Virus record (IMG/VR): IMGVR_UViG_3300025276_000005
Location: 1-57,552 of that record
Reading direction: 5' to 3' (one strand)
Length of the DNA: 57,552 nt
DNA from: a virus
A program made the translations under genes and the position numbers. How positions within the stretch are numbered: the stretch's first letter is position 1; the number at the start of each line of letters is the position of its first letter. This document shows positions 1-57,552 of the stretch, in pieces. The notes below the pieces were generated by a model. That model was not told where the DNA came from and searched no databases. It saw only the letters and a list, made by a program, of their open reading frames with translations.

Positions 1-127
1 CAAATAAAGGGTTCTCAAGTATACTATCTCTAGTCCCTACATTACCTTCGTTAATAGACTTTAAGTACCTATTGTCAAAAGATTTAGCAGCATCCTCGCC
101 AAACTTTTTCGTATCAAACTTATCAAT
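1..127. repeat. Terminal direct repeat, copy 1 (circular overlap)
   Basis: The first 127 bases are identical to bases 57426-57552. An exact repeat of 127 bases is the usual overlap left by a k=127 assembler on a circular or circularly permuted molecule. I therefore read it as evidence of a closed 57,425 bp unit, not as a biological terminal repeat. The coding frame runs through the joint unbroken. Confidence 0.95.
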
Positions 128-739
128 CTTTTGGTTTTGTTTATTCTGTAAGCTAAATATAGATGATATATCATTTGAGTCGGATGAAGGTACTCTTATC
201 TTACCACCCTTACCATCGTCTACCTCAATCATCTTTACAACAGAAAGCTGCCCCGTTATAGGGTCTATGACTATATCAGATGCTGATGGGTTTGAAAACT
301 CTTGTAGCTTAGCGTTATTACGAACCTCTAACTTAGATGCTATCGTACTAGCTCTAAGCATATCGTTTTCAAAGTTAGCGTTGAACTTCTTAGATATACC
401 AAACATATCGGTAGTACCCTGCTGAAGATTAGCACGCATAGCGTTATAATCCCTAAGCCTTATCTGTCCTGCTTTAAGTTTCTTATCTAGGTCAAGCATA
501 TATGTTGAAGCATTGTCTGCAAATGCAGCCATCCTTTGGTTGGCTCCTACGTTCTGACCTTGAGGAGTATCTTGTACTGTACGAAGATAATCGTTTGATG
601 CTTGGTCTATCTCAGCCTTTAAATCCTCACGTCTTTTAACTTCTTCATTTAACTTAGTGGTTAAGTCCGTACCTATCTGTCCCCAATTAATACCTTCAAC
701 AACAGGTCTTTTACTTTGTCCGTAGTATGATTTAGCCAT
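1..739 (-). CDS. Virion ejection protein, T7 gp15 position; N-terminal part (gene crosses the contig joint)
   Basis: The ATG is at 737-739, and the frame stays open to base 1. Through the 127-base overlap it continues into the minus-strand frame that ends with TAA at 56098-56100. Joined, the gene encodes about 688 residues, beginning MAKSYYGQSKRPVVEG. No enzymatic motif is visible; the protein is charged and largely helical with short coiled-coil-like stretches. It lies directly after a gp14-like gene (2 bases apart) and before a 2611-residue giant protein, which is the position of internal core protein gp15 in T7-like phages. The structural role is inferred from synteny only. Confidence 0.8.
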   Translation of the reverse strand, partial: MAKSYYGQSKRPVVEGINWGQIGTDLTTKLNEEVKRREDLKAEIDQASNDYLRTVQDTPQGQNVGANQRMAAFADNASTYMLDLDKKLKAGQIRLRDYNAMRANLQQGTTDMFGISKKFNANFENDMLRASTIASKLEVRNNAKLQEFSNPSASDIVIDPITGQLSVVKMIEVDDGKGGKIRVPSSDSNDISSIFSLQNKQNQKIDKFDTKKFGEDAAKSFDNRYLKSINEGNVGTRDSILENPLF

Positions 740-741
740 TA

Positions 742-1503
742 TTAAAATTTTATAGGGTTACCATACATATCAACAGCGTCGGGCTGTTCATAAATATTAA
801 ATGAATTTTGTGGTAAAACTAGTTGATTCCCTGCTTGAGTGTTAAGACCCGCAGATGTTATGGGGTTTATTTGTGGAGCGTTATTAAATATATTAGGGTC
901 CATAATAGTCGGTAACATGCCTCCGGGATTTGGAGTGGCAGGATTCTGATTATACAATTCAGAGTTAGAAAGCATACTCATTCCGAAATCAGCAATACCT
1001 TGAACTCCTGCCGCTTTAGATTGGTTGGATGCATTCTGTGCCTGTGCTGATGCTATTCCTGCACCCTCAGCCTGTGCTAAAGATAAGTTAGCTCTTTCTG
1101 TTCCTAACCTCGAACCTTCAGTAGCCCCTAATTTATTTAAAGCCTCTAAGTCTTTAGTCTGTTGGTCTGTAATATTTTGCTGTGCTATGTTAGACTGAGC
1201 TAAAACCCTACCTGCAGTAGCAGCACCACCTCTCTGTGACTCACGACCAATCTCCATTGCTTGAGCTGCCTGCTGAGCTATAGCGTCTCTTTGGTTTTCA
1301 TATGGAGACTTACTGATACCAAGCTGCTCGAAGTAATTCACGTCAAGCTGAGCCTGAGCTTCTTTGAATGCTTTATCAGCGTCTCTCTGAGCCTCTTCAG
1401 CTAATCTTTTTTGCTTCCCTGCCTGTATAAATGAACCTCCTGCACTTAATGCTGAAACTCCTGCAGATATTGTTAACGCTGTTGCTGCGGTTATTACTCC
1501 CAT
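742..1503 (-). CDS. Internal virion protein, T7 gp14-like
   Basis: This 253-residue protein begins with a small-residue hydrophobic stretch (about residues 3-28, ITAATALTISAGVSALSAGG) and continues as an Ala/Gln-rich helical region to about residue 175, then a Pro/Asn-rich tail. A single N-terminal hydrophobic segment followed by Ala/Gln helix is typical of the gp14 class of ejected internal proteins of podoviruses. It sits between a GNAT-like gene and the gp15-position gene with 1-2 base spacings, so it is co-translated with them. The predicted role is in the DNA-ejection conduit through the cell envelope. The call is by architecture and order, not by strong sequence identity. Confidence 0.65.
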   Translation of the reverse strand: MGVITAATALTISAGVSALSAGGSFIQAGKQKRLAEEAQRDADKAFKEAQAQLDVNYFEQLGISKSPYENQRDAIAQQAAQAMEIGRESQRGGAATAGRVLAQSNIAQQNITDQQTKDLEALNKLGATEGSRLGTERANLSLAQAEGAGIASAQAQNASNQSKAAGVQGIADFGMSMLSNSELYNQNPATPNPGGMLPTIMDPNIFNNAPQINPITSAGLNTQAGNQLVLPQNSFNIYEQPDAVDMYGNPIKF

Positions 1504-1504
1504 A

Positions 1505-1909
1505 TTATAATGCTTTAATCATTTCTTTATTGTATGAATCACCTGCCGTATAACCCTCTTGTTCATAAACACCAATAAGTCCGTTATGCTTTATTAAGGC
1601 ATAAGCGAACTTATTATCTAGGTTCTTTGCAACCGTGGTTAATGTCTGTATCAATATTGATAACGCTTCTTTACGTGATTCTTTATACTCCTTGTTTGAT
1701 ATAATCCAATCTACCCAAGCTACTTTTGAGTTGGTGTTGTATAGAAATCCTGCACATACAGGTGTATCACCATCCAAAACTATTATACCACCATTACCAT
1801 CCTGAGGTAAGAAGTCTCTGCTAGGAGCTTCCCATCCCCAATCCTTCCACCATCCCTTAAGGATGTTGTCGTAATCTTCGTGTGTAAGTGGTCTTGCAGT
1901 TAGATTCAT
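1505..1909 (-). CDS. GNAT-fold acetyltransferase-like protein, T7 gp13 position
   Basis: The 134-residue product begins with the usual GNAT opening (LTARPLTHEDYDNILKGWW) and has a central strand block (GGIIVLDGDTPVCAGFLY). It ends with the beta-bulge and C-terminal pattern NGLIGVYEQEGYTAGDSYNKEM, like the small GNAT-fold proteins encoded at the start of podovirus internal-protein cassettes (T7 gp13 is of this kind). The classic R/Q-x-x-G-x-G/A acetyl-CoA loop is not clear, so catalysis is uncertain and a structural or assembly role is possible. A TATCTTTG box lies 8 bases upstream of the start on this strand. Confidence 0.65.
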   Translation of the reverse strand: MNLTARPLTHEDYDNILKGWWKDWGWEAPSRDFLPQDGNGGIIVLDGDTPVCAGFLYNTNSKVAWVDWIISNKEYKESRKEALSILIQTLTTVAKNLDNKFAYALIKHNGLIGVYEQEGYTAGDSYNKEMIKAL

Positions 1910-1916
1910 CTAAAGG

Positions 1917-1924
1917 CAAAGATA
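1917..1924 (-). promoter_or_regulatory. Possible promoter -7 box before the ejection cassette
   Basis: Read on the minus strand this is TATCTTTG, a perfect TAnnTTTG box as used by Bacteroidota sigma factors. It lies just upstream of the GNAT-like gene that opens the 13-14-15-16-like cassette. No clear TTG element is found 19-23 bases upstream, and the distance to the start codon is very short, so the transcript would be nearly leaderless. Confidence 0.35.
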
Positions 1925-1931
1925 CTAAATT

Positions 1932-2726
1932 TTAAGGATAACTTTTCATTAGTTCCGACTCAATAGCAAATAGCTCACTTGCAGATGTTACTGTGCTAGG
2001 AAGTGTTAATGTTACGTCTGCGTAATGCCCCATAACACCAAGCGATTCAGCCTGTGCATCCTTGAAGTACATAACGAAATCATCTACTACCGGAGTATAT
2101 GACCCGCCTGATATATCTAGATTTATTTGGTTTTGAGTAGCGGTAACAGTAGTTGATGTTAATACACCAACAAACGAAAGCGTGCTTCCTGACCCTGCAT
2201 ATATTGAATCACCAACAGACATCTGACTGTTAAGCTGAATAGTCACTGCGAAAGATATTATACCAATACCACCACCACCTGTGAATGCAGTAGCCTCACC
2301 AACACCACCATTAGCTCGTGACTTAAAGTCAGACTCAGTTAACGCACCACCTGCAGTAGCACCATTGGTTCTAACGTAAGCAAAGTAGTTACCTTCTTTT
2401 TTTACAAACGATGTGTTATCTATAGAGCTTGACTGAGCCGCTACATCTGTAAGTAGTTCAGCAGACCACGCATCAGTAGACTCAAGGTTAAGCGTTTTAA
2501 ATAACTTATTATCTAAAGGACTTTCATTGATAACAGTCTTAATTATAGACGAATAAGTCGTTCCGTAATAACTGTTGCGAGTCTCGTTGGTGTTATGCCT
2601 GTATAACTGCCCATTTTTAAAGCTGTAAAGATAATTATTCATACCAATCATAAAATCAGGTACGTAGCTATAGAATGAAGGAAATCCTTTAGACCCTTCG
2701 CTGTATGTAAGTGTGTAGTTAGCCAT
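1932..2726 (-). CDS. Virion structural protein (tail or fibre associated), unknown role
   Basis: This 264-residue protein has an N-terminal part rich in Tyr (YVPDFMIGMNNYLYSFKNGQ...), resembling a repeat unit seen in structural proteins of marine podoviruses. Its C-terminal beta-rich part (about 150-240) contains the pattern VGDSIYAGSG...VTATQNQ..LD, also seen in the proteins at 10367-10912 and 27071-27547. It is flanked by structural genes and separated from the next gene by one base. The specific function is not recognised. Confidence 0.6.
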   Translation of the reverse strand: MANYTLTYSEGSKGFPSFYSYVPDFMIGMNNYLYSFKNGQLYRHNTNETRNSYYGTTYSSIIKTVINESPLDNKLFKTLNLESTDAWSAELLTDVAAQSSSIDNTSFVKKEGNYFAYVRTNGATAGGALTESDFKSRANGGVGEATAFTGGGGIGIISFAVTIQLNSQMSVGDSIYAGSGSTLSFVGVLTSTTVTATQNQINLDISGGSYTPVVDDFVMYFKDAQAESLGVMGHYADVTLTLPSTVTSASELFAIESELMKSYP

Positions 2727-2727
2727 C

Positions 2728-3699
2728 TTAACAAGTTTGTATTTCAGTTACTACTCCGTCTTGAACTCTAAATGAGCCATTGTTTGCAGGGTCAACACCA
2801 CTTAAGTCTGCACCTGCAGCTTTATAATAACCATCAGGATAAAATGTACTTGCATTACTAGTTGAAAAAATCCAATCTTTTATAGATAAAACACCCGGTG
2901 TTGTTGATTTTACAGGTCCTATATAAGCAAGTCCTGATATTGAGGAACCACAAGCATTAGCGTGGCTATTTTGAGTACCTGACGTAGCTATTGATTGTAA
3001 TGTGGTTGGGCAGCCAATGGTTAGTAATGGTCCCGGACCACAAGGCAAGTCGAATTGAACATCAACTGAAGCAGGTCCGGGAGTGGCTTTGGGTATGTAT
3101 ACTACAAGGGTTCCTGCTGTGTATTGAGTAATGCCCGAAGATAATTGGTTAGCGTAAGACGATATGGTTGTTGTACCTGAATCATACCACACATCTAAAG
3201 TAGGGTTGTAATAAAAAATAGAGAAAGGATTACTTCCTCCACTATCCCAAGAACTACAAAAAGCTGTACCTCCTACACCCCAAAAATAACCTGTTTGAGA
3301 AGTGTTAGGAGCAGCTACCTGTGTAGGATAATTACTAGAAAGAGCAGTTGAAAAGTAATTATAATTATTACCTCCAAAAAGAAGGTTAACACCCGCAGGT
3401 CTTGAACCCACACCATTTAACACAACTCTAATAGCACCCGGACTATTTCCTGTAGTTACCGTAGCTCTAAGTGAACCTGAACCTTCAGTTAAAGAGAATA
3501 CAACATCTGTATCACAATCAACATTACACTCCGGGCAAGATACAGAAGGACCTAAACCCGCAGATGTTTGGTATCTATTGGATATACCGTCTGAATAATA
3601 ACCATCAGGGGCTAACGTAGTCATTTGTTGGTCTGTAAAAACTGCAGTAGCATTTGCTAACGTATCTGCGTTTATATAAAAATCTTCGAAATTTGCCAT
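2728..3699 (-). CDS. Cysteine-containing tail/fibre-like structural protein
   Basis: This 323-residue, Gly/Ser/Thr/Asn-rich, beta-rich protein has two copies of a short motif. The first copy is near the N terminus (TTLAPDGYYSDG, about residues 27-38), and the second is near the C terminus (STFYPDGYYKAAG). Cysteine pairs occur at CPECNVDC (about 55-62) and at two later sites, and the last residue is Cys. This is unusual for a cytoplasmically assembled phage protein. It follows the giant nozzle-like gene at 3 bases. It is probably a tail appendage; no family is assigned. Confidence 0.5.
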   Translation of the reverse strand: MANFEDFYINADTLANATAVFTDQQMTTLAPDGYYSDGISNRYQTSAGLGPSVSCPECNVDCDTDVVFSLTEGSGSLRATVTTGNSPGAIRVVLNGVGSRPAGVNLLFGGNNYNYFSTALSSNYPTQVAAPNTSQTGYFWGVGGTAFCSSWDSGGSNPFSIFYYNPTLDVWYDSGTTTISSYANQLSSGITQYTAGTLVVYIPKATPGPASVDVQFDLPCGPGPLLTIGCPTTLQSIATSGTQNSHANACGSSISGLAYIGPVKSTTPGVLSIKDWIFSTSNASTFYPDGYYKAAGADLSGVDPANNGSFRVQDGVVTEIQTC

Positions 3700-3702
3700 A
3701 GT

Positions 3703-6700
3703 TTAACTGCAATCACAATTTGTTACTGTTATAGATACATTATTTGTTGAAGGGCTTATGTTAGGGTATGTCTGAGAACAAACACTAGCACCTCTTGACC
3801 CTCCTGCAAGAGTTTCACTAGCTGCACCACCACTTGTATTTGTGTATGATATTGTTATAGTTGTCTGACTATTATTTAGTATTTGATACTGTGTGTTTGT
3901 AGCTGAGCATCCACAATCACAACAAACAGCTTGTAAGTTTAAGGCAATTTGAGTACCCGCTTTTTGACATATCAAAGACAATGGCTTAAGCCTTAAATCC
4001 CAAACTAAATACAAGTAATCATAACTAGTTAAAGGTACTGTAAACGTAGCTGAACTAGTTATCCCCTGTGTTGATGGTATTAAAGTAGTGGTAGGAGCTT
4101 GTGTTTTAATTAAAGCTAACATTGCACTTAAGTCTGTCGAGTTATTACCATACAAAGTATTAGATGCTAGATACATAAACCTATCTGAAGACTCAATACT
4201 ATAGTTGTCAGTTGAATATGTATTAGAAATCATTGTCAACGTATTACCTTTTATTGGTATACCACCCTCACCTTGAAAACCATCTGATATTTGGTAGAAA
4301 GAAGAACCTACAATATCACTAGTATTATTGTTAAAATTAACAATTTGGTCAGGTGATGATGATTGACTAACACCTCCGAAGTACCTCCAATTATGATGTA
4401 TACTTTCTGTAGCATCATCATTGTTTGTTAAAACAATATCAACAACTTTTAATGGAGACCCTACAGGGCAGTTAGAAGTAATATTAAAGTCAGCATCAAG
4501 ACCTCCAATCTTAGTTAAAGTTACGTTATACTTAGATGGAGTCTGTTTGTTTTTAAAGAAAGTATTTACTCCTAAACCAAATATTGTTTGATTAATCTGC
4601 TCAATACCATCCCAACTTACAGTAAGATTTACAGGAGTTGCAACAGGTACTTCAGTATTTATATTGATATCACCAATTGCTAAAGGAGCTTCAACGCAAT
4701 AGCTAATACTATTTTCTTTTAAAATAAAAGACTGTCTCTGACCGCAGGGTATGCAATCCACTGTGGATGGTAATAACACATCATTACTAGATAAAACATA
4801 CTCATTCATATACGGGTCGTAACTACCTAACTTCTGTGTATTAAAGCTATCTTTAAATAAATCTCTAAACCAACTACGCATACCGTACTCTGATATAACG
4901 TTAAGTTGCTCTCTTGAATCATTACTACCTTTAAGCTGCAGTAAAGCACCTCTCTTAGCGTCAGTAAAAAACTTATCAACTCCGTATGCTACAAAACTTT
5001 CCGTATTATCACTAATACCAAAATCCTCAGTCCTAGCAACCTGTAATCCTAATACTTCGGGTACTGATGTAAGCACATTACCTCCTGAAGCATCTGATAA
5101 TAAGTTCTTACCCGTTAATACATATGAAATCTTATCCTCTTGAAGTACAAGTATATCAGTCTTACGAGCAAACATTTTATTTATAGGACCAAAAGAAGCT
5201 TCTACAGATTTAAAATTTAATAACCCTAAATTAAATTCATTAAGCCTATTTAAGTTAGTCTCGTCATTATAAATACCACTGTAAGTAATGTCACTATTTC
5301 TATACGCTTTCTTGTAATCTTGCTCTGAAACAGTAGTTACTCTATTACCTAAAGACATAGCCTTTCCTTTTATAGAGTCCCTTATTGTATAGCTTTCAAC
5401 ACCATTACCAAACGTGTAACAATTTGCAAAGTTTAAAAAAAGTTTAGCAGGTTGTGTGGCAGTCTGTGCTTGGTCAAAAGGACTAGCAAAATTACCACCA
5501 TCTAAATGGTGTCCCGTTGTCTTGTCTATTGGGTAAGAATCTTGACCTTCGTACCATACATCAGGTAATGATTCAGATGGCTCTGTTTCAAATGCCATTA
5601 TTTCGTTAGCTCTAAATATTTCAAAAGTAGCTCTTATCTGAGCATCACTACCGCTTCCCGAACAAGACTCTGTACCTGACATTAAGAATTTTAGCTCATT
5701 ATTGACTGTATCTTTAAACCATTGGTATCTATTTGTAGTAAATGAAGCTTGATTTTTAAATGAATTAACATTAGTTTGTAATTCACTATCATAAAAATTA
5801 TTAACATCTGAAGGAGTCCTTTCTCCTGTGTCAATGATGTCGCCTATATTCTCATCGTTCCACCATTCAATAATATTAGGATAAGAAGCAGGTGATGTAA
5901 ATTCTTTTTTTAACTTATAGCTTCTGTATTCACATCTATTTCCACGTTTATTTCTGTAAAAATCAAAATTTATTGTAATCCTAGAGCCTGCAGGTATATC
6001 GTATGCTGTATACGTACCACCATCAAAAGAGCCAAAACCCGTATACGAAAGAAATACATTATCTCCTCCTGAATTTTCTTCAGCATGTTTTTGACCGGGT
6101 AGTATTGCTGAGTCTACAGATGTAGCTGTAGAAAAATTATTAGCCAACATCTTCATGTAAACGCCTGACGGAGTATCTACACCTGATATAAATGTATCGC
6201 TTTGAGCTTTTTTCTCTAGTACTGTAGCAGACACACAACTAGGTAAAGGACCTGCTGAATCTTTTTTAACAGTATACACATCTCCTTCCTCAACTTTAGC
6301 TATATTCTCACCTTCTAATAAAAAGTAAGTATGGCTATCAGATGGGTCAGTAAAATAAAATCTAGTGTATATAGTCTCGTAATTCTCAGCATCAGGTTTT
6401 ATAACGAACTTATATCTAGTGGCAAAAGAAGGTGCAAGTTGAGGTATTGGTATTGTTAATTTTATTTTGTTTTGTGTAACGCTTGCTGCGCAAGGTATTC
6501 TTATTGTATTGTTAGGGCTAACTAAAGCTGTTGTAGCTCTATTAAAGTCATCCATATACACTATACCAACTTCGTAACCTCTATTACTATGCAAGCTTTG
6601 AGGGCTACTTATTGCCTGAAAAAAAGTTTCTACGTTAGTTACTTTATAATACTCATACACTGTGTTAACAGGTAGTGGATTGCTTGGTTCTGAAGTATAA

Positions 6701-8352
6701 GACATTGCAACAATAGTTATTTCTAAAGTTGTATCATTAATAACTGCGGCTAATATTGGTTGGTCTACAGCTGTTATTCCACTTTTATATTTAACATAAG
6801 GCTCTGCTCCATTGTTTTCTAAAGAAGCTAATAACGAGCAATTAAATGTATCAGTAAATGTTGTCCCAAGGCAAAATGTAGCTGAAGATGTCTTTATATT
6901 TGAAGGCTTACCAATCTTAGATTGAAAATCATTACTTTCAATTAACTCCGTAATACTGCTAAAGTTTTGAGGTAAAGTATAGCTAAACCCCATGTCTATA
7001 TTTTGATTGGAAGTGGATGGGTCCGGACTTGGGGTTCCTGAAAATTGAGACCCACTAACCCTAAAACTAAAACTTAATATAGAGCCTGTCTTTAAATCAG
7101 TATCTATATCTAATAAAGGTATTTGAATTTTACCTTCTGAAGTTACTGAGCCATCTATAGTATATGTTTTGTTAGATACACTCTCACCTGTTATCTCTGT
7201 AATACCAAGGTCGTTTTGTTCTAGTTCAGTAAAATAATCTAACCTAGTATTTACTCCATCTCTATTTAAATCATAACCATCTACATAGTTACCGTACATA
7301 ATACGGTTACCCATAAGCGTTTGTGTCTTAGACAATAATGGTACGTTATCATACAACCTTAATATTTCACCACTTGATAATATTGTAAATATTTTATTGT
7401 CAGTAAATGAATAGTTGTACAACTCATTATTTAAATAACCTAATTCTATTTTATTAAGTGACTCAATGATTTTTATCTGTGAAGAATCTGAATCTTTAAA
7501 TAATATTTCTATTTCAGTAACTCTTTTATTTCCTGAATTAAATAATATTGTAGCGTTATTAAATGAGTTAACCATACCTTCGTTAAGGTTTGTCTCAACA
7601 GATAAATTAAAAGGCTTGGTGTTAAATACGGGATTTGTAAATATAGACGTAGCAGAGTACTCATTGTCCTCATACTTATACCTATAACCAAAGCATAAAA
7701 ACTCATTCTCTAAAAAAGAATCACTACCCCCATTATTAATACCTGTAACTAAAGGTGCTTGATGTGGTGGCTTAACTATTACTAATAAATCATCAGAAGA
7801 AAATAAGTCGCTGTCCGCTAAACCTGCGGGATAAGCGTAACTTTTATTTACGTTTATTTTTCTAGGAGGATTATAATTATCTGTAAAAAATAATAAGTTA
7901 CCCACCTTATTAACCTCTGTAATTAAATAAGTAGGGTTAAAATTTAAAGTGGTATTAGTAACATCCTCAGCGTTTTTAAAACTTACAACGTGGTATTCTG
8001 AAGCTCTAGTCTTAGTATTAAATGATACTATCAAATCAGCCTTACCTGTAGATACAAGAGGTTGATTGCTATCGTGTATAAACCAATATATAGTCTCGTT
8101 AGCCCCGTCTTCAAAAGCACCTATACACCTAGCATCATTACTTAAGTCATATTCAGTAGTACCAAATACACCCAAGTTTACAGTTGTTAAAAGCTCATTA
8201 CCTTTTGAGTTTTCAACAGAACCAATCTCTGAATCCTCGGTAGACCCAAGGCGTACATTTAACGCATCAATGTACTGACCGTTAGGCACAAGTCTCTCAT
8301 CAAGAGACTTATTCATCTTACCCGCTATAAAATTTCTTTTACTATTAGCCAT
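3703..8352 (-). CDS. Giant tail nozzle / stabilisation-like protein (T7 gp12 / P22 gp10 class)
   Basis: The 1549-residue product begins NSKRNFIAGKMNKSLDERLVP and continues YIDALNVRLGSTEDSEIGSVENSKGN. This is the characteristic N terminus of the large beta-propeller tail proteins of environmental podoviruses, comparable to tail tubular protein B and crAss-like stabilisation proteins. The body is beta-rich throughout (repeated strand-turn units). The last 80 residues are Cys-rich (CCDCGCS ... CDCS). It is downstream of two adaptor-like genes (8354-9981), as expected for the distal tail tube. The T7 gp12 homolog is about half this length, so extra domains, possibly receptor-facing, are likely. 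Confidence 0.7.
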   Translation of the reverse strand: MANSKRNFIAGKMNKSLDERLVPNGQYIDALNVRLGSTEDSEIGSVENSKGNELLTTVNLGVFGTTEYDLSNDARCIGAFEDGANETIYWFIHDSNQPLVSTGKADLIVSFNTKTRASEYHVVSFKNAEDVTNTTLNFNPTYLITEVNKVGNLLFFTDNYNPPRKINVNKSYAYPAGLADSDLFSSDDLLVIVKPPHQAPLVTGINNGGSDSFLENEFLCFGYRYKYEDNEYSATSIFTNPVFNTKPFNLSVETNLNEGMVNSFNNATILFNSGNKRVTEIEILFKDSDSSQIKIIESLNKIELGYLNNELYNYSFTDNKIFTILSSGEILRLYDNVPLLSKTQTLMGNRIMYGNYVDGYDLNRDGVNTRLDYFTELEQNDLGITEITGESVSNKTYTIDGSVTSEGKIQIPLLDIDTDLKTGSILSFSFRVSGSQFSGTPSPDPSTSNQNIDMGFSYTLPQNFSSITELIESNDFQSKIGKPSNIKTSSATFCLGTTFTDTFNCSLLASLENNGAEPYVKYKSGITAVDQPILAAVINDTTLEITIVAMSYTSEPSNPLPVNTVYEYYKVTNVETFFQAISSPQSLHSNRGYEVGIVYMDDFNRATTALVSPNNTIRIPCAASVTQNKIKLTIPIPQLAPSFATRYKFVIKPDAENYETIYTRFYFTDPSDSHTYFLLEGENIAKVEEGDVYTVKKDSAGPLPSCVSATVLEKKAQSDTFISGVDTPSGVYMKMLANNFSTATSVDSAILPGQKHAEENSGGDNVFLSYTGFGSFDGGTYTAYDIPAGSRITINFDFYRNKRGNRCEYRSYKLKKEFTSPASYPNIIEWWNDENIGDIIDTGERTPSDVNNFYDSELQTNVNSFKNQASFTTNRYQWFKDTVNNELKFLMSGTESCSGSGSDAQIRATFEIFRANEIMAFETEPSESLPDVWYEGQDSYPIDKTTGHHLDGGNFASPFDQAQTATQPAKLFLNFANCYTFGNGVESYTIRDSIKGKAMSLGNRVTTVSEQDYKKAYRNSDITYSGIYNDETNLNRLNEFNLGLLNFKSVEASFGPINKMFARKTDILVLQEDKISYVLTGKNLLSDASGGNVLTSVPEVLGLQVARTEDFGISDNTESFVAYGVDKFFTDAKRGALLQLKGSNDSREQLNVISEYGMRSWFRDLFKDSFNTQKLGSYDPYMNEYVLSSNDVLLPSTVDCIPCGQRQSFILKENSISYCVEAPLAIGDININTEVPVATPVNLTVSWDGIEQINQTIFGLGVNTFFKNKQTPSKYNVTLTKIGGLDADFNITSNCPVGSPLKVVDIVLTNNDDATESIHHNWRYFGGVSQSSSPDQIVNFNNNTSDIVGSSFYQISDGFQGEGGIPIKGNTLTMISNTYSTDNYSIESSDRFMYLASNTLYGNNSTDLSAMLALIKTQAPTTTLIPSTQGITSSATFTVPLTSYDYLYLVWDLRLKPLSLICQKAGTQIALNLQAVCCDCGCSATNTQYQILNNSQTTITISYTNTSGGAASETLAGGSRGASVCSQTYPNISPSTNNVSITVTNCDCS

Positions 8353-8353
8353 A

Positions 8354-9277
8354 CTACTTAATCCACTTGTTTTGTCCTCTTAGATTCATAAGCAATCTAC
8401 CCGGATGAATATTACTAATTCTTATCTTTGCGTTACGTAAAAGAGCAGCCTTCTTTTTCTTGGCTCTATTCACAACGTACTCCTGAACTCCTAACTTACT
8501 ATCTAATATAGAGTATTGTATGTATGCGTAAACGTACTCCTCAAACAATTTATTAACTGTTATAAGAGAATTATCACCACCCTCCATACCATCAGATACG
8601 TACTCTACTATCACACTCTTGCCTGACATTGTAGAATCAAAATTAATAACGCCTGCCTTAGCATCTATCCTAAAGGTAGGGTTAGCGTTAGCTGTCTCCG
8701 TGTTAAGCCCGTAGCGAGCTCCTATAGCAAAATCAAAGAACCAATTACCATCACAGCAGTAACCTTCTGCGTTATTATACGCACTATTGCTGTTTAAGTA
8801 TATACTCTTCTTAGTTCCTTTTATACGTGCAACATCAATTGGTGAGAATTCAGGCTTTAATACGCTTCCCGATTCATCAAACAATATATTTAAATTATTG
8901 TCCTGAAGATAAGCTTGTGCCGAAGTAAGTTGAATATTCTCTGTCATTGGTCTTAGTACACCATTCTCAAACAAAGATATACGAACCCAATTAACGTAGT
9001 CTGACGGCAATATAAATCGAACCGCATCGTTTACTGTTAGCTCTAACGCTTTAATCTCTTTAAACGCATCGTAGTTAAGCTCCTGAACTGCACGTTTAGC
9101 GTGAAACAGAATCTTATAACGCTCTTCGTTATTTATTAAAGAGTGGTTACCTTGGTACATTAACATAAAGTTGTTAACTATATCCTTCAAGCTAACGTAT
9201 TGGTACGAACCCCAATTAGCATCTTCAGGATTTGCTCCTGAGTTTTCATAGTACTGATACTGAGATATATATGCCAT
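8354..9277 (-). CDS. Tail tubular / head-tail connector-like protein
   Basis: This 307-residue protein has a helical N-terminal half (VSLKDIVNNFMLMYQGNH..NNEERYKILFHAKRAVQELNYD) and the strand motif LTVNDAVRFILPSDYVNWVRI. A C-terminal helical and basic section follows (VNRAKKKKAALLRNAKIRISN). The pattern of an N-terminal helical bundle and a ring-forming beta part resembles tail tubular protein A/adaptor proteins of podoviruses and the structural proteins beside the stabilisation gene in crAss-like phages. Its ATG overlaps the upstream TAA by one base, and a 1-base gap separates it from the giant tail gene. Confidence 0.6.
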   Translation of the reverse strand: MAYISQYQYYENSGANPEDANWGSYQYVSLKDIVNNFMLMYQGNHSLINNEERYKILFHAKRAVQELNYDAFKEIKALELTVNDAVRFILPSDYVNWVRISLFENGVLRPMTENIQLTSAQAYLQDNNLNILFDESGSVLKPEFSPIDVARIKGTKKSIYLNSNSAYNNAEGYCCDGNWFFDFAIGARYGLNTETANANPTFRIDAKAGVINFDSTMSGKSVIVEYVSDGMEGGDNSLITVNKLFEEYVYAYIQYSILDSKLGVQEYVVNRAKKKKAALLRNAKIRISNIHPGRLLMNLRGQNKWIK

Positions 9278-9981
9278 TATTGTTGTGTGTTATTTTGTTG
9301 TTCTTCTACCTGCGCAAACTGTACCACCGCTGATTCACGTATCTCTACGCCTGCGTATAGACATATCTTTATAACCAAGTCGTTTAAATTATCAAGCGGT
9401 AGCTCAAAGTCTTGGTAATCTACTGCTGATTGATTTAATACAGGTGCTTGCGAGCTTAGTGCTGCAAAGTAAGTCCATTTAGGTGTTAGTGGATACCGCA
9501 CGTACTGAGCTGATATATCACTAGCTCCTGTTATTGTAGTAGGGTACGCAGTCATTATAGACCCTTCAGTAGTATAAGCAGGAAATTCTTTACTTGGTGC
9601 TGTAATCATAGAGTTTAAAAGCATAGAAATCTTACCTTGATTAACACGCTCTACCTCTAAACCATTATACATAACCCTATTCATTAAATAATAATCAGAT
9701 GGCATTGTGTAGGTATTATCTGCGGCTGCCGTCTGAACTAATGGAGCTGTCTTTGAAAACAAGTCAATCACCTCAAGTATACCCTTGGATAAGTTAGCGT
9801 AATCAGTACCTGACCTACGAGCATTCTCTAGGTTAAGCTGTGTATTGTATTGGTAAAAGTAATCCTCAAATATCTCTAACTGAGCTTGTTGTGCGTACAA
9901 GTTAAAGTCTGATGGGGAAAGGTATCCGTAGTTATTCTTATTAAGTATAGCAAGGACCGTATTTCTTACTGCATCTATCAT
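9277..9981 (-). CDS. Head-tail adaptor / tail tube-like protein
   Basis: The 234-residue product opens with helices (MIDAVRNTVLAILNKNNYGYLSPSDFNLYAQQAQLEIFEDYF), followed by a beta section with YTMPSDYYLMNRVMYNGLEVERV. A C-terminal helix ends in a Gln-rich tail. The pattern of an N-terminal helical layer (SPSDFNLYAQQAQLEIFE), then YxMPxDY, is recurrent in connector genes that follow capsid genes in Bacteroidota podoviruses. Translation of the next gene is coupled through a TAATG overlap. It starts a transcription segment after a terminator (10008-10038) and a TATATTTG box. Confidence 0.55.
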   Translation of the reverse strand: MIDAVRNTVLAILNKNNYGYLSPSDFNLYAQQAQLEIFEDYFYQYNTQLNLENARRSGTDYANLSKGILEVIDLFSKTAPLVQTAAADNTYTMPSDYYLMNRVMYNGLEVERVNQGKISMLLNSMITAPSKEFPAYTTEGSIMTAYPTTITGASDISAQYVRYPLTPKWTYFAALSSQAPVLNQSAVDYQDFELPLDNLNDLVIKICLYAGVEIRESAVVQFAQVEEQQNNTQQ

Positions 9982-9996
9982 CTTAAAATCTTTTCA

Positions 9997-10004
9997 CAAA
10001 TATA
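9997..10004 (-). promoter_or_regulatory. Putative promoter -7 box for the tail gene segment
   Basis: The minus-strand reading is TATATTTG, matching TAnnTTTG, 16 bases upstream of the adaptor-like gene and directly downstream of a terminator. The -33 TTG is not evident because the terminator stem occupies that region. Confidence 0.4.
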
Positions 10005-10007
10005 CGC

Positions 10008-10038
10008 AAAAAAAAAGAGCCCTATAAAAAGGCTCTTT
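10008..10038 (-). terminator. Rho-independent terminator
   Basis: On the minus strand, AAAGAGCC pairs with GGCTCTTT (10031-10038 with 10014-10021) around a 9-base loop, followed by a run of nine U. It lies after the small paralogous capsid-adjacent genes and before the adaptor genes, so it separates capsid and tail transcription. Confidence 0.85.
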
Positions 10039-10059
10039 AGTAGTTTAATTATAATGCTA

Positions 10060-10365
10060 CTAATTTACATAGTAGTTTGTTATCTCTATAGGAGGAGTTA
10101 TATCAAGAACAAGAGACGTTGCATTTGCATTCTGTGCCTGTATCATTTTATCTTGAAAAAAGTTCCTCATTTGTTGAGGAAAAGTTTGATTACTTCCTGT
10201 AAAAAATAAATTTAAAACATCAGAGTTTGGGGCAGCAGACTTACCATAAGTTAATGTAATACTACTTACACCAATTTCAATAGCTGCTAAGTTATCTATA
10301 CCTACCAATAAATCTCTTTCACCTTCGCTTGTTTGAGAAGCTTTAAATTTTAAAAACTTTGCCAT
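10060..10365 (-). CDS. Small capsid-adjacent protein, MxKYLK family
   Basis: This 101-residue protein begins MAKFLKFKASQTSEGERDLL and shares its opening M-x-K-[FY]-[IL]-K and beta-rich layout with the proteins at 10917-11189 and 11200-11475, so they are probably paralogs. The C-terminal part is a short helix (FPQQMRNFFQDKMIQAQNA) and a strand. Its place after the capsid gene suggests a head decoration, head-fibre base or connector role. No family function is recognised. It sits one base from the upstream gene. Confidence 0.5.
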   Translation of the reverse strand: MAKFLKFKASQTSEGERDLLVGIDNLAAIEIGVSSITLTYGKSAAPNSDVLNLFFTGSNQTFPQQMRNFFQDKMIQAQNANATSLVLDITPPIEITNYYVN

Positions 10366-10366
10366 A

Positions 10367-10912
10367 TTAAGTAAGTGTTATAGTTTTAATATAATAAGGA
10401 ACATTACTAGAGTTATTAAAAAACTCATTTAGTGGTATATCTAATCGGTTACTAGTAGCGTTAGTTACTAACAACCTCTCTAACCAACGTAGATATAGTT
10501 TAGTTAAAAAGGAATCTGTAACAGGAGTTCCTATTGGAGTGTACTGTTGCGTGTTAGCACTAAATCCGTGTGAAAAATCAACACTAAGGCTTCCTGCAAT
10601 ATCTCTAGCTACAATATACCCCTCTATAGACATCAACACGTTTCCACGAGTATCATCGTTAGGAGAGAATATTGAGTACCCTTGAGATACAACTAAGAAT
10701 ATACTACTAGATACACTTAATATACCAATTGAAATGTTTTCAATACTAGTAACAGTAGCCTGAGCCATTGTCGAAGTATTTACAACAATATCACCTACCT
10801 TAATACCATCGAATACATTTGCTGTAGTATCCTTCAATGTTAAGGACGGTGTTGTAGTACCATCACTAGTCCCGCTTGTTAATGCTATGGGTATTCCTAA
10901 ATACTTTGCCAT
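10367..10912 (-). CDS. Capsid-adjacent protein with SH3-like beta domain
   Basis: This 181-residue protein begins MAKYLGIPI, like its neighbours. It then carries a beta domain at about residues 30-90 (GIKVGDIVVNTSTM..ATVTSI...ILSV....GYSIFSP). The same V-x-x-GD-I/V, xATVT, YxI pattern occurs in the protein at 27071-27547 and partly in the capsid protein. The C-terminal 90 residues are distinct. It is likely a virion surface or head-completion protein; the function is unassigned. Confidence 0.5.
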   Translation of the reverse strand: MAKYLGIPIALTSGTSDGTTTPSLTLKDTTANVFDGIKVGDIVVNTSTMAQATVTSIENISIGILSVSSSIFLVVSQGYSIFSPNDDTRGNVLMSIEGYIVARDIAGSLSVDFSHGFSANTQQYTPIGTPVTDSFLTKLYLRWLERLLVTNATSNRLDIPLNEFFNNSSNVPYYIKTITLT

Positions 10913-10916
10913 AAGC

Positions 10917-11189
10917 TTATGTTACTGCGATTGCAGATACTGCTACAGCCGGTGTAATAGCATCTTGATTATTTGTCCACGCCTTTTGATATAAATTAAC
11001 CATAGCGTTCTGTAGTTGACTCTCTAATAAAAAAGAAGCATCAGTAAGAGTAGTTAAAGTAGCTTTTGCTCCACCAAGATAATGAACAACTGTACTTGTA
11101 GTTCCGTTACCAATAATCATTTTTACATTAGACAAACTTAATGTCTCAATCCCTGAGCCTGTAACAGCTAATTTTATAAATTTTTCCAT
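10917..11189 (-). CDS. Small capsid-adjacent protein, MxKYLK family
   Basis: This 90-residue protein starts MEKFIKLAVTGSGIETLSLS, with a short beta layout, a conserved pattern of strand-GGxxATLTT, and a single helix (SQLQNAMVNLYQKAW). It aligns by eye with the 91-residue neighbour at 11200-11475 (MEKYLKIPAST...DGTTATITH...RDALSAAMIAARQTSW). The two are probable tandem duplicates. Both are close in size to small decoration proteins, but that is only an inference from place and length. Confidence 0.5.
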   Translation of the reverse strand: MEKFIKLAVTGSGIETLSLSNVKMIIGNGTTSTVVHYLGGAKATLTTLTDASFLLESQLQNAMVNLYQKAWTNNQDAITPAVAVSAIAVT

Positions 11190-11199
11190 TTCCGTAAGT

Positions 11200-11475
11200 T
11201 TATACTAATGTTATTGCTGATGCCACTTTTGGCATATCTACTAAAAATTCTACTTGAGTCCAAGAAGTTTGTCTTGCTGCTATCATAGCAGCAGATAAAG
11301 CATCTCTTACATCAAAAGCAACTGCCGCAGCGTGAGTTATGGTCGCAGTTGTACCGTCAGTGTAATCTACTCTAGTTGAAGTTGCTGTTGCAGTTGAAGA
11401 TGCAACGTGGGCTACATTTGAACAAGAGACTAGTTGAGTTCTTGTAGATGCAGGTATTTTTAAATATTTTTCCAT
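11200..11475 (-). CDS. Small capsid-adjacent protein, MxKYLK family
   Basis: The 91-residue product begins MEKYLKIPASTRTQLVSCSN, has a Thr-rich strand region (DGTTATITH) and a helix near residues 58-73. It is the first gene of a run of four related small genes downstream of a terminator and a TATATTTG box, so it may be strongly expressed as a separate transcript. A decoration or head-completion role is plausible but unproven. Confidence 0.5.
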   Translation of the reverse strand: MEKYLKIPASTRTQLVSCSNVAHVASSTATATSTRVDYTDGTTATITHAAAVAFDVRDALSAAMIAARQTSWTQVEFLVDMPKVASAITLV

Positions 11476-11505
11476 CGTTAAAAAATTAGATGATTAATAA
11501 TATTA

Positions 11506-11513
11506 CAAATATA
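11506..11513 (-). promoter_or_regulatory. Putative promoter -7 box for the small capsid-adjacent genes
   Basis: The minus-strand reading is TATATTTG, 31 bases upstream of the MEKYLK gene and between it and the terminator of the preceding unit. It fits TAnnTTTG; a -33 element is not obvious. Confidence 0.45.
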
Positions 11514-11514
11514 G

Positions 11515-11545
11515 CAAAAAAAAAGGAAGCTTTTCAGCCTCCTTA
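11515..11545 (-). terminator. Rho-independent terminator
   Basis: On the minus strand, AAGGAGGC and GCTTCCTT (11537-11544 and 11523-11530) form a stem with one G-U pair and a 6-base loop. A run of U follows (A-run at 11516-11524). It follows the 250-residue gene downstream of the capsid gene. Confidence 0.8.
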
Positions 11546-11550
11546 TTTTA

Positions 11551-12303
11551 CTACTTAGTCTCTGCGACTTTCTCTAGAAACTCTAGAATCTCAATACCCT
11601 CATCACTCTGAAGGTAAGACGATACCACATACAGTGGGTCCTCTCCAAACGGAATAGATAGCATCCGCTTCTTGTTAGTCGGAGTATTAAAGAATACTTC
11701 CTTCTTATTCTTTCTAAAGGTTAAGATACTCTTATCAAAGAATGACTGAACTAATGAGTCAATCATAAGAGTAGAATCTCCTAGTATATTAAGAAAACCT
11801 TGTGGCTCTGCTTGAGCAAACAAAAGAATGTCTCTACGTAACTCTGTTGAAGTTACCGAACTTGGGTCAGTCCCAAACGCTACACGAGTGATAGCTTCTA
11901 CTTGGTCTATTGTAAGCTCACGTGCTGCTATTAAAGCATCCACCTCAGTGTTAAGGTCTTTAACTATCTCACTAGCTTCCTTAGCCTTATCTATAACAGA
12001 ATACTTAACATCCTTTGCAGGGTGTAAGTCTAAAAATTTTTGTAATGATTGATTATTTTTTGGAACCGATAAGAACCCATCCTCAAATACGATTGGTTCT
12101 AGTATTGCGTTTCCGTCTTGCTCGTCCTCAAACGGACTCTGTTGGTTTCTTGCGTATCGAAGTGCTCTTTGTTCTCCCTTCTCCTCATCAAACCATAGTA
12201 ATGGAAATCTTCTTGAATTTCTTGATGCAAGCATAAAAGATAAAGGAGATTCTTCTCCTAGTAATTTATACTGCTTATCTACGTACTCTACTTTGTTTTT
12301 CAT
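11551..12303 (-). CDS. Conserved phage protein after the capsid gene, unknown function
   Basis: This 250-residue soluble protein begins MKNKVEYVDKQYKLLGEESP. The N-terminal third is a mixed domain with the pattern LLWFDEEKGEQRALRYARNQ..PFEDEQDGNAILEPIVFEDG, a combination I associate with uncharacterised proteins of large Bacteroidota phages. The rest is helical. It sits between the capsid terminator and another terminator, so it forms a unit of its own. A head-associated role is inferred from place only. Confidence 0.5.
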   Translation of the reverse strand: MKNKVEYVDKQYKLLGEESPLSFMLASRNSRRFPLLWFDEEKGEQRALRYARNQQSPFEDEQDGNAILEPIVFEDGFLSVPKNNQSLQKFLDLHPAKDVKYSVIDKAKEASEIVKDLNTEVDALIAARELTIDQVEAITRVAFGTDPSSVTSTELRRDILLFAQAEPQGFLNILGDSTLMIDSLVQSFFDKSILTFRKNKKEVFFNTPTNKKRMLSIPFGEDPLYVVSSYLQSDEGIEILEFLEKVAETK

Positions 12304-12321
12304 TTGAATTTAATTTGAATT

Positions 12322-12358
12322 TAAAAAAAATAAAAGGAGTCCGCTTACACGGACTCCT
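12322..12358 (-). terminator. Rho-independent terminator after the capsid gene, GTCCG hairpin type
   Basis: On the minus strand, AGGAGTCCG pairs with CGGACTCCT (9 bp, 6-base loop), followed by TTTATTTTTTTT. The core GTCCG/CGGAC is the same as in the hairpins spread through the plus-strand early region. It ends the scaffold-capsid transcript. Confidence 0.85.
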
Positions 12359-12370
12359 AATATCAATAAA

Positions 12371-13804
12371 CTATTCTTCGAATATGAAGAAGTTATTTGC
12401 ACCTAATGTACATACTGCTCTTTCTGACAAGAAGTTAACCTCCATTGCATCTAAAGATGAAGTCTGTGCACCACCTGCTGAACCTGTAATCCAAGTCTTG
12501 TAACGTCTGTCTTCAGTCTCTGAAGCTCTGTAACGAACGTGTAAGAAAGGACGCTTAGCGTTCTTACCTAAGATTTGGTCATATACAGATGTTGAACCTG
12601 CAGGAACTAAAAGTCCATTGATTCTACCTGAACCTGAACCTTGTGGTAAACCACCACGCATAGTTGGGTCATTTAAGTACTTCCAATCAGACTTGTAGAA
12701 GTCATAACCTCTACGGAATCCTGTGAATCCTAAGTTCAATGCCATCTCTTCGTCATTGTCAAATAGACCGTATGAAGTACCACCTGCTCCGTAAGAGTTT
12801 TGTGCTGCTAACATATCATCTATATCAAATCCAAACTGTCGGTCAACGAAGATTACATTCTCCTCAATCGCACCTTGCTTATCAAGACGTTGAATGATTG
12901 AATCAAAGTCACCCAATACATTCGGGTTACCACCTGACCATACATTACCTCTGTTGTTTACAACATAGAATACACCTTCTGAACCTGCGCCTGTTGGAGC
13001 ATTTGCTACTCCCGTGCCATTCCCTATCGCTGCTGATGCACCTGAACCTACTATTGCAGGAACTGCTTCCAACATAGCTGTCTCTAAGTAATCATCAAAA
13101 CGTAAACGAGTCTCGTGCTCTGACTTTAAGTACCAAAGGTATCCTGTCGCACCATTCTCAGTTTGAACTTCAACCCATCCAATTTGAGCCATATCAGAAC
13201 CCGATACTGCGTAACGGTCTTTAAGGATAATTGGTTTATTCTCAAAGAATACGTCATCAGCCTCTAAAGAACCTTCCATTCCCGGACTTCCTTTCTTAAA
13301 TTCTGAACCGTAGATAAACATTGTGTATTCTTCTGCAGCTACACCTGTATGGTTTGCTCCATAGTAAGCAAGAGTAACTGTACCTGCTGCTGTATCTACT
13401 ACCGTAACTAAAGCTTTAAGATTAGCACCACCTGTGTTTCTAGTCAACATAACTGTTTGACCAACACGAACTGCAATACTTCCACCACCCGGTATTAAAG
13501 TATCACCAATAGTCCATACTGCTGTCGCAGCAGCTCCTACTGCACAAGTTACTTTTGTATACTTAGTATGTAAACGTCCTTGCTCTGCCCATTTAATAAG
13601 GTCAGAGTTAGAAGGCATCTCTGCACCAACTAAACGTAAAAAAGATGCTACGGTACGATTACCATAACGCTCAAATTCTTTCTCGTAAGTATCAGGTAGA
13701 TACTGATTTAAGAAATCAAAATTTGTAATATAGTTGCTACTTAAAGCAACCTGTTCCGAACTTGGCTGTAAGTCAAATCCGTTTCCTGTAATAGCTCCTG
13801 CCAT
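12371..13804 (-). CDS. Major capsid protein (HK97 fold)
   Basis: This 477-residue protein has an N-terminal region (NYITNFDFLNQYLPDTYEKEFERYGNR) and the motif MPSNSDLIKWAEQGRLHT, as in capsid proteins of crAss-like and related Bacteroidota podoviruses. An inserted beta domain at about 85-170 (VRVGQTVMLTR...ALVTVVDTAAGTVTL) resembles the SH3-like units in other structural genes here. The C-terminal half has the RYxAxxTEDRRYKTWITG pattern of a P-domain/backbone. A scaffold gene precedes it by 18 bases and a strong terminator follows, as expected for a highly expressed gene. Confidence 0.85.
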   Translation of the reverse strand: MAGAITGNGFDLQPSSEQVALSSNYITNFDFLNQYLPDTYEKEFERYGNRTVASFLRLVGAEMPSNSDLIKWAEQGRLHTKYTKVTCAVGAAATAVWTIGDTLIPGGGSIAVRVGQTVMLTRNTGGANLKALVTVVDTAAGTVTLAYYGANHTGVAAEEYTMFIYGSEFKKGSPGMEGSLEADDVFFENKPIILKDRYAVSGSDMAQIGWVEVQTENGATGYLWYLKSEHETRLRFDDYLETAMLEAVPAIVGSGASAAIGNGTGVANAPTGAGSEGVFYVVNNRGNVWSGGNPNVLGDFDSIIQRLDKQGAIEENVIFVDRQFGFDIDDMLAAQNSYGAGGTSYGLFDNDEEMALNLGFTGFRRGYDFYKSDWKYLNDPTMRGGLPQGSGSGRINGLLVPAGSTSVYDQILGKNAKRPFLHVRYRASETEDRRYKTWITGSAGGAQTSSLDAMEVNFLSERAVCTLGANNFFIFEE

Positions 13805-13822
13805 TTTTTCTAGTTTTTAAAT

Positions 13823-14887
13823 TTATTTTCTTTTAATACTTCTAATCTTTAAACCACGACCTGAGTCGTTATTTAAAGACTTAAACTGTGTTCCTGATTT
13901 AGACGATACTTCAGGTGTGTTACGAGTTGTCATATTAATGTTCTTAGTCTTCCTCATAACATCCTCTGTTGCATTCGACTTACCCTGCTCATAAAAATAC
14001 TGAGCAAACTTCTCAGGGTTCATTGCAACTGCTAACGCTTTATGGTAACCCGCAGCGTCCTTCATAAGACCTTTATCATCTAAGTACTTGTTAACAAAGT
14101 TCATAGGTGATAGATGTGCCTTCTTAGTGTCTTCTGCATTACCGGGACTATACGTAACTTTGTCTTCTCCAATATTGAAATCAAAACCTTTGAAATTATT
14201 GTTAAAAACTTCGTCAGTCTTCTGTGTGAACCACTCAGACTTTCGTTTAGTCTCCTCTTGCTGCGTTGCAGCCTCACTTAAATATTGCTTATATGTTTCG
14301 TACTGTTCCTTATCGGCTTCAGGGATAGCATCCGACCTTGACTCAAGGGGTTGCTTGTACATCTCTTTTTCCTTTTCGAAATAGTTCTTCGCTTTAGCAA
14401 TAGCTTTTTTCTTTGCTACTTTGATTTTCTTAATGTCTGACTCGTCATCCAAGTCCTCATCGTAGGAGTACTCATCCATTAACGAATCTATGTCGTCATC
14501 GTCAAGAGCTGTCTCCGTAGTCTTAAGGTAATCTCGTAGCAAAGTATCAGGGTTTGCTTCATCAAAATCACGTTGTAATTTAACGTAATCATTAATTCCA
14601 CGACCTGTTTCTTTTTTATACTTAAAATAAGCAGCAACATCCTCAGGTAATTCTTCTTGAGCCTCACGCTCTGCAAAGATGTCATCTACTGATGTAAACT
14701 CCTTATTGTATCTTTCTTTAATATGTGAAAGAACTTGGTCTTCGGTTAAACCTTGTACCTCTTCTTGTGGTTGCTCGACTACAACCTTTTCTTCGAATTG
14801 CTCTTCGTGCTTTTGAAGTAACTCTTCTTCAACTTGTGCTGTAGATTTTACTTCTACATCATCGAGTGCTCTTACTTTAATATCCAT
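13823..14887 (-). CDS. Scaffolding protein
   Basis: This 354-residue, highly charged, helical protein has a Glu/Gln-rich N terminus (VEEELLQKHEEQFEEKVVVEQ), an Asp-rich middle (DDDDIDSLMDEYSYDEDLDDE) and a basic C-terminal tail (GRGLKIRSIKRK). An acidic coiled body with a basic C-terminal capsid-binding end is typical of scaffolding proteins. The gene lies immediately upstream of the capsid gene. There is no sign of a protease domain. Confidence 0.75.
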   Translation of the reverse strand: MDIKVRALDDVEVKSTAQVEEELLQKHEEQFEEKVVVEQPQEEVQGLTEDQVLSHIKERYNKEFTSVDDIFAEREAQEELPEDVAAYFKYKKETGRGINDYVKLQRDFDEANPDTLLRDYLKTTETALDDDDIDSLMDEYSYDEDLDDESDIKKIKVAKKKAIAKAKNYFEKEKEMYKQPLESRSDAIPEADKEQYETYKQYLSEAATQQEETKRKSEWFTQKTDEVFNNNFKGFDFNIGEDKVTYSPGNAEDTKKAHLSPMNFVNKYLDDKGLMKDAAGYHKALAVAMNPEKFAQYFYEQGKSNATEDVMRKTKNINMTTRNTPEVSSKSGTQFKSLNNDSGRGLKIRSIKRK

Positions 14888-14903
14888 TTGATTTGATTTT
14901 ATG

Positions 14904-14911
14904 CAAAGTTA
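14904..14911 (-). promoter_or_regulatory. Possible promoter -7 box before the scaffold gene
   Basis: The minus-strand reading is TAACTTTG, a TAnnTTTG match 17 bases upstream of the scaffold start in a 43-base intergenic gap. The -33 region is AT-rich without a clear TTG. Confidence 0.4.
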
Positions 14912-14930
14912 AACAATTAATTAATACGAT

Positions 14931-15176
14931 TTAAGTATACCTAGACGTGACCTTGCCTGCCTTGGTATTAGACACAAACTGCTTAGTCCTTCCGCTTTTC
15001 TTTTTCTTTTTAGCTGTGGCAGCTCTCTCAGATTTAGACATACTATTAGCCTTAGCTAACGGTAAACATCTGTCAGGGTTCTTCTTATCCTTACTAGTAC
15101 CGCAGGCTCCCTTAATAGAACCATCAACTCCAATACGTACCCACTTCTCGTCTCTCCACTTTTTTAACTCACCCAT
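14931..15176 (-). CDS. Small basic phage protein (DUF5872-like)
   Basis: This 81-residue, Lys-rich protein has the pattern WRDEKWVRIGVDGSIKGACG followed by KNPDRCLPLAKANSMSKSER and a run of lysines. The WVRI..G.I.G.CG...RCLP..KA order is that of the small phage family I know as DUF5872. The two cysteines could bind metal or DNA. Its ATG overlaps the stop of the gene above it. It is probably packaged or DNA-associated, but no function is established. Confidence 0.55.
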   Translation of the reverse strand: MGELKKWRDEKWVRIGVDGSIKGACGTSKDKKNPDRCLPLAKANSMSKSERAATAKKKKKSGRTKQFVSNTKAGKVTSRYT

Positions 15177-15322
15177 TAATACTTTGGTTTGGGTTTGTTT
15201 ACTTTATTTTTTTTAGGTTTTGTATGTGAGAATCCTCTTTTCTTTAAAGACAAGTGGTCTTTATTTGTAAGGGCTTTAATAGATTGCTCACCTTTGTACA
15301 TCATATGTATCTTGAATGCCAT
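15176..15322 (-). CDS. Small basic protein, 48 residues
   Basis: I chose the ATG at 15320-15322 (MAFKIHMMYKGEQSIKAL...). This start lies 4 bases after the stop of the upstream 51-residue gene, whereas the longer in-frame start would overlap that gene. The product is a short basic protein ending KPKKNKVNKPKPKY. The stop overlaps the next ATG by one base, which supports it being real. Function unknown. Confidence 0.5.
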   Translation of the reverse strand: MAFKIHMMYKGEQSIKALTNKDHLSLKKRGFSHTKPKKNKVNKPKPKY

Positions 15323-15326
15323 AGTT

Positions 15327-15482
15327 TTATTTTTTTGAGCCTTTAGCGTAGTTAGGGTCTTTGCAATATTTACTCGCAGCCATATTCGCATACGCTGATG
15401 GGTATCTATCGAATGTTCTTTTAGCCCAAGATATTCCTGCAGGGCATATCTTATTTCCTTTTGTTCTTCCTTTTGTTGCCAT
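15327..15482 (-). CDS. Small basic cysteine-containing protein, 51 residues
   Basis: The reading frame MATKGRTKGNKICPAGISWA... ends DPNYAKGSKK. It fits exactly between the portal stop (15485) and the next small gene, with a 2-base gap. It has two Cys (13 and 40), many Lys and the motif GISWAKRTFDRYPSAYANMA. A similar layout (GRTK..., SWAK, NYAK) occurs in the 65-residue protein at 27932-28129, so the two may be related. Function unknown. Confidence 0.6.
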   Translation of the reverse strand: MATKGRTKGNKICPAGISWAKRTFDRYPSAYANMAASKYCKDPNYAKGSKK

Positions 15483-15484
15483 AT

Positions 15485-17920
15485 CTATCTAGGTGAAAAT
15501 TCAGATAAATCAAAACCATCTAAGCTATCCTCGTTAGATTCAAACGTCTGAGGAGGTAGGTTATTTTTTCTCTGAGTTATTAACTTACTCTGCTCTGTGT
15601 TCTGCTGACTTATACGTGCACTCTTAGCATCCTCACGCTGAGTCTCTCTACCCTGTAGTGCATTCTCAGATATATCTCTAAGACGCATATTAAATTCAAA
15701 TTCCTTATCCATAAGCACAGCCTTTAACTGAGCCTCGTTGTTCATCTTCTCAATATCAAACGCAACCTCTGCTTGCTTAATCTGCATCTTGGCTTGAGTC
15801 TCAGCCTGTATCTTCTGCATAGCTGTCTGAGCTGCAAGTTGTTGAGATTTAATCTGCTGCTGAGCTGTGATAGCCTGCTTCTGCATAGCCATCTTCTCAT
15901 CTCGCTCCTGCTTCTTAACACGTTTAACTTTAAGTAACTGATTAGCAACCTTAAGATTTCTAAGTTCTCTAATATCAATTGCATCCTCAAGGTTTATATC
16001 ACCCTTAGAAAGAGCCATTTGAATGTTCTGTTCTAACTGTGCTTTCTCCTCTTCGTCAGGTGACACTTCGATAAAGATACCGAAGTCATATATGTACAAG
16101 TCGTTTACATCCTGTAATATAGATACGTTGTACTTTCCTATCTGATTAGCAAACTCATCCTTAAAGTCGGCGTACTCTAAAACGTCAGATATTCTGTACG
16201 TTAAAGCCTCAGCTAAACTTCTATATATAAATAAACTAGCGTCTAGTATGTGCCTTGTAGCTGTGTTAGAGTTAAGTGCCGCTAACTTTTGTACACCAAC
16301 CAAAGAATTAGGGTCAGGACTAGAGCCGTCCCTCGCTTCATTTAAGCCTGTTACAGCACGTATCATACCTAAGTAATGGTTATAGTTACCGATAAGCATC
16401 TGAGTCTTACTAGCCCCTGAACTTGACGTTAACTGTGTAATAGGAACCTTGCCTTGATTGTAATCACCCTCTTGTGTATAGCTTCTACCAATTACACTAC
16501 CTGTTTGGAAATACAATCTCAAAGCATCCTCAGGGTTGTAAGCCTGACCTGTACCTAAATCAACCTCGTTTAATCCATCCGCATCTATAAATACACCGTC
16601 CGGAACAACCTTAGATATAACTTGCTGTAACTTTAAATGGGTCATCTGAATTAAATCAGCAAAAGGAATCATCCTTCTAACTAAAGACTCAATAACGCCC
16701 TTATACATTCTTGGTGCAACCGCCACGTAATTCGGTATAGCGTGTTGACTAGCTGACTTAGGACGAACCATATTCTCAGCTAACTCCCACTTAAGTATAA
16801 TGTTAGTACCCATAACCATAACGCCATCGTACCACACATCAATAGTTTTCTCAACCTTCTCGAAGTTACCTTCCTCCATCATATCTTCAGGGGGGTTGAA
16901 TTGGTCATCCTTCTCAATCATCTTAGAGCCACCGTTATCGTATATCTTTTTCTTGTATACAATCTTCTTTGTGGTCTTGTAGTTAAAGTACAATATCGTA
17001 GCTGAGTCTCTAGAAAATATATTATCTTGAAACATCTGAGCAGAGTTATAGTAGTCATACCAACTCTGACTGTACTTTGATATTTGCTCTAGGTCTTCGT
17101 TAGTCAATGAAGGATCAATCTTCATTAACTCTATTATAGGTAAGGTCTTAATCTCTCCCCAATAAAAGCAATCCTTAAAGTGAGGGTCCTCTGTGTAGCT
17201 ATACACTACATTTGCAGGGTCTACATAATTAATTTTAACGCCTGAACCCGGAAGAAACTCGTGTTTTGCTACACCAATCCCTAGTACAGTAAGGTCATAA
17301 TCAAATCTTTTACGTAGGTCTACATATTTATTTGAAGCAAACAATGTGTTAATAGCCTCTTCCTCAGCTATTTCAATTGCGGGCTTATATTTTAAATTCA
17401 TATACAAAGAAAGTTCCTCGTCATTCTCAGGCAAGTCACTTGGGTCCATAGTAAATGGGTTCATCCCTGTATTATCCTGAATGGTTGTTAGAACCTCCTT
17501 GGCTGCCATCTGACCCTGTATCATATCTTGATACTTACTCCTCTTTGATAGAGACATAGAATCCTCAGCGTAAGCATTTACCTTGAACAACCTACTAGAC
17601 ATACCGTTAACAACGATATCCACAAACTTAGGTAGTATAGGAACAGGCGTCCAATCTAAATTAAGGTAAGATAAATCACCGTCTACAGATAATTCGTTTT
17701 TATACTTTGCAATTGACTGTTCACCTCTTGCGTATAGACGTAGTCTTCTAAACTCTCTTTGTTGGTCGTAGAACTTACACGAACTAGAGTCTTTCTTAAA
17801 CCACTCGTACTGAATGGCTTGACCAATCTGCAATCCAAATTCATCCGTTGCTTTTTCAGCATCAGAAACAAATTGACTAGGAAAACCTGCAGCCGTAATA
17901 TTTATATTTATCTCTTTCAT
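15485..17920 (-). CDS. Portal protein
   Basis: The 811-residue product has a body typical of podovirus portals: NKYVDLRKRFDYDLTVLGIG leading into YVDPANVVYSYTEDPHF, and later ALNSNTATRHILDASLF with helical crown-like regions. A long Gln/Lys/Glu coiled coil (about 660-760) forms the C-terminal barrel or crown. Length and motifs are close to portals of crAss-like and Cellulophaga podoviruses. It follows the terminase gene with no gap (17920/17921), the standard packaging module order. Confidence 0.85.
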   Translation of the reverse strand: MKEININITAAGFPSQFVSDAEKATDEFGLQIGQAIQYEWFKKDSSSCKFYDQQREFRRLRLYARGEQSIAKYKNELSVDGDLSYLNLDWTPVPILPKFVDIVVNGMSSRLFKVNAYAEDSMSLSKRSKYQDMIQGQMAAKEVLTTIQDNTGMNPFTMDPSDLPENDEELSLYMNLKYKPAIEIAEEEAINTLFASNKYVDLRKRFDYDLTVLGIGVAKHEFLPGSGVKINYVDPANVVYSYTEDPHFKDCFYWGEIKTLPIIELMKIDPSLTNEDLEQISKYSQSWYDYYNSAQMFQDNIFSRDSATILYFNYKTTKKIVYKKKIYDNGGSKMIEKDDQFNPPEDMMEEGNFEKVEKTIDVWYDGVMVMGTNIILKWELAENMVRPKSASQHAIPNYVAVAPRMYKGVIESLVRRMIPFADLIQMTHLKLQQVISKVVPDGVFIDADGLNEVDLGTGQAYNPEDALRLYFQTGSVIGRSYTQEGDYNQGKVPITQLTSSSGASKTQMLIGNYNHYLGMIRAVTGLNEARDGSSPDPNSLVGVQKLAALNSNTATRHILDASLFIYRSLAEALTYRISDVLEYADFKDEFANQIGKYNVSILQDVNDLYIYDFGIFIEVSPDEEEKAQLEQNIQMALSKGDINLEDAIDIRELRNLKVANQLLKVKRVKKQERDEKMAMQKQAITAQQQIKSQQLAAQTAMQKIQAETQAKMQIKQAEVAFDIEKMNNEAQLKAVLMDKEFEFNMRLRDISENALQGRETQREDAKSARISQQNTEQSKLITQRKNNLPPQTFESNEDSLDGFDLSEFSPR

Positions 17921-20167
17921 CTATCTTAATAATTCACTGATTGACCCCTTGTTGTTATACTTGCCAAAGGTAATACTAATTTTTGACTGTTTTTGCTCCG
18001 GAAGGTATGTATGCTTTTGGTTTGCCATTATAGCTAGACCTGAACTTATAGAAGCATCAAACTTAGTTCTGTTGTTAATATCGAACCTAGCCCAATCTTC
18101 TAGAGTTTTAGGGAAAGGCATAGTACCCATTTCATCAGAATCTCTGTAAGCACCACTCATATCCAATCCAATATGTTTCTCAATATAAGACTCAATAGCT
18201 GATGCGTGTGACTGCTTAACGTCCTCAGACGAGTTAGGTATACCTCCTAGTTCTTTCTCTGTCTTCGATAGTTTATTAAACTGCTTATCAGGTCTGTTCA
18301 TAGAATACCCTCTGTACCCTCTATTCTTAAAGTGGTATAGTAACCTAGGTTTGTTGTTCTCGCAAAGTATTGGCATACCATAGAATATACAAGCCATAAG
18401 AACCTCCTCAAAGAATATCTCAGCCGTCTGTGGTCTAGCTATGTACTCTAAAAAGAACTCACTACTAGGTGCGTCATCCATATTAAACTTAGTAAGCCCA
18501 TGAAGAGAACCGTTAGACCCTTTACCACCAACTGTACCGGAGATGTCGTATGAATCGCAACCAAACGAACCTATGTGCTCATTACCCGGATACTTCATAC
18601 CTCTCTTTGTTATTACGTTGTTCTGTAGATTCTTATTAGGAACCCAACTTACCAAAAACCTTCCCCGTGTGTCAGGGCTAAATATAACCTCAGAATCTTT
18701 TTGACCATCCTTCCAATGAAACGAACCCTGAGTAATATAGTGCTCTTTTATAGTTGAGTCATTATAGTCTATCTGTTGGTATATCTTAGTAAGGTTAAAT
18801 AACGATGATTTGCTCTCGTCTCTAAATGCATGAGACTCAGTACGTGGGAACTGTCTGTAAAATTCATTCAACGCATCAGCATCACTCTTAAGTGAATCCA
18901 CCTCAGCAGTCCAATAGTCTACAGCCCCGTTAGTAATCATCTCATCATCAACACCAAGAATAGCCTTAGTAGGTTTATGAAATACAGGCATCCCGTATCT
19001 ATCTATAAAACCTTCCATATTCCATTCCATTGGAATAAATAAAGAGTACATACCACTCTTGGTTTGACCGTTAGCGTTTCTGTTACTTACATCTGAATCT
19101 TCGTATAGCTTCTTGTAGTTACTACCACCCTTTGATAAAGCGTTTGATGTTGAACCCATCATACACTTACCAATTATCTTACTACCTAAACGTAAACAAG
19201 TTTTAGTAACACGCCAATTGTTTAATATATTGTTTGGTTTAATCCACTTACCACTCTCATCGTGTACAAGAAGTAACAACTTCTCACCATCATACGAGTT
19301 ATCGTCCGTGTTTTTCCAATCTATTGTTGTATCTAATCCTTCAAGTTCATCTGCAGCAACTTCGTGCATATTCTTCTTTGTAATCTTAGACGCAGGAATC
19401 CTAAAGGCTAACTCAGTCTTAGGTTTATCCATACCGTCCTGTATAGGCTTGAAGAAAAAAGGCAACCTATTTGATATTGGTACAACCTTGTCGGTGAACA
19501 TCTTCTTAGCATCCGAACCCGTCTTAGATAGTATACCTACCCTAGAATCTTTTGCTAGTGTACCTGAGTTTACAGCTTCTGACGAACCCATAAATGAGAA
19601 CCCTGAACGTCTAATCTTTAAGTAAGTCATCCCAAACGAACGCTTATCTGCTTTACACGCTTCCCAAAAAATAAAAAATATTCTGTTAGCTTCTCGATAA
19701 TCAGGGTAACCAACATCAATACTCGTCCATTGAAGATACATATAGTGAGAACCCGTTATATAGGTTGGGTCTCCTTGATTCATAAACCAATAGCCCTCTT
19801 CTCTCCTATCAAACTCAGCCTCAATGTAATCAACCCACCTATCCTTAAAGTTAGTAGGCATTTCGTTCCATTGGAATATAGATGGTATTTTTTGAAGCTC
19901 TTTAGGGAACTCTTCACGCTCCCAATACTGTTGTGATTTTGTGGGGTGTCTCTGAGGTGTGACTTCAGGTCGCTTAGGCAGACCTATCTTTATCCCTGAT
20001 ATTTCAACTACCTCGCCAATCTGACCGGTCTTAGATATATTTACAAAGTCGTATTGTTCGTTATAACCATACAACCAACTGTGACTGCTATTCTTTTTAG
20101 ATAGCGGTCCTTTAGGGATATAGTCAGGAACTACACGATATAAATTATTTTGACCTTCGTTCAGCAA
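17921..20167 (-). CDS. terL: Terminase large subunit
   Basis: This 748-residue packaging ATPase-nuclease has an adenine/Walker A-like region around 183-196 (KIRRSGFSFMGSS), where a deviant P-loop uses R-x-x-G-F-S. It has a Walker B at 297-304 (LLLLVHDE, catalytic E304). RNase H-type nuclease residues follow: a first Asp in FGCDSYDISG (about 546), and later acidic residues near RPDKQFNK. The fold order and length match crAss-like TerL. It overlaps the candidate small subunit gene by 23 bases and adjoins the portal gene. Confidence 0.85.
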   Translation of the reverse strand: MLNEGQNNLYRVVPDYIPKGPLSKKNSSHSWLYGYNEQYDFVNISKTGQIGEVVEISGIKIGLPKRPEVTPQRHPTKSQQYWEREEFPKELQKIPSIFQWNEMPTNFKDRWVDYIEAEFDRREEGYWFMNQGDPTYITGSHYMYLQWTSIDVGYPDYREANRIFFIFWEACKADKRSFGMTYLKIRRSGFSFMGSSEAVNSGTLAKDSRVGILSKTGSDAKKMFTDKVVPISNRLPFFFKPIQDGMDKPKTELAFRIPASKITKKNMHEVAADELEGLDTTIDWKNTDDNSYDGEKLLLLVHDESGKWIKPNNILNNWRVTKTCLRLGSKIIGKCMMGSTSNALSKGGSNYKKLYEDSDVSNRNANGQTKSGMYSLFIPMEWNMEGFIDRYGMPVFHKPTKAILGVDDEMITNGAVDYWTAEVDSLKSDADALNEFYRQFPRTESHAFRDESKSSLFNLTKIYQQIDYNDSTIKEHYITQGSFHWKDGQKDSEVIFSPDTRGRFLVSWVPNKNLQNNVITKRGMKYPGNEHIGSFGCDSYDISGTVGGKGSNGSLHGLTKFNMDDAPSSEFFLEYIARPQTAEIFFEEVLMACIFYGMPILCENNKPRLLYHFKNRGYRGYSMNRPDKQFNKLSKTEKELGGIPNSSEDVKQSHASAIESYIEKHIGLDMSGAYRDSDEMGTMPFPKTLEDWARFDINNRTKFDASISSGLAIMANQKHTYLPEQKQSKISITFGKYNNKGSISELLR

Positions 20168-20426
20168 ATCCTTGTTTTGTATCAGTTCTGTTAGGTCCTT
20201 GAGACTCTAACTTAATGTTATCTTTCTCATTATCAATACGCTTAAGTATTTCAAACGCATCAAATATAGATAACTTCTTTGATGCTGCTGCATTCTTTAA
20301 CTTGTCTGCAGCTAACTCATCCTCAGGGTCGGGCTTGATAATCTCCTCCTTAGCAACCTTTATTAGTTGCTTCACAGCTTTATATCCTGCCTCTATTATT
20401 TCTTTTCTTAATTCTGTAGAGTCCAT
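20145..20426 (-). CDS. Candidate terminase small subunit
   Basis: This 93-residue helical protein overlaps the start of terL by 23 bases. Its sequence (TELRKEIIEAGYKAVKQLIK...ELAADKLKNAAASKKLSIFDAFEILKRID) is a helical DNA-binding-size protein of the type that precedes TerL in Bacteroidota phages. No HTH is certain. The call rests on position, size and helical content. Confidence 0.5.
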   Translation of the reverse strand: MDSTELRKEIIEAGYKAVKQLIKVAKEEIIKPDPEDELAADKLKNAAASKKLSIFDAFEILKRIDNEKDNIKLESQGPNRTDTKQGFAERRSK

Positions 20427-20887
20427 TATATTTCCTTTAAAAATATTACTTGAACTAACCTCGCCTCATCACCCACTCCAAAGTTTTCTTTTATATTTCT
20501 AGAATGTAATTCTTTAGAGTCGAACCAACACATTCTATTAAACTTATAATCAATAACTTTTATACCATCAGGAATATAGACTGTTGTTCCTGCACCTTCA
20601 GGGTAATTTTCATTTAAGTAAAAAAGAACCGTAACATCACCCATCATCTCATCAGTATGTAAATAGTTTGGTTCCCCTTGTAAGTACGATGATTGACGGA
20701 TAAAATTAAAAGCTACTTTATAACTTTTAAATATACTTAATACTTTTTTTTCAAACTCATCATTATCTCTAGGCTGTATACCTTTAAATATACTAACCCC
20801 ATCAGAAACATCTACAAAAGAGTTACTTAAAACTTCTCTCACATAATCTTTAGGATTAGATAGCACGTTGTCAATTAAACCAAACAT
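20426..20887 (-). CDS. 2OG-Fe(II) oxygenase-like protein (DUF6445-like)
   Basis: This 153-residue jelly-roll dioxygenase candidate has iron ligands H77-x-D79 (YLHTDEMMGD) and H128 (ELHSR), with R143 (EARLVQV) as the 2-oxoglutarate binder. The strands VTVLFYLNENYPEGAGTTVYIP fit the double-stranded beta-helix. Such proteins hydroxylate protein or nucleic-acid targets; the substrate here is unknown. It sits between the GroES-like gene and the terminase module, linked by 1-base TAATG overlaps on both sides. Confidence 0.7.
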   Translation of the reverse strand: MFGLIDNVLSNPKDYVREVLSNSFVDVSDGVSIFKGIQPRDNDEFEKKVLSIFKSYKVAFNFIRQSSYLQGEPNYLHTDEMMGDVTVLFYLNENYPEGAGTTVYIPDGIKVIDYKFNRMCWFDSKELHSRNIKENFGVGDEARLVQVIFLKEI

Positions 20888-21450
20888 TAAGCCTTCATAG
20901 TTACCTGATGGTCAAACACCCTGTAAAGAGTCTCTCCATCTACTGTAAATTCATACTCGCTATCGGGAGTAAAGTATATCCTATCACCCTCATTAATCCC
21001 TTGGGATTTAAGGTACTCATTTGGATACACCATATCCCCCATAAGTGGCTCGTACTTACAAGACTTATCAATAAAACTATCTAGTACATCTATAGGTTTA
21101 ACAAAACAAAACCTGTCGTGACTATTCCATTTACCGTCTTGCTTATATAAATAAAATTGGTCGTTATCTACAAAGAATAAATCCTCCTTAAAGAAACTCT
21201 TACCACTCTTTCGGTTACCCTTAATATCGTTATAAAACTTAAACACGTTATGGTGTACCAATATGGTAGCTCCTATGTTTATAGGACCGTCATACCCTAC
21301 AGGAGTCTCAACTACTGTAGCTTGCCTATTAGAGAACTTATGCTCTTCCTCTGAGGTGTTAACGATAAATTCCATACCACCGATAGTCTTGGTGTTATTA
21401 TATCGCTTACCCTCAATAGGTCTTACTATAAAATTAAAAGGGGACTTCAT
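20887..21450 (-). CDS. GroES-like co-chaperonin (T4 gp31-like), enlarged
   Basis: I use the ATG at 21448-21450 (MKSPFNFIVRPIEGKRYNNT), which overlaps the preceding stop as TAATG, so the product is 187 residues. The strands NFIVRPIEG, GGMEFIVN, ATVVETPVGYDGPINIGATILVHHNVF and the closing GDRIYFTPDSEYEFTVDG with VFDHQVTMK follow the Cpn10 beta-barrel. A large insert sits between them, longer than the about 95-residue GroES. It probably works with a chaperonin during capsid assembly, as T4 gp31 does. It is distinct from the smaller GroES at 28826-29083. Confidence 0.6.
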   Translation of the reverse strand: MKSPFNFIVRPIEGKRYNNTKTIGGMEFIVNTSEEEHKFSNRQATVVETPVGYDGPINIGATILVHHNVFKFYNDIKGNRKSGKSFFKEDLFFVDNDQFYLYKQDGKWNSHDRFCFVKPIDVLDSFIDKSCKYEPLMGDMVYPNEYLKSQGINEGDRIYFTPDSEYEFTVDGETLYRVFDHQVTMKA

Positions 21451-21599
21451 TAAGAGCCACAAGCTTCACAATCCTCATCGTCTATATTGCACGTTTCGGG
21501 TTGGTCTTGTTCTTCAAGGTCTACTATCCAAGAATCCCAAGTGTTCCTTGCAGCCTCTTCAGCTTGCTTTTTTAAAGCTTCTGCTTTTTCGTTGCTCAT
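21450..21599 (-). CDS. Small acidic protein, 49 residues, Cys-rich tail
   Basis: The frame MSNEKAEALKKQAEEAARNT... fits exactly between the neighbouring genes. It starts 2 bases from the upstream gene's stop at 21601, and its stop overlaps the GroES-like ATG. The N-terminal half is an amphipathic helix. The acidic C-terminal part has three Cys (ETCNIDDEDCEACGS), so metal binding is possible. Function unknown. Confidence 0.6.
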   Translation of the reverse strand: MSNEKAEALKKQAEEAARNTWDSWIVDLEEQDQPETCNIDDEDCEACGS

Positions 21600-21600
21600 A

Positions 21601-21825
21601 CTAGAAGTTTATATTGTATTCGATTGAAATTGGAATATTAGAGTTGAACTCCTTCCACAAAACTATAACATCCTCACGCTGAATCCAAATCTTATAAGAT
21701 AAGATTTCTCTATCGTACTGAATTAAATGTATCTTGTGTGACGCTCCTAGAATATCTTGACCTACAATGTAGTGCATCGCACCTGACTTGTAGTCCGGAC
21801 CTACAGATATTTTACGAATATCCAT
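21601..21825 (-). CDS. Conserved small phage protein, unknown function
   Basis: The 74-residue product begins MDIRKISVGPDYKSGAMHYI and continues VGQDILGASHKIHLIQYD, then IWI..ED.IVLWKEFN..IPISIEYNINF. This compact beta-rich protein is one I recognise as recurrent in Bacteroidota phages near packaging genes. It has no catalytic motif. One-base spacing to the fibre-like gene shows it is in the same operon. Confidence 0.55.
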   Translation of the reverse strand: MDIRKISVGPDYKSGAMHYIVGQDILGASHKIHLIQYDREILSYKIWIQREDVIVLWKEFNSNIPISIEYNINF

Positions 21826-21826
21826 T

Positions 21827-22432
21827 TTAATGAGCTTTTGAAATTCTTATTTGTGCAGAAGGTCCCAAATTAAGTGTTATGCCTGAACCAAAACTACTAA
21901 GTCCAAAGTTGGTAGGACACTCTGCTTTAACCTGCATTACATCTGATGCACTTGCCTGATACAAAAATGTGTTATTTAATGTATCAAGGTCAGATGCAGT
22001 TGTACCTGCCGTATATATTACTCTATTAACTTGAGTGTAATTTATTTGAACTCCTCCTACAAAAACACCGTAATATATAGCTCCCGTTTCACCTGCGCCT
22101 GAAGGGTTTAAAATTCCACCTGATAAATTTAACTCTACAAGGTAATCACCTGCTGTATTAAAAATAATTTCATTTGAAGCACTAAGACTTACGTCAGTAT
22201 TAGTTTGTGCTGCCCCAAATGAAACATCTAAAGGAGTATTATATCCTAAACCCAATTGTACAGCATCAGTTGCTGCATCTAAAGATAACGTAAAAGCGTT
22301 AGAGCTTGGGCTTAATAATAAAACATCTGATATAGTAAAATTCTTAGTAGCAGAGTTATCATTAGTGTCTGTACCTATTAACTTGTCTGTTAACGCAGGT
22401 GCTGTTGTTGTATACGAACTTATCTTTGGCAT
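21827..22432 (-). CDS. Fibre-like protein with C-terminal jelly-roll (C1q/TNF-like) domain
   Basis: This 201-residue protein has an N-terminal attachment motif KISSYTTTAPALTDKLIGTD, which is common at the start of marine phage tail and head fibres. The beta-rich C-terminal domain (about 65-201) has strands such as EIIFNTAGDYLVELNLSG and AIYYGVFVGGVQINY, as in C1q/TNF-like trimeric heads. It is a receptor-binding or head-decorating fibre candidate. Confidence 0.6.
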   Translation of the reverse strand: MPKISSYTTTAPALTDKLIGTDTNDNSATKNFTISDVLLLSPSSNAFTLSLDAATDAVQLGLGYNTPLDVSFGAAQTNTDVSLSASNEIIFNTAGDYLVELNLSGGILNPSGAGETGAIYYGVFVGGVQINYTQVNRVIYTAGTTASDLDTLNNTFLYQASASDVMQVKAECPTNFGLSSFGSGITLNLGPSAQIRISKAH

Positions 22433-22435
22433 AGC

Positions 22436-22669
22436 TTATTTTTCTTCAGGTGGCTTTATCTCCCCCGTCTCAATGTTGATGACAGAGTCCTTACCGTATT
22501 TATCTATTAACTTTCTCTCTTGCTCAGCAGACTCCTCACGAAGACCCGCCATCTTACTCATAAGAGCCTGTTGCTGTAGGACTGTTTCACCTAGTTGCAT
22601 CTTGCACTTATTAAATTCTTTTAATGAACCTTGAAGAGTATCTAGCTCCTCGCTTGTTAAATTTGCCAT
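22436..22669 (-). CDS. Small coiled-coil protein
   Basis: This 77-residue protein is nearly all coiled coil (SEELDTLQGSLKEFNKCKMQ through ERKLIDKYGKDSVIN) with a short C-terminal turn (ETGEIKPPEEK). Similar proteins starting MANLTxEEL are common in flavobacterial phages. It could be a chaperone or a trimerisation partner for the fibre gene that follows 4 bases away. Function unknown. Confidence 0.55.
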   Translation of the reverse strand: MANLTSEELDTLQGSLKEFNKCKMQLGETVLQQQALMSKMAGLREESAEQERKLIDKYGKDSVINIETGEIKPPEEK

Positions 22670-22690
22670 TTGATTAGATTTAGTTTCCTA

Positions 22691-22698
22691 CAAATATA
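22691..22698 (-). promoter_or_regulatory. Putative promoter -7 box
   Basis: The minus-strand reading is TATATTTG, 22 bases upstream of the coiled-coil gene. A TTTGG sequence lies 25 bases further upstream (22724-22728). The layout suits a Bacteroidota promoter driving the fibre-to-terminase segment. Confidence 0.5.
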
Positions 22699-22703
22699 GG
22701 GAA

Positions 22704-23093
22704 TTATTTCTTAGATGAACCACCAAAGAAAAAGTCAACAATAGTGTTTACTTTACTTGACATAGCTCCAAACACAGTACTTATAAAACCTATCTCGTAA
22801 TCAGATAACTGTATAGTGTTCATTACAAAATACTCGAACATAGTATACGATAAAAAGAAATAAGCCGATGTAAATATTATAGCTAGTATCTTCTGTATAT
22901 AACTATCGTCTTTGAAAAGTCCTCTCGCACTTTTTCTATCCTCAACTTCAAGAGCGTACATATCCCTTTCGTGATTCTGTACAACCTCTTTAAACTGTTT
23001 CTTAAGCTGCTCTCTTTCCTCATCCGTTGTAACTACCTCGTCAATAATCTCTGATGCTTGACCTATAAGTTTTCCTATTATGTTTTTAAACAT
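22704..23093 (-). CDS. Holin-like membrane protein
   Basis: I place the start at the ATG 23091-23093 (MFKNIIGKLIGQASEIIDEV), which overlaps the endolysin stop by 8 bases and gives 129 residues. An amphipathic N terminus and a charged helix lead to two hydrophobic segments (about 75-97, ILAIIFTSAYFFLSYTMFEY; and about 105-122, GFISTVFGAMSSKVNTIVDF) and a Ser/Lys tail. This fits phage holins of the two- to three-helix type. Its place beside the endolysin supports the role. Confidence 0.7.
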   Translation of the reverse strand: MFKNIIGKLIGQASEIIDEVVTTDEEREQLKKQFKEVVQNHERDMYALEVEDRKSARGLFKDDSYIQKILAIIFTSAYFFLSYTMFEYFVMNTIQLSDYEIGFISTVFGAMSSKVNTIVDFFFGGSSKK

Positions 23094-23541
23094 CTGCGTA
23101 CCTGTATTTAGTGTCACCGTCCTCGTCTTTAAACGCCTCAAGTACCTGCATTCTATTTCCTTTCTTTACTAAAGATACATGTATCCAAGAAAAATCAAAC
23201 TCGTTTATCATTTGGTCAAACTCTATGCCTGAATCTAAAATCCAATCGTATATAGCCTTATTGTTCATCTCCCCCATCTCCCAAAACTGCAGGTCCAATG
23301 CCTCACCTTTGCAGTGCTGCGAAGAACGACTGCCACCAATAGCACGATTGAGCGACGGGTTGCGATAACCACTACTAATCCTGATAGGACCAACAGCGTC
23401 ACGAAGAGGCTGTAAAAGAAAATCAACAGTACGTTGCAAGTTACGTAAGTGTTTTTTAGTCGGCTCATTATCTATATCTAATCTTTTAGCTGTACTACTA
23501 TTTGTAAACTCAGATAATAAAAAGTTTTTACTTACCCTCAT
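23086..23541 (-). CDS. Endolysin, M15-family peptidase
   Basis: This 151-residue peptidase of the M15/VanY-like (peptidase_M15_3) class has zinc ligands H76 (SSQHCKGEALDL), D83 and H121 (WIHVSL), preceded by the substrate loop SSGYRNPSLNRAIGG. It would cut the peptide bridges of host peptidoglycan. No signal peptide is present, so release depends on the holin next to it. Its start is overlapped by the small membrane gene upstream (23528-23689). Confidence 0.9.
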   Translation of the reverse strand: MRVSKNFLLSEFTNSSTAKRLDIDNEPTKKHLRNLQRTVDFLLQPLRDAVGPIRISSGYRNPSLNRAIGGSRSSQHCKGEALDLQFWEMGEMNNKAIYDWILDSGIEFDQMINEFDFSWIHVSLVKKGNRMQVLEAFKDEDGDTKYRYADV

Positions 23542-23689
23542 TCTTCTTGTATGCTACGTGAAAATTATATATAGTGTAAGCAAGACCTATAATTAAAGCT
23601 GCTAACCTTAAAGCTTGCTCTAACTGTGTAAAGCTCATTCCTATAGCCGCACCGTTTACTGCTAGGTTTTTAATTACGTCTTTATCCAT
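23528..23689 (-). CDS. Small single-pass membrane protein of the lysis cassette
   Basis: The 53-residue frame begins MDKDVIKNLAVNGAAIGMSF, has one hydrophobic helix (ALRLAALIIGLAYTIYNF, about 26-43) and a basic end (AYKKNEGK). It overlaps the endolysin start by 14 bases. It could be a second holin, an antiholin or an accessory lysis protein. The position is clear; the precise role is inferred. Confidence 0.6.
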   Translation of the reverse strand: MDKDVIKNLAVNGAAIGMSFTQLEQALRLAALIIGLAYTIYNFHVAYKKNEGK

Positions 23690-23743
23690 CTTTCACTATG
23701 CTTAGCATTGCTTCTAACCACTGTCTAACTACCTTCTTCATAA

Positions 23744-24037
23744 TTACCATTTTGTTTTGTCTGCCCAATACGCAGCAGAACATTTACCTTTAGCTATATT
23801 CTTTGCATGACGTGCCTTGAACGAACGTCTCTTTGCGCTCATCTTTGAGCCCTCACCTTTCTTAGGAGCCCCGGCTGTACTCGCACCCTGCTCACCAAAT
23901 CGTATTGTCTTTATCTTACCTTTACAATTGGTTACTACAATATGCGATTTCTTTGGATGGCTAGGAGTTCTCTTTGGCTTATTAAGACCTGAGACACCTG
24001 AGTTTTTTATAGCTGATGCTTTTCTTTTGCTGTCCAT
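23744..24037 (-). CDS. Small basic phage protein, KARHAKNIAKGKxSAAYWAD family
   Basis: This 97-residue, strongly basic protein contains NCKGKIKTIRFGEQGASTAG and the C-terminal signature SFKARHAKNIAKGKCSAAYW. I recognise this signature as recurrent in virion genes of many tailed phages, annotated only as a domain of unknown function. It is likely DNA-associated. A 22-base gap separates it from the upstream gene. Confidence 0.6.
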   Translation of the reverse strand: MDSKRKASAIKNSGVSGLNKPKRTPSHPKKSHIVVTNCKGKIKTIRFGEQGASTAGAPKKGEGSKMSAKRRSFKARHAKNIAKGKCSAAYWADKTKW

Positions 24038-24058
24038 ACGTACTTTATATTTGCACCG

Positions 24059-24424
24059 TTAAATGTTGCTGTCGTTGTCCACATCATTATCTTGAATAAA
24101 TTTAGCCGCTTCTGTACGTGTCATTAAGGAGTTTTTAGGATAAGCTTTATTCTTTCCAAGGTTAAGTAAAGAACTCAATTCACCATTAAGCCAACTAGCT
24201 TCGAGTTGAATAATATAAAACTTAGATTTGCCTATTTTTACCATAGGATTTATACCAAATTTTCTACGATTGTATTCTCCAAGCTCTTTAAAGGTTGGAT
24301 GTGTTACACCGTTTTGAACACCCTCTTCATCGTACTCAGGTATTCCGTAAGTACCTACCAATTCGTTTGGGATTAGCTTATTGAATGTTGTGTTATCTAA
24401 ACACAGAAATACATTTCCTCTCAT
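24059..24424 (-). CDS. Hypothetical protein, 121 residues
   Basis: A soluble mixed alpha/beta protein begins MRGNVFLCLDNTTFNKLIPN and ends in an acidic Asn/Asp tail (DNDVDNDSNI). No motif is recognised. It is in the tail-fibre operon, 2 bases after the preceding gene, so a tail or assembly role is possible. Confidence 0.5.
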   Translation of the reverse strand: MRGNVFLCLDNTTFNKLIPNELVGTYGIPEYDEEGVQNGVTHPTFKELGEYNRRKFGINPMVKIGKSKFYIIQLEASWLNGELSSLLNLGKNKAYPKNSLMTRTEAAKFIQDNDVDNDSNI

Positions 24425-24426
24425 AT

Positions 24427-24771
24427 TTACGATATTTTAACTGTTCCTCTATCGTTCCATAAAAAACCCGCATCTCTAGGCACTCTTGTTGGTAGACTAG
24501 AAACTGTTGTTGTATTATCTATTGAAACAGGAGCGTTGTCGTCAGTTGTATTTGAAACTGACTTTACAAGTATATGGCAAAAAGCTCTTAAGCTTTGTGC
24601 AGTTATATCACCCTCTCCTGTACTTTGAAATATCTCTTCAATAATATCAAGAAGCTCTGCTCTAGCTCTTTTTTCATCAGAAGAAACATCAACCTTAGTT
24701 AATGATTGACTTCTAACTTTTAACTTGTAAGAGTCTTTTATGTCTGTTGCTCTGAAATCTTCTTTTGCCAT
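24427..24771 (-). CDS. Hypothetical protein, 114 residues
   Basis: A helical N-terminal part (SSDEKRARAELLDIIEEIFQ) is followed by a Thr/Ser/Val-rich C terminus ending FLWNDRGTVKIS. The gene lies between the LamG fibre and another hypothetical gene. It may be a fibre chaperone or connector, by position only. Confidence 0.45.
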   Translation of the reverse strand: MAKEDFRATDIKDSYKLKVRSQSLTKVDVSSDEKRARAELLDIIEEIFQSTGEGDITAQSLRAFCHILVKSVSNTTDDNAPVSIDNTTTVSSLPTRVPRDAGFLWNDRGTVKIS

Positions 24772-24787
24772 TTTTGTTTATTTATTT

Positions 24788-27067
24788 TTATCCTCCAAAA
24801 TCACTTCCAAAATCACCGCTAAATGATGAGCTATTTGAATGTGAAGCTTTTCCAACATTAAAATTCTGTTTAACTTCAGACTGAGTTAAAGCTCTGTTAT
24901 ATAGTCTTGATTCGCCTATTAGGTTACTGTAAAATCTAGTAGATAATGAATCTCTACCTATATACTTTACTAGACTATTCGTAATATTAGCATTAGTTGT
25001 TCTTGTTTCAGTCTGAGCTACAGAATCAACGTACATAGAGCATAGCCCTGAATCTCTAGTAATAACTACGTGATACCAATCACCTGAATTAAATACATCG
25101 TTTGAGTAGAAAGGTAGACTACCAACGTACCCGGCTAATTTACTAGTATTATTAAAAACTCCAATACCTGCAGAACCTGCATCTGTCATGCGTCCTCCTA
25201 AAGCGATTATAGAATTTAAACTACTACCTTGAGATAAGTAACTAGCCTTAACCCAAGTTTCAATAGTAAAATTTCCTGTACCGAAGTCGAGCGAATTGGC
25301 ATCAGCCACCTCAGCATAACCACTTGCATATATATTAAACGAGTTTTCTCTTAATCTTACAGAAGTTCCTAAAATATCTTGACTTGGATTGTTTGGGTTT
25401 GCTACTAAAGTAACCTCATCCGATAAAGGAGTACTAATTGAATAGTCAAGCAAACCTAATTGTAGTATCCTAGGCTCTTGTTTTACATAAGTTGCACCAT
25501 CTATAATCCCTACTAAAACTTCTTTTACTGAGACATTGTCTATTTTTAAAGTAGTTGCAACACCTGTTCTTTTTACACTAAATGAAGATTGACCTGTAAA
25601 TGTTATTGTATGAGTTCCGTTTGTTGAAGGTATTGAAACATTACCATTCACTAAAGCTAATCCGCCTGAAACATAATCTGATATAGTATATGTTGCTTTA
25701 TAAATTAAGGTACTCGTTAAAGATGCATCCGAAGTTAGTGTTGAATTTGCGGGTGAATTTGAATTATCTAAAAAAGCTGCATCGCTAACTATACTCCAAT
25801 CCGAACCATGAGTCCAACGTGCAAAACCCGATGTAAAATCACCATTTTCCACTAACTCAGAGCCTAATCCAACTGCACTATTATAAGCGTAATCACCTTG
25901 CCCCTCTGTTAAAGCCCAATAGCCTTTTAAATTAGATAAAGCAATCGATGTACCATCTCTATCAGTTACTAAGTTTTGTGGGTTTGCGTAATCATATGCA
26001 ACATCATTGACCGTCCACTCATAATCATAAACTTGAATATTTGACATCTTACCTTCAAAATGGTCTGAAGTTCCTCCACCATCCCACTCTTGTCCGAAAT
26101 CAAATAAAGCAACATTATCCCAAAGAGGATTGCATTTAGCTACAAGAGTACCAATAGAACTACCATCAACATAAAATGTTAAATCTTGATTGCCACTTCC
26201 TGCTACTCTTGCAACTACAAGTCTGTGCCATTCGCCATCGTTGTAATTAACACCACCACTTAAAGGTATAGTGCTATTATATAAGCTTTGTGAATCATCA
26301 AAATATATACCACCTACATTGGCTCCACTTGTTTGTGGATTTACCCCAATTTTAAAAATATTTGTAAATTGTGCGGGACCACCTGAGCTTATTAAAATAT
26401 TTCTAAAAAAGTCAGTTGCAGGAGTCTTATCAGAATTAAACCATATAGCAAAGGTAAAAGCATCGCCTGTACTTAATGCACCTGCAAAACTATTTACACT
26501 TACATAATCAGTTGACCCATTAAAATCAAGAGCCTTACCTGAAAACAACTTAGCTTCGTTACAGTTATTTGATTTGTCAGGAATAAATTGAGCTACCTCT
26601 TTTACTGATACGTTTGAAATTTGAGCTAAAGTTGTTCCACCTGAATTTGAAGCTACTAACAAAAATCCATCAGTAGATACAGCTGTAATAGTTTTTATTA
26701 TATTACCTGTTGCTACCGAAAAATTACTAAGGTTAACACCTCCAACAGTAGCCCTTAGACCACTCCCTGAAGCACTATCTACGTAATACTCAACATCGTA
26801 TCTATTCCCAATAGTTAAAGATAAGTTTGTGCTTGTCAAGTTAGTCGTTCCTGCTACAGACGTATCAACACTAGCCACGCCACCTGAAATAGTCCAACCT
26901 GCTTGCTTAGTCCAATCTGTATCAGTAGCGAAGTTACCGTTAATCACCAACTCACACCCTAAAATGTTAGACTTCTTAAAATCTAACCACATTTTTAAAC
27001 CTAGTCTTACAATAGACCTACCTACTAGACGTGCTACTAGAATTGCATTTGCTATAGATATTTGCAT
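24788..27067 (-). CDS. Tail fibre with two LamG and two CBM-like domains
   Basis: This 759-residue receptor-binding candidate begins with a short amphipathic N terminus (1-35). A CBM-like jelly roll follows at 38-158 (ELVINGNFATDTDWTKQAGW ... ISNVSVKEV). LamG/concanavalin-type domain 1 is at about 175-365 (KALDFNGSTDYVSV...GEWHRLVVARV...TFYVDG). A second CBM-like unit is at about 405-520 (ELVENGDFTSGFARWTHG ... IDNVSVKEV), and LamG 2 is at about 570-745 (FTIETWVKA...GDWYHVVITRD...MYVDS...GESRLYNRALTQSEV). The ABAB layout suggests an internal duplication. It probably binds host or matrix polysaccharide. Confidence 0.75.
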   Translation of the reverse strand: MQISIANAILVARLVGRSIVRLGLKMWLDFKKSNILGCELVINGNFATDTDWTKQAGWTISGGVASVDTSVAGTTNLTSTNLSLTIGNRYDVEYYVDSASGSGLRATVGGVNLSNFSVATGNIIKTITAVSTDGFLLVASNSGGTTLAQISNVSVKEVAQFIPDKSNNCNEAKLFSGKALDFNGSTDYVSVNSFAGALSTGDAFTFAIWFNSDKTPATDFFRNILISSGGPAQFTNIFKIGVNPQTSGANVGGIYFDDSQSLYNSTIPLSGGVNYNDGEWHRLVVARVAGSGNQDLTFYVDGSSIGTLVAKCNPLWDNVALFDFGQEWDGGGTSDHFEGKMSNIQVYDYEWTVNDVAYDYANPQNLVTDRDGTSIALSNLKGYWALTEGQGDYAYNSAVGLGSELVENGDFTSGFARWTHGSDWSIVSDAAFLDNSNSPANSTLTSDASLTSTLIYKATYTISDYVSGGLALVNGNVSIPSTNGTHTITFTGQSSFSVKRTGVATTLKIDNVSVKEVLVGIIDGATYVKQEPRILQLGLLDYSISTPLSDEVTLVANPNNPSQDILGTSVRLRENSFNIYASGYAEVADANSLDFGTGNFTIETWVKASYLSQGSSLNSIIALGGRMTDAGSAGIGVFNNTSKLAGYVGSLPFYSNDVFNSGDWYHVVITRDSGLCSMYVDSVAQTETRTTNANITNSLVKYIGRDSLSTRFYSNLIGESRLYNRALTQSEVKQNFNVGKASHSNSSSFSGDFGSDFGG

Positions 27068-27070
27068 ATT

Positions 27071-27547
27071 TTACCAAAGGGCTACAATGTTAGTCGCTAT
27101 CGTTCCCGTAACGACACTTGCATTTACTTTAAGAACTTGAACAGGGATAAATAATCCTGCAGGAACTCCTACAAATTCAACCGTATCACCACCCACTGTA
27201 ACAACGCTTATCGTTCCTTCACCACCACAGTATAATACACATCCATTCTGAGGGTTATTTGCCTGTGAGTAGATAGTATACGCTGTATTAATTGGTATAG
27301 TTGCTGACGTACTAAGTATAGTAGAACTATCAATAGCAGTTACTGTTGCTACAACCGTACCCGCATATATAATATCACCTATAGCAACTCTTTTATTTAT
27401 AAAGTCACCACCTGTGTCAGTTAATTTATCTGTCGTACCTGCTGTTGTTGTACCTGATGCAGACACAGCCGCTATGTTAGGTATATTAACTGTATCGCTT
27501 GGGATTACCGCTAATGCTCTACCCGCTTGTAGTTTTTGATATGCCAT
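27071..27547 (-). CDS. Small structural protein with SH3-like beta domain
   Basis: The 158-residue product has a central unit (about 43-97) of the form RVAIGDIIYAGTVVATVTAI followed by ILSTSATIP.N.AYTIYSQ. It matches the repeated virion beta domain found at 10367-10912 and, partly, in the capsid protein. The C-terminal part has CVLYCGGEGTISVVTVGGDTVEF. It is directly upstream of the LamG fibre (3 bases), so it may anchor or decorate that fibre. Confidence 0.5.
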   Translation of the reverse strand: MAYQKLQAGRALAVIPSDTVNIPNIAAVSASGTTTAGTTDKLTDTGGDFINKRVAIGDIIYAGTVVATVTAIDSSTILSTSATIPINTAYTIYSQANNPQNGCVLYCGGEGTISVVTVGGDTVEFVGVPAGLFIPVQVLKVNASVVTGTIATNIVALW

Positions 27548-27711
27548 TATTTCTTGTCTTTATTGTATGGGAAAACCCTGTTTAACGTATCCTTTCTTTG
27601 ACCACACCCGCAATCCTTGCCGGCAGCCTTAGCCACCTTATCAACGACAGCCTTTATTCCTGTAGCCTTAGTAAATTTCTCTACAGTGTCTCCTAATCCT
27701 TTTGATTCCAT
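27547..27711 (-). CDS. Small Cys-containing protein, 54 residues
   Basis: The frame MESKGLGDTVEKFTKATGIK... fits exactly between neighbours: the upstream TAG is immediately followed by this ATG, and its TAA overlaps the next ATG by one base. A CGC pair in KDCGCGQRKDTLNRVFPY resembles small phage proteins whose homologs carry the same KDCGCxxRKDTLN core. A role is not known; metal binding is possible. Confidence 0.65.
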   Translation of the reverse strand: MESKGLGDTVEKFTKATGIKAVVDKVAKAAGKDCGCGQRKDTLNRVFPYNKDKK

Positions 27712-27927
27712 CTATCTAGCTTTTAAATCTCCTCTGTAGACAGAGTTCTTTCTATCCCAAGTATAGGTAATACCATTTTTAGTAAAGGGTTTTTTACCCG
27801 GCTCCATCTTTGGACCCGACTTCTTAGGCTTGTTACCATCAGACTTAAGGACCCCAAATGATTTCTTTTTCTTAGGTGGGTCTCCAAACGTAGATGCTAA
27901 TGGTTTACTTAAATCTCTTTTGTGCAT
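27712..27927 (-). CDS. Small Lys/Pro-rich protein, 71 residues
   Basis: I use the ATG at 27925-27927 (MHKRDLSKPLASTFGDPPKK), 4 bases after the upstream stop; a start 21 bases earlier would overlap that gene. The product is very basic and low in complexity (PPKKKKSFG, KPKKSGPKMEPGKKP), then NGITYTWDRKNSVYRGDLK. Probably disordered and nucleic-acid binding. Unknown function. Confidence 0.5.
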   Translation of the reverse strand: MHKRDLSKPLASTFGDPPKKKKSFGVLKSDGNKPKKSGPKMEPGKKPFTKNGITYTWDRKNSVYRGDLKAR

Positions 27928-27931
27928 AGTA

Positions 27932-28129
27932 TTATTTTTTACATCCAAAGTTTTTAGCGTAGTTAGCCATCTTGACTACACGCTCAGTGTATTTTCCTGT
28001 ATTCTTCATAACTGAACTAGCCGCACTACAAGTACTCTTAAAGCCATTGTTCTTAGCCCAAGACGTAAACTTGCCTTCGTTCTTCTCTTTAATCTGAGGG
28101 AACTTTTTTGTACGCCCACTAGCAGCCAT
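27932..28129 (-). CDS. Small basic Cys-containing protein, 65 residues
   Basis: The protein MAASGRTKKFPQIKEKNEGK... contains SWAKNNGFKSTCSAASSVMK and ends MANYAKNFGCKK. It is one of several small basic proteins in this operon and shares the GRTK/SWAK/NYAK layout with the 51-residue protein at 15327-15482. Translation is coupled to the gene upstream by a TAATG overlap. Function unknown. Confidence 0.5.
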   Translation of the reverse strand: MAASGRTKKFPQIKEKNEGKFTSWAKNNGFKSTCSAASSVMKNTGKYTERVVKMANYAKNFGCKK

Positions 28130-28347
28130 TACTTACGAATGATTGAAGTTAAGTGAGGACCTACTTTACCGTCCTTAATACACTTATGCTCGTATGACAT
28201 AGACTTGTCTCCACCATAAGAGTGACCTGAATCTTTCTTAGACATAGCCTTCGACTCATCTCTTCTAGATTTCATTGACTGACTCTTGTTGCCATTTCTT
28301 GCTCCCATAGATTCATCTAATCGGGAATTGTAACCTTGCTTTTTCAT
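28129..28347 (-). CDS. Small basic protein, 72 residues
   Basis: The Ser/Lys/Arg/Met-rich protein MKKQGYNSRLDESMGARNGN... continues KSQSMKSRRDESKAMSKKDSG and ends KVGPHLTSIIRK. A start of the MKKQGYN.RLDES.GAR type recurs in environmental phages. It is the first gene of the minus-strand fibre operon, with a TATCTTTG box upstream. Confidence 0.55.
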   Translation of the reverse strand: MKKQGYNSRLDESMGARNGNKSQSMKSRRDESKAMSKKDSGHSYGGDKSMSYEHKCIKDGKVGPHLTSIIRK

Positions 28348-28365
28348 AATATTGTTTTGTTTCTA

Positions 28366-28373
28366 CAAAGATA
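28366..28373 (-). promoter_or_regulatory. Putative promoter -7 box for the small-protein/fibre operon
   Basis: The minus-strand reading is TATCTTTG, a perfect TAnnTTTG, 19 bases upstream of the 72-residue gene. It lies in the 78-base divergent region shared with the plus-strand gene at 28426, where a plus-strand TACTTTTG occurs at 28390-28397. No clear -33 is found on either strand. Confidence 0.45.
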
Positions 28374-28425
28374 GTAAATTATTTTGTGCTACTTTTGTTA
28401 CTACAAATCTACAAAATTTAATCTA

Positions 28426-28860
28426 ATGAATGAGGACTACCTAAAGTATTGGAGAGTTATACGCTACTTCGTAAAAGCAAAGTACAACCTAAGCCAAGGT
28501 GAGCTAGATGTTTTAATGTTCCTAAACTCAGAAGGGCATTTTGGTCAAGAAAAATTTGACGAGTTCAATGAATTGCTTAGTTGGGATAAGCATAGGTTTA
28601 AGAGGTTGTTAAGGGATGGGTGGATACAGGTGTTCAGAAAAAGGTGCGGTCCCACTAAAACGCTTTACATACTATCCTATAAGAGTAAGAGACTTATTCT
28701 CTCTATATATAAAAAACTAAGCGGGGAAGAAATCCCCACTAGCTTGTCAGGCAACCCTATGTTTGCCAAGAATGTAAAGTACACCGATAAGGTGTATCGA
28801 AATTTTATTATAGAGATGAACGCATTTATACGACAACAACGACATCGTGCTCCTGAATAA
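28426..28860 (+). CDS. Winged-helix/HTH DNA-binding protein (MarR-like), candidate regulator
   Basis: I use the ATG at 28426 (MNEDYLKYWRVIRYFVKAKY), giving 144 residues; the frame is open further upstream but that part lies in the promoter region. The layout is helices, then LSQGELDVLMFLNSEGHFGQ, FDEFNELLSWDKHRFKRLLR and a wing-like strand pair (GWIQVFRKRCGPTKTLYILS). This is a MarR-type winged helix. It is the only plus-strand gene inside the minus block and its 3' end overlaps the groES gene end by 35 bases. It could control the switch between the blocks. Confidence 0.6.
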   Translation: MNEDYLKYWRVIRYFVKAKYNLSQGELDVLMFLNSEGHFGQEKFDEFNELLSWDKHRFKRLLRDGWIQVFRKRCGPTKTLYILSYKSKRLILSIYKKLSGEEIPTSLSGNPMFAKNVKYTDKVYRNFIIEMNAFIRQQRHRAPE

Positions 28861-29083
28861 TCGTAAACTGCTCATTCTCAATGAACATAGAGTAACCCGC
28901 ACGGCTATCGTAATATATTGTGTCACTCTTGCTGATTACCTCAACCGATGTTCCGGGCTCAGCAACTATGGCTTTCTTGTATCTTATACCATCGACATCA
29001 TCACCTGATAAAAGTAGCCCTGACTTAGTCTTGACCTCTTCCTTAATTTCTTTGATTGCTATGTATTTTCCTATTGGTTTCAT
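28826..29083 (-). CDS. groES: Co-chaperonin GroES (Cpn10)
   Basis: The 85-residue product MKPIGKYIAIKEIKEEVKTK has the Cpn10 order: an N-terminal strand, a mobile loop KTKSGLLLSGDDVDGIRYKK with the hydrophobic GLLL contact for GroEL, AIVAEPGT, DTIYYDSRAGYSMFI and a C-terminal strand. It is slightly shorter than the bacterial 95-97 residues. It is in one operon with phoH and groEL (gap of zero bases to phoH), so the phage carries a full chaperonin pair. Confidence 0.85.
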   Translation of the reverse strand: MKPIGKYIAIKEIKEEVKTKSGLLLSGDDVDGIRYKKAIVAEPGTSVEVISKSDTIYYDSRAGYSMFIENEQFTIIQEHDVVVVV

Positions 29084-29740
29084 CTAGTATCCTGTTAAAA
29101 GTTTTAGTACGTCATCTATTGCTTTGTGTCTGTGGTTATCCTCTAGGATTACCTTAAACACGTGATTGCTATCCTTAATCTTGTGAACGTCATCAATCGC
29201 AGAGTTTAGCGATGAGGACAAGTCAATCTGTTGGTTATCTCCACAAAAAATCATCATCGAGTTTTTACCTAGTCTACCCAACGCCATACGTAATTGAGGC
29301 TTGGTTAAGTTTTGAAACTCATCTATTATAACAACAGCGTTGTCAAAAGTTCGTCCACGGAAGTGAGCTAGGGATACCAACTCAATCTCCTCGTTCTCAA
29401 CCATCTTCTGAATCTTCTCAGGCTTGTTGTACACCTTACGCATATTGGACATAATAGGAATAAGCCAAGGCTCTAGCTTCTCCTTCTCATCTCCGGGCAG
29501 GAAACCATTGTCCTCCGTAGCGACAGTAGGACGAGTAATAATTACCCTGTCGTACTCTCGCTTGAAGAACATATCGAGAGCCACCTGTACGGCTAAAAGA
29601 GTCTTACCTGAGCCTGCTTTGCCGACTATAAAACTGAAGGCGTGGTTTAGTATGTTCTCCTTTGCTCTTTTTTGCTCGTCTGATAAAGTTATATTAAACT
29701 TTACCTCTCCCCTAGGTGTCCTCTTTTCCTTATTAGCCAT
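29084..29740 (-). CDS. phoH: PhoH-like ATPase
   Basis: This 218-residue PhoH-family P-loop ATPase has Walker A 40-47 (GKAGSGKT) and Walker B VVIIDEFQN with D140-E141. Characteristic motifs are ITRPTVATEDNGFLPGD and MIFCGDNQQID. It consists of the core domain only, as in most marine phage copies. The role is unclear; links to RNA metabolism or phosphate stress are suggested for the family. It lies between a small membrane peptide and groES in the chaperonin operon. Confidence 0.9.
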   Translation of the reverse strand: MANKEKRTPRGEVKFNITLSDEQKRAKENILNHAFSFIVGKAGSGKTLLAVQVALDMFFKREYDRVIITRPTVATEDNGFLPGDEKEKLEPWLIPIMSNMRKVYNKPEKIQKMVENEEIELVSLAHFRGRTFDNAVVIIDEFQNLTKPQLRMALGRLGKNSMMIFCGDNQQIDLSSSLNSAIDDVHKIKDSNHVFKVILEDNHRHKAIDDVLKLLTGY

Positions 29741-29823
29741 TACTTGTCTCTTACTTGGAAAGCACTAATGATAACTATTAAAGCTAACATTGTTATCACC
29801 ATTATTACCACGTTTACAACCAT
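29740..29823 (-). CDS. 27-residue single-span membrane peptide
   Basis: The frame MVVNVVIMVITMLALIVIIS continues to end AFQVRDK. It lies between groEL (20 bases) and phoH, and its TAA overlaps the phoH ATG (TAATG), so the tight packing argues it is translated. It is almost entirely one transmembrane helix with a short basic cytoplasmic-type end. Function unknown. Confidence 0.5.
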   Translation of the reverse strand: MVVNVVIMVITMLALIVIISAFQVRDK

Positions 29824-29843
29824 AATAGTTTTCCTTGTTTTAG

Positions 29844-31451
29844 TTACTTTGTCTCGTAGCTACGTGCCATCGTTACAATCGCATTAGTGCTAAGAAGCGT
29901 GACAGCTACTGACACAGCATTTTGAAGTGCGTTCTTTGTAACCTTCATCGGGTCAATAACACCCATTGACATCAGCTTACCTCTCTTATCATTCTTTACG
30001 TCATAACCAAAACCTCTTGGCGTGTCATCGCTATACAAGTCATCATACATCAAGCCTGCGTTTGATAGTATAGTTTTAATCGGCGAGAGTAAAGACTCTC
30101 TAAGTATGTTATAAGCAGTCTTCTTCTCATCAGACCAACTTTCACTTATCGTCATAAACCTCGCTATGTTCTCAAGCGCCAATCCACCACCGGGTAGTAT
30201 ACCCTCAAGTGTAGCTGAACGTACCGCACATACAGCGTCATCAACCCTGTCAAACAACTCCTTGTGCTCTAGGTCAGTATTTCCACCAACGTATATAACA
30301 CCAACACCACCGGTAAGTGATGCTACCCTTGATAGGATAAACTCACGCTCAGTCTTTGTGCTTGAAGCAGCGTGCGCTCCGTGCAATTGCTCAACTCTCT
30401 CGTCTATATCCTCTTGAGAAACAACGTCATCGTCCTTTAATATAATCGTTGAAGCACGACCAACTATAACCTTGTTAGCTTTACCCAAGTCACTTGGCAT
30501 TATTAAGCTCAAGTCATCGCCCGTCTTCTCACTAAAGTAAGTAGCCCCAACCGATAAAGCAATGTCGTTCATTAGCTCGTGCTGCTTGTAACCAAAGTTA
30601 GGCGGCTGTATACAACATATCTTCAAGCCGTTCTTCATCACGTTTGCCGATAAGGTGTTAATCACGTTTGTCGAGCAAGGCGCAATAATCAATAGCTTAC
30701 CACCCTCTTGGATGATTGGCTTCAATACATTCTCAATCTGTAGTATGTTAGTTATCTCAGCGTCACTAACTAAAACACTAGCACCGTCAAAGATACACTC
30801 GTCCTTCTTGTGGTTGTTAATAAACAAGTTAGATGAGTATCCTCTGTCTACCTTAATACCCATTGTAGTCTCAAAGTGTGTGTCGGATGTTTGTGAACGC
30901 TCAACTGTAACGATACCATTAACGCCAACCTCTTTATACACGTTAGCTATTATGTTACCAATACTTGAGTCGTTGTTCGCTGATATAGTAGCTACACTTA
31001 CTAGAGTTTTATCTGTAACAGGTTTGCTCATCTTCTTAAGACTCTTAACAACCTCGTCAGTACCCTTTACAAGCTCTCTAAGGACCGCTGTCTTATTATG
31101 CTTATCAGTAATCATCTCGTCTCCATTTCGTACTAAGGCGTTAGATAACACGATAGCCGTTGTCGTACCATCACCGGCAGACAATGCAGTCTTCTCCGCT
31201 GCCTCTTTTACAATTCTGACTGCAAGATTCTCCACAGGGTCAAGCAAGCTAATAGATTTAGCCACCGTGACTCCATCCTTAGTAACCGTCATTCCCGATA
31301 AATGTTCTTCTGATTCGATAAGCACTGTATGACCTTGAGGACCAAGGGTGCTCTTTACTGCATTTGTAATCTTCTCTAGACCTTTGAATAATTTTACTCT
31401 ACCTTCTTGAGAGAAATGCAATTCTTTAGGAGTGTAACCTGATTGATTCAT
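29844..31451 (-). CDS. groEL: Chaperonin GroEL
   Basis: This 535-residue chaperonin has the full set of family motifs: TLGPQGHTV (35-43), TKDGVTVAK with catalytic D59, GDGTTTAIVL (93-102), the apical domain region, and RVDDAVCAVRSATLEGILPG with the ATPase Asp. It lacks the GGM-rich tail of bacterial GroEL. The sequence is divergent from host types (for example HTVLIESEEHLSG). It is preceded by a strong promoter and followed by the membrane peptide, phoH and groES. It probably folds phage capsid or tail proteins. Confidence 0.95.
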   Translation of the reverse strand: MNQSGYTPKELHFSQEGRVKLFKGLEKITNAVKSTLGPQGHTVLIESEEHLSGMTVTKDGVTVAKSISLLDPVENLAVRIVKEAAEKTALSAGDGTTTAIVLSNALVRNGDEMITDKHNKTAVLRELVKGTDEVVKSLKKMSKPVTDKTLVSVATISANNDSSIGNIIANVYKEVGVNGIVTVERSQTSDTHFETTMGIKVDRGYSSNLFINNHKKDECIFDGASVLVSDAEITNILQIENVLKPIIQEGGKLLIIAPCSTNVINTLSANVMKNGLKICCIQPPNFGYKQHELMNDIALSVGATYFSEKTGDDLSLIMPSDLGKANKVIVGRASTIILKDDDVVSQEDIDERVEQLHGAHAASSTKTEREFILSRVASLTGGVGVIYVGGNTDLEHKELFDRVDDAVCAVRSATLEGILPGGGLALENIARFMTISESWSDEKKTAYNILRESLLSPIKTILSNAGLMYDDLYSDDTPRGFGYDVKNDKRGKLMSMGVIDPMKVTKNALQNAVSVAVTLLSTNAIVTMARSYETK

Positions 31452-31474
31452 TTTGTATTTGATTTGATTTGATG

Positions 31475-31508
31475 CAAATATAGTATTTTATATTTAATTA
31501 TAACACAA
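31475..31508 (-). promoter_or_regulatory. Promoter of the groEL operon
   Basis: On the minus strand a TATATTTG -7 box (31475-31482) lies 23 bases downstream of TTG (31506-31508), a Bacteroidota-type layout. The leader is about 20 bases. The surroundings are AT-rich. Confidence 0.6.
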
Positions 31509-31519
31509 TGTTGGTTGTC

Positions 31520-31690
31520 AAGATTCTGACGCTCTCTATATATATATATATTTTTACTCTCTCTTTATATATTTATTTCACTTCAAACTAAAGTTAAAGT
31601 TAACATTGTTGTCAAAGTAATTAATAATCAAATAGTTAATATATTTATTTCAACATAAAGTCAACATAAAGTTAACATTAAATGTCGAGT
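31520..31690. other. AT-rich region with TYAACATWAA repeats, candidate origin
   Basis: This stretch without genes has a (TA)n tract at 31538-31551, AAAGTTAACATT at 31596-31607, and three tandem 11-base units of the type TYAACATWAAG at 31651-31682. The AT-rich part and the repeats are similar to a second region at 41770-41940, before the primase-helicase. Iterated short repeats beside an unwinding-prone tract are the form of a replication origin. The function is inferred. Confidence 0.35.
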
Positions 31691-31693
31691 TAA

Positions 31694-31722
31694 ATAAAAA
31701 AAAGAGGGAATTAACCCTCTTC
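31694..31722 (-). terminator. Rho-independent terminator
   Basis: On the minus strand, AAGAGGG pairs with CCCTCTT (31715-31721 with 31702-31708) around a 6-base loop, followed by U8. It ends the two-gene unit at 31772-32102. Confidence 0.85.
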
Positions 31723-31771
31723 CCGAACTGAAGAACACTACTACTTCAACTCAACCATCAAACACAATGAC

Positions 31772-31960
31772 TTATCTATTAAAATAATCCTTCATATCTT
31801 TTCGCATCTCAGCTCTTTCAATACCGTCTGCTATTATATTGGTCTTCTCGTTACGCTTCATCATTTGGCGTATCTCTGCAGCTTCCTCTAAACCACTTTT
31901 GCCTACCGGACGGTCATTAATTAACCTGCCGTCTTTTACTTTTAATCCGCTGAAATCCAT
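31772..31960 (-). CDS. Hypothetical protein, 62 residues
   Basis: A charged helical protein, MDFSGLKVKDGRLINDRPVG..., with EEAAEIRQMMKRNEKTNI and ERAEMRKDMKDYF. No motif is recognised. It forms a short transcription unit with the 46-residue gene upstream (1-base gap), closed by a terminator. Located beside the start of the early region on the opposite strand, it could be an early minus-strand gene. Confidence 0.5.
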   Translation of the reverse strand: MDFSGLKVKDGRLINDRPVGKSGLEEAAEIRQMMKRNEKTNIIADGIERAEMRKDMKDYFNR

Positions 31961-31961
31961 A

Positions 31962-32102
31962 TCACTTTGTTTTTATGTGTAAACTAATTAATCCTAAATA
32001 AATTATGTACTCAGTGTAGTCAAACTCCTCGTCTAAAGGGAATACAGAGAAACCTAAAACAAATCCTACACGTATTCTATTCTGTAATTCTATCTCGTAC
32101 AT
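31962..32102 (-). CDS. Hypothetical protein, 46 residues
   Basis: The frame MYEIELQNRIRVGFVLGFSV... ends LGLISLHIKTK. It is tightly packed against the next gene (1 base). There is one hydrophobic stretch (VGFVLGFSVFPL) and a second near the C terminus (IIYLGLISL), so membrane association is possible. It would be the first gene of this small minus-strand unit; the box upstream (TATCTTTA, 32107-32114) is imperfect. Function unknown. Confidence 0.45.
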   Translation of the reverse strand: MYEIELQNRIRVGFVLGFSVFPLDEEFDYTEYIIYLGLISLHIKTK

Positions 32103-32380
32103 TGGGTAAAGATACAAAAATTATTAGATACATAGAGGTGGGAGGTTATATGTCATGTGAGGCAGCTTAGCCCTCGACAGAAACCGATTTTTTTCTTGGG
32201 GGTGGGGGTTGCCTTTTCATATTTTCATATCTATTTTTTTGGCTATTTAGATACGTGCATGTACCACCCTTCAGTTGCGCGTACACATATACCTACCTAC
32301 ATTCATCTGCTCATCACATCTTAATTCATCTAGCAATCTACATAGGTATCTAGTTAGTGATTGTGTTCCACTATATACAA

Positions 32381-32453
32381 TGTCCGCTCAAGCGGATAGC
32401 CTTAGCTAAGGCATATGCATTCATTTTAAGCGCTTCCAGGAAACGCTATTTTT
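32381..32453 (+). other. Three consecutive hairpins, the last terminator-like
   Basis: Hairpin 1 is TGTCCGC/GCGGATA with loop TCAA (32381-32398), which needs a G-U pair. Hairpin 2 is the palindrome GCCTTAGCTAAGGC (32399-32412). Hairpin 3 is AGCG/CGCT with an inner UU/AA (32429-32447), followed by ATTTTT. Together they may be the 3' end of a plus-strand RNA or a block to read-through into the early promoter. Confidence 0.45.
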
Positions 32454-32637
32454 GACATCCTAGCAAAACAAAGGCATACAGAGGTATGACGTTATAACTG
32501 CCCTACACAATTTACCCATAAATAATCCCTAAACCTATTCCTCCCGCAATCCCTTTGCTAGTCAGATATTGAGAGAGTGAATGTCTAAACGTCAAAATAA
32601 ACTTTACATTAATATGCAAATTAGTTATGAATTAGTT

Positions 32638-32666
32638 TTGTACTACGGATTAATCGTCTATCTTTG
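32638..32666 (+). promoter_or_regulatory. Main early promoter (plus strand)
   Basis: TTG at 32638-32640 (inside AGTTTTG) and TATCTTTG at 32659-32666, separated by 18 bases, fit the Bacteroidota -33/-7 arrangement. It is the first good plus-strand promoter before the early gene block, with a start near 32672. Confidence 0.65.
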
Positions 32667-32829
32667 CTTCAGCAATGGGAAGTATTGCTCGTTCTTTTCT
32701 TACTAACTAACTGATTATCAGATGATTGTCCTCTAAAAGCCCCACGAGATGGGAAGGAAGACAAGAATATCCCTTTATTTCCTAGGGTTTCTGCTGATTA
32801 GGGTGAGAGACATAATGTGAGAGGATATC

Positions 32830-32895
32830 GTAATGCAGCCAAGGTGGTCACAAGCCCACAACCAAAAAGGGATGCAGAGTGAGATAACAATTAAA
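32830..32895 (+). promoter_or_regulatory. Conserved leader element, copy 1
   Basis: The element reads TAATG..., AAGGTGGTCACAAGCCCA, then AGAGTGAGATAA and AATTAAA before the ATG. A second copy at 37607-37675 keeps the same order with point changes (AAGGTGGTCACAAGTCCA). GTGG can pair with the following CCAC (CCAT in copy 2 via G-U), leaving the loop UCACAAGC. It is a probable 5' UTR regulatory element. Confidence 0.5.
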
Positions 32896-32903
32896 CCAAG
32901 ATT

Positions 32904-33032
32904 ATGAAAGAAAAAGATGAGTTTCCTGAAATGGAATTGTATGAACACTATTCTTTTTATGTAGAGAATTGTGTAGACGAAGATAAGGGAGAAATACCTT
33001 TAGGCTTTGACGAATGGAAAATAAACCAATAA
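32904..33032 (+). CDS. Small acidic protein, 42 residues, first early gene
   Basis: The frame MKEKDEFPEMELYEHYSFYV... ends FDEWKINQ. It is preceded by the A-rich start context TTAAACCAAGATTATG used by many genes of this block. It is acidic, with no motif. As the first gene after the main early promoter it could act on a host process. Function unknown. Confidence 0.5.
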   Translation: MKEKDEFPEMELYEHYSFYVENCVDEDKGEIPLGFDEWKINQ

Positions 33033-33053
33033 ACCAACTAAACAATAGAAATT

Positions 33054-33761
33054 ATGCCAAATCATTGCAGTAATCATTTAGAAGTAAGCGGAAGTGTAAA
33101 AGAAATGAAAAAGTTTTACGACCATTTATCATTTATCCCTGAGCAAGATCAAGAAAGTTACAATTTTGACTTTAACGACTTTATACCTATGCCTAAAAGC
33201 TTAGATATAATAGCAGGCTCTAGGGTTAATCGCGCTGTTGAAGTTTTAAACGGAGAAGCCAACATGGGTCCAGGAGGAGATTACCCTAACATTACACCTG
33301 AAGATATTGAGTTAGGTAAAACATACCTAAGCAATATGAAGAAGTACGGACATGGAGACTGGTACAGCTGGTCTAACGCTAACTGGGGAACCAAATGGAA
33401 CGCCTATGACGGTTATGCTAATTCAGTAGAAGACGACTATTTTGGAGTTGGCTTTTCTACGGCTTGGTCTCCACCAATGCCTTTATTAGCAAAAATCTGT
33501 GAGCTTTTTCCTAACCTAACTATACAAATGGAATACCAAGAAGAAGGTATGGGATTCGCTGGAGTCGCAGGATCTAATCCAGGAGAAGAGCCTTACGACA
33601 ACGAAGGTGAAATAGTTTACCTAAGTAGCTGTTGTAATAAAGATGTAAACGAAGAAGTTCACATGCAGGAGTGTGAGGACAGCGACTTAGAGAATTGGGA
33701 AATTTGCCCTAAGTGTAAAGAGGAATGCGAATCAATTAGTGAAGTAATTTATAACAACTAA
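33054..33761 (+). CDS. YubB/Api92-like protein with C-terminal zinc-ribbon-like motif
   Basis: The 235-residue product has the YubB ferredoxin-like pattern: MPNHCSNHLEVSGSVKEMKK, DFIPMPKSL, GHGDWYSWSNANWGTKWNAY, FSTAWSPPMPLLAKICELFP, MEYQEEGMGFAG. This family occurs on plasmids and phages without known function. A Cys-rich end (about 193-225: SSCCNKD...ICPKCKEEC) is probably metal-binding. It is the second early gene, 21 bases after the first. Confidence 0.75.
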   Translation: MPNHCSNHLEVSGSVKEMKKFYDHLSFIPEQDQESYNFDFNDFIPMPKSLDIIAGSRVNRAVEVLNGEANMGPGGDYPNITPEDIELGKTYLSNMKKYGHGDWYSWSNANWGTKWNAYDGYANSVEDDYFGVGFSTAWSPPMPLLAKICELFPNLTIQMEYQEEGMGFAGVAGSNPGEEPYDNEGEIVYLSSCCNKDVNEEVHMQECEDSDLENWEICPKCKEECESISEVIYNN

Positions 33762-33771
33762 AACCAAGATT

Positions 33772-34458
33772 ATGAACAAATTCAACGAATTATTAGCAGC
33801 AAAAAGTGGTGTAAACATCAAGAAAGTTAATACCATTAAGGGACAGATTAACAAGCTAGAGTCTAACAAGTTTGACAAGCAGATTGAGTTATCAAGAATC
33901 TGCTGCTCAGCGGAACAATGGTTTAAGTTAGCAGAAACCAAGCAACATATGAAAGATGCAGAGATTGAGATGACGATGGACAAGTTTGGAAATGATACGT
34001 TTGGATTCAAAAGAAGCCAATGGTCATTGTATAGACAAGTGGGTAACTTACTTACTGAGAAAGAAGAATTACTTGCAACATTCATCGCTGATAGAGAAGA
34101 AAAGGTAGCTAACAATGAAACCCCAAACAAATCATTAAAGGCCTTAAAGGATTGGATGATTAATGATGGTGTAGAGGAAGCAGAAGCAGAAGCAGAAGCA
34201 GAAGCAGAAGAGGAAGCAGAAGCAGAAGCAGAAGCAGAAGAAAAGACTAACTACATTGTTAGTTTTGCTATCAAAGGAGAGCATTTTGAAGATGGCAAAG
34301 GAGTTAGTATTAGAATAGCTGAAAGCGGAATTGTAGAGGGAGACATTGAAAAGATACCAAGTGGATTGAGAAAAGAGTTAGCGAAGTTATCATCTCAGAT
34401 AGCTTTAAAGCAACCAAATGCGATTGTGGAAACCAAAGGTAAGAGTGAATCAAAATAA
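33772..34458 (+). CDS. Early protein with Glu-Ala repeat tract, unknown function
   Basis: This 228-residue protein has an N-terminal helical region with SAEQWFKLAETKQHMKDAEI and SQWSLYRQVGNLL. A pure EA tract follows at about 136-157, encoded by a GCAGAA hexanucleotide repeat. The C-terminal beta/alpha part is TNYIVSFAIKGEHFEDGKGV...PSGLRKELAKLSSQ. The repeat is likely a length-variable linker. No family is assigned; the N-terminal half has the character of a DNA-binding or partner-binding domain. Confidence 0.5.
   Translation: MNKFNELLAAKSGVNIKKVNTIKGQINKLESNKFDKQIELSRICCSAEQWFKLAETKQHMKDAEIEMTMDKFGNDTFGFKRSQWSLYRQVGNLLTEKEELLATFIADREEKVANNETPNKSLKALKDWMINDGVEEAEAEAEAEAEEEAEAEAEAEEKTNYIVSFAIKGEHFEDGKGVSIRIAESGIVEGDIEKIPSGLRKELAKLSSQIALKQPNAIVETKGKSESK
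34177..34243. repeat. GCAGAA hexanucleotide repeat in a coding region
   Basis: About eleven units of GCAGAA, broken once by GAGGAA, encode Ala-Glu dipeptides. Six-base units keep the frame, so slippage changes linker length only. Confidence 0.9.
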
Positions 34459-34464
34459 TCTAAG

Positions 34465-34492
34465 ATGGATGTCCGCTTAAGCGGATGTCCAT
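34465..34492 (+). promoter_or_regulatory. GTCCG hairpin overlapping a start codon
   Basis: ATGGATGTCCGC and GCGGATGTCCAT form a 12-bp stem with loop TTAA. Two pairs are G-U/U-G and would be mismatched in the complementary strand, so the structure belongs to the plus-strand RNA. The first base of the stem is the A of the ATG of the gene at 34465. Confidence 0.75.
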
Positions 34493-34818
34493 TCCGTATA
34501 CAAGTGAGTGCTTGTACTGATGAGACTAAAAGGTTGAAACGGGAAATTAACTTAATACTGAGTGATATGGAAATTAAAAGAATTGTAGTAGTAATGGATG
34601 TTATTACTGAGGAAAAAACCACATTATATAATGCGTTATCTCTAGAGGATAATTTAATATCTACTATCATAACTTTAACAGAAGATAGCAGGAAAATAAT
34701 GGAATTTGCGTATAGGAATAAGGTATCAATAGACGCAAAGATTGAGAGTATACAATCAAAAAATGGTAGTATTAAAGCATATAGTCAAGCATTCGACATG
34801 ATTGCTTACGAAGGATAA
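34465..34818 (+). CDS. Hypothetical early protein, 117 residues
   Basis: The chosen ATG (34465) has the typical context AATCTAAGATG, but the first ten codons (MDVRLSGCPF) are the GTCCG hairpin. A later start such as the ATG at 34568 is possible. The rest is helical (TKRLKREINLILSDMEIKRI, IITLTEDSRKIMEFAYRNKV). No motif is recognised. Short and early, so perhaps a host-interaction protein. Confidence 0.4.
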   Translation: MDVRLSGCPFRIQVSACTDETKRLKREINLILSDMEIKRIVVVMDVITEEKTTLYNALSLEDNLISTIITLTEDSRKIMEFAYRNKVSIDAKIESIQSKNGSIKAYSQAFDMIAYEG

Positions 34819-34827
34819 AATTAACTA

Positions 34828-34855
34828 ATGGATGTCCGCTTAAGCGGATGTCCAT
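34828..34855 (+). promoter_or_regulatory. GTCCG hairpin, 5' UTR
   Basis: The same 28 bases as at 34465-34492 (12-bp stem with two wobble pairs, loop TTAA), located 15 bases upstream of the next ATG. An in-frame ATG at its 5' end would give a 25-codon frame with the same first ten residues (MDVRLSGCPF). Confidence 0.75.
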
Positions 34856-34870
34856 TTAAAACAAAGCATT

Positions 34871-35041
34871 ATGATTACGACAAAACACAGAATTACATAC
34901 GCTAGATGCATTGACTCGGGGATGAGCAGTGCGTTACAGATAGCTACCATCTTTAAGATGGTGTATGACATCACAGATGGTAAAGCATTAAAGCTAACGA
35001 TGGCTTGTGCTGATTACTACAATGAAACACTAACTAAATAA
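34871..35041 (+). CDS. Small protein, 56 residues
   Basis: The frame MITTKHRITYARCIDSGMSS...ends YYNETLTK. It is helical and soluble, with an ALQIATIFKMVYDITDGKAL core. It starts 15 bases after a GTCCG hairpin, in the ATTATG context, and is followed 9 bases later by the next start. Function unknown. Confidence 0.5.
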   Translation: MITTKHRITYARCIDSGMSSALQIATIFKMVYDITDGKALKLTMACADYYNETLTK

Positions 35042-35050
35042 GCAGAAATT

Positions 35051-35200
35051 ATGAGCAAATTTACTTTAACAATCATCACAATCTTAGCTACTACGCTAAC
35101 GATTATGGTGTACACAATGTCCAATTGCCTAGAGATTAAACTTCTAATTACGCTAATGGACTTACCGATTATTTTACTGATTGCAAACGAGTTAAACTAA
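35051..35200 (+). CDS. Small membrane protein, 49 residues
   Basis: The frame MSKFTLTIITILATTLTIMV...ends LIANELN. It has two hydrophobic segments (4-22 and 30-46) with a short polar turn (TMSNCLEIK). Start context GCAGAAATTATG is like its neighbours. A role in membrane exclusion or host modification is possible but not shown. Confidence 0.5.
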   Translation: MSKFTLTIITILATTLTIMVYTMSNCLEIKLLITLMDLPIILLIANELN

Positions 35201-35205
35201 AAGTT

Positions 35206-35583
35206 ATGAAAAAGCGAGTAATTAACTTAGTAATAGATGCGTGTTATCTCATAGACAAAAAACGTGGTGTATTAAAGAATTACGAATATGAGACTGCGCC
35301 ATATTGTGGTCATCATAGGAGTGGAACAGATGGGGTTCTGTATAGTTCTTCTTACGCAGAAGGCGATGGTGGAGAGTCTGCCCATATAATTGGCTTTAGG
35401 TTTACTAAAAGCACAGATGATGAGTATTGGTGGAGTTTTAGATACAAGGTAGTGCGAGAGGTGTTTAACGATGGGTTATTTATAGCAGAGTCAAAATACA
35501 CCACATTCTTAAATGAGTTAAAGGCAGTATTCTTTTACCACAAACACGGATTCAGCCTTAGGTACAGAATAAAAACAAAATAA
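35206..35583 (+). CDS. Hypothetical early protein, 125 residues
   Basis: A mixed alpha/beta soluble protein (MKKRVINLVIDACYLIDKKR, CGHHRSGTDG, EYWWSFRYKVVREVF). Not recognised. A GHH motif with a nearby Cys might bind metal. Its stop codon is the first triplet of promoter module 1. Confidence 0.45.
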   Translation: MKKRVINLVIDACYLIDKKRGVLKNYEYETAPYCGHHRSGTDGVLYSSSYAEGDGGESAHIIGFRFTKSTDDEYWWSFRYKVVREVFNDGLFIAESKYTTFLNELKAVFFYHKHGFSLRYRIKTK

Positions 35584-35616
35584 ATTAGGTTATGTCTAAT
35601 TTATAATGTATATTTG
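35581..35616 (+). promoter_or_regulatory. Promoter module 1 with ATTAG...CTAAT dyad
   Basis: TATATTTG (-7 box, 35609-35616) is preceded by AATTAGGTTATGTCTAATT, a dyad with AATTAG/CTAATT arms in the -33 region, then TATAATG. Near-identical copies occur at 36470 and 38513. The dyad replaces the usual TTG, which suggests activation or repression by a dimeric protein. Confidence 0.65.
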
Positions 35617-35637
35617 ACTAATTAATAACTAATAACC

Positions 35638-35669
35638 TATTAGATGTCCGCTTAAGCGGATGTCTGATA
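35638..35669 (+). promoter_or_regulatory. GTCCG hairpin, 5' UTR
   Basis: TTAGATGTCCGC and GCGGATGTCTGA pair as a 12-bp stem (three wobbles) around TTAA, about 25 bases downstream of promoter module 1 and about 18 bases before the ATG at 35685. Confidence 0.7.
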
Positions 35670-35684
35670 ATTAAAACCAAGAAG

Positions 35685-36026
35685 ATGAACACGATTTTAG
35701 AAAGAAAAGTGCAATTTAGTGATGATGTAGAAGACACAATGTACACGTCTGATATAATGAGTTACTACAAGATAGACGCAGACACTCAGTTTATAAAGGA
35801 CTTTGATAATTGGATGAAAGAAGGTGGAGGAATAAACAGAGCCACATATAACCTAATTATAAGCAAGAGGGATATAGGCTTGTTTTGTTTAGGAATGAAG
35901 CCAAACGCACAATGGAGACTGAAAGACCTTAAGGCTTACTTTGGAATAAAAGGCAATAAGGAAAAGTGCAAAGAGTTGATAGAGGTATTAACAGAATTAT
36001 TTATACCACAGAGCAATGAAGGGTAA
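35685..36026 (+). CDS. Hypothetical early protein, 113 residues
   Basis: MNTILERKVQFSDDVEDTMY... continues with helices (ADTQFIKDFDNWMKEGGGIN) and a C-terminal unit WRLKDLKAYFGIKGNKEKCK that resembles a small helical DNA-binding or partner-binding domain. It is the first gene behind promoter module 1 and a GTCCG hairpin. Function unknown. Confidence 0.5.
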   Translation: MNTILERKVQFSDDVEDTMYTSDIMSYYKIDADTQFIKDFDNWMKEGGGINRATYNLIISKRDIGLFCLGMKPNAQWRLKDLKAYFGIKGNKEKCKELIEVLTELFIPQSNEG

Positions 36027-36156
36027 GGCGATAGTAATAGATGGTCACTTAGTTAAGCTAGATAAAGAGGGTAACTTCTTTAGGCTTAACGGAAGTGGTG
36101 TATGGGTGCAGATAAGTAATCAAGAACTTTTTAAAATTATAAGCGATGAAGTATAA
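36016..36156 (+). CDS. Small protein, 46 residues
   Basis: MKGKAIVIDGHLVKLDKEGN...ends FKIISDEV. It overlaps both neighbours by 11 bases (start inside the upstream gene, stop after the next ATG), which argues for coupled translation. The pattern is a compact beta sheet (VIDGHLVKLDKEGNFFRLNG). Function unknown. Confidence 0.5.
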   Translation: MKGKAIVIDGHLVKLDKEGNFFRLNGSGVWVQISNQELFKIISDEV

Positions 36157-36457
36157 AGGATGGACAAACAGAGCGACTTGGTTATTCAATGTTTACTATG
36201 GAGACAAAATAAATAACGAGGACGACTTCAACAGAGAAAAAAACCAATGCGAAGAAGATCACGAGAACCTAGTGAACACTATAGGCACTTGTATATGGTC
36301 TGATATGATTGATATTAGAGAGATAAACTTTGTCGAGTTATTTGAGACGATGAGTTCAGATTGGGATGAGTTTAAATGCGAGATGTGTGAAGAGTCAATG
36401 ACTGAGGAAGACCATCACTTTTGTGATATATGTGGAGATTGCCGGGATGGGGAATAA
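36146..36457 (+). CDS. GWTNRATW-family phage protein with zinc-ribbon end
   Basis: The 103-residue product begins MKYKGWTNRATWLFNVYYGD. The G-W-[ST]-N-R-x-T-W opening defines a widespread small phage/plasmid family of unknown function (DUF7249-like). The Cys/His-rich end (CEMCEESMTEEDHHFCDICG) probably binds zinc. It is translationally coupled to the gene upstream. Confidence 0.6.
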   Translation: MKYKGWTNRATWLFNVYYGDKINNEDDFNREKNQCEEDHENLVNTIGTCIWSDMIDIREINFVELFETMSSDWDEFKCEMCEESMTEEDHHFCDICGDCRDGE

Positions 36458-36469
36458 AATAAGTTAAAA

Positions 36470-36505
36470 TAAATTAGGTCATGTCTAATTCATAACTTAT
36501 ATTTG
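36470..36505 (+). promoter_or_regulatory. Promoter module 2 with ATTAG...CTAAT dyad
   Basis: AATTAGGTCATGTCTAATT followed by CATAACT and TATATTTG (36498-36505). It differs from module 1 by a few bases, while the dyad arms and the spacing to the -7 box are kept. Confidence 0.65.
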
Positions 36506-36531
36506 CCTAATCAATAACTAATTAACTAACA

Positions 36532-36552
36532 ATGTCCGTTCAAGCGGACTTA
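36532..36552 (+). promoter_or_regulatory. GTCCG hairpin, 5' UTR
   Basis: GTCCGT and GCGGAC pair around TCAA, closing with a T-G wobble, 28 bases after the -7 box of module 2 and about 17 bases upstream of the ATG at 36567. Confidence 0.65.
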
Positions 36553-36566
36553 TTAAAACCAAGATT

Positions 36567-36767
36567 ATGGCGCAGAAGACAATAAAGAAAGGTGAGGGCT
36601 ACGAGGTAGTCGCTCACTACACCAACAATGAGTTTGGACTTGAGGTCACATCAGTTGACTACGAGTGTAGTGTAACTAATTGTGTGGTTCCTATAGATAC
36701 CTTCCTATACGATTTCCTAAGTGTAGGAGCAATTAACGAAATGGAAGACAAACTAAAACAAGACTAA
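36567..36767 (+). CDS. Small protein, 66 residues
   Basis: MAQKTIKKGEGYEVVAHYTN... is a small beta-rich protein with two Cys (YECSVTNCVV) and a C-terminal helix. It is the first gene of the unit driven by promoter module 2. Not recognised. Confidence 0.5.
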   Translation: MAQKTIKKGEGYEVVAHYTNNEFGLEVTSVDYECSVTNCVVPIDTFLYDFLSVGAINEMEDKLKQD

Positions 36768-36771
36768 GATT

Positions 36772-36939
36772 ATGGGACAGATGAAAGAATTATTTATCTC
36801 AATGCAAGAAGGACTTATGCAAGGGATAACAATCACAAACGCTCAGCGTGAGCGTGACTTACAAGAGGAAGAGCAAGGAGAGTCGGGCAAGGTAGGAATT
36901 ATTAACACACCTAAAGACAATAGCGATGAAGAACAATAA
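36772..36939 (+). CDS. Small helical protein, 55 residues
   Basis: MGQMKELFISMQEGLMQGIT...ends DNSDEEQ. It is helical then acidic and probably disordered at the C terminus. It starts 4 bases after the upstream stop and overlaps the next gene by 14 bases. Not recognised. Confidence 0.5.
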   Translation: MGQMKELFISMQEGLMQGITITNAQRERDLQEEEQGESGKVGIINTPKDNSDEEQ

Positions 36940-37210
36940 ACTTATAGCAGAATTTATGGGGTTGAAAGAGCATAAAGGCTCATACTACATACCACTTTAT
37001 AATAGTGGGGATTGGGTTCCCGATGTTGAGTTAGATTATCACACCTCTTGGGATTGGCTTATGCCTGTGGTAATGAAAATATCAGGCAAACTAAATAAAC
37101 CTCTTGATGAGATTATTTCACTCCTTACGGAGGTTAATAGCGATAATATATGGGATATTAAGTCTTTGTATAGTGCAGTAGTAGAATTTATTAAAAACCA
37201 AACCAACTAG
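36926..37210 (+). CDS. Conserved phage hypothetical protein, 94 residues
   Basis: MKNNKLIAEFMGLKEHKGSY... has the pattern IAEFMG...YIPLYNSGDW...LDYHTSWDWLMPVVMKISGK. This is a recurrent small protein type in phages of Bacteroidota and other hosts, without assigned function. It is translated from a start inside the previous gene. Confidence 0.55.
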   Translation: MKNNKLIAEFMGLKEHKGSYYIPLYNSGDWVPDVELDYHTSWDWLMPVVMKISGKLNKPLDEIISLLTEVNSDNIWDIKSLYSAVVEFIKNQTN

Positions 37211-37215
37211 AAATT

Positions 37216-37572
37216 ATGAGTAAAGAAAGAAGTTTTACAAAGGATGACGTAGTTAATGCTATGGTAACAGAGTTACGAAAAAAGTCAATATTCGTAACCT
37301 ACAAAGGTAGAAAAATGCTACCTCAAATATCTCACCACATCCCAAAGAGTATGATTAAATCAGACAACCCAATATACCTTAGATGCTACAAGAGGCTTTG
37401 GAAAGAAAGCAGAAAGATAGATAACCCAATAGAGGTTAAAGAGCCTAAAGTTAGTCCATCTGTTATTCAAAGAGAGCGTATCGTTAAATCTTCTAGCAAG
37501 GTGGTTATAAACATGAAGGATAGAGTCATTACAATAGAGGATGGCAAAGACATCAACATAAGTTATAGATAA
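37216..37572 (+). CDS. Hypothetical basic early protein, 118 residues
   Basis: MSKERSFTKDDVVNAMVTEL... is a basic protein with an N-terminal helical unit and a C-terminal strand region (SSKVVINMKDRVITIEDGKD). Basic composition suits nucleic-acid binding. It is the last gene before a strong terminator at 37579. Confidence 0.45.
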   Translation: MSKERSFTKDDVVNAMVTELRKKSIFVTYKGRKMLPQISHHIPKSMIKSDNPIYLRCYKRLWKESRKIDNPIEVKEPKVSPSVIQRERIVKSSSKVVINMKDRVITIEDGKDINISYR

Positions 37573-37578
37573 AACAAC

Positions 37579-37607
37579 AGAGTCCGTTCGAACGGACTCT
37601 TTCTTTA
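37579..37607 (+). terminator. Terminator, GTCCG hairpin type
   Basis: AGAGTCCGTTC and GAACGGACTCT form a perfect palindrome (37579-37600) followed by TTTCTTT. It closes the unit that ends at 37572 and stands directly before the second conserved leader. Confidence 0.75.
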
Positions 37608-37675
37608 ATGTCACTAAGGTGGTCACAAGTCCATCAATCTAAGAGTTAGAGAGACAGAGTGGAGATAATTAAAAA
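37607..37675 (+). promoter_or_regulatory. Conserved leader element, copy 2
   Basis: The same order as at 32830-32895: TAATG, AAGGTGGTCACAAGTCCA, then ACAGAGTGGAGATAATTAAA, ending about 18 bases before the ATG at 37693. The changed C to T in the second arm is a G-U-compatible change in the GTGG/CCAY stem. Confidence 0.5.
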
Positions 37676-37692
37676 ACAAAACAACTAAAATT

Positions 37693-38025
37693 ATGGGATA
37701 CAGAAGCGAAGTTTACATAGCAATACCAAAGGCAGATGAGTTAGAATTAGATGCTATATTAATAGAGCACCATTTATTTGGTGGAGATTACTTTACTAAA
37801 ACTAATTATTTAGGGTACGTAACCTATCATTGCCCACATCTTAAATGGCATAGTCACTATAATGATGTAAGAGCAGTAAATGATTTTATATCAGAAATCC
37901 CTCTAGATAATTTCCCAAAAGAAGGTAGATGCTTGGTGTGTGTTGGAGAGGATGATAGGATACACTCAGATATAGGAGAATATCAAGAGGTATTCAATAT
38001 ATATACTAAAGTAGAACTACAATAG
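37693..38025 (+). CDS. Conserved phage protein, MGYRSEVY family
   Basis: The 110-residue product MGYRSEVYIAIPKADELELD... belongs by its opening to a small family seen in many tailed phages without known function. The rest is mixed alpha/beta with several His and Cys (YHCPHLKWHSHYND, CLVCVGEDDRIHSD), a possible metal site. It sits behind leader copy 2, so it may be separately controlled. Confidence 0.55.
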   Translation: MGYRSEVYIAIPKADELELDAILIEHHLFGGDYFTKTNYLGYVTYHCPHLKWHSHYNDVRAVNDFISEIPLDNFPKEGRCLVCVGEDDRIHSDIGEYQEVFNIYTKVELQ

Positions 38026-38148
38026 AAAACGAGAGTACCAAGCGTGAGTTGGGCATATAGTAAAAAGTCCTAACAGGGGTGTTAGGCAAAAGTCAGTGTC
38101 GGAAGGGGGCTTTCCTCCCCTTTCCTTCATAACTAAAACAAGACTAAG
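38026..38148 (+). ncRNA. Structured intergenic RNA candidate with three stem-loops
   Basis: Three consecutive hairpins can form in 90 bases: CCAA/TTGG (38038-38052), CCTAACA-GGGG-TGTTAGG (38069-38086, perfect 7-bp stem) and GGAAGGGG/CCCCTTTCC (38101-38125). No reading frame of interest is present. It may be a structured 5' UTR for the next gene, an RNA processing region or a separate small RNA. Confidence 0.35.
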
Positions 38149-38304
38149 ATGGACTTACGAGATATTACGATAAAGATAGAGGCATACGCCAACCAAAGAG
38201 TAATAGAGGAGTTGGAGGAGTTACTAAGAAGAGCTGAAGGTAGTGGTAGAAATATAACTAATGTTGAATTATCTTTAATAATCAAATATCTAAAACAAGA
38301 CTAA
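38149..38304 (+). CDS. Small helical protein, 51 residues
   Basis: MDLRDITIKIEAYANQRVIE...ends LIIKYLKQD. It is almost fully helical and charged, in the start context AACAAGACTAAGATG shared with the next gene, which starts 1 base after its stop. Unknown function. Confidence 0.5.
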   Translation: MDLRDITIKIEAYANQRVIEELEELLRRAEGSGRNITNVELSLIIKYLKQD

Positions 38305-38305
38305 G

Positions 38306-38524
38306 ATGCCTGCAGCAAGACAAGAGTATGTAAAAAGTAAATATCAAGGAGTATCAGGGGTTATGACTAAAGGCGTAGTTAAATGGCGTGTAAACATCGC
38401 AGGAGTAGGACGTGCTAATTTAGCTTCTGAAAGAGAATGTGCTATTGCAGTAGATAAAATTAAAATAAGTCAAGGTAAAGAACCCGTTAATATACTAAAG
38501 AGAGTTAAAATAATTAGTCTATGA
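38306..38524 (+). CDS. Stand-alone AP2-like DNA-binding protein
   Basis: The 72-residue product has the AP2/ERF pattern: YQGVSGVMTKGVVKWRVNIA (three-stranded sheet), GVGRANLASERECAIAVDKI (helix) and NILKR. AP2 domains in phages normally sit on HNH homing nucleases; here it stands alone. It may be a small DNA-binding regulator. The stop codon lies inside promoter module 3. Confidence 0.6.
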   Translation: MPAARQEYVKSKYQGVSGVMTKGVVKWRVNIAGVGRANLASERECAIAVDKIKISQGKEPVNILKRVKIISL

Positions 38525-38545
38525 CTAATTTATAACTTATATTTA
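38513..38545 (+). promoter_or_regulatory. Promoter module 3 with ATTAG...CTAAT dyad
   Basis: AATTAGTCTATGACTAATT is a perfect palindrome with 8-base arms, followed by TATAACT and TATATTTA (38538-38545). The last base of the -7 box differs from the other two copies. The dyad overlaps the stop of the AP2-like gene. Confidence 0.55.
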
Positions 38546-38556
38546 CATAATTATTA

Positions 38557-38640
38557 GTGGTCAACTTGGTTTCTCCGATGTCTTGGGGACTGAAGGATTG
38601 TCTGCTTATGGTTAATAGTCGTGACCACGTGGGTGTTTTT
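38557..38640 (+). ncRNA. Candidate small RNA with GTGACCAC motif
   Basis: The terminal pair GTGGTCA (38557-38563) / TGACCAC (38622-38628) closes a 72-base structure with an inner TCC/GGA helix. CCACGTGG and GTTTTT follow, which could end transcription. It starts about 12 bases after promoter module 3. GTGACCAC (38621-38628) is exactly complementary to GTGGTCAC in the two conserved leaders at 32830 and 37607. Confidence 0.35.
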
Positions 38641-38687
38641 AATGCTTCACCTATTCATAACGACAAAGACAGTCAAAGACATTAATT

Positions 38688-38711
38688 GGATGTCCGCTTA
38701 GGCGGACATCT
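38688..38711 (+). promoter_or_regulatory. GTCCG hairpin, 5' UTR
   Basis: GATGTCCGC and GCGGACATC form a fully Watson-Crick 9-bp stem with loop TTAG, 19 bases upstream of the ATG at 38730. This copy replaces the G-U pairs of other copies with A-U and G-C, a compensatory change. Confidence 0.7.
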
Positions 38712-38729
38712 ACTTTAAACTAAAAACAT

Positions 38730-39086
38730 ATGACAAGTAGATTAAAAGAAAGTATAGTAAACGATATTCGGGCAGAGAAACTTTGCTCTACTCCGGATAA
38801 ACACCACATACAGAGGTGTCAGAAAATACTAGATAACCTAGAGAGTCTAACTTACGAGCAGTTTATTAATACCGGACACATAATGCCTAAGAGGCATATT
38901 ATAGATAGGTATCCTCATAGAAAGCTGAAGGAAAATACCAAGACAGTTTGTAGGTATGTAGGTGGTTTCTGTATTGAATTTATAGGAAAGGATGACTTTT
39001 TTTGGGGCTACCATAAAGACAAAGACTTTAAGCACGTTGAGATGACGTTGTATAACCACGTAAAGAACACAATAGATGAGCGATAA
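38730..39086 (+). CDS. Hypothetical early protein, 118 residues
   Basis: MTSRLKESIVNDIRAEKLCS... is a basic helical protein with H/R-rich segments (HIMPKRHIIDRYPHRKLKEN) and a short beta unit (KTVCRYVGGFCIEFIGKDDF). Not recognised. It is the first gene after promoter module 3 and its hairpin, and overlaps the pyrophosphatase-like gene by 11 bases. Confidence 0.45.
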   Translation: MTSRLKESIVNDIRAEKLCSTPDKHHIQRCQKILDNLESLTYEQFINTGHIMPKRHIIDRYPHRKLKENTKTVCRYVGGFCIEFIGKDDFFWGYHKDKDFKHVEMTLYNHVKNTIDER

Positions 39087-39360
39087 ATCGAGAGAGTATC
39101 AGATTAAAAAGTACACTAACAAGATACAAGAGATGTTAATTAGTAAAAACAAAGCGTATGGGAGTTCTGCTCTTGAGCCTCTGAATGTATTCAGTAAGGG
39201 TAGACCTTCCGACTCTTTGTGTGCAAGGATAGACGATAAGTTAGCAAGGATAAAGAACGTAGGTATATCAGACAAGACAGAGGATACAGTCTTCGACTTG
39301 ATAGGTTACCTTATATTATTAATGATTTCACTAGAAGACGATGAAGAAAGCAATATTTAA
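39076..39360 (+). CDS. MazG-like all-alpha NTP pyrophosphatase (DUF1599/Nmad1)
   Basis: The 94-residue helical protein contains LISKNKAYGSSALEPLNVFS, the typical KNxxYG element, then LCARIDDKLARIKNVG and DTVFDLIGYLILLMIS. The order ExxxKN...RxxDK...D..GY.iL is that of the DUF1599 class of all-alpha pyrophosphatases. These act on nucleotide pools or modified nucleotides. It overlaps both neighbours by short stretches. Confidence 0.7.
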   Translation: MSDKSREYQIKKYTNKIQEMLISKNKAYGSSALEPLNVFSKGRPSDSLCARIDDKLARIKNVGISDKTEDTVFDLIGYLILLMISLEDDEESNI

Positions 39361-39640
39361 TCAGTATGCGGATGAGATATCAAGATTATTCTCAATAGAC
39401 CAAAAAGAAATATTCAGTAAAGGTAAACGAAGAGATTTAGTTAGTGCTAGGCACATACTATTTTACCTTTGCTACAACAGACCAATGCGAGGTACTGAGA
39501 TTCAATACTATATGGGGTTGCGTGGGTATAAAATAAACCACTCCTCAATTATGTACGGTATAAGGTCTGTCAACGAACTTATTACAAACGATAAAGACTA
39601 CGCATCTGTTGTTAAAAAAGTATCGATATGCGTGGACTAG
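39341..39640 (+). CDS. DnaA C-terminal domain (domain IV) protein
   Basis: The 99-residue product has the DnaA domain IV helix-turn-helix with signatures DLVSARHILFYLCYNRPM (32-49) and KINHSSIMYGIRSVNEL (64-80). No AAA+ or N-terminal DnaA domain is present. It probably binds DnaA-box-like DNA at a phage origin, or competes with host DnaA. It stands upstream of the recombination and primase genes, overlapping both neighbours. Confidence 0.85.
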   Translation: MKKAIFNQYADEISRLFSIDQKEIFSKGKRRDLVSARHILFYLCYNRPMRGTEIQYYMGLRGYKINHSSIMYGIRSVNELITNDKDYASVVKKVSICVD

Positions 39641-40047
39641 AATCAGTATTTGAAGAAGCCAAGCTAGACGAATACTCAGGAGTTTTAGATAGTAGGGGAG
39701 TTGAGGCTAGAATTGTACTTGCGATAAAGATTACACGAGACAGAGAAAGTGGTGATGTTGAGATACTTAACACCTCTAAAGGAGGGGATTACTACAAAGA
39801 AATATCTAAAGATGAGTACGAATTATTCATCAAAAAAGGTTGGAGATATGGAGTTTATGTCTTATATTTGTCTAATTGCCGACTAAAACTTAACTCAATT
39901 GAGATTAGAATTAACGAGCATATACAAGAGAGCATCAATACTACGTTAGAGATGTTGCAGACAAGGAGAAAAGTAATACTAAACAATTACGCAAAAGTTA
40001 AAAATAAATTAAATCAAATCAACAATGAACAAGAACACTTACAGTAA
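39628..40047 (+). CDS. Hypothetical protein with coiled-coil C terminus, 139 residues
   Basis: MRGLESVFEEAKLDEYSGVL... has an N-terminal mixed domain (ARIVLAIKITRDRESGDVEI, EYELFIKKGWRYGVYVLYLS). A C-terminal coiled coil follows from about residue 92. It lies between the DnaA-like gene and the annealing protein, with overlaps of 13 and 23 bases. Not recognised. Confidence 0.5.
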   Translation: MRGLESVFEEAKLDEYSGVLDSRGVEARIVLAIKITRDRESGDVEILNTSKGGDYYKEISKDEYELFIKKGWRYGVYVLYLSNCRLKLNSIEIRINEHIQESINTTLEMLQTRRKVILNNYAKVKNKLNQINNEQEHLQ

Positions 40048-40609
40048 ATTAGCATCGCTCCATATCAAGGATAAAGTTGAGCGTAAAGGAAAGATGGATT
40101 ACCTATCGTGGGCAAATGCTTGGCATATGCTTAAGACTGAGCATCCAAACGCACAAAGAAAGGTGTACGAATCAGAGCATACGGGATTAAACTTCTTCAC
40201 TGATGGTTCAACTGCGTACGTTAAGGTTGGGATTATAGTAGACGAGTTAGAGCATATTGATTACTTACCGGTAATGGATTTTAGAAACAAGTCTGTGTCT
40301 TTAGAGAACGTAACATCTATGGACATCAATAAAACCATTCAGCGTTCAACAGCTAAGGCTATTGCAATGCACGGTCTAGGATTGTCTTTATGGACGGGAG
40401 AGGATGTGCCTGAGTTAACTACAACTACTAAGATAGTAGATAAAGCGCCTAAGATGATGGCGCTAGAGATTGGTGATGAGAATTGGGCTAAGGTTATGAA
40501 GTACATAACAGCTAATAAGAGTCTAGGTCTTACAAAAATCATATCAAACTTAGGTGCTAAGTACAGCATAAAGGCTTCTGTAAAGAAGGAGATAGAAAAA
40601 GCTATGTAG
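40025..40609 (+). CDS. Single-strand annealing protein, Sak/DUF1071 family
   Basis: This 194-residue SSAP has the DUF1071 pattern KGKMDYLSWANAWHMLKTEH, then GLNFFTDGSTAYVKVGIIVD, YLPVMDFRNK, and TSMDINKTIQRSTAKAIAMH with GLGLSLWTGED. It anneals single strands in phage recombination. The exonuclease partner follows 1 base later, forming a Sak-exonuclease pair. Confidence 0.85.
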   Translation: MNKNTYSKLASLHIKDKVERKGKMDYLSWANAWHMLKTEHPNAQRKVYESEHTGLNFFTDGSTAYVKVGIIVDELEHIDYLPVMDFRNKSVSLENVTSMDINKTIQRSTAKAIAMHGLGLSLWTGEDVPELTTTTKIVDKAPKMMALEIGDENWAKVMKYITANKSLGLTKIISNLGAKYSIKASVKKEIEKAM

Positions 40610-40610
40610 T

Positions 40611-41345
40611 ATGAAGGATGTATTAGAGAAGCTACGAGACGATGCTGAGTATTACGGAGGGGTAGGTAAGAACTACCTCTCTAACTCAGACATACAAGCG
40701 TTGCTAGGAAACATAAAAGAATTCCGTGTACCACGTGCAGACAATCCGGTATTCGCTAAGGGAAGGTTATTCCATCAACTTATACTAGAGCCTGAGAAGG
40801 CATCTGAGGTTGTTTCATTAGATATTGGCTCAAGGAATACCAAAGCGTATAAAGACTTTGTAGTAGATAACGAATTAGAGTTCTGTCTGCTAGATAAAGA
40901 GGTTAACGATATTAAGTCTTGGGTATCCTCAATGATGTCTAATATGGACTTCTTCGATATGATTACTGAGGAAGGAAATCAATATGAAATACCTAGCATA
41001 CGAGAGATTAAGGGCGTGATGTGGAAAGGTAAGGCTGACATCATAGGTAACGAATGCCTAATGGATTTAAAGACTACCGGAGACATTAAGAAATTTAAGA
41101 GGTCTGCTAGTCTATACAACTACGATAGTCAGGCATACATATACCAAGAGTTATTTGGTAAGCCACTTATATTCTTAGTGATAGATAAGACTACGCATCA
41201 GCTTGGAATATTCAGACCATCTGAGGACTTCATTAAGAGAGGAGAGCGTAAGGTAGAGAAAGCAGTAGAGGTTTACCATAACTTCTTCTCAGACAGTGCT
41301 GAAAAAAGCATTGAAGATTTCTACATTGAAGAGTACATTGATTAG
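40611..41345 (+). CDS. PD-(D/E)XK exonuclease, recombination partner
   Basis: This 244-residue nuclease of the YqaJ/RecE/PDDEXK_12 type has the pattern H55 (GRLFHQLI), WKGKADIIGNECLMDLKTTG with D143, D152 and K154, and the closing SLYNYDSQAYIYQEL (Q-x-x-x-Y). It would resect double-strand ends to give the 3' strand used by the annealing protein. Gap of 1 base from the Sak-like gene. Confidence 0.85.
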   Translation: MKDVLEKLRDDAEYYGGVGKNYLSNSDIQALLGNIKEFRVPRADNPVFAKGRLFHQLILEPEKASEVVSLDIGSRNTKAYKDFVVDNELEFCLLDKEVNDIKSWVSSMMSNMDFFDMITEEGNQYEIPSIREIKGVMWKGKADIIGNECLMDLKTTGDIKKFKRSASLYNYDSQAYIYQELFGKPLIFLVIDKTTHQLGIFRPSEDFIKRGERKVEKAVEVYHNFFSDSAEKSIEDFYIEEYID

Positions 41346-41361
41346 TCTGTTCGAACAGACT
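41344..41361 (+). promoter_or_regulatory. GTCTG palindromic hairpin
   Basis: AGTCTGTTC/GAACAGACT is a perfect palindrome of the same shape as the GTCCG hairpins with changed bases kept paired (C-G to T-A). It overlaps the stop codon of the exonuclease gene and precedes the SSB gene by 72 bases. Confidence 0.6.
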
Positions 41362-41433
41362 CACACAGATGGCAATTCGTGATGCTTCCCTAGTTACGAT
41401 GAGCCTTTTTTAAAAGGGAATTAAATTTATATT

Positions 41434-41706
41434 ATGTCAAAAGAAAAAATCTTTGCAGACGGATTCTCGTTCTCAACGAGAGACAATCAACCTGACTTCG
41501 TTGTTGGGAGAGTATCAGTGAAAATTGAGGATGCTATACCATTCTTAAAAGAACACGGGGCTAAGCGTGGATGGGTGAACCTCAACGTGTTAGTAGGAAG
41601 AAGTGGTAACCCATACGTGGAGCTTGATACCTTTGAACCAAAAGCAAGTAACTTGAAATTCTCTACACCTGCTGCACCTGCAGAAGATGAGAACTTACCT
41701 TTCTAA
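41434..41706 (+). CDS. ssb: Single-stranded DNA-binding protein
   Basis: The 90-residue product MSKEKIFADGFSFSTRDNQP...shows an OB-like strand pattern (FVVGRVSVKIEDAIPFL, GWVNLNVLVGRSGNPYVELD) and the acidic SSB tip EDENLPF at the C terminus. It is shorter than host SSB but of the type found in flavobacterial phages. It sits with the recombination genes and is followed by a strong terminator. Confidence 0.75.
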   Translation: MSKEKIFADGFSFSTRDNQPDFVVGRVSVKIEDAIPFLKEHGAKRGWVNLNVLVGRSGNPYVELDTFEPKASNLKFSTPAAPAEDENLPF

Positions 41707-41730
41707 TTCCCCCCGCAAATTAGATTATAG

Positions 41731-41764
41731 AGTGGATAGGCGTAAAAGTCTATCCACTTTTTTT
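41731..41764 (+). terminator. Rho-independent terminator after ssb
   Basis: AGTGGATAG and CTATCCACT (9 bp) with a 10-base loop, followed by a run of T. It closes the recombination operon. Confidence 0.85.
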
Positions 41765-41769
41765 ACCAA

Positions 41770-41926
41770 TGTTAACTGACGATTTTATTTTCCTATATAC
41801 TATTATATATTTTTATACTATTTATTATTTTTTTTTATCTACATTTGAAGGATAAAGTTAACATTATTAACACTACTATTGATAATCAAAGTGTTACCTT
41901 TTAATTTTTAACATAAAACAAACACA
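41770..41926. other. AT-rich region with TYAACATWAA repeats, candidate origin 2
   Basis: AT-rich tract (41790-41836), then ATAAAGTTAACATTATTAAC at 41852-41871 and TTAACATAAAAC near 41908; GTCAACATTAAAC crosses the start of the next gene. Its order (AT tract, then the repeats) is like 31520-31690. A TACATTTG box (41840-41847) could be a promoter for the helicase operon. The function is inferred. Confidence 0.35.
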
Positions 41927-44314
41927 ATGTCAACATTAAACGTCACGATATTTAAAAATATCAAGGAAACTGCGACTCCATTCTACAGGGAAGTCAGTGT
42001 AGTACTACAAAGAATTAAGGAAGGGGCATCTAAAGACTTAGTAAAAAGTATACGGTCAGAGAAAGATAAGCCACAACGAAACGAACTTAAGAAATTACTT
42101 CCTGCAATATGTTTCTCAGGTACATTCACAAAAAGAAACGACACATCACTAACAGAACATAGTGGTTTAATATGCTTAGACTTTGATGGCTACCCTAAGA
42201 TGAAGGATATGCTAGAAGAGAAAGAGAGGTTGAGTAAGAACAGATACATATACTCTGTGTTTATATCGCCATCGGGTAATGGTTTAAAAGCTTTAGTTAA
42301 AGTACCACAAGATGCCGACAACCACGTAAACTACTTCAATTCTTTAGAGAAGCACTTCAACTCAGAGTTCTTTGATAAGACCTGTAAGAATATATCAAGA
42401 GTTTGTTACGAATCGTATGACCCTTTGGTTTACGTTAACGAGACATCTTCTTTATGGGATACGATAGAGGATTTAGAGTACAAGGAGATTTCAATAATCA
42501 GAGATGCTCCTACGATACCAATTACAGACGAGAATAAAATAGTTGAGATACTCGTTAAGTGGTGGACAAAGAAATACCCAATGGCTGAGGGTCAGAGAAA
42601 TCAGAATGCTTTTATTCTAGCTATGGCTTTCAATGACTACGGGGTTAATAAGAGTTTATCTTCTTACGTTCTTAACGGATACGCAAACGAAAGCTTTAAC
42701 TTGAATGAGATTGAGAGAACAATTGACTCTGCTTATGCGAACACTCAAAACTTTGGGAGTAAGTACTACGAGGATGAGGAGAGAGTTAACAACATCAAGT
42801 CTCAGTTCAGAAGAGGTGCGACAAAAAAAGAAATCCGTCAAGAATTAGAGGACTCGAATCTAGACGGAGCAGTTATCGAGTCAGTAATGACCAAAGTCTT
42901 AGACGAGAATGCTCTTAAGCAGTTTTGGACAAAGAGCGATAAGGGTGCTATTAAAATAGTTCACATCCTTTTTAAGACGTTCTTAGAGGATAACGGCTTC
43001 TATAAGTATTGTCCGGAGGGAGGAAAGAACTACGTCTTTGTAAGGGTCACAAACAACCTCATAGACCACACGTCAGAGAAGGAGATAAAGGACTTTATAT
43101 TAGGTCACTTAATTTCTCTAGAGGATTTGAGTATATATAACTACTTCGCAGATAACACTAGGTTGTTTAGAGAGGAATTCCTTACACTACTATCTACGAT
43201 TGACATCTACTTCATATCAGATACCAAAGACTCAGCTTACTTGTACTATAAGAATTGTGCAGTACAGATAACTAAGGATGGTGTTAAAGCAATTGACTAC
43301 TTAGACTTGGGTGGTTACGTTTGGAGTGACCACGTTATAGATAGGAACTTTAACATATGTGATGTAGGTAATTGTGATTACAAGACATTCATAAGTAACG
43401 TAAGTGGTAGAGACCCTAAAAGAGTCCTTACAATGGAGAGTACGATAGGGTTTATGCTACACGCACATAAGAACTTAGCTTACTGCCCTGCTATCATACT
43501 AAACGATGAGGTTATATCAGACAATCCTGAAGGTGGTACGGGTAAAGGTTTATTTATGAATGCCCTATCTAAGATGAAGAAGGTTGTTACGATTGACGGT
43601 AAGTCATTCACGTTTGAGCGTTCGTTTGCGTACCAACTTGTATCGGCTGACACTCAGATACTTGTATTTGATGACGTTAAGAAACACTTTGACTTCGAGA
43701 GATTGTTCAGTGTAGTTACAGAAGGTTTGACTTTAGAGAAGAAGAATAAGGATGCTATTAAAATTCCGTTCAGCAAATCTCCAAAGGTTGCTATAACAAC
43801 TAACTACGCGATTAAAGGTTCGGGTAATTCATTTGCTAGACGTAAATGGGAGCTAGAACTATGTCAGTACTACAGCAAAGACTTTACTCCTTTAGACGAG
43901 TTCGGAAAGTTAATGTTCGGAGATTGGGGCGATGACGAGTGGTGTGGTTTTGATAACTATATGATTGGATGCCTTCAAGAGTATTTACTTAATGGGTTAC
44001 AGTTTAGTGAGTCCACAAACGGACCGACCAAGATACTATCACAAACAACTAACCACGAGTTTATTGAATGGTGTGGTCTTGTAGAAGGTGTGGAGGGCTC
44101 AGCGTATCTACCGGTAGATGTTAAGTTGAATTGTCAGCAGTTATACTATGACTTTATGGAGGAGTATCCGCAATACTCAAAAGGCAACGGAAACACTTTA
44201 TCAAAAGCAGCGTTCTATAAGTTCTTAGTTGAGTACGCTAAGTTTAAAGAAGGTGTTAAGCCTGATGTTGGTAGAGATGTACAAGGAAGATTTATGGTAA
44301 TTAAAACAAAATAA
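41927..44314 (+). CDS. Primase-helicase: BT4734/VirE_N primase with SF3 (DUF5906) helicase
   Basis: The 795-residue product has an N-terminal BT4734-like/VirE_N domain with HSGLICLDFDGYPK (metal Asp pair 85/87) and SPSGNGLKALVKV (114-126). A primase C-terminal-type helical unit follows. Then comes an SF3/DUF5906 helicase with Walker A GGTGKG (536-541), Walker B ILVFDDV and sensor ITTNY, plus an arginine-rich RRKWELEL. It primes and unwinds at the phage origin. It lies right after the AT-rich repeat region. Confidence 0.85.
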   Translation: MSTLNVTIFKNIKETATPFYREVSVVLQRIKEGASKDLVKSIRSEKDKPQRNELKKLLPAICFSGTFTKRNDTSLTEHSGLICLDFDGYPKMKDMLEEKERLSKNRYIYSVFISPSGNGLKALVKVPQDADNHVNYFNSLEKHFNSEFFDKTCKNISRVCYESYDPLVYVNETSSLWDTIEDLEYKEISIIRDAPTIPITDENKIVEILVKWWTKKYPMAEGQRNQNAFILAMAFNDYGVNKSLSSYVLNGYANESFNLNEIERTIDSAYANTQNFGSKYYEDEERVNNIKSQFRRGATKKEIRQELEDSNLDGAVIESVMTKVLDENALKQFWTKSDKGAIKIVHILFKTFLEDNGFYKYCPEGGKNYVFVRVTNNLIDHTSEKEIKDFILGHLISLEDLSIYNYFADNTRLFREEFLTLLSTIDIYFISDTKDSAYLYYKNCAVQITKDGVKAIDYLDLGGYVWSDHVIDRNFNICDVGNCDYKTFISNVSGRDPKRVLTMESTIGFMLHAHKNLAYCPAIILNDEVISDNPEGGTGKGLFMNALSKMKKVVTIDGKSFTFERSFAYQLVSADTQILVFDDVKKHFDFERLFSVVTEGLTLEKKNKDAIKIPFSKSPKVAITTNYAIKGSGNSFARRKWELELCQYYSKDFTPLDEFGKLMFGDWGDDEWCGFDNYMIGCLQEYLLNGLQFSESTNGPTKILSQTTNHEFIEWCGLVEGVEGSAYLPVDVKLNCQQLYYDFMEEYPQYSKGNGNTLSKAAFYKFLVEYAKFKEGVKPDVGRDVQGRFMVIKTK

Positions 44315-44574
44315 TGAAAACACAAGAAACACTACTAGATTTCCTAGTCTACAACTATAGAGAGGAAACATTCCTAAAGGCTGATGGATTTGATTCTGCC
44401 TGTATAGGATTTGATTATAAGACAAGACGATTGATATACTCAACAAGCAAGTGCATCAAAATACTTGTAGATGATGGTATGGATTACGAAGAGGCTTGCG
44501 AGTACTTTCAGTTCAATATATTAGAGGCTTACGTTGGAGAGAAGACACCAATCTTTGCCATAGACGAATGGTAG
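44314..44574 (+). CDS. Conserved phage protein, 86 residues
   Basis: MKTQETLLDFLVYNYREETF... has the pattern DGFDSACIGFDYKTRRLIYS..KCIKILVDDGMDYEEACEYFQF.ILEAYVGEKTPI. It is a recurrent small protein in replication regions of many phages, without known function. ATG overlaps the helicase stop by one base; its end overlaps the next gene. Confidence 0.6.
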   Translation: MKTQETLLDFLVYNYREETFLKADGFDSACIGFDYKTRRLIYSTSKCIKILVDDGMDYEEACEYFQFNILEAYVGEKTPIFAIDEW

Positions 44575-45812
44575 AAACTGTTCAGTGGAGAGAATACCAA
44601 TCGGATATAATTGGTAGAGCCACAAACATACTGAAGACCAAGAACTTCGTGTACCTAGCAATGGAAGTTAGGACGGGAAAGACTTTAACAAGTCTTGGTA
44701 TATGTGAGAAAATGGAGGCTCAGAATGTTCTGTTCCTAACTAAAAAGAAAGCGGTGCAGTCAATTAGCGATGACTACGACAAGTTATGCCCTATTCGATT
44801 CACTTTGTTTACAATCAACTACGAATCAATGCACAAGGCTCCTAACTTAAAGTGGGACTTAATTATATGTGACGAGGCTCATAGTCTTGGAGCGTTTCCT
44901 AAACCAAATAACAGGTCAAAAGCTGTAAGGGATTTAATATTAAAGACTAAGGCAAAGGTTATACTCTTATCAGGGACACCAACTCCTGAGTCTTATAGTC
45001 AGATGTACCATCAGATATATGGAATCAAGGGAAACCCGTTTGCTAACTTTAAGAACTTCTATAGGTTCTGCGATAGGTTTGTAGATGTAAGAGAGAGAAA
45101 GATAAACGGTCTAATGATTAGAGATTACTCAAAAGGTAGACAAGAGATATTGGATGCGGTTAAACCATTCACTATAAGCTTAACTCAGAAGGAAGCCGGT
45201 TTTGTAACTGAGACCACAGAAGAAGTTCTTGAGGTGAAGATGCTCGATACCACGTACAACCTAGCCAAGAAGCTAAAGAAAGATTTAGTTGTTGAAGGTT
45301 CAGACGAGGTTGTGTTAGCAGACACTCCGGTAAAGTTGATGATGAAGTTACATCAGATATACTCAGGCAGTGTGAAGTTTGAGAGTGGTAACTCAAAGAT
45401 ACTTGACTACTCTAAGGCTGAATTTATTAAGGAGCATTTCAAAGGTAAGAAGATTGGTATCTTCTATAAGTTCAAGGAAGAGTTGAACGCCTTAAAGCAA
45501 GTGTTTGGTGATGAGTTAGTAACTGAGCTTAGTCCGTTCGAGCGGACTAATAAGAATATAGCCCTTCAGATTGTATCAGGACGTGAGGGCATCTCACTGA
45601 GACACGCTGACTGTTTGGTTTACTACAACATTGACTTCAGTGCTACAAGCTATTGGCAGTCAAAGGATAGGATGACAACCAAAGAGCGTCTTAAAAACAA
45701 GGTCTATTGGATATTTGCCAAGGGAGGTATTGAGACTGAGATATATAAGGCGGTTACAAAGAAGAAGGATTATACACTAAGACACTTTAAAAGAGATTTA
45801 TTATCTTTATAG
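44568..45812 (+). CDS. SNF2-like superfamily 2 helicase
   Basis: I use the ATG at 44568 (MVETVQWREYQSDIIGRATN), which overlaps the upstream stop, giving 414 residues. Motifs: Walker A AMEVRTGKT (31-39), DEAH (102-105, LIICDEAHSLG), LLSGTPTPES (motif III), and the C-terminal RecA domain with VSGREGISLRHAD and SYWQSKDRMTTKER. It is a compact SNF2-type ATPase, typical of phage replication modules. An internal GTCCG-like palindrome is at 45531-45548. Confidence 0.85.
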   Translation: MVETVQWREYQSDIIGRATNILKTKNFVYLAMEVRTGKTLTSLGICEKMEAQNVLFLTKKKAVQSISDDYDKLCPIRFTLFTINYESMHKAPNLKWDLIICDEAHSLGAFPKPNNRSKAVRDLILKTKAKVILLSGTPTPESYSQMYHQIYGIKGNPFANFKNFYRFCDRFVDVRERKINGLMIRDYSKGRQEILDAVKPFTISLTQKEAGFVTETTEEVLEVKMLDTTYNLAKKLKKDLVVEGSDEVVLADTPVKLMMKLHQIYSGSVKFESGNSKILDYSKAEFIKEHFKGKKIGIFYKFKEELNALKQVFGDELVTELSPFERTNKNIALQIVSGREGISLRHADCLVYYNIDFSATSYWQSKDRMTTKERLKNKVYWIFAKGGIETEIYKAVTKKKDYTLRHFKRDLLSL

Positions 45813-45813
45813 A

Positions 45814-46065
45814 ATGACAGAGCAACAGATACAATCAAAGAGAATCAAGCAGTTAGAATCCGAGGGCTATTATGTCTTGAAGTTAGTAAAGACTAATAAG
45901 AATGGGATTCCTGACTTGGTTGCCTTTAAACCAAACGCTGACGTGCTATTCAGTGAAGTGAAGAGACCTACAGGTGTGGTATCTAAGTTACAGGAGTATA
46001 GACTTAAAGAATTAGAAGGGTATGGATTCAGAACAGAAGTCTACAGAGGGGAAGAAGACGCTTAG
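45814..46065 (+). CDS. VRR-NUC nuclease
   Basis: This 83-residue PD-(D/E)XK nuclease of the VRR-NUC family contains NKNGIPDLVAF (D34), FSEVKRPTGVVSKLQEYRLK (E48, K50, then Q60) in the correct order and spacing. Small stand-alone VRR-NUC proteins usually follow a helicase in phages and act on branched DNA. One base after the helicase stop. Confidence 0.9.
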   Translation: MTEQQIQSKRIKQLESEGYYVLKLVKTNKNGIPDLVAFKPNADVLFSEVKRPTGVVSKLQEYRLKELEGYGFRTEVYRGEEDA

Positions 46066-46354
46066 ATTTGATGCTGCGTTTATGGATTACCTATCAGACT
46101 TTTACGAGGATGAGCAGGACGATATAATCAAGCAGTTAATATTTAACGATGACATTCTACCTAAGCAAGACGATTACACTCAGCATTTAGGGGGTAGGCT
46201 GAATAATAATAAGGTTTACTTTATACTAGAGTTTATAAATGAGACCCATTACGAAAGCCCTATCTATTTAGATGTTGAGGAGATAACACTAGACGAGTAT
46301 TTAGATTTAATGATTAAAAAAGAAACACTACAAAGAGATGAAGACGGGATTTAG
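46022..46354 (+). CDS. Hypothetical protein, 110 residues
   Basis: MDSEQKSTEGKKTLRFDAAF... is an acidic protein overlapping the VRR-NUC gene by 44 bases. A later ATG (46082) would remove the overlap, so the true start is uncertain. The body (EQDDIIKQLIFNDDILPKQD, VYFILEFINETHYES) is mixed alpha/beta and not recognised. Confidence 0.45.
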   Translation: MDSEQKSTEGKKTLRFDAAFMDYLSDFYEDEQDDIIKQLIFNDDILPKQDDYTQHLGGRLNNNKVYFILEFINETHYESPIYLDVEEITLDEYLDLMIKKETLQRDEDGI

Positions 46355-46874
46355 AGAAGAGACAATACTAGAGAAAAGCGATAGACTATTATCTATCGTT
46401 GAGTCAGTTTACAGTTTAGACTTAAAAATAAAGAGCAGAAAGAGGGAGTATGTATCAGCTAGAATTTCATACTGCGTAATGCTTAGGGATTTAGGTTTTG
46501 GGTACGCTAAAATTGGAAAGATTGTGGGTAAGTGCCACGCTACAATAATCTACTACTATAATTTGTTTGATGCTTACGAGAAGACTGATAATAGATTTAG
46601 AAAGTTTCACGAAAAAATACTTTATCAATTCCATAAAGATGACGTTACTATTTTTGATGTGGAAAAGTTAGAGTTAGAAAGTAAAGTTAATATTTTGAAT
46701 TTAAGGGTAAAAGAATTAGATTCGCACAACGCAAATCTCACATCTAAACTTGAAAGAATAGAGGAGTACAATAAAAAGAACGAGTCTATGCACAGGTTAA
46801 TAAACCAAAAGGTTACACCTGCAACAGAAAAAGAAATAGAGTTAAAGTTAAATAGGTTTTTCAATGGGCTATAG
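46338..46874 (+). CDS. DnaA domain IV-like HTH protein with coiled-coil tail
   Basis: The 178-residue product has a region at about 18-75 with REYVSARISYCVMLRDLGFG, then YAKIGKIVGKCHATIIYYY. This is the same fold pattern as DnaA domain IV (a VSAR helix followed by an HxTI/HSSI recognition element). A C-terminal coiled coil (about 110-160) suggests dimerisation. It would be the second DnaA-like DNA-binding protein of the phage. Confidence 0.6.
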   Translation: MKTGFREETILEKSDRLLSIVESVYSLDLKIKSRKREYVSARISYCVMLRDLGFGYAKIGKIVGKCHATIIYYYNLFDAYEKTDNRFRKFHEKILYQFHKDDVTIFDVEKLELESKVNILNLRVKELDSHNANLTSKLERIEEYNKKNESMHRLINQKVTPATEKEIELKLNRFFNGL

Positions 46875-47100
46875 TAAAGATAATTTAGAGGAGTTAATGG
46901 GCGTAAGTTCTTTAACCACTAAGCAGAAAATAGATGAGCTACTACGTATAGATTGTAAGATGTATACCAACCTAGGTTCAGACTCTACAGCTAAAGAAGT
47001 TAGCTTAGTTAAGACGTTATCTAAAAAGATATACAAACACATAAAGGTATTAGACCCAACTATGGGTAAAACTTTTCTAACCGCAATAGACTCAAAGTAA
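46864..47100 (+). CDS. Small conserved helical protein, 78 residues
   Basis: MGYSKDNLEELMGVSSLTTK... with KIDELLRIDCKMYTNLGSDS and LSKKIYKHIKVLDP. I recognise the type as recurrent in Bacteroidota phages, without known function. It overlaps the upstream gene by 11 bases. Confidence 0.5.
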   Translation: MGYSKDNLEELMGVSSLTTKQKIDELLRIDCKMYTNLGSDSTAKEVSLVKTLSKKIYKHIKVLDPTMGKTFLTAIDSK

Positions 47101-47101
47101 A

Positions 47102-47290
47102 ATGTCGTTAACATACTATCAACAATCAAGATTAAAGAATATAAACCTGTTGATGGATGAGATACACGACTCTACTAATAAGGTCTACGAACACTTAGCT
47201 GACAAGGAAAGTAAAGAGGCTAAGGCAGAGGTTAGAGCATTGATTAAGAAGCTAGATAATTTAATAAGCTCCTTAGAGGATGAGTCTTAA
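47102..47290 (+). CDS. Small helical protein, 62 residues
   Basis: MSLTYYQQSRLKNINLLMDE...ends SSLEDES. It is a two-helix, charged protein with likely coiled-coil character. 1-base gap from the preceding gene, 11-base overlap with the HNH gene. Not recognised. Confidence 0.5.
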   Translation: MSLTYYQQSRLKNINLLMDEIHDSTNKVYEHLADKESKEAKAEVRALIKKLDNLISSLEDES

Positions 47291-47666
47291 AGTTTGCACC
47301 GACTGTAAGGAAGAGAGACCGCCAAATTATTATTGGTCAGCCGGAGTTAAGAACGGTAAGAAGTACTACAGAAATGTGTGCAAGATTTGCTACAATACCA
47401 CTAAGCATAGCTACAAGCATAAGATAAAGGCTTGGTTTAAAGATTATAAACAAAGCTTAGAGTGCTTAAAGTGTGGGTACTCTAAGAAGACACACAAGAC
47501 ATTTAATGTTAAAGCTCTAGAGTTTCATCATACAGATGAAAACAAGGAGTTCTCTGTGTCTGAGGGAGTTTGTGATGGGTTAGCAATCAAGAGGATAATT
47601 AAAGAAATAAAAAAGTGTCAGGTACTTTGTGCTCGATGTCACGCAGAGCACCACTATGAGGTTTGA
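47280..47666 (+). CDS. HNH endonuclease with two zinc-binding clusters
   Basis: The 128-residue product has an N-terminal zinc-ribbon type (C6, C9, C34, C37) followed by the HNH core CLKCGYS...ALEFHHTDENKEFSVS...CQVLCARCHAEHH, with zinc Cys 62/65 and 117/120 and catalytic HH 83-84. It may be a packaging-associated or free-standing homing nuclease. Its end overlaps the next gene by 11 bases. Confidence 0.85.
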   Translation: MSLKVCTDCKEERPPNYYWSAGVKNGKKYYRNVCKICYNTTKHSYKHKIKAWFKDYKQSLECLKCGYSKKTHKTFNVKALEFHHTDENKEFSVSEGVCDGLAIKRIIKEIKKCQVLCARCHAEHHYEV

Positions 47667-48066
47667 AAATAAAGCTGACTTAATAAGAGAGGAGCAGGCT
47701 ATACAAAAGTTTGTTGATATTTTCGGTGGTAGCTTCAAGAAGTTAGGACCGAACGATATCGATTACAGAGTGTTTAATAGCAGCAAAGAACTCATTGCTT
47801 ATGTTGAGGTTAAAGGAAGGTTAAGACCCCTTAAAGAAGCTTATCCTCTACCTGTTTCGGCTAGTAAGATAGTCAGGCTATGCGATAAGAGGTTGAATCC
47901 TGTAATGATATGGGCGTGTGAGGATGGCATCATCTACGCTAAGGTTTCGGAAATACAGGGCGATGTTAGGTGGGGCGGTAGAAAGCCAAGGGCTAGCTCA
48001 GTTAATGACGAGGAGCTAATGATTTATTATAACCAACAAAAAGGATTTAAGTATGTACGATTCTGA
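47656..48066 (+). CDS. PD-(D/E)XK nuclease-like protein
   Basis: I use the ATG at 47656 (MRFENKADLIREEQAIQKFV), which overlaps the HNH stop, giving 136 residues. The pattern E12-E13, D36 (NDIDYRVF), E51-V-K53 (AYVEVKGRLR) is that of a PD-(D/E)XK nuclease. The C-terminal half (IYAKVSEIQGDVRWGGRKPR) is basic. A restriction-type or resolvase-type role is possible. Confidence 0.65.
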   Translation: MRFENKADLIREEQAIQKFVDIFGGSFKKLGPNDIDYRVFNSSKELIAYVEVKGRLRPLKEAYPLPVSASKIVRLCDKRLNPVMIWACEDGIIYAKVSEIQGDVRWGGRKPRASSVNDEELMIYYNQQKGFKYVRF

Positions 48067-48145
48067 GACACCTGACATCAAAGAGTTTATCTTTGCAGTC
48101 GTTGTAAATGCAATAATTCTTTATACAATATACTACTATATATAA
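48053..48145 (+). CDS. 30-residue membrane peptide
   Basis: The frame MYDSETPDIKEFIFAVVVNA continues to end IILYTIYYYI. It overlaps the nuclease gene end and consists of a short polar head and one hydrophobic helix. It is the last gene of the plus-strand block. Very small, so moderate confidence. Confidence 0.4.
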   Translation: MYDSETPDIKEFIFAVVVNAIILYTIYYYI

Positions 48146-48155
48146 AAAGTATTAG

Positions 48156-48251
48156 TATATTTGCTCTGACTATTGTACTAAATGAGTTGAACTTGACGTT
48201 GACATGTGTAGTTCTATTGGAGAGTCCGTGTGAACGGACTCTCTTTTTTTT
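48156..48251 (+). ncRNA. Candidate small RNA between a promoter and a terminator
   Basis: TATATTTG (48156-48163, a -7 box) is followed at about 57 bases by the hairpin GAGAGTCCGT/ACGGACTCTC (48220-48229 with 48234-48243, loop GTGA) and a run of eight T. No frame longer than a few codons lies between. The predicted transcript is about 80 bases. A -33 element is not clear, so the promoter could also be incidental. Confidence 0.45.
48220..48251 (+). terminator. Terminator of the early block, GTCCG hairpin type
   Basis: A 10-bp GC-rich stem with loop GTGA followed by eight T. It stands at the point where the plus-strand early block and the minus-strand late block converge; the last base is inside the final codons of the giant gene's stop region. 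Confidence 0.9.
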
Positions 48252-51200
48252 ATCTACCACTAAATTTTCCTTTGTTTCTTATACCTCTCTTAGTAGACTT
48301 ACTTTTTTTCTTCTTCTTCTTGTAATTATATAGAGCGTCCTTTTCAGCTTGCTTAGCTTTTCGTTCTATAGCCTTAGCTTTTTTCTCAGCAACTCTATCT
48401 AAGTATCCTTCAGATTCAGGACCGAATGTCTTACGCCATAGTGCTTTGTCATAACGCTTCATATCAGTCTCACTATTATACTGACCTAGCTTATCTTTCT
48501 TTATCTGAGTTTCTGATGTACCTTTAGGTCTATAAGATGAGCTTACACCAAGTACATCATACATATTTTCCTCACTAAAATCTCCTTGGAAAGCATTCGC
48601 AAGTCCAATAAACGGGTCGAACTGAACACCTAAACCAATCTCGGTTAGAGTTCTTACAGCACTACCTATTGCTTTAGATTCACCATTTTCCTTATCTTCC
48701 TTTGATAGCTTAGCTAGTTTAGTAAACTTTCGAGACACAGAACTAAACGGATTTACTACGCTATCTATTGGTCTACTACTGTTACCTCTCATCTTATTGA
48801 CTGCTTCCTCAGCAGATGCACCGAAGTAAGGAATCTGATATATAAGATTAAGACCCATCATTGCATCTTTCATCTTATCTAAAGCCTCCTCTCTATCCTC
48901 ATCCTCGCCCTTAATAAACTTAGCTATGTTAGCCGCAAGTGCGAACATAACATTTGCGACTCCAAGGTTTAATACAAGACCTCTAACACTTTTAGCTGAG
49001 GGTTTCTCGCCCTGACTTACCGACCTAAGTATGTTAGTGGTAGACTGCATCACCTTGTTCATCTGTAAAAAAACAGTACTACCGAACATAGTAAAACCAC
49101 GAACTAAGGAGTTGCTATCCATTTGTAGAGGTATCTTATCTGTACTTCTTCTTGATTGCTGAGTAGTGTTATAGTCCTCAAACTTTGCAACAGCATCAGC
49201 TTCACTCATACCATTAGCAATATCTCTATTGAAGTTAATCATATACCCCATAACACCAAGTACATCACCAAGAACAGTTGGGCTACCTGCAGCAGCTTTT
49301 AACATCCTAAAGGCTTTACTTTTCTGAGATTGAGACGCAGGTTTATATGTTACTGAGCCTGTCTCAAGACCATACACATCACCCTCTAGTCCTTTAAGTA
49401 GACGCTCTTGAAACATAGGTGATAAATTCCAAGCCTTTTTTATTTGTGAAGGCATAGTCGCTATAACTTTAGCTCCATCAACCATAAACATTAATAAGTC
49501 AAGCCCCGGTACTTTTGACTTACCCTTACCTCTGTACGAGTAATCTTCAAAAGCATTTACAAAAGAAGTGGACTGCTTAAGAATCTGAACAGCCTTGAAT
49601 GCTAGAGCAAAACCTGTGTACTTAGTCATTAACTTATCAACAAGGTTTGACTGAATAGCAGCCTTACCACCGTTAGGATTAACAGCGTAGTTGATTGCAT
49701 TCTTTACAGCCTTACCAAGACCTGTCTCAGTCAATAAGGTATTAACAGATTTGAACTTAAATATAGCATTCATCTTCTTAACCCCCTTAGCGTAACCCTT
49801 ATACCTCTCGATAGTTTCAAAGTGGTCTTGAAGAGTAGAGGTAAAATCTGAACCTCTAAGGTCTACATCACCCGTTAAATCAACCCTTTCTTTTAAGGCA
49901 GGAGCAGTCTGTGCATTAAACACACCACTAAAATCACCGTTCTCTAATAGGTCAGCGTTAACTTTAGTCTGAATAGTTTGAGTTGGAAAGTAATTATCAA
50001 CATACCCTAGGTTTACGTTGTTGACATCAGAATAAACCTCATTAGTATTCTCGAAGTACTCGGTACTTAAATACTCTACTGTCTTATCTACAAACTCAAC
50101 AACCTCTTTACCTAAGATAGATTCAATCTCTTTCAGCTTTGAATCAGTAAGACCCTGAGCGAGTAGCTTATCACGTTGAACCTTATTCTTACTAAGAGCG
50201 TAGAGTCTCATAAGTTGGTCTGCATTGAAAGAATCGCTAGATAACACACCGCCCTTAGAAGTTTTTAATCCTGTAATCTTATGAACTCCTGTGGCAAGTT
50301 TTTTCTTAATGTCCTTGTAGCTATCTATACCGTCAATGGTTTTAGCTATCTCATCCATCTTAGTACGAGTATTCTGAAGACCTTTAGTATATACACTCTC
50401 CATCTTATTAAGAGCGTTGTACACGTTTTCTGTAAAGAAAGAACCAACCTTATCAAGACCATTAGTAAGAGTACCTAGGTGCTTTAAGTTATTACCTATA
50501 GCTTGAAGCATTTTACCTACGTTGGTGTAGCTAAACTCCTTAGCGTATTTATTTATAGCCTCACCTAACCCCTTACCAAATAACTCAATACGTCTATCAT
50601 CTCTGTCAGAGTCTAGTTGATTTTTATCCTTAGGTTTACCGTCTTCAAAAAGCTCTGAGTAACCATCCTCAATGTCCTTATCAGCTTGATTCTTAGTCTC
50701 TTTAACCTCAGCTCTGAACGCATCAAGTTTTTTCTTAAGCTCCATACGACCACCTTCTTGACCTCGTTTAATATCTTCAAGTAGTTGTTCAACCTGCTCA
50801 AGACTCATATCTCTGAGCCCATCTACAGACTCGAATATCTCTGAGGCATATAGCTGAGACTTTTCTTTGTTGGTTAACTCTGAAAATTCTTTTTGCAGTA
50901 TGGTATCAATATCAGGGAATAAGGATTTCTTTATATCATCAGCATCAATCTTTACAGGCTTACCATCTATCGTTGCAAGGACTTTATTAAGTACAGCCTC
51001 CATAACCTCAAAGAACTGCTGACTATCAGCATCTACAGATTTAGTTTTCTTTGCAGACTTAGATACTCTTTTACGAATTTCAGATATTAAAGTCTTCTTA
51101 TATTTATCTTCAGACTTATTGTATACGTTAGCCATATAATCCATAAAGCTATCTATAGACACCTCGTTTAGAACATCTACCTTCGCAAACCTATTTAATA

Positions 51201-54200
51201 TCCTCTGTGCCTGACCGTTTGTTATAGAGCCTTTCTTAACTAGAGCCTTAACATTCTCAGTTATTAACTTACTAGACTCTTGTATAGCTTGCTGTGCAGT
51301 CTTAGCACCTTCTTGCAAATCTTTTAATCTCTTAGCGTATAGCTTCTTATCTGTAGTTGTTATCTCCTTACCGAAGTTGCTGTCAAGAGTTGCTTTAGAT
51401 GGTGAGGACTTTTCTTTTAGAGAAAGTTTCTTACGAACACCACGAACTAATTCCTCACGAACAACGTCTGAAGCTCTTTCATATAAAGGTGTAGACTTTA
51501 AATACTCTATAGCATTTTTAAGCAGAATTTCCTGACTAACCTTTGGTGTAATATTCTTAGGACCTTTGTTGTTGTTTTTCTTATTAGCTCTATCTTGAGT
51601 TCTCTTTATAATATCATCAATAGCGTTCTCAACCTTCTTAGAACCCGGTACTAAATCCTCGGTAACCTTAGCTTTAGGTGCTGATTTTTTATTGGTAGCT
51701 AAAACCTCTGATATTAAGTTTGATTCTACACCTTTTTGTTTAAGTAGCTCACCTATAACCACCTCAGAGTATCCAAGACCACGTAGTTTTTCTACAGCAG
51801 ACTTTACCGCTTTTTTATTAGAAGAGTCTCCTAACTCAAACCTAGCCTTGGATGCTTGAGCCTCAGCCTTTGCATCGAATTTGGTTTTAGATTTAGCATC
51901 TAAAGGTTTACCACTAAACAAGTCAGCAAGACCTGTGTTAATAAATTCATCAAGCGTTAGATTCTCTATGTCCTTTATATTGCCTTTAAACAATTCATCA
52001 GACGTAGTAAAGTTTTGTTTTATGTATTTAAAGGTAGCATTCATCCACTCCTTAAACTTAGACTTCTGAGCAGCATTAGTGATAGTCTCACCTTTAGTAG
52101 CCATAAGTTCTACTAAGGCTTCTTCTCTAGCTAACTTCGTATCACCATACTTTTCAATCGCAGCTTTTAAGGCATCAGTACCTTCAACTAATTTTAAACC
52201 ACGAGCCAAAAGAGCTGTACCTTTTTTACCTGAAGCATCTGAACGTAAGAAATCAGTCCATATATGACCGAACTCGTGTATTGGTGTAGCTAAAGAATCA
52301 AATGCAGGGTTTATAAATATCTTACCATCCTTAGTTAGACCAAGGATAGTTTTACCATTAGATTCTTGAGTTCTAACACCGGGTTGGTCTAGTATAGCAT
52401 CAAACTCAACCTGACTTGTTGCTACATTAACTGATGGGAATGCAAACTTTAATTTACCTATAAGTATGTCAAGGTTTGATTGCTTCGTTTTAGCAGGGTC
52501 AGATTGAAAAACCTTATCGTTAAAGAAAGCCCCACCAACTTGCTGTGCTGTGGCTTCTTTAGTAGGGAACTCACCTTTTTTATTTCTCTTAAAAACTCTA
52601 CTAGCCTTAGCTTTCCAAGTTGAGAATACGTCAATACCGTGTTTTGGTTTAGAGATTAAAGCTATCGCTTTACCTTTAGGTCCGAATCCATAGTTATCGT
52701 GAGAAACTTTTGTAACACCGCCTTTATCTGTAACGTCAATACCAACAACAGCAACTATATCTCCGTGTGCTCCCTTAATCATTGAAGGTTCTCCTATTGC
52801 TTTGTATATATTATCAGCAAAGAAAGCGTCTACATTAAACTTAGGGTTTCCTTCAGCTAAAGATTTTATTACAGCCCTATTATTTTTTTTAGCTCCCGGA
52901 GGATATATGATTGATTCAAACAATAACTTCCTATCATCAAGAGTTAAGGTATTCATATCACCCTTAGCTCTTTGGTTTGCTTGTTTAACAACTAAATCAG
53001 CTAACTGCCCTAGGGTTTTAATCTTATTCTTCTTAATAAATTCTTGTAGCTTAATAGCTGCAGCCACTTTCTTCTTCCCTACTGTAGATTTTTGAGAAGA
53101 AGTCTTAGCTTTATCTAAACTAACTTGTAAATCAGCTAAAGCCTTTACTTGATTCTTTTTTGGGGCAGACTTTATTGCCGGGCTTACATATCTGAATATA
53201 GCTTCATTAGAATTAATAGCACTATCAGACATTCTAGCTATAGCCATAGGTACGTGACCTTGAGGTAATTTTCCGTCATCCCATAGCTTATCAAACAACA
53301 CTTTGTTTTCTTCATATAATCTTACAGCGTTGTCAAATTGAGTTTTAGCACCATCTTCATTTACACCTGCCCAAGCGGCTTCTGTATTCTTACCTAGTAT
53401 ATTAAACATTATGCCCCCGTCAACATCCATATTGTTTCCTTGAGCATCTTTAACTGTACCGGAAGCGAGGATGTCTGACATACCTGTTAACATTGGTATA
53501 CCATCAAAGAAGTCAAGAGGCTTAAGCAAATCGTTCTCACTCTTAACACCTATAAAGTCTAGAGCTTTTTGAGTAATCTTTTTAATCGAGTTACTTTCTT
53601 TTATTGGGTTAACTTCATAATCCCTAGAAGCTCCTGATGCTTTAAACTCAATCTCATTCTTATCCATCTTATTCATCTCCTCAGTAATAGCAGATGTTTC
53701 TTGGTCTTGAGTTTCTAATCCATCTAATCTAAACCTAGGAGTAGATTCCTCTGCAACAACCTCTTCCGTTGGAGTGATTGCATCAAGCTCAGACAAGTCT
53801 ATTCTCTCGTCTGCTTCAATCGCATCTACCTCAGCTTGGACTTCCGGGCTGACATCAGATTCTTGAACTTCTTGTGTAGTCTCTGTGGTAAGTTCGCTGA
53901 CTTCGGAGTCTCCCTCTCCCACTGTTTGGCTATCTCCGGCTTGTTCTTGTACATCCACCGTCTCTGTGCTTGGCTCTTGAATGGCATCGGCTTGTTCTTT
54001 TAAAATTTGTTGTTGTTTTTCTGATATCTGCTCAGGTGTTGGGTTTATAACACCCTCCTCTGCTAATTTTTTAGCAGCAAACTCTTCAGTCACTACATTA
54101 GTTGTAGTACTAACATCGTCACCATCAACTGTAATGTCAGTCTCTCTAGCCTCACCTTCTGTGATAGGATTCTCTTGGAGATTCTTTATCTCCTCTTTAA

Positions 54201-56085
54201 TTACCTTAGCTCTATCTTTTGCAGGCTGAGTCTCGTTTGACTTTAAGTTATCCAACTCTACCTGTAGCTTTGTTATCGCATCAAGTGTTGGCTTGTTCAT
54301 GTCAGGACTAACTTTCTTTATATCTTCACTAACTATAGCTTCCTTATACTTCTCATCGTATATAGACTGAAGCTCATTGTCATTTACAATATTGACCTCA
54401 GCTTTAATTAAATCCTGAGGTGAAGCCTCTCTAATAAATTTAGCCATATCAGGACCTGTAACTCTAGCATCCTTACCCGTACCATTGATGGAGTATTTTG
54501 GTGCTTTATATAAACCATAACCCACCGTTAGTGGTGCTGTTGCTGTACCTGCGATACCTTCAAAACCAATCTCAGCAATATCCATCTCCTGACCTGCAAC
54601 CAATCGTCCACCAACCTCACCAAGCGAACCACCAACAGCTTCAACTGCACCACCTGCCGCACCTGCTAAAAGTTTACGACCTGTCATTCCTGCTACCTTA
54701 CCAACAACTTTAGTTGCTATCCCACCTGAGATAGCGTCAATAGCTCCAATAGTAAGACCACGTCCAACAGCCTTAAAACGGATGTTGTTCATCTTCTCTT
54801 GATTCCCTAAAATTTCTCTAATATTTTCTTCAGTCATCTCCTTCCCGCCAAGTTCCTCTTGTAGTAACTCAGCGTATGTAAGACCCGTCTCAAGTGTAGT
54901 ACCTGCCATTCCCATCGCACCAATAAGAGCACCTGCAGGACCTGCGATTGCTGCACCTGCCGCAGCACCACCTGCTGCACCTGCCAAGGTAGCCGGTGTA
55001 GCCATAGCACTTACTGAGGATACAAATAATTGTGGTATAACTGTAGGGTTTGCGATAACACCCTTAATGAATCCTAACCAACCTCCACCATCAGCTTGGT
55101 ATATCTTCTGAAAGTCACGCATCTCATCTGACTCACCCATAGACTGCATACGTTTCTGTGCTGCAATGAAGTCATCAATATCTTCTTGAGAAGCGTCTGA
55201 GCCTTTAGCAAACAACTCAAGTGCTTCATCTACTGAACCACCCTGTGCTTGACCTGCTGCACCCGCTCTATATAAGTCACCAAATAAATCTGTGATTTCA
55301 TTCTTACCAAATACTCTCTCAATCAAAGTGTCTTTCTCTCCCGCAACATCCTCTGTTCCTTTTGAGAAGTCAATAACTTCAGGAGTAAAGTCTGTTGGAA
55401 CAGACTCTTCGATAACACTTAAGGCTTCTTCTTTTGTTATACCGGTATCGTCAGGGTTAATACCTGTAGCTTCCATATAATCAGACTTCCAACGAGTAGG
55501 ATGGTCTTTTGATTTCAAATCTACTCCACCCTCGCCTTTACTTCCCCAATGATACATACCATCAACTTCATTAGTTTGAGGTATAATGCCTGCCTTCCAA
55601 GCACCACGATAGTCGTAGTTTGAATTGTCAATTTGAGGTTCCTCACTATAGGCTTGCTTAAACTCTTCTCTCCAAGCTACAACATTTGGGTCTGTAGCCA
55701 TCCAATTTTGAAACTCAATCTCTTCCTGCTCTGTTAGTGTAAAGTCCGTTGGAACAGACTCTTCAGTAACTTCAGGAGTAAAGTCTATTGCAACAGGCTC
55801 CTCAACTTCTTGAGTAGAAGACTCCAATAATACAGGTTCCTCCTGCTCTGTTGGTGTAATGGATTCCGTAACGTCCTCTTGAATAGTGGAAACGGATTCG
55901 TCTTTTTTTTTTAATGTAAAGTTTTCTAGAGAACCAATATCATACCCCTCTTCATTAAAGAAAGAATATAACTCCTCTCTCTTTACGTCATCAGTTAATG
56001 CAGATATAAAATTATTTAAGTCACCTAAATCGTAACCCTCTTGATTGAAAAAATCAAATAACTCTTGAGCTTTAATCTCGTCCAT
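48250..56085 (-). CDS. Giant ejection protein with zincin metallopeptidase motif (T7 gp16 position)
   Basis: The 2611-residue product begins with two about 27-residue repeats (ELFDFFNQEGYDLGDLNNF and ELYSFFNEEGYDIGSLENF; 8-57). An acidic linker follows with repeated ESVPTDFTPEV, then a YDYRGAWKAGIIP..DGMYHWGS..HPT module (157-197). Hydrophobic Ala/Gly-rich regions at 350-405 and 440-525 may span membranes. A zinc-metallopeptidase motif PIHEFGHIW (H1270, E1271, H1274) with downstream E1321/E1326 matches the MPTase-PolyVal domain of polyvalent proteins. Long helical regions follow, then a basic C terminus (KKKKKSKSTKRGIRNKGKF). It is last in the gp13-16-like cassette. Confidence 0.75.
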   Translation of the reverse strand: MDEIKAQELFDFFNQEGYDLGDLNNFISALTDDVKREELYSFFNEEGYDIGSLENFTLKKKDESVSTIQEDVTESITPTEQEEPVLLESSTQEVEEPVAIDFTPEVTEESVPTDFTLTEQEEIEFQNWMATDPNVVAWREEFKQAYSEEPQIDNSNYDYRGAWKAGIIPQTNEVDGMYHWGSKGEGGVDLKSKDHPTRWKSDYMEATGINPDDTGITKEEALSVIEESVPTDFTPEVIDFSKGTEDVAGEKDTLIERVFGKNEITDLFGDLYRAGAAGQAQGGSVDEALELFAKGSDASQEDIDDFIAAQKRMQSMGESDEMRDFQKIYQADGGGWLGFIKGVIANPTVIPQLFVSSVSAMATPATLAGAAGGAAAGAAIAGPAGALIGAMGMAGTTLETGLTYAELLQEELGGKEMTEENIREILGNQEKMNNIRFKAVGRGLTIGAIDAISGGIATKVVGKVAGMTGRKLLAGAAGGAVEAVGGSLGEVGGRLVAGQEMDIAEIGFEGIAGTATAPLTVGYGLYKAPKYSINGTGKDARVTGPDMAKFIREASPQDLIKAEVNIVNDNELQSIYDEKYKEAIVSEDIKKVSPDMNKPTLDAITKLQVELDNLKSNETQPAKDRAKVIKEEIKNLQENPITEGEARETDITVDGDDVSTTTNVVTEEFAAKKLAEEGVINPTPEQISEKQQQILKEQADAIQEPSTETVDVQEQAGDSQTVGEGDSEVSELTTETTQEVQESDVSPEVQAEVDAIEADERIDLSELDAITPTEEVVAEESTPRFRLDGLETQDQETSAITEEMNKMDKNEIEFKASGASRDYEVNPIKESNSIKKITQKALDFIGVKSENDLLKPLDFFDGIPMLTGMSDILASGTVKDAQGNNMDVDGGIMFNILGKNTEAAWAGVNEDGAKTQFDNAVRLYEENKVLFDKLWDDGKLPQGHVPMAIARMSDSAINSNEAIFRYVSPAIKSAPKKNQVKALADLQVSLDKAKTSSQKSTVGKKKVAAAIKLQEFIKKNKIKTLGQLADLVVKQANQRAKGDMNTLTLDDRKLLFESIIYPPGAKKNNRAVIKSLAEGNPKFNVDAFFADNIYKAIGEPSMIKGAHGDIVAVVGIDVTDKGGVTKVSHDNYGFGPKGKAIALISKPKHGIDVFSTWKAKASRVFKRNKKGEFPTKEATAQQVGGAFFNDKVFQSDPAKTKQSNLDILIGKLKFAFPSVNVATSQVEFDAILDQPGVRTQESNGKTILGLTKDGKIFINPAFDSLATPIHEFGHIWTDFLRSDASGKKGTALLARGLKLVEGTDALKAAIEKYGDTKLAREEALVELMATKGETITNAAQKSKFKEWMNATFKYIKQNFTTSDELFKGNIKDIENLTLDEFINTGLADLFSGKPLDAKSKTKFDAKAEAQASKARFELGDSSNKKAVKSAVEKLRGLGYSEVVIGELLKQKGVESNLISEVLATNKKSAPKAKVTEDLVPGSKKVENAIDDIIKRTQDRANKKNNNKGPKNITPKVSQEILLKNAIEYLKSTPLYERASDVVREELVRGVRKKLSLKEKSSPSKATLDSNFGKEITTTDKKLYAKRLKDLQEGAKTAQQAIQESSKLITENVKALVKKGSITNGQAQRILNRFAKVDVLNEVSIDSFMDYMANVYNKSEDKYKKTLISEIRKRVSKSAKKTKSVDADSQQFFEVMEAVLNKVLATIDGKPVKIDADDIKKSLFPDIDTILQKEFSELTNKEKSQLYASEIFESVDGLRDMSLEQVEQLLEDIKRGQEGGRMELKKKLDAFRAEVKETKNQADKDIEDGYSELFEDGKPKDKNQLDSDRDDRRIELFGKGLGEAINKYAKEFSYTNVGKMLQAIGNNLKHLGTLTNGLDKVGSFFTENVYNALNKMESVYTKGLQNTRTKMDEIAKTIDGIDSYKDIKKKLATGVHKITGLKTSKGGVLSSDSFNADQLMRLYALSKNKVQRDKLLAQGLTDSKLKEIESILGKEVVEFVDKTVEYLSTEYFENTNEVYSDVNNVNLGYVDNYFPTQTIQTKVNADLLENGDFSGVFNAQTAPALKERVDLTGDVDLRGSDFTSTLQDHFETIERYKGYAKGVKKMNAIFKFKSVNTLLTETGLGKAVKNAINYAVNPNGGKAAIQSNLVDKLMTKYTGFALAFKAVQILKQSTSFVNAFEDYSYRGKGKSKVPGLDLLMFMVDGAKVIATMPSQIKKAWNLSPMFQERLLKGLEGDVYGLETGSVTYKPASQSQKSKAFRMLKAAAGSPTVLGDVLGVMGYMINFNRDIANGMSEADAVAKFEDYNTTQQSRRSTDKIPLQMDSNSLVRGFTMFGSTVFLQMNKVMQSTTNILRSVSQGEKPSAKSVRGLVLNLGVANVMFALAANIAKFIKGEDEDREEALDKMKDAMMGLNLIYQIPYFGASAEEAVNKMRGNSSRPIDSVVNPFSSVSRKFTKLAKLSKEDKENGESKAIGSAVRTLTEIGLGVQFDPFIGLANAFQGDFSEENMYDVLGVSSSYRPKGTSETQIKKDKLGQYNSETDMKRYDKALWRKTFGPESEGYLDRVAEKKAKAIERKAKQAEKDALYNYKKKKKKSKSTKRGIRNKGKFSGR

Positions 56086-56097
56086 AATCTAGTCTTG

Positions 56098-57552
56098 TTA
56101 TATTGAAATAGGTGTTTTTTTCTTTGGAGTGCTACTTGGTGTAGGCTTATTAGATATGCTGCCTGTAAAATCTTCTAGGTTTAAGTCTGTAACTCTAGTA
56201 ATAAAATCCTTCATTGCCTTCTTGTTAGAGTCAACCTTGTTACCTGTAAACATTTGAGGTCTTATAGTAAGAGATATCTCATTGCCATCACTATCTTCCA
56301 CGCCATCTTTTCCTACAGTTATTTTAATTGTACCGTCACGTGAAACAGATGACTCCAATCCTAGGCTTGCAAAATCGGAGTTAGGTCCAAAGTTTTTATT
56401 GAAATAATCTTGAGATGACTCTTCATCCTTCCCTATTCTACTCTGTGGTTTAATAAATAAACCATCAGTTACAGAATCATTAATAAAGGTGTCACGAATT
56501 ATTATTTTTTCGTCATTAGTTTCAGTTATACCCTTATCAACTTGATACTCAGCGTCATTATCTATATCTAATTCATCTAAGTATTGAGCTACATTGTACT
56601 CTTGAGCTACCTCACCCATTACAGCTTCAATAAATCCTTTCTTAGTATTAGCGTTAATTTTCTTAGAAGTCTCTAAGCCATCACCATCTAATCTAATTAT
56701 AGTAAGACCATCCTTAGTCCTTATAATATCTTCTATCGTTGAGTCTAAACTACGAACAAAACTGATAGCGTCATCTATAGTAGCATCACTACCCTCCTCT
56801 ATATTAAATAAGTTACCAACCTTAGCTACAGAGTTTCTTATAACTGCTTTACTTTCTTCTTTGACATCCTCCCACTGCTTAGGTTTTTTAGCGTTTTTAA
56901 CCTGAACTGCTAGAAGTAAATTTCTTTGATTAAGATTCTCTTTATAGTATACAGCCTCGACCTGTGCCTTTTCCTCTTTAGTCGTAGCAGCCTTCATATC
57001 AGCATTGTGTTTTTCTTTACCTTGCTTTATGTCTTGCTCAATTTTATCAACCGATAAATTTGCTAATTCAGTTCTATTGTCTAGTGTATCTTTCTTATAA
57101 TCTATCTCAAGTCCTTTTAACTCATTAGCCTTAGTTAAAGCATCTCTTTTTGCTTGACTCTCTGTAGTCTCAGAAAAACCTAAACGAGCCATAAACTGCT
57201 CATTAAGGATATCGTAAGCCTCATCTTTTTGGTCCTTTGTTAAGTCAGGTACTAGCACACCGCTATTAGGATTGTTAGGGTCAGGTATAAGAACTATAAT
57301 ACCTTCCTTCCCTTTGTCCTCTATATTCTCAGAGTACTCATAATCACCACTTCCATCAGCTAATATACTTTGAGCTGCGTACGTAGGCTGAAGTGCTGCT
57401 TTTATATAATTCTCTTTAGCACTTGCAAATAAAGGGTTCTCAAGTATACTATCTCTAGTCCCTACATTACCTTCGTTAATAGACTTTAAGTACCTATTGT
57501 CAAAAGATTTAGCAGCATCCTCGCCAAACTTTTTCGTATCAAACTTATCAAT
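56098..57552 (-). CDS. Virion ejection protein, T7 gp15 position; C-terminal part (gene crosses the contig joint)
   Basis: Minus-strand frame ending TAA at 56098-56100; it stays open through 57425 and joins the frame that starts at 739 on the other side of the joint (about 688 residues in all). Residues in this half include AADGSGDYEYSENIED-like acidic stretches, a repeated NNPNSGVLVPDL segment, long helices, and a Pro/Thr/Ser C terminus. A GTG at 57256-57258 should not be taken as a start, since the frame is continuous upstream. 12 bases separate it from the giant gene. Confidence 0.8.
   Translation of the reverse strand: MDKFDTKKFGEDAAKSFDNRYLKSINEGNVGTRDSILENPLFASAKENYIKAALQPTYAAQSILADGSGDYEYSENIEDKGKEGIIVLIPDPNNPNSGVLVPDLTKDQKDEAYDILNEQFMARLGFSETTESQAKRDALTKANELKGLEIDYKKDTLDNRTELANLSVDKIEQDIKQGKEKHNADMKAATTKEEKAQVEAVYYKENLNQRNLLLAVQVKNAKKPKQWEDVKEESKAVIRNSVAKVGNLFNIEEGSDATIDDAISFVRSLDSTIEDIIRTKDGLTIIRLDGDGLETSKKINANTKKGFIEAVMGEVAQEYNVAQYLDELDIDNDAEYQVDKGITETNDEKIIIRDTFINDSVTDGLFIKPQSRIGKDEESSQDYFNKNFGPNSDFASLGLESSVSRDGTIKITVGKDGVEDSDGNEISLTIRPQMFTGNKVDSNKKAMKDFITRVTDLNLEDFTGSISNKPTPSSTPKKKTPISI
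57426..57552. repeat. Terminal direct repeat, copy 2
   Basis: Identical to bases 1-127; see the first entry. Confidence 0.95.

What the first reader, a model, noticed from the sequence alone, without database searches (positions are those of the whole stretch)
34465..38711. Family of GTCCG...CGGAC hairpins in front of early genes, with wobble pairs only in the sense RNA
Copies at 34465, 34828, 35638, 36532, 37579, 38688, 41344, 45531, plus 32381, 48220 and (minus strand) 12335. Several copies pair GGATGTCC with GGATGTCC through G-U and U-G pairs; on the other strand these are C-A mismatches. The copy at 38688 has full Watson-Crick pairs in the same place and the one at 41344 has C-G changed to T-A. 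These compensatory changes show selection on RNA structure. Only the copies at 12335, 37579 and 48220 have U-tracts, so most are not terminators. They may be processing sites, stabilisers or binding sites.
Basis: partly seen in the sequence, partly recalled or inferred. Interest (0 to 1): 0.75.

Follow-up and report, generated by a model that had tools for sequence, protein, structure and literature searches.

The report
Phage palindromes paired with an unknown protein
A large family of phages of Bacteroidota each scatters its own 16-letter palindrome through its genome, in gaps between genes, inside genes and inside self-cutting RNAs, and the palindrome's spelling tracks an uncharacterised, fast-changing phage protein that probably recognises it, which points to a gene-control system not described before.

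Summary
The hairpins are real: 10 exact cores in the window against 0.01 expected in shuffles, plus variants and two further copies inside a late gene. About 20 related phages each carry one such family with their own stem 'word' (GTGTCT, GTCCGT, GTCTGT, GTGTCG, GTCTCG, GTGTAC and others), roughly 4-17 copies per genome. Two layers overlap. (1) At noncoding sites RNA structure is selected: in an orthologous leader of relatives every cell pairs and 8 of 10 pairs change on both sides. In several relatives the hairpin is stem III of covarying type I hammerhead ribozymes; in the window one copy lies directly 5' of a type III hammerhead-like sequence. (2) The core is also a sequence word: about 27% of copies lie in coding sequence without extra pairing, copies change together, and the word occurs almost only with an uncharacterised protein (window 33772-34458; 20/22 genomes with a family, 0/8 without) whose word-separating residues fall in a predicted helix-turn-helix. 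Best reading: phage-specific, stoperator-like binding sites of this protein, doubling as RNA hairpins at mRNA boundaries. Binding, DNA versus RNA recognition, and function are untested.

The parts
12335..12358 (-). palindrome copy plus T-tract in the late operon (intrinsic terminator-like), between 12371-13804 and 11551-12303
   Evidence: similarly placed late site with T-tract in many relatives
32382..32397 (+). palindrome copy GTCCGCTCAAGCGGAT in the noncoding region 5' of the early block
33772..34458 (+). gene of protein B (228 aa), candidate palindrome-binding protein; predicted helix-turn-helix residues 69-96
34466..34489 (+). palindrome copy with wobble-extended stem, 12 nt after the stop of gene B
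34491..34544 (+). type III hammerhead-like sequence; predicted cleavage between 34498 and 34499, so the hairpin would end up near the 3' end of the upstream RNA
   Evidence: Rfam Hammerhead_3 only 13.4 bits, below gathering score
34829..34854 (+). palindrome copy 21 nt before a start codon; the equivalent position in L010 is a type I hammerhead with the hairpin as stem III
35639..35668 (+). palindrome copy in a leader, 23 nt before the start codon at 35685
36534..36549 (+). palindrome copy in a leader, 17 nt before the start codon at 36567
37579..37606 (+). palindrome copy with weak T-tract after gene 37216-37572
37602..37665 (+). twister-P1-like ribozyme directly after the hairpin (sub-threshold)
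   Evidence: E 0.0011, 28.3 bits, gathering score 67.2
38688..38711 (+). palindrome copy with full Watson-Crick stem, 22 nt before the start codon at 38730
41345..41360 (+). palindrome copy GTCTGTTCGAACAGAC overlapping the exonuclease stop codon; same place in relatives with their own word
45532..45547 (+). palindrome copy inside the helicase coding sequence; site shared with many relatives, spelled with each genome's own word
48221..48248 (+). palindrome copy plus T-tract between convergent blocks (terminator-like)
55390..55405 (-). palindrome copy GTCTGTTCCAACAGAC inside the 2611-aa late gene
55744..55759 (-). hybrid palindrome copy GTCTGTTCCAACGGAC inside the 2611-aa late gene

Best explanation
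Each phage of this group carries a dispersed, phage-specific 16-bp dyad (two 7-base half sites around a variable 2-base centre, GTNNNNT-NN-ANNNNAC). Inferred: protein B, a rapidly evolving phage protein with a predicted helix-turn-helix, binds these dyads and acts on transcription crossing the short gaps between genes, in the manner of mycobacteriophage stoperators, and probably on its own gene. Shown by covariation: at noncoding sites of relatives the same dyad is also the tip of an RNA hairpin under RNA-level selection, namely stem III of type I hammerhead ribozymes or a leader hairpin about 20 nt before a start codon; other copies sit just 5' of type III hammerheads or form a terminator stem. 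One element therefore plausibly serves as a protein site and as an mRNA boundary. Binding, and whether DNA or RNA is the target, are inferred and untested.
For: One palindrome family per genome, 10-16 copies against at most 2 in shuffles in the five genomes tested. Both loop edges conserved alike (T 187/200, A 181/200) with a variable centre, stem word fixed within a genome. 55 of 200 copies in coding sequence lack outer pairing; 145 noncoding copies have it, mean 2.76 bp against 1.09 expected. The helicase-gene copy carries the genome's own word, with matching amino-acid changes: SVFEDT, GLFQQT, SPFERT, SLFEET, SVFEHT. Protein B in 20/22 genomes with a family and 0/8 without, Fisher p 8e-6 uncorrected for kinship. 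Loci found by B protein alone nearly all carry the family, and most of those with fewer than two exact copies still have near-matches. The six B columns that best separate GTGTC from other words are residues 73-96, the predicted helix-turn-helix. At equal primase identity (0.74-0.80) B is less alike between genomes with different words (0.27 against 0.41) while helicase, portal and terminase show no gap. 88% of noncoding copies lack a promoter-like motif just upstream and most lie in short intergenic gaps.
Against: No binding data. G007 has a hairpin family (GTTCAC) but no detectable B, and G037 has four GTGTC copies without detectable B. The window and G003 share the GTCCG word though their B proteins are only 29% identical. 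Proteins C (amidoligase-like) and A (cyclotransferase) follow the same presence pattern, so part of the link may be clade history. The loop centre is strand-biased at noncoding sites (CA about 54, TG about 13) and G-U exceeds C-A mismatches in noncoding stems, 16 against 5, which fits RNA recognition better than DNA. B has no Pfam, PHROG or PDB relative.
Confidence: 0.5

Rival explanations
1. The recognised form is the RNA hairpin: B or another phage factor binds the transcript, as lambda N binds boxB, and controls processing, stability, translation or antitermination; copies in coding sequence act in the mRNA.
For: Covarying outer stems with U-G but no A-C; strand-biased loop centre UCAA over UUGA at noncoding sites; hairpin embedded in ribozymes; leader position about 20 nt before start codons.
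Against: The loop centre is variable while the stem word is fixed and loop edges are conserved symmetrically; in five leaders the RNA hairpin persists without the word, so the RNA role can be separated from the word; coding-sequence copies have no extended stem.
Confidence: 0.27
2. The dyads organise or partition phage DNA (KorB/ParB- or MatP-like sites) rather than regulate transcripts.
For: Dispersed short palindromes in noncoding and coding DNA of early and late regions; predicted helix-turn-helix protein.
Against: Most noncoding copies sit in narrow gaps between co-oriented genes; B has no ParB-like match in Pfam or PDB.
Confidence: 0.1
3. Purely structural RNA hairpins (3'-end caps, processing stems, terminators) without a trans-acting reader; identical stems within a genome come from duplication.
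For: Terminator-like copies and ribozyme-associated copies exist; G007 shows a hairpin family without B.
Against: Does not explain concerted change of the word inside protein-coding sequence, nor the tie to B.
Confidence: 0.08
4. Selfish or shuffling palindromes (REP/MITE- or PeSL-like cassettes) spread by recombination.
For: Dispersed near-identical copies between small early genes.
Against: Only the 16-bp core is shared and flanks differ; sites are orthologous across distant relatives while the word changes.
Confidence: 0.05

Closest known systems
Stoperators and immunity repressors of cluster A mycobacteriophages (L5, Bxb1, TipsytheTRex; PMC6550527, PMC9283540)
   Same: Many dispersed copies of a short site, mostly in short intergenic gaps away from promoters; genome-specific consensus that diverges together with one phage protein.
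   Different: Stoperators are 13-14 bp, lack dyad symmetry and are oriented with transcription, and their repressor has a solved structure. Here the site is a symmetric 16-bp dyad that is also part of RNA hairpins and ribozymes, and the protein has no known relative.
Hammerhead ribozymes of phages (PMC3088659), Rfam RAGATH-1-hammerhead RF03152 and Hammerhead_3 RF00008
   Same: Core CUGANGA...GAAA, three stems, NUH cleavage site, several per genome flanking small phage genes, as described for prophages in 2011.
   Different: Scores are below Rfam gathering thresholds; stem III of many holds the phage's genome-wide palindrome, which was not found described in the papers searched.
Lambdoid N protein and boxB (from memory)
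   Same: Phage-specific RNA hairpin that differs together with a phage-specific protein.
   Different: boxB is part of nut sites in two operons; here there are up to 17 copies per genome and the loop centre is variable.
RK2 KorB and its operator sites; ParB and parS (from memory)
   Same: Dispersed palindromes read by a helix-turn-helix protein.
   Different: No ParB/KorB sequence match; the site sequence differs between close relatives.
Promoter early stem-loop (PeSL) cassettes of T4-type phages (from memory; not found in the paper library)
   Same: Stem-loops between small early genes.
   Different: PeSLs are tied to early promoters; only 17 of 145 noncoding copies here have a promoter-like motif just upstream.

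Membership tests
Stoperator system of cluster A mycobacteriophages | 20-30 copies of one site per genome, mostly intergenic and not promoter-associated | tested here: met
   about 4-17 copies per genome; 145 of 200 noncoding, 17 of those with a promoter-like motif; fewer copies than in L5, and 27% in coding sequence
Stoperator system of cluster A mycobacteriophages | asymmetric site oriented with transcription | tested here: not met
   the site is a 7+2+7 dyad; only the 2-base centre is strand-biased
Stoperator system of cluster A mycobacteriophages | protein related to the L5-type repressor | tested here: not met
   no convincing Pfam or PHROG match and no PDB match
Stoperator system of cluster A mycobacteriophages | site consensus and protein diverge together | tested here: met
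   not fully corrected for kinship
Stoperator system of cluster A mycobacteriophages | protein binds the sites and halts transcription; temperate phage | not testable with these tools
   needs binding, reporter and lysogeny experiments; no integrase among the window proteins scanned, but not all were scanned
Type I hammerhead ribozyme (relatives) | CUGANGA and GAAA cores, three stems, NUH cleavage site, covarying stems | tested here: met
   22 sequences, 100% of cells paired, 10 of 12 pairs with both-sided changes; none found in the window itself
Type I hammerhead ribozyme (relatives) | Rfam gathering score | tested here: not met
   RF03152 24-32 bits against 56.3
Type III hammerhead ribozyme (window 34491-34544) | core, closed stem I, stems II and III, NUH site | tested here: met
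   Rfam score far below threshold
Hammerhead ribozymes | self-cleavage | not testable with these tools
   needs in vitro transcription
Intrinsic terminator | G+C-rich hairpin followed by a T-tract | tested here: not met
   only 3 window copies, and 24 of 145 noncoding copies in all genomes, have a T-tract; met for those few only
REP/MITE-like repeat | shared element longer than the hairpin core, duplicated insertion sites | tested here: not met
   only the 16-bp core is shared; orthologous positions with changing word

The most novel reading that the evidence does not exclude
Protein B binds the palindrome in the nascent RNA, including where it forms stem III of a hammerhead ribozyme, and so switches self-cleavage on or off: a natural protein-controlled ribozyme system that cuts or spares polycistronic phage mRNA, with a phage-specific lock and key.
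Probability: 0.12. Interest if true: 0.93.

Novelty: new variant of a known kind. Interest (0 to 1): 0.78.

Why it matters
If true, it adds a second, apparently unrelated case of dispersed phage-specific regulatory sites that evolve together with one protein, in phages of Bacteroidota, whose gene control is little known. The many natural word and protein pairs would let one read a recognition code directly. The overlap with self-cleaving ribozymes is unusual: it makes it testable whether phages control ribozymes with proteins and use them to set mRNA ends gene by gene.

Tried and rejected
Terminator reading: rejected for most copies (T-tract in 24 of 145 noncoding copies). Another phage regulator (window 28384-28860, annotated as a repressor in MW202828) as the palindrome reader: not first choice, because it is conserved with little regard to the word and its comparable helix is nearly the same in a GTCCGT and a GTGTCT phage. 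Palindrome families in the distant Flavobacterium phage elemoF and Maribacter phage Panino: none found. Rfam at gathering level found no hammerhead in seven relatives. The PDB fold search for B gave nothing meaningful; the virus library gave four unnamed homologues. The genome collection gave only metagenome-assembled contigs, so no host isolate. Paper searches for hammerheads in Bacteroidetes phages, RAGATH with phage, and Flavobacterium phage repeats found nothing on this system; a search for PeSL gave only unrelated papers.
Full report
Observation. The window is a 57,552-base IMG/VR virus record with early genes on the plus strand and late genes on the minus strand. All reported hairpins are present, and ten exact cores stand against 0.01 per shuffled window. 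Sense-strand folds and the wobble pairs are as described. Two more copies lie inside the 2611-aa gene (55390, 55744).

Relatives. The primase-like protein 41927-44314 recovered 80 viral loci, and a DNA search found the annotated phage MW202828. More distant relatives infect Flavobacterium and other Bacteroidota; genome hits are metagenome bins. A de novo scan showed that many of these genomes hold one dominant hairpin family, each with its own stem word: GTCTGT 16 copies in G001, GTCCGT 15 and 13 in G003 and G004, GTGTCT up to 14, GTGTCG 14 in MW202828, and others. In the five genomes checked the top family had 10-16 copies against at most 2 in shuffles.

What the core looks like. In 200 copies with at most one mismatch the first two stem positions are nearly fixed across all words, the other four change with the genome, the loop edges are T (187) and A (181), and the two centre bases vary. 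This is the look of a symmetric 7+2+7 site. At the same time the centre is strand-biased at noncoding sites (CA about 54, TG about 13) and non-standard pairs in noncoding stems favour G-U over C-A, 16 to 5. 55 copies lie in coding sequence and have no outer pairing; 145 noncoding copies have longer stems than expected.

RNA layer. In relatives the hairpin is stem III of type I hammerhead ribozymes such as GGTTAA-CTGATGA-GACTTGAATAGTC-GAA-ACGTGAGTCTGTTCCAACAGACTTGCGT-C-TTAACC in L010. A search of all loci gave 29 type I candidates and none in reversed controls; I count three of the 29 as spurious by eye, and 13 of the rest hold their genome's own word in stem III. On 22 of these sequences every counted cell pairs and 10 of 12 pairs change on both sides. 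Rfam matches them to RAGATH-1-hammerhead below its threshold. Hammerheads also occur in genomes without a palindrome family, with other stem III sequences, so ribozyme and palindrome are separate things that have been combined. Other copies lie just 5' of type III hammerheads, including the window copy at 34471 followed by 34491-34544. In both layouts the hairpin would be left near the 3' end of the upstream RNA (inference). The hairpin at 37582 is followed by a sub-threshold twister-P1 match. In the leader of a cyclotransferase-type gene, 32 distinct sequences pair at 100% with 8 of 10 pairs changed on both sides, and in five leaders the hairpin persists although the word is lost. RNA-level selection is therefore supported and is separable from the word.

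Word layer. The copy inside the helicase gene is spelled with the genome's own word where it is present, and the encoded residues change accordingly. Such concerted change across coding and noncoding copies implies a reader acting in trans. Comparing 22 genomes with a family to 8 without, three proteins follow the family: B (20/22, 0/8), an amidoligase-like protein C (19/22, 0/8; my reading, no Pfam match) and a protein A with cyclotransferase and amidotransferase domains (20/22, 0/8). The window has B but not C or A. Of the two exceptions for B, G018 is probably cut off before the gene, and G007 truly seems to lack it. Protein B alone was then used as query: nearly all loci found carry the palindromes. 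The query pattern includes the putative recognition helix, so that sample leans to the GTGTCT type. In B, the residues that best separate GTGTC from other words are 90, 96, 77, 86, 73 and 95, all in the predicted helix-turn-helix. For pairs of genomes at equal primase identity, B identity is lower when words differ, while helicase, portal and terminase show no gap and Sak and GroEL small ones. B has no Pfam, PHROG or PDB relative.

Interpretation. The best-supported model is a dispersed set of protein-binding dyads read by B, located mostly in short gaps between genes and functioning like stoperators, with the same dyads built into RNA hairpins at mRNA boundaries. Whether B reads DNA or RNA is open; I lean to DNA for the symmetry, the predicted helix-turn-helix and the coding-sequence copies. 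Exceptions are G007 (family without B), G037 (four copies without detectable B), and the window and G003, which share a word though their B proteins are only 29% identical. The presence test and the residue test are not corrected for kinship.

Comparison. Cluster A mycobacteriophage stoperators are the nearest analogue in layout and co-divergence (PMC6550527, PMC9283540) but are asymmetric and read by a different protein. Hammerheads flanking phage genes were described in 2011 (PMC3088659); their combination with a genome-wide word was not found in the papers searched.

Noticed in passing
window 32827-32885 and 37602-37665: Two twister-P1-like ribozymes below the Rfam gathering score (E 0.00029 and 0.0011) sharing AAGGTGGTCACAAG[C/T]CCA.
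   Followed up: partly
window 38555-38630 and L010 6595-6670: Conserved structured sequence GTGGTC...GACCAC around a CTCCGATGTCTTGGGGACTGAAGG core in both phages, upstream of equivalent genes; no convincing Rfam match.
   Followed up: no
window 38044-38125: Strongly folding noncoding stretch between early genes.
   Followed up: no
L037 5372-5430, L032 1621-1690: Directly after the hairpin, what looks like a tRNA acceptor plus T-arm without the rest of a tRNA; might be an RNase P-type signal. ARAGORN calls no tRNA there.
   Followed up: no
L010 868-1824 and 5667-6596: Amidoligase-like protein (own reading) and cyclotransferase/amidotransferase protein found only in genomes with the palindrome family; absent from the window.
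   Followed up: partly
window 28384-28860: Conserved regulator-like protein on the strand opposite to the late genes, present in most relatives and distantly in Flavobacterium phage elemoF.
   Followed up: partly
window 41345, 55390, 55744: The window mixes two words: most copies GTCCG[C/T], three with the GTCTGT half site of its relative G001, one of them a hybrid.
   Followed up: partly
window 34161-34252: Run of GAAGCA-type repeats in the acidic linker of protein B.
   Followed up: no
G007 (L020): Hairpin family GTTCAC-N4-GTGAAC in the early region of a genome without protein B; the loop is fully variable.
   Followed up: no

What the first reader, a model, noticed from the sequence alone, without database searches (positions are those of the whole stretch)
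48250..56085. 2611-residue ejected protein carrying an HEFGH metallopeptidase motif
The zincin motif PIHEFGHIW at 1268-1276 with downstream acidic residues in an EEALVELMA helix fits the MPTase-PolyVal domain described in polyvalent proteins. T7 gp16 has a transglycosylase instead. A protease delivered with the DNA could cut a host defence protein, process the ejection proteins or open the periplasm. The size (14% of the genome), the repeats and the membrane-like segments make this the main candidate for an undescribed host-takeover effector.
Basis: partly seen in the sequence, partly recalled or inferred. Interest (0 to 1): 0.75.

Follow-up and report, generated by a model that had tools for sequence, protein, structure and literature searches.

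The report
Phage ejection protein with swappable protease
A marine flavobacterial phage encodes a 2611-residue protein, probably injected with its DNA, whose middle section is a zinc-protease cassette that close relatives exchange like a plug-in; this fits the known 'polyvalent protein' kind of phage effector, in an unusually clean chassis-plus-cartridge form.

Summary
ORF 48250-56085 lies on the minus strand, encodes 2611 aa, and has HEFGH at residues 1270-1274. It is a real zincin. H1270, E1271, H1274 and E1322 are invariant in 54 of 54 aligned relatives. A search on the upstream domain alone, blind to the motif, still gave HEFGH in 28 of 28 uncut loci. Confident AlphaFold models resemble zincins above all else (anthrax lethal factor catalytic domain, PPEP-1/-3, IrrE), though Z stays at or below 7. 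Pfam's MPTase-PolyVal model (PF18818) does not match. However, homologs of the same domain occur in a canonical polyvalent protein carrying Kinase-PolyVal, ART-PolyVal, PBECR2, InPase and LPD38.

New here: the N- and C-terminal parts behave as a conserved chassis, and the middle (partner domain A plus zincin) as an exchangeable cassette. Two phages about 98% identical elsewhere carry unrelated cassettes with different zincins. The window's own cassette shows recent recombination. About half of the chassis proteins carry no HEXXH. The zincin is therefore a payload, not a universal ejection part.

Whether it cuts a host protein or the giant protein itself is unresolved. Virion presence is inferred from gene position and from relatives annotated as structural; ejection is inferred.

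The parts
48250..56085 (-). Giant late protein, 2611 aa: chassis plus payload cassette
   Evidence: seven relatives in the first viral scan
55900..56085 (-). N-terminal repeats (two F...GY units of about 30 residues) ending in LKKKDE (residues 58-63), then an acidic Ser/Thr/Glu-rich linker
   Evidence: the KKK[D/E/N/Q] motif occurs in the N-terminal 140 aa of 49/71 relatives against 1.1 expected
54406..55374 (-). N-terminal chassis core (residues 238-560), Gly/Ala-rich, weakly membrane-like
   Evidence: phrog_32588, E 1.8e-73 over 248-675; used to find 80 loci
52027..54027 (-). Recombined cassette, residues 687-1353 (linker, domain A, most of the zincin)
   Evidence: third-codon-position identity to L003/L015 84% inside 661-1400 against 55% outside, Fisher p 1.8e-32; best segment 687-1353
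52636..53589 (-). Domain A (residues 833-1150), conserved partner domain of the zincin; invariant AWA, SNE..R and H.NY residues
   Evidence: distant counterpart beside other zincins in the opposite order
51871..52560 (-). Zincin metallopeptidase domain (residues 1176-1405)
   Evidence: AlphaFold pLDDT 91.6 in the two-domain model and 82.3 alone; zincin fold matches
52264..52278 (-). HEFGH motif, residues 1270-1274
   Evidence: H1270, E1271, G1273, H1274 in 54/54
52120..52122 (-). E1322, third zinc ligand (predicted)
   Evidence: 54/54; on a helix downstream of the active-site helix in the models
48736..50538 (-). C-terminal chassis region, residues 1850-2450
   Evidence: profile matches in about half of the relatives
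48253..48528 (-). Conserved C-terminal tail, residues 2520-2611, basic end
   Evidence: kept even in L008/L009, whose residues 1476-2528 are largely unrelated
56098..57425 (-). Downstream part of the 688-aa gene upstream of the giant gene; the rest lies at 2-739 across the genome ends
   Evidence: phrog_35506 match on the 2-739 part; position of T7 gp15 / N4 gp51
742..1503 (-). 253-aa late protein, position of T7 gp14 / N4 gp52
   Evidence: phrog_13764 virion structural protein, E 2.2e-15

Best explanation
This is a phage polyvalent protein built as a chassis with an exchangeable cassette. The chassis (N-terminal repeats and KKKD signal, Gly/Ala-rich core, C-terminal region and tail) is carried in the virion as the last of three internal proteins (about 253, 688 and 2611 aa) and leaves with the DNA (inferred). 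The cassette is domain A plus a zinc-dependent endopeptidase: H1270, H1274 and E1322 hold the zinc and E1271 activates water (strongly predicted). The peptidase acts after delivery in the infected cell (inferred). I put host-protein cleavage at about 45%, self-cleavage that frees domain A or the cassette at about 35%, and anything else at about 20%.
For: Catalytic quartet invariant in 54/54 and HEFGH in loci found without the motif. Models: pLDDT 91.6, pTM 0.89; domain alone pLDDT 82.3. Structural neighbours are mostly zincins from several families: lethal factor catalytic domain Z 7.0, rmsd 4.3, 138 aligned; PPEP-3 6.4; PPEP-1 6.3; IrrE 5.7; then ACE2, MATCAP, aureolysin. Purifying selection, dN/dS about 0.1. 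Same zincin in a Tannerella MAG protein with five polyvalent-type domains above Pfam cutoffs. Cassette exchange: L133 against L134 about 98% identical outside, about 20% inside residues 601-1350, HEMGH against HEVTH; recombination tract 687-1353 in the window. Variable neighbouring domains: ART-like insert in L009 but not in its near-twin L008, GNAT in Gundel. 27 of 53 chassis proteins lack HEXXH. Gene order equals N4 gp52-gp51-gp50, whose vRNAP is ejected and has a C1 domain with the zincin HExxH motif (PMC12633501).
Against: No experiment shows zinc, peptidase activity, virion presence or ejection of this protein. PF18818 gives no match. Best fold Z is 7, under the aligner's own caution line of 8, and Foldseek alone finds no PDB match with E under 1. 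hhalign to the N4 vRNAP zincin aligns only the motif (E 0.002, probability 13%). No recognised second effector domain in the window's own protein.
Confidence: 0.62

Rival explanations
1. Self-processing protease: the zincin cuts the giant protein itself, during assembly or after delivery, to release domain A or to let a very long chain fit or thread.
For: Iyer et al. (PMC5512222) propose this for P1 DdrB, which is processed before packaging. The zincin travels with a domain-A-like partner in both orders, as expected if one frees the other.
Against: The same chassis exists without any HEXXH in 27 of 53 proteins, so the chassis does not need cutting. The same paper says N4 vRNAP is packaged unprocessed. 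No conserved cleavage site was identified; the KKKD-type signal also occurs in phi13:2 and phi38:1, which have no HEXXH.
Confidence: 0.35
2. Envelope-opening enzyme standing in for the T7 gp16 transglycosylase, needed for DNA entry.
For: Same late-gene position as T7 gp16 / N4 gp50.
Against: Half of the chassis proteins lack any HEXXH and the phi38:1, phi13:2 and Panino relatives have none. The cassette is swapped, unlike a core entry enzyme. The closest fold neighbours cut proteins, not peptidoglycan.
Confidence: 0.06
3. Catalytically dead zincin kept as a structural or scaffolding domain, as may be the case in N4 vRNAP, whose equivalent region is required for encapsidation.
For: Iyer et al. 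(PMC5512222) report that the N4 MPTase region is needed for packaging; no activity has been shown here.
Against: All four catalytic residues are invariant in 54/54, including the general base E1271, which a structural zinc site would not need.
Confidence: 0.07
4. Chance HEXXH in a disordered phage protein.
For: HEXXH is a short motif.
Against: Expected 0.004 occurrences, invariant across relatives, confident fold.
Confidence: 0.01

Closest known systems
Phage polyvalent proteins with zincin-like MPTase domains (Iyer et al. 2017, PMC5512222)
   Same: Giant multidomain late phage protein; zincin with HEXXH and a downstream helix Glu; the same zincin family occurs beside ART-PolyVal, Kinase-PolyVal, PBECR2, InPase and LPD38 in L213; relatives add ART-like and GNAT domains.
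   Different: No match to PF18818; the window's own protein has no other recognised polyvalent domain; the exchange is of a whole cassette in a fixed slot; Asn1259 stands at the end of the second hairpin strand, where the paper describes a His for one widespread phage clade (my reading of its text).
N4 virion RNA polymerase gp50 (Schitoviridae)
   Same: Giant last protein of a small-medium-large late triad; C1 domain with the zincin HExxH motif (PMC12633501).
   Different: No RNA polymerase domain recognised here; zincin similarity limited to the motif (hhalign E 0.002).
T7 gp16 (ejection protein; from general knowledge)
   Same: Largest late protein at the end of the internal-protein gene triad.
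   Different: T7 gp16 carries a transglycosylase; this protein carries a metallopeptidase. No sequence match was tested.
Gundel_1 Gundel1_74 and Elemovirus giant structural proteins
   Same: Zincin with HEFGH (28% identity, E 8e-10) or HEIFH (hhalign E 5.8e-8, 131 columns) in the giant late protein.
   Different: Different inserts (GNAT, ART-like) and different flanks.
Anthrax lethal factor / PPEP metallopeptidases
   Same: Best structural neighbours of the model (Z 7.0 and 6.4).
   Different: No significant sequence similarity to any PDB chain; resemblance of fold only.

Membership tests
Zincin metallopeptidases | HEXXH with invariant His, Glu, His | tested here: met
   54/54; 28/28 in a motif-blind search
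Zincin metallopeptidases | Third ligand Glu on a helix downstream of the active-site helix | tested here: met
   E1322 54/54, 48 residues after H1274, on a downstream long helix of the models
Zincin metallopeptidases | Zincin fold | tested here: inconclusive
   neighbours mostly zincins but best Z 7.0, under 8; Foldseek none significant
Zincin metallopeptidases | Zinc binding and peptidase activity | not testable with these tools
   needs purified protein
MPTase-PolyVal (Pfam PF18818) | Score over the curated cut-off | tested here: not met
   no match at E <= 10; none in all-Pfam scans
Polyvalent proteins (Iyer et al. 2017) | Zincin homologous to those in canonical polyvalent proteins | tested here: met
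   profile E 9e-38 to the zincin of L213, which carries five polyvalent-type Pfam domains over cut-off
Polyvalent proteins (Iyer et al. 2017) | Several enzymatic domains of different activity in one chain | tested here: inconclusive
   window protein: zincin plus uncharacterised domain A only; relatives have GNAT (over one cut-off) and ART-like (below cut-off) inserts
Polyvalent proteins (Iyer et al. 2017) | Delivered into the host with the DNA | not testable with these tools
   gene order and 'structural' annotation of relatives only
N4-type vRNAP | RNA polymerase domain | tested here: inconclusive
   no Pfam or PHROG polymerase match in the 2611 aa

The most novel reading that the evidence does not exclude
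The cassette is a guided protease: domain A, whose model weakly resembles the YTH reader of methylated RNA (Z 5.8, rmsd 4.0, 144 of 191 residues) and has an invariant Trp in an AWA motif, senses a modified nucleic acid or another cue in the infected cell and directs or triggers the zincin. The chassis would then be a general delivery vehicle into which phages plug different sensor-protease pairs against different hosts.
Probability: 0.07. Interest if true: 0.8.

Novelty: new variant of a known kind. Interest (0 to 1): 0.5.

Why it matters
It gives a clean natural comparison (same chassis, different protease cassette, or no protease) in phages with cultured flavobacterial relatives. That makes an open question directly testable: what the metallopeptidase domains of virion-delivered polyvalent proteins actually cut. 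It also shows a modular phage protein with natural cassette boundaries.

Tried and rejected
PF18818 and all-Pfam scans of the window domain: no match. PDB sequence searches with the protein and with the zincin profile: none. Foldseek against PDB: nothing under E 1. LPD38 and ART-PolyVal in the window genome: none, but the LPD38 control also rang nowhere, so that is uninformative. hhalign of the C-terminal region to the L213 stretch around LPD38: E 0.21, not significant. YTH family by sequence for domain A: not found. Apparent splits of the giant gene after the zincin in L034 and L055: the frame simply continues without a convincing start, so probably frameshifts in the assembly, not separate genes. 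The near-perfect identity of residues 1201-1300 to L003 was first read as extreme constraint; low synonymous divergence shows that recent recombination contributes.

Full report
What is there. The window is a complete circular phage genome (57425 bp plus a 127-bp end overlap). Its portal is 76% identical to a Manatee Spring podovirus and about 45-49% to Elemovirus and Maribacter phage Panino, so it belongs with flavobacterial podoviruses. The last gene of the minus-strand late block, 48250-56085, encodes 2611 aa. Upstream lie a 688-aa gene across the genome ends and a 253-aa gene matching a virion structural PHROG. This small-medium-large order is that of N4 gp52-gp51-gp50, whose gp50 is an ejected virion polymerase (PMC12633501), and of the T7 gp14-15-16 set as described in PMC10925440. 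Relatives in Gundel and Elemovirus are annotated 'structural protein', as is phi38:1 gp101. I did not see the proteomics behind those labels.

The motif is real and catalytic-looking. HEFGH is the only HEXXH in the protein and 0.004 were expected. In 54 aligned relatives H1270, E1271, H1274 and E1322 never vary, while neighbouring E1321 does. Some of those relatives were found with the motif itself as bait, so I repeated the search with the upstream domain only: 28 of 28 uncut loci carry HEFGH. Other relatives have HEMGH. Selection on the cassette is purifying (dN/dS about 0.1).

The fold. A two-domain model (residues 785-1445) has mean pLDDT 91.6 and pTM 0.89; the zincin alone has 82.3. HEFGH lies on one helix and E1322 on a later long helix after a variable stretch, as in zincins. 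The structural second look is dominated by zincins of several families: lethal factor catalytic domain Z 7.0 (rmsd 4.3, 138 aligned), PPEP-3 6.4, PPEP-1 6.3, IrrE 5.7, then ACE2, MATCAP and aureolysin. Z stays below 8 and Foldseek alone gives nothing significant, so the fold evidence is supportive, not conclusive. The motif, the invariance and the neighbours together make the zincin assignment safe.

Kinship to polyvalent proteins. Pfam's MPTase-PolyVal model does not match. In bacterial genome contigs, however, the same zincin (profile E 9e-38) lies in a 3168-aa Tannerella MAG protein with InPase, LPD38, Kinase-PolyVal, ART-PolyVal and PBECR2, all over cut-off, and in an Aquimarina protein with LPD23. 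Iyer et al. (PMC5512222, read) describe 12 clades of such MPTases, with self-processing or host-directed roles proposed and none settled.

Chassis and cassette. A search with the N-terminal core only (blind to the protease) gave 80 loci. Of 53 complete proteins, 26 carry an HEXXH, but only 4 of them the HE[FM]GH type; 22 have other zincin-like motifs (HE[IV]FHA, HE[LV][LV]HG, HEVTH) and 27 have none. L133 and L134 are about 98% identical over residues 1-600 and beyond 1500, yet unrelated between about 600 and 1350, with HEMGH in one and HEVTH in the other. The window shows the same kind of exchange within one cassette type: third-codon-position identity to L003 is 84% inside residues 661-1400 and 55% outside (p 1.8e-32, best tract 687-1353). 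Near-twins L008 and L009 differ by an insert of about 170 aa just before the cassette that weakly matches ART-PolyVal (E 0.0068, below cut-off). Gundel has a GNAT domain upstream. L008/L009 even replace residues 1476-2528 but keep the C-terminal tail.

Partner domain. Domain A (833-1150) precedes the zincin in most relatives but is absent or undetected in some. A distant counterpart follows the HEIFH-type zincins in the opposite order (hhalign E 1.1e-6 for domain A, 9e-7 for the zincin, single comparisons). Zincin and domain A therefore probably work together. Its weak likeness to YTH domains (Z 5.8) is a lead only.

Mechanism. Shown: invariant catalytic residues, confident model, cassette exchange, frequent absence. 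Inferred: virion location, ejection, activity. Because the chassis persists without any HEXXH, the protease is unlikely to be a core entry enzyme or essential to chassis maturation; because it is swapped against other zincins, it behaves like a payload. Cutting a host protein is my first choice (about 45%), freeing domain A or the cassette by self-cleavage the second (about 35%).

Noticed in passing
55897-55914 (residues 58-63): N-terminal signature [V/L]KKK[D/E] followed by a Ser/Glu-rich linker: KKK[D/E/N/Q] within the first 140 aa of 49 of 71 giant relatives against 1.1 expected; the only [VLIF]KKK[DE] in window ORFs. Also seen in phi13:2 and phi38:1 relatives that have no HEXXH. Perhaps a packaging or processing signal.
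   Followed up: partly
52636-53589: Domain A, a conserved partner of phage zincins with invariant AWA, SNE..R and H.NY residues and weak structural likeness to YTH domains.
   Followed up: partly
28826-31451: By reading, a GroEL-like 535-aa ORF (29844-31451), a GroES-like 85-aa ORF (28826-29083) and a PhoH-like ORF (29084-29740), all on the minus strand; not checked against families.
   Followed up: no
L002:13902-25481: The Manatee Spring podovirus giant protein holds two HEFGH motifs, at ORF positions 1621 and 2506; the first lies in a different sequence context.
   Followed up: no
L212: A contig filed under an Aliivibrio MAG encodes a full chassis plus cassette protein (2645 aa, 70% identity in the zincin); probably a phage contig binned with that genome.
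   Followed up: no
23086-23541: By reading, an ORF resembling an M15-type peptidase, a possible endolysin; not tested.
   Followed up: no
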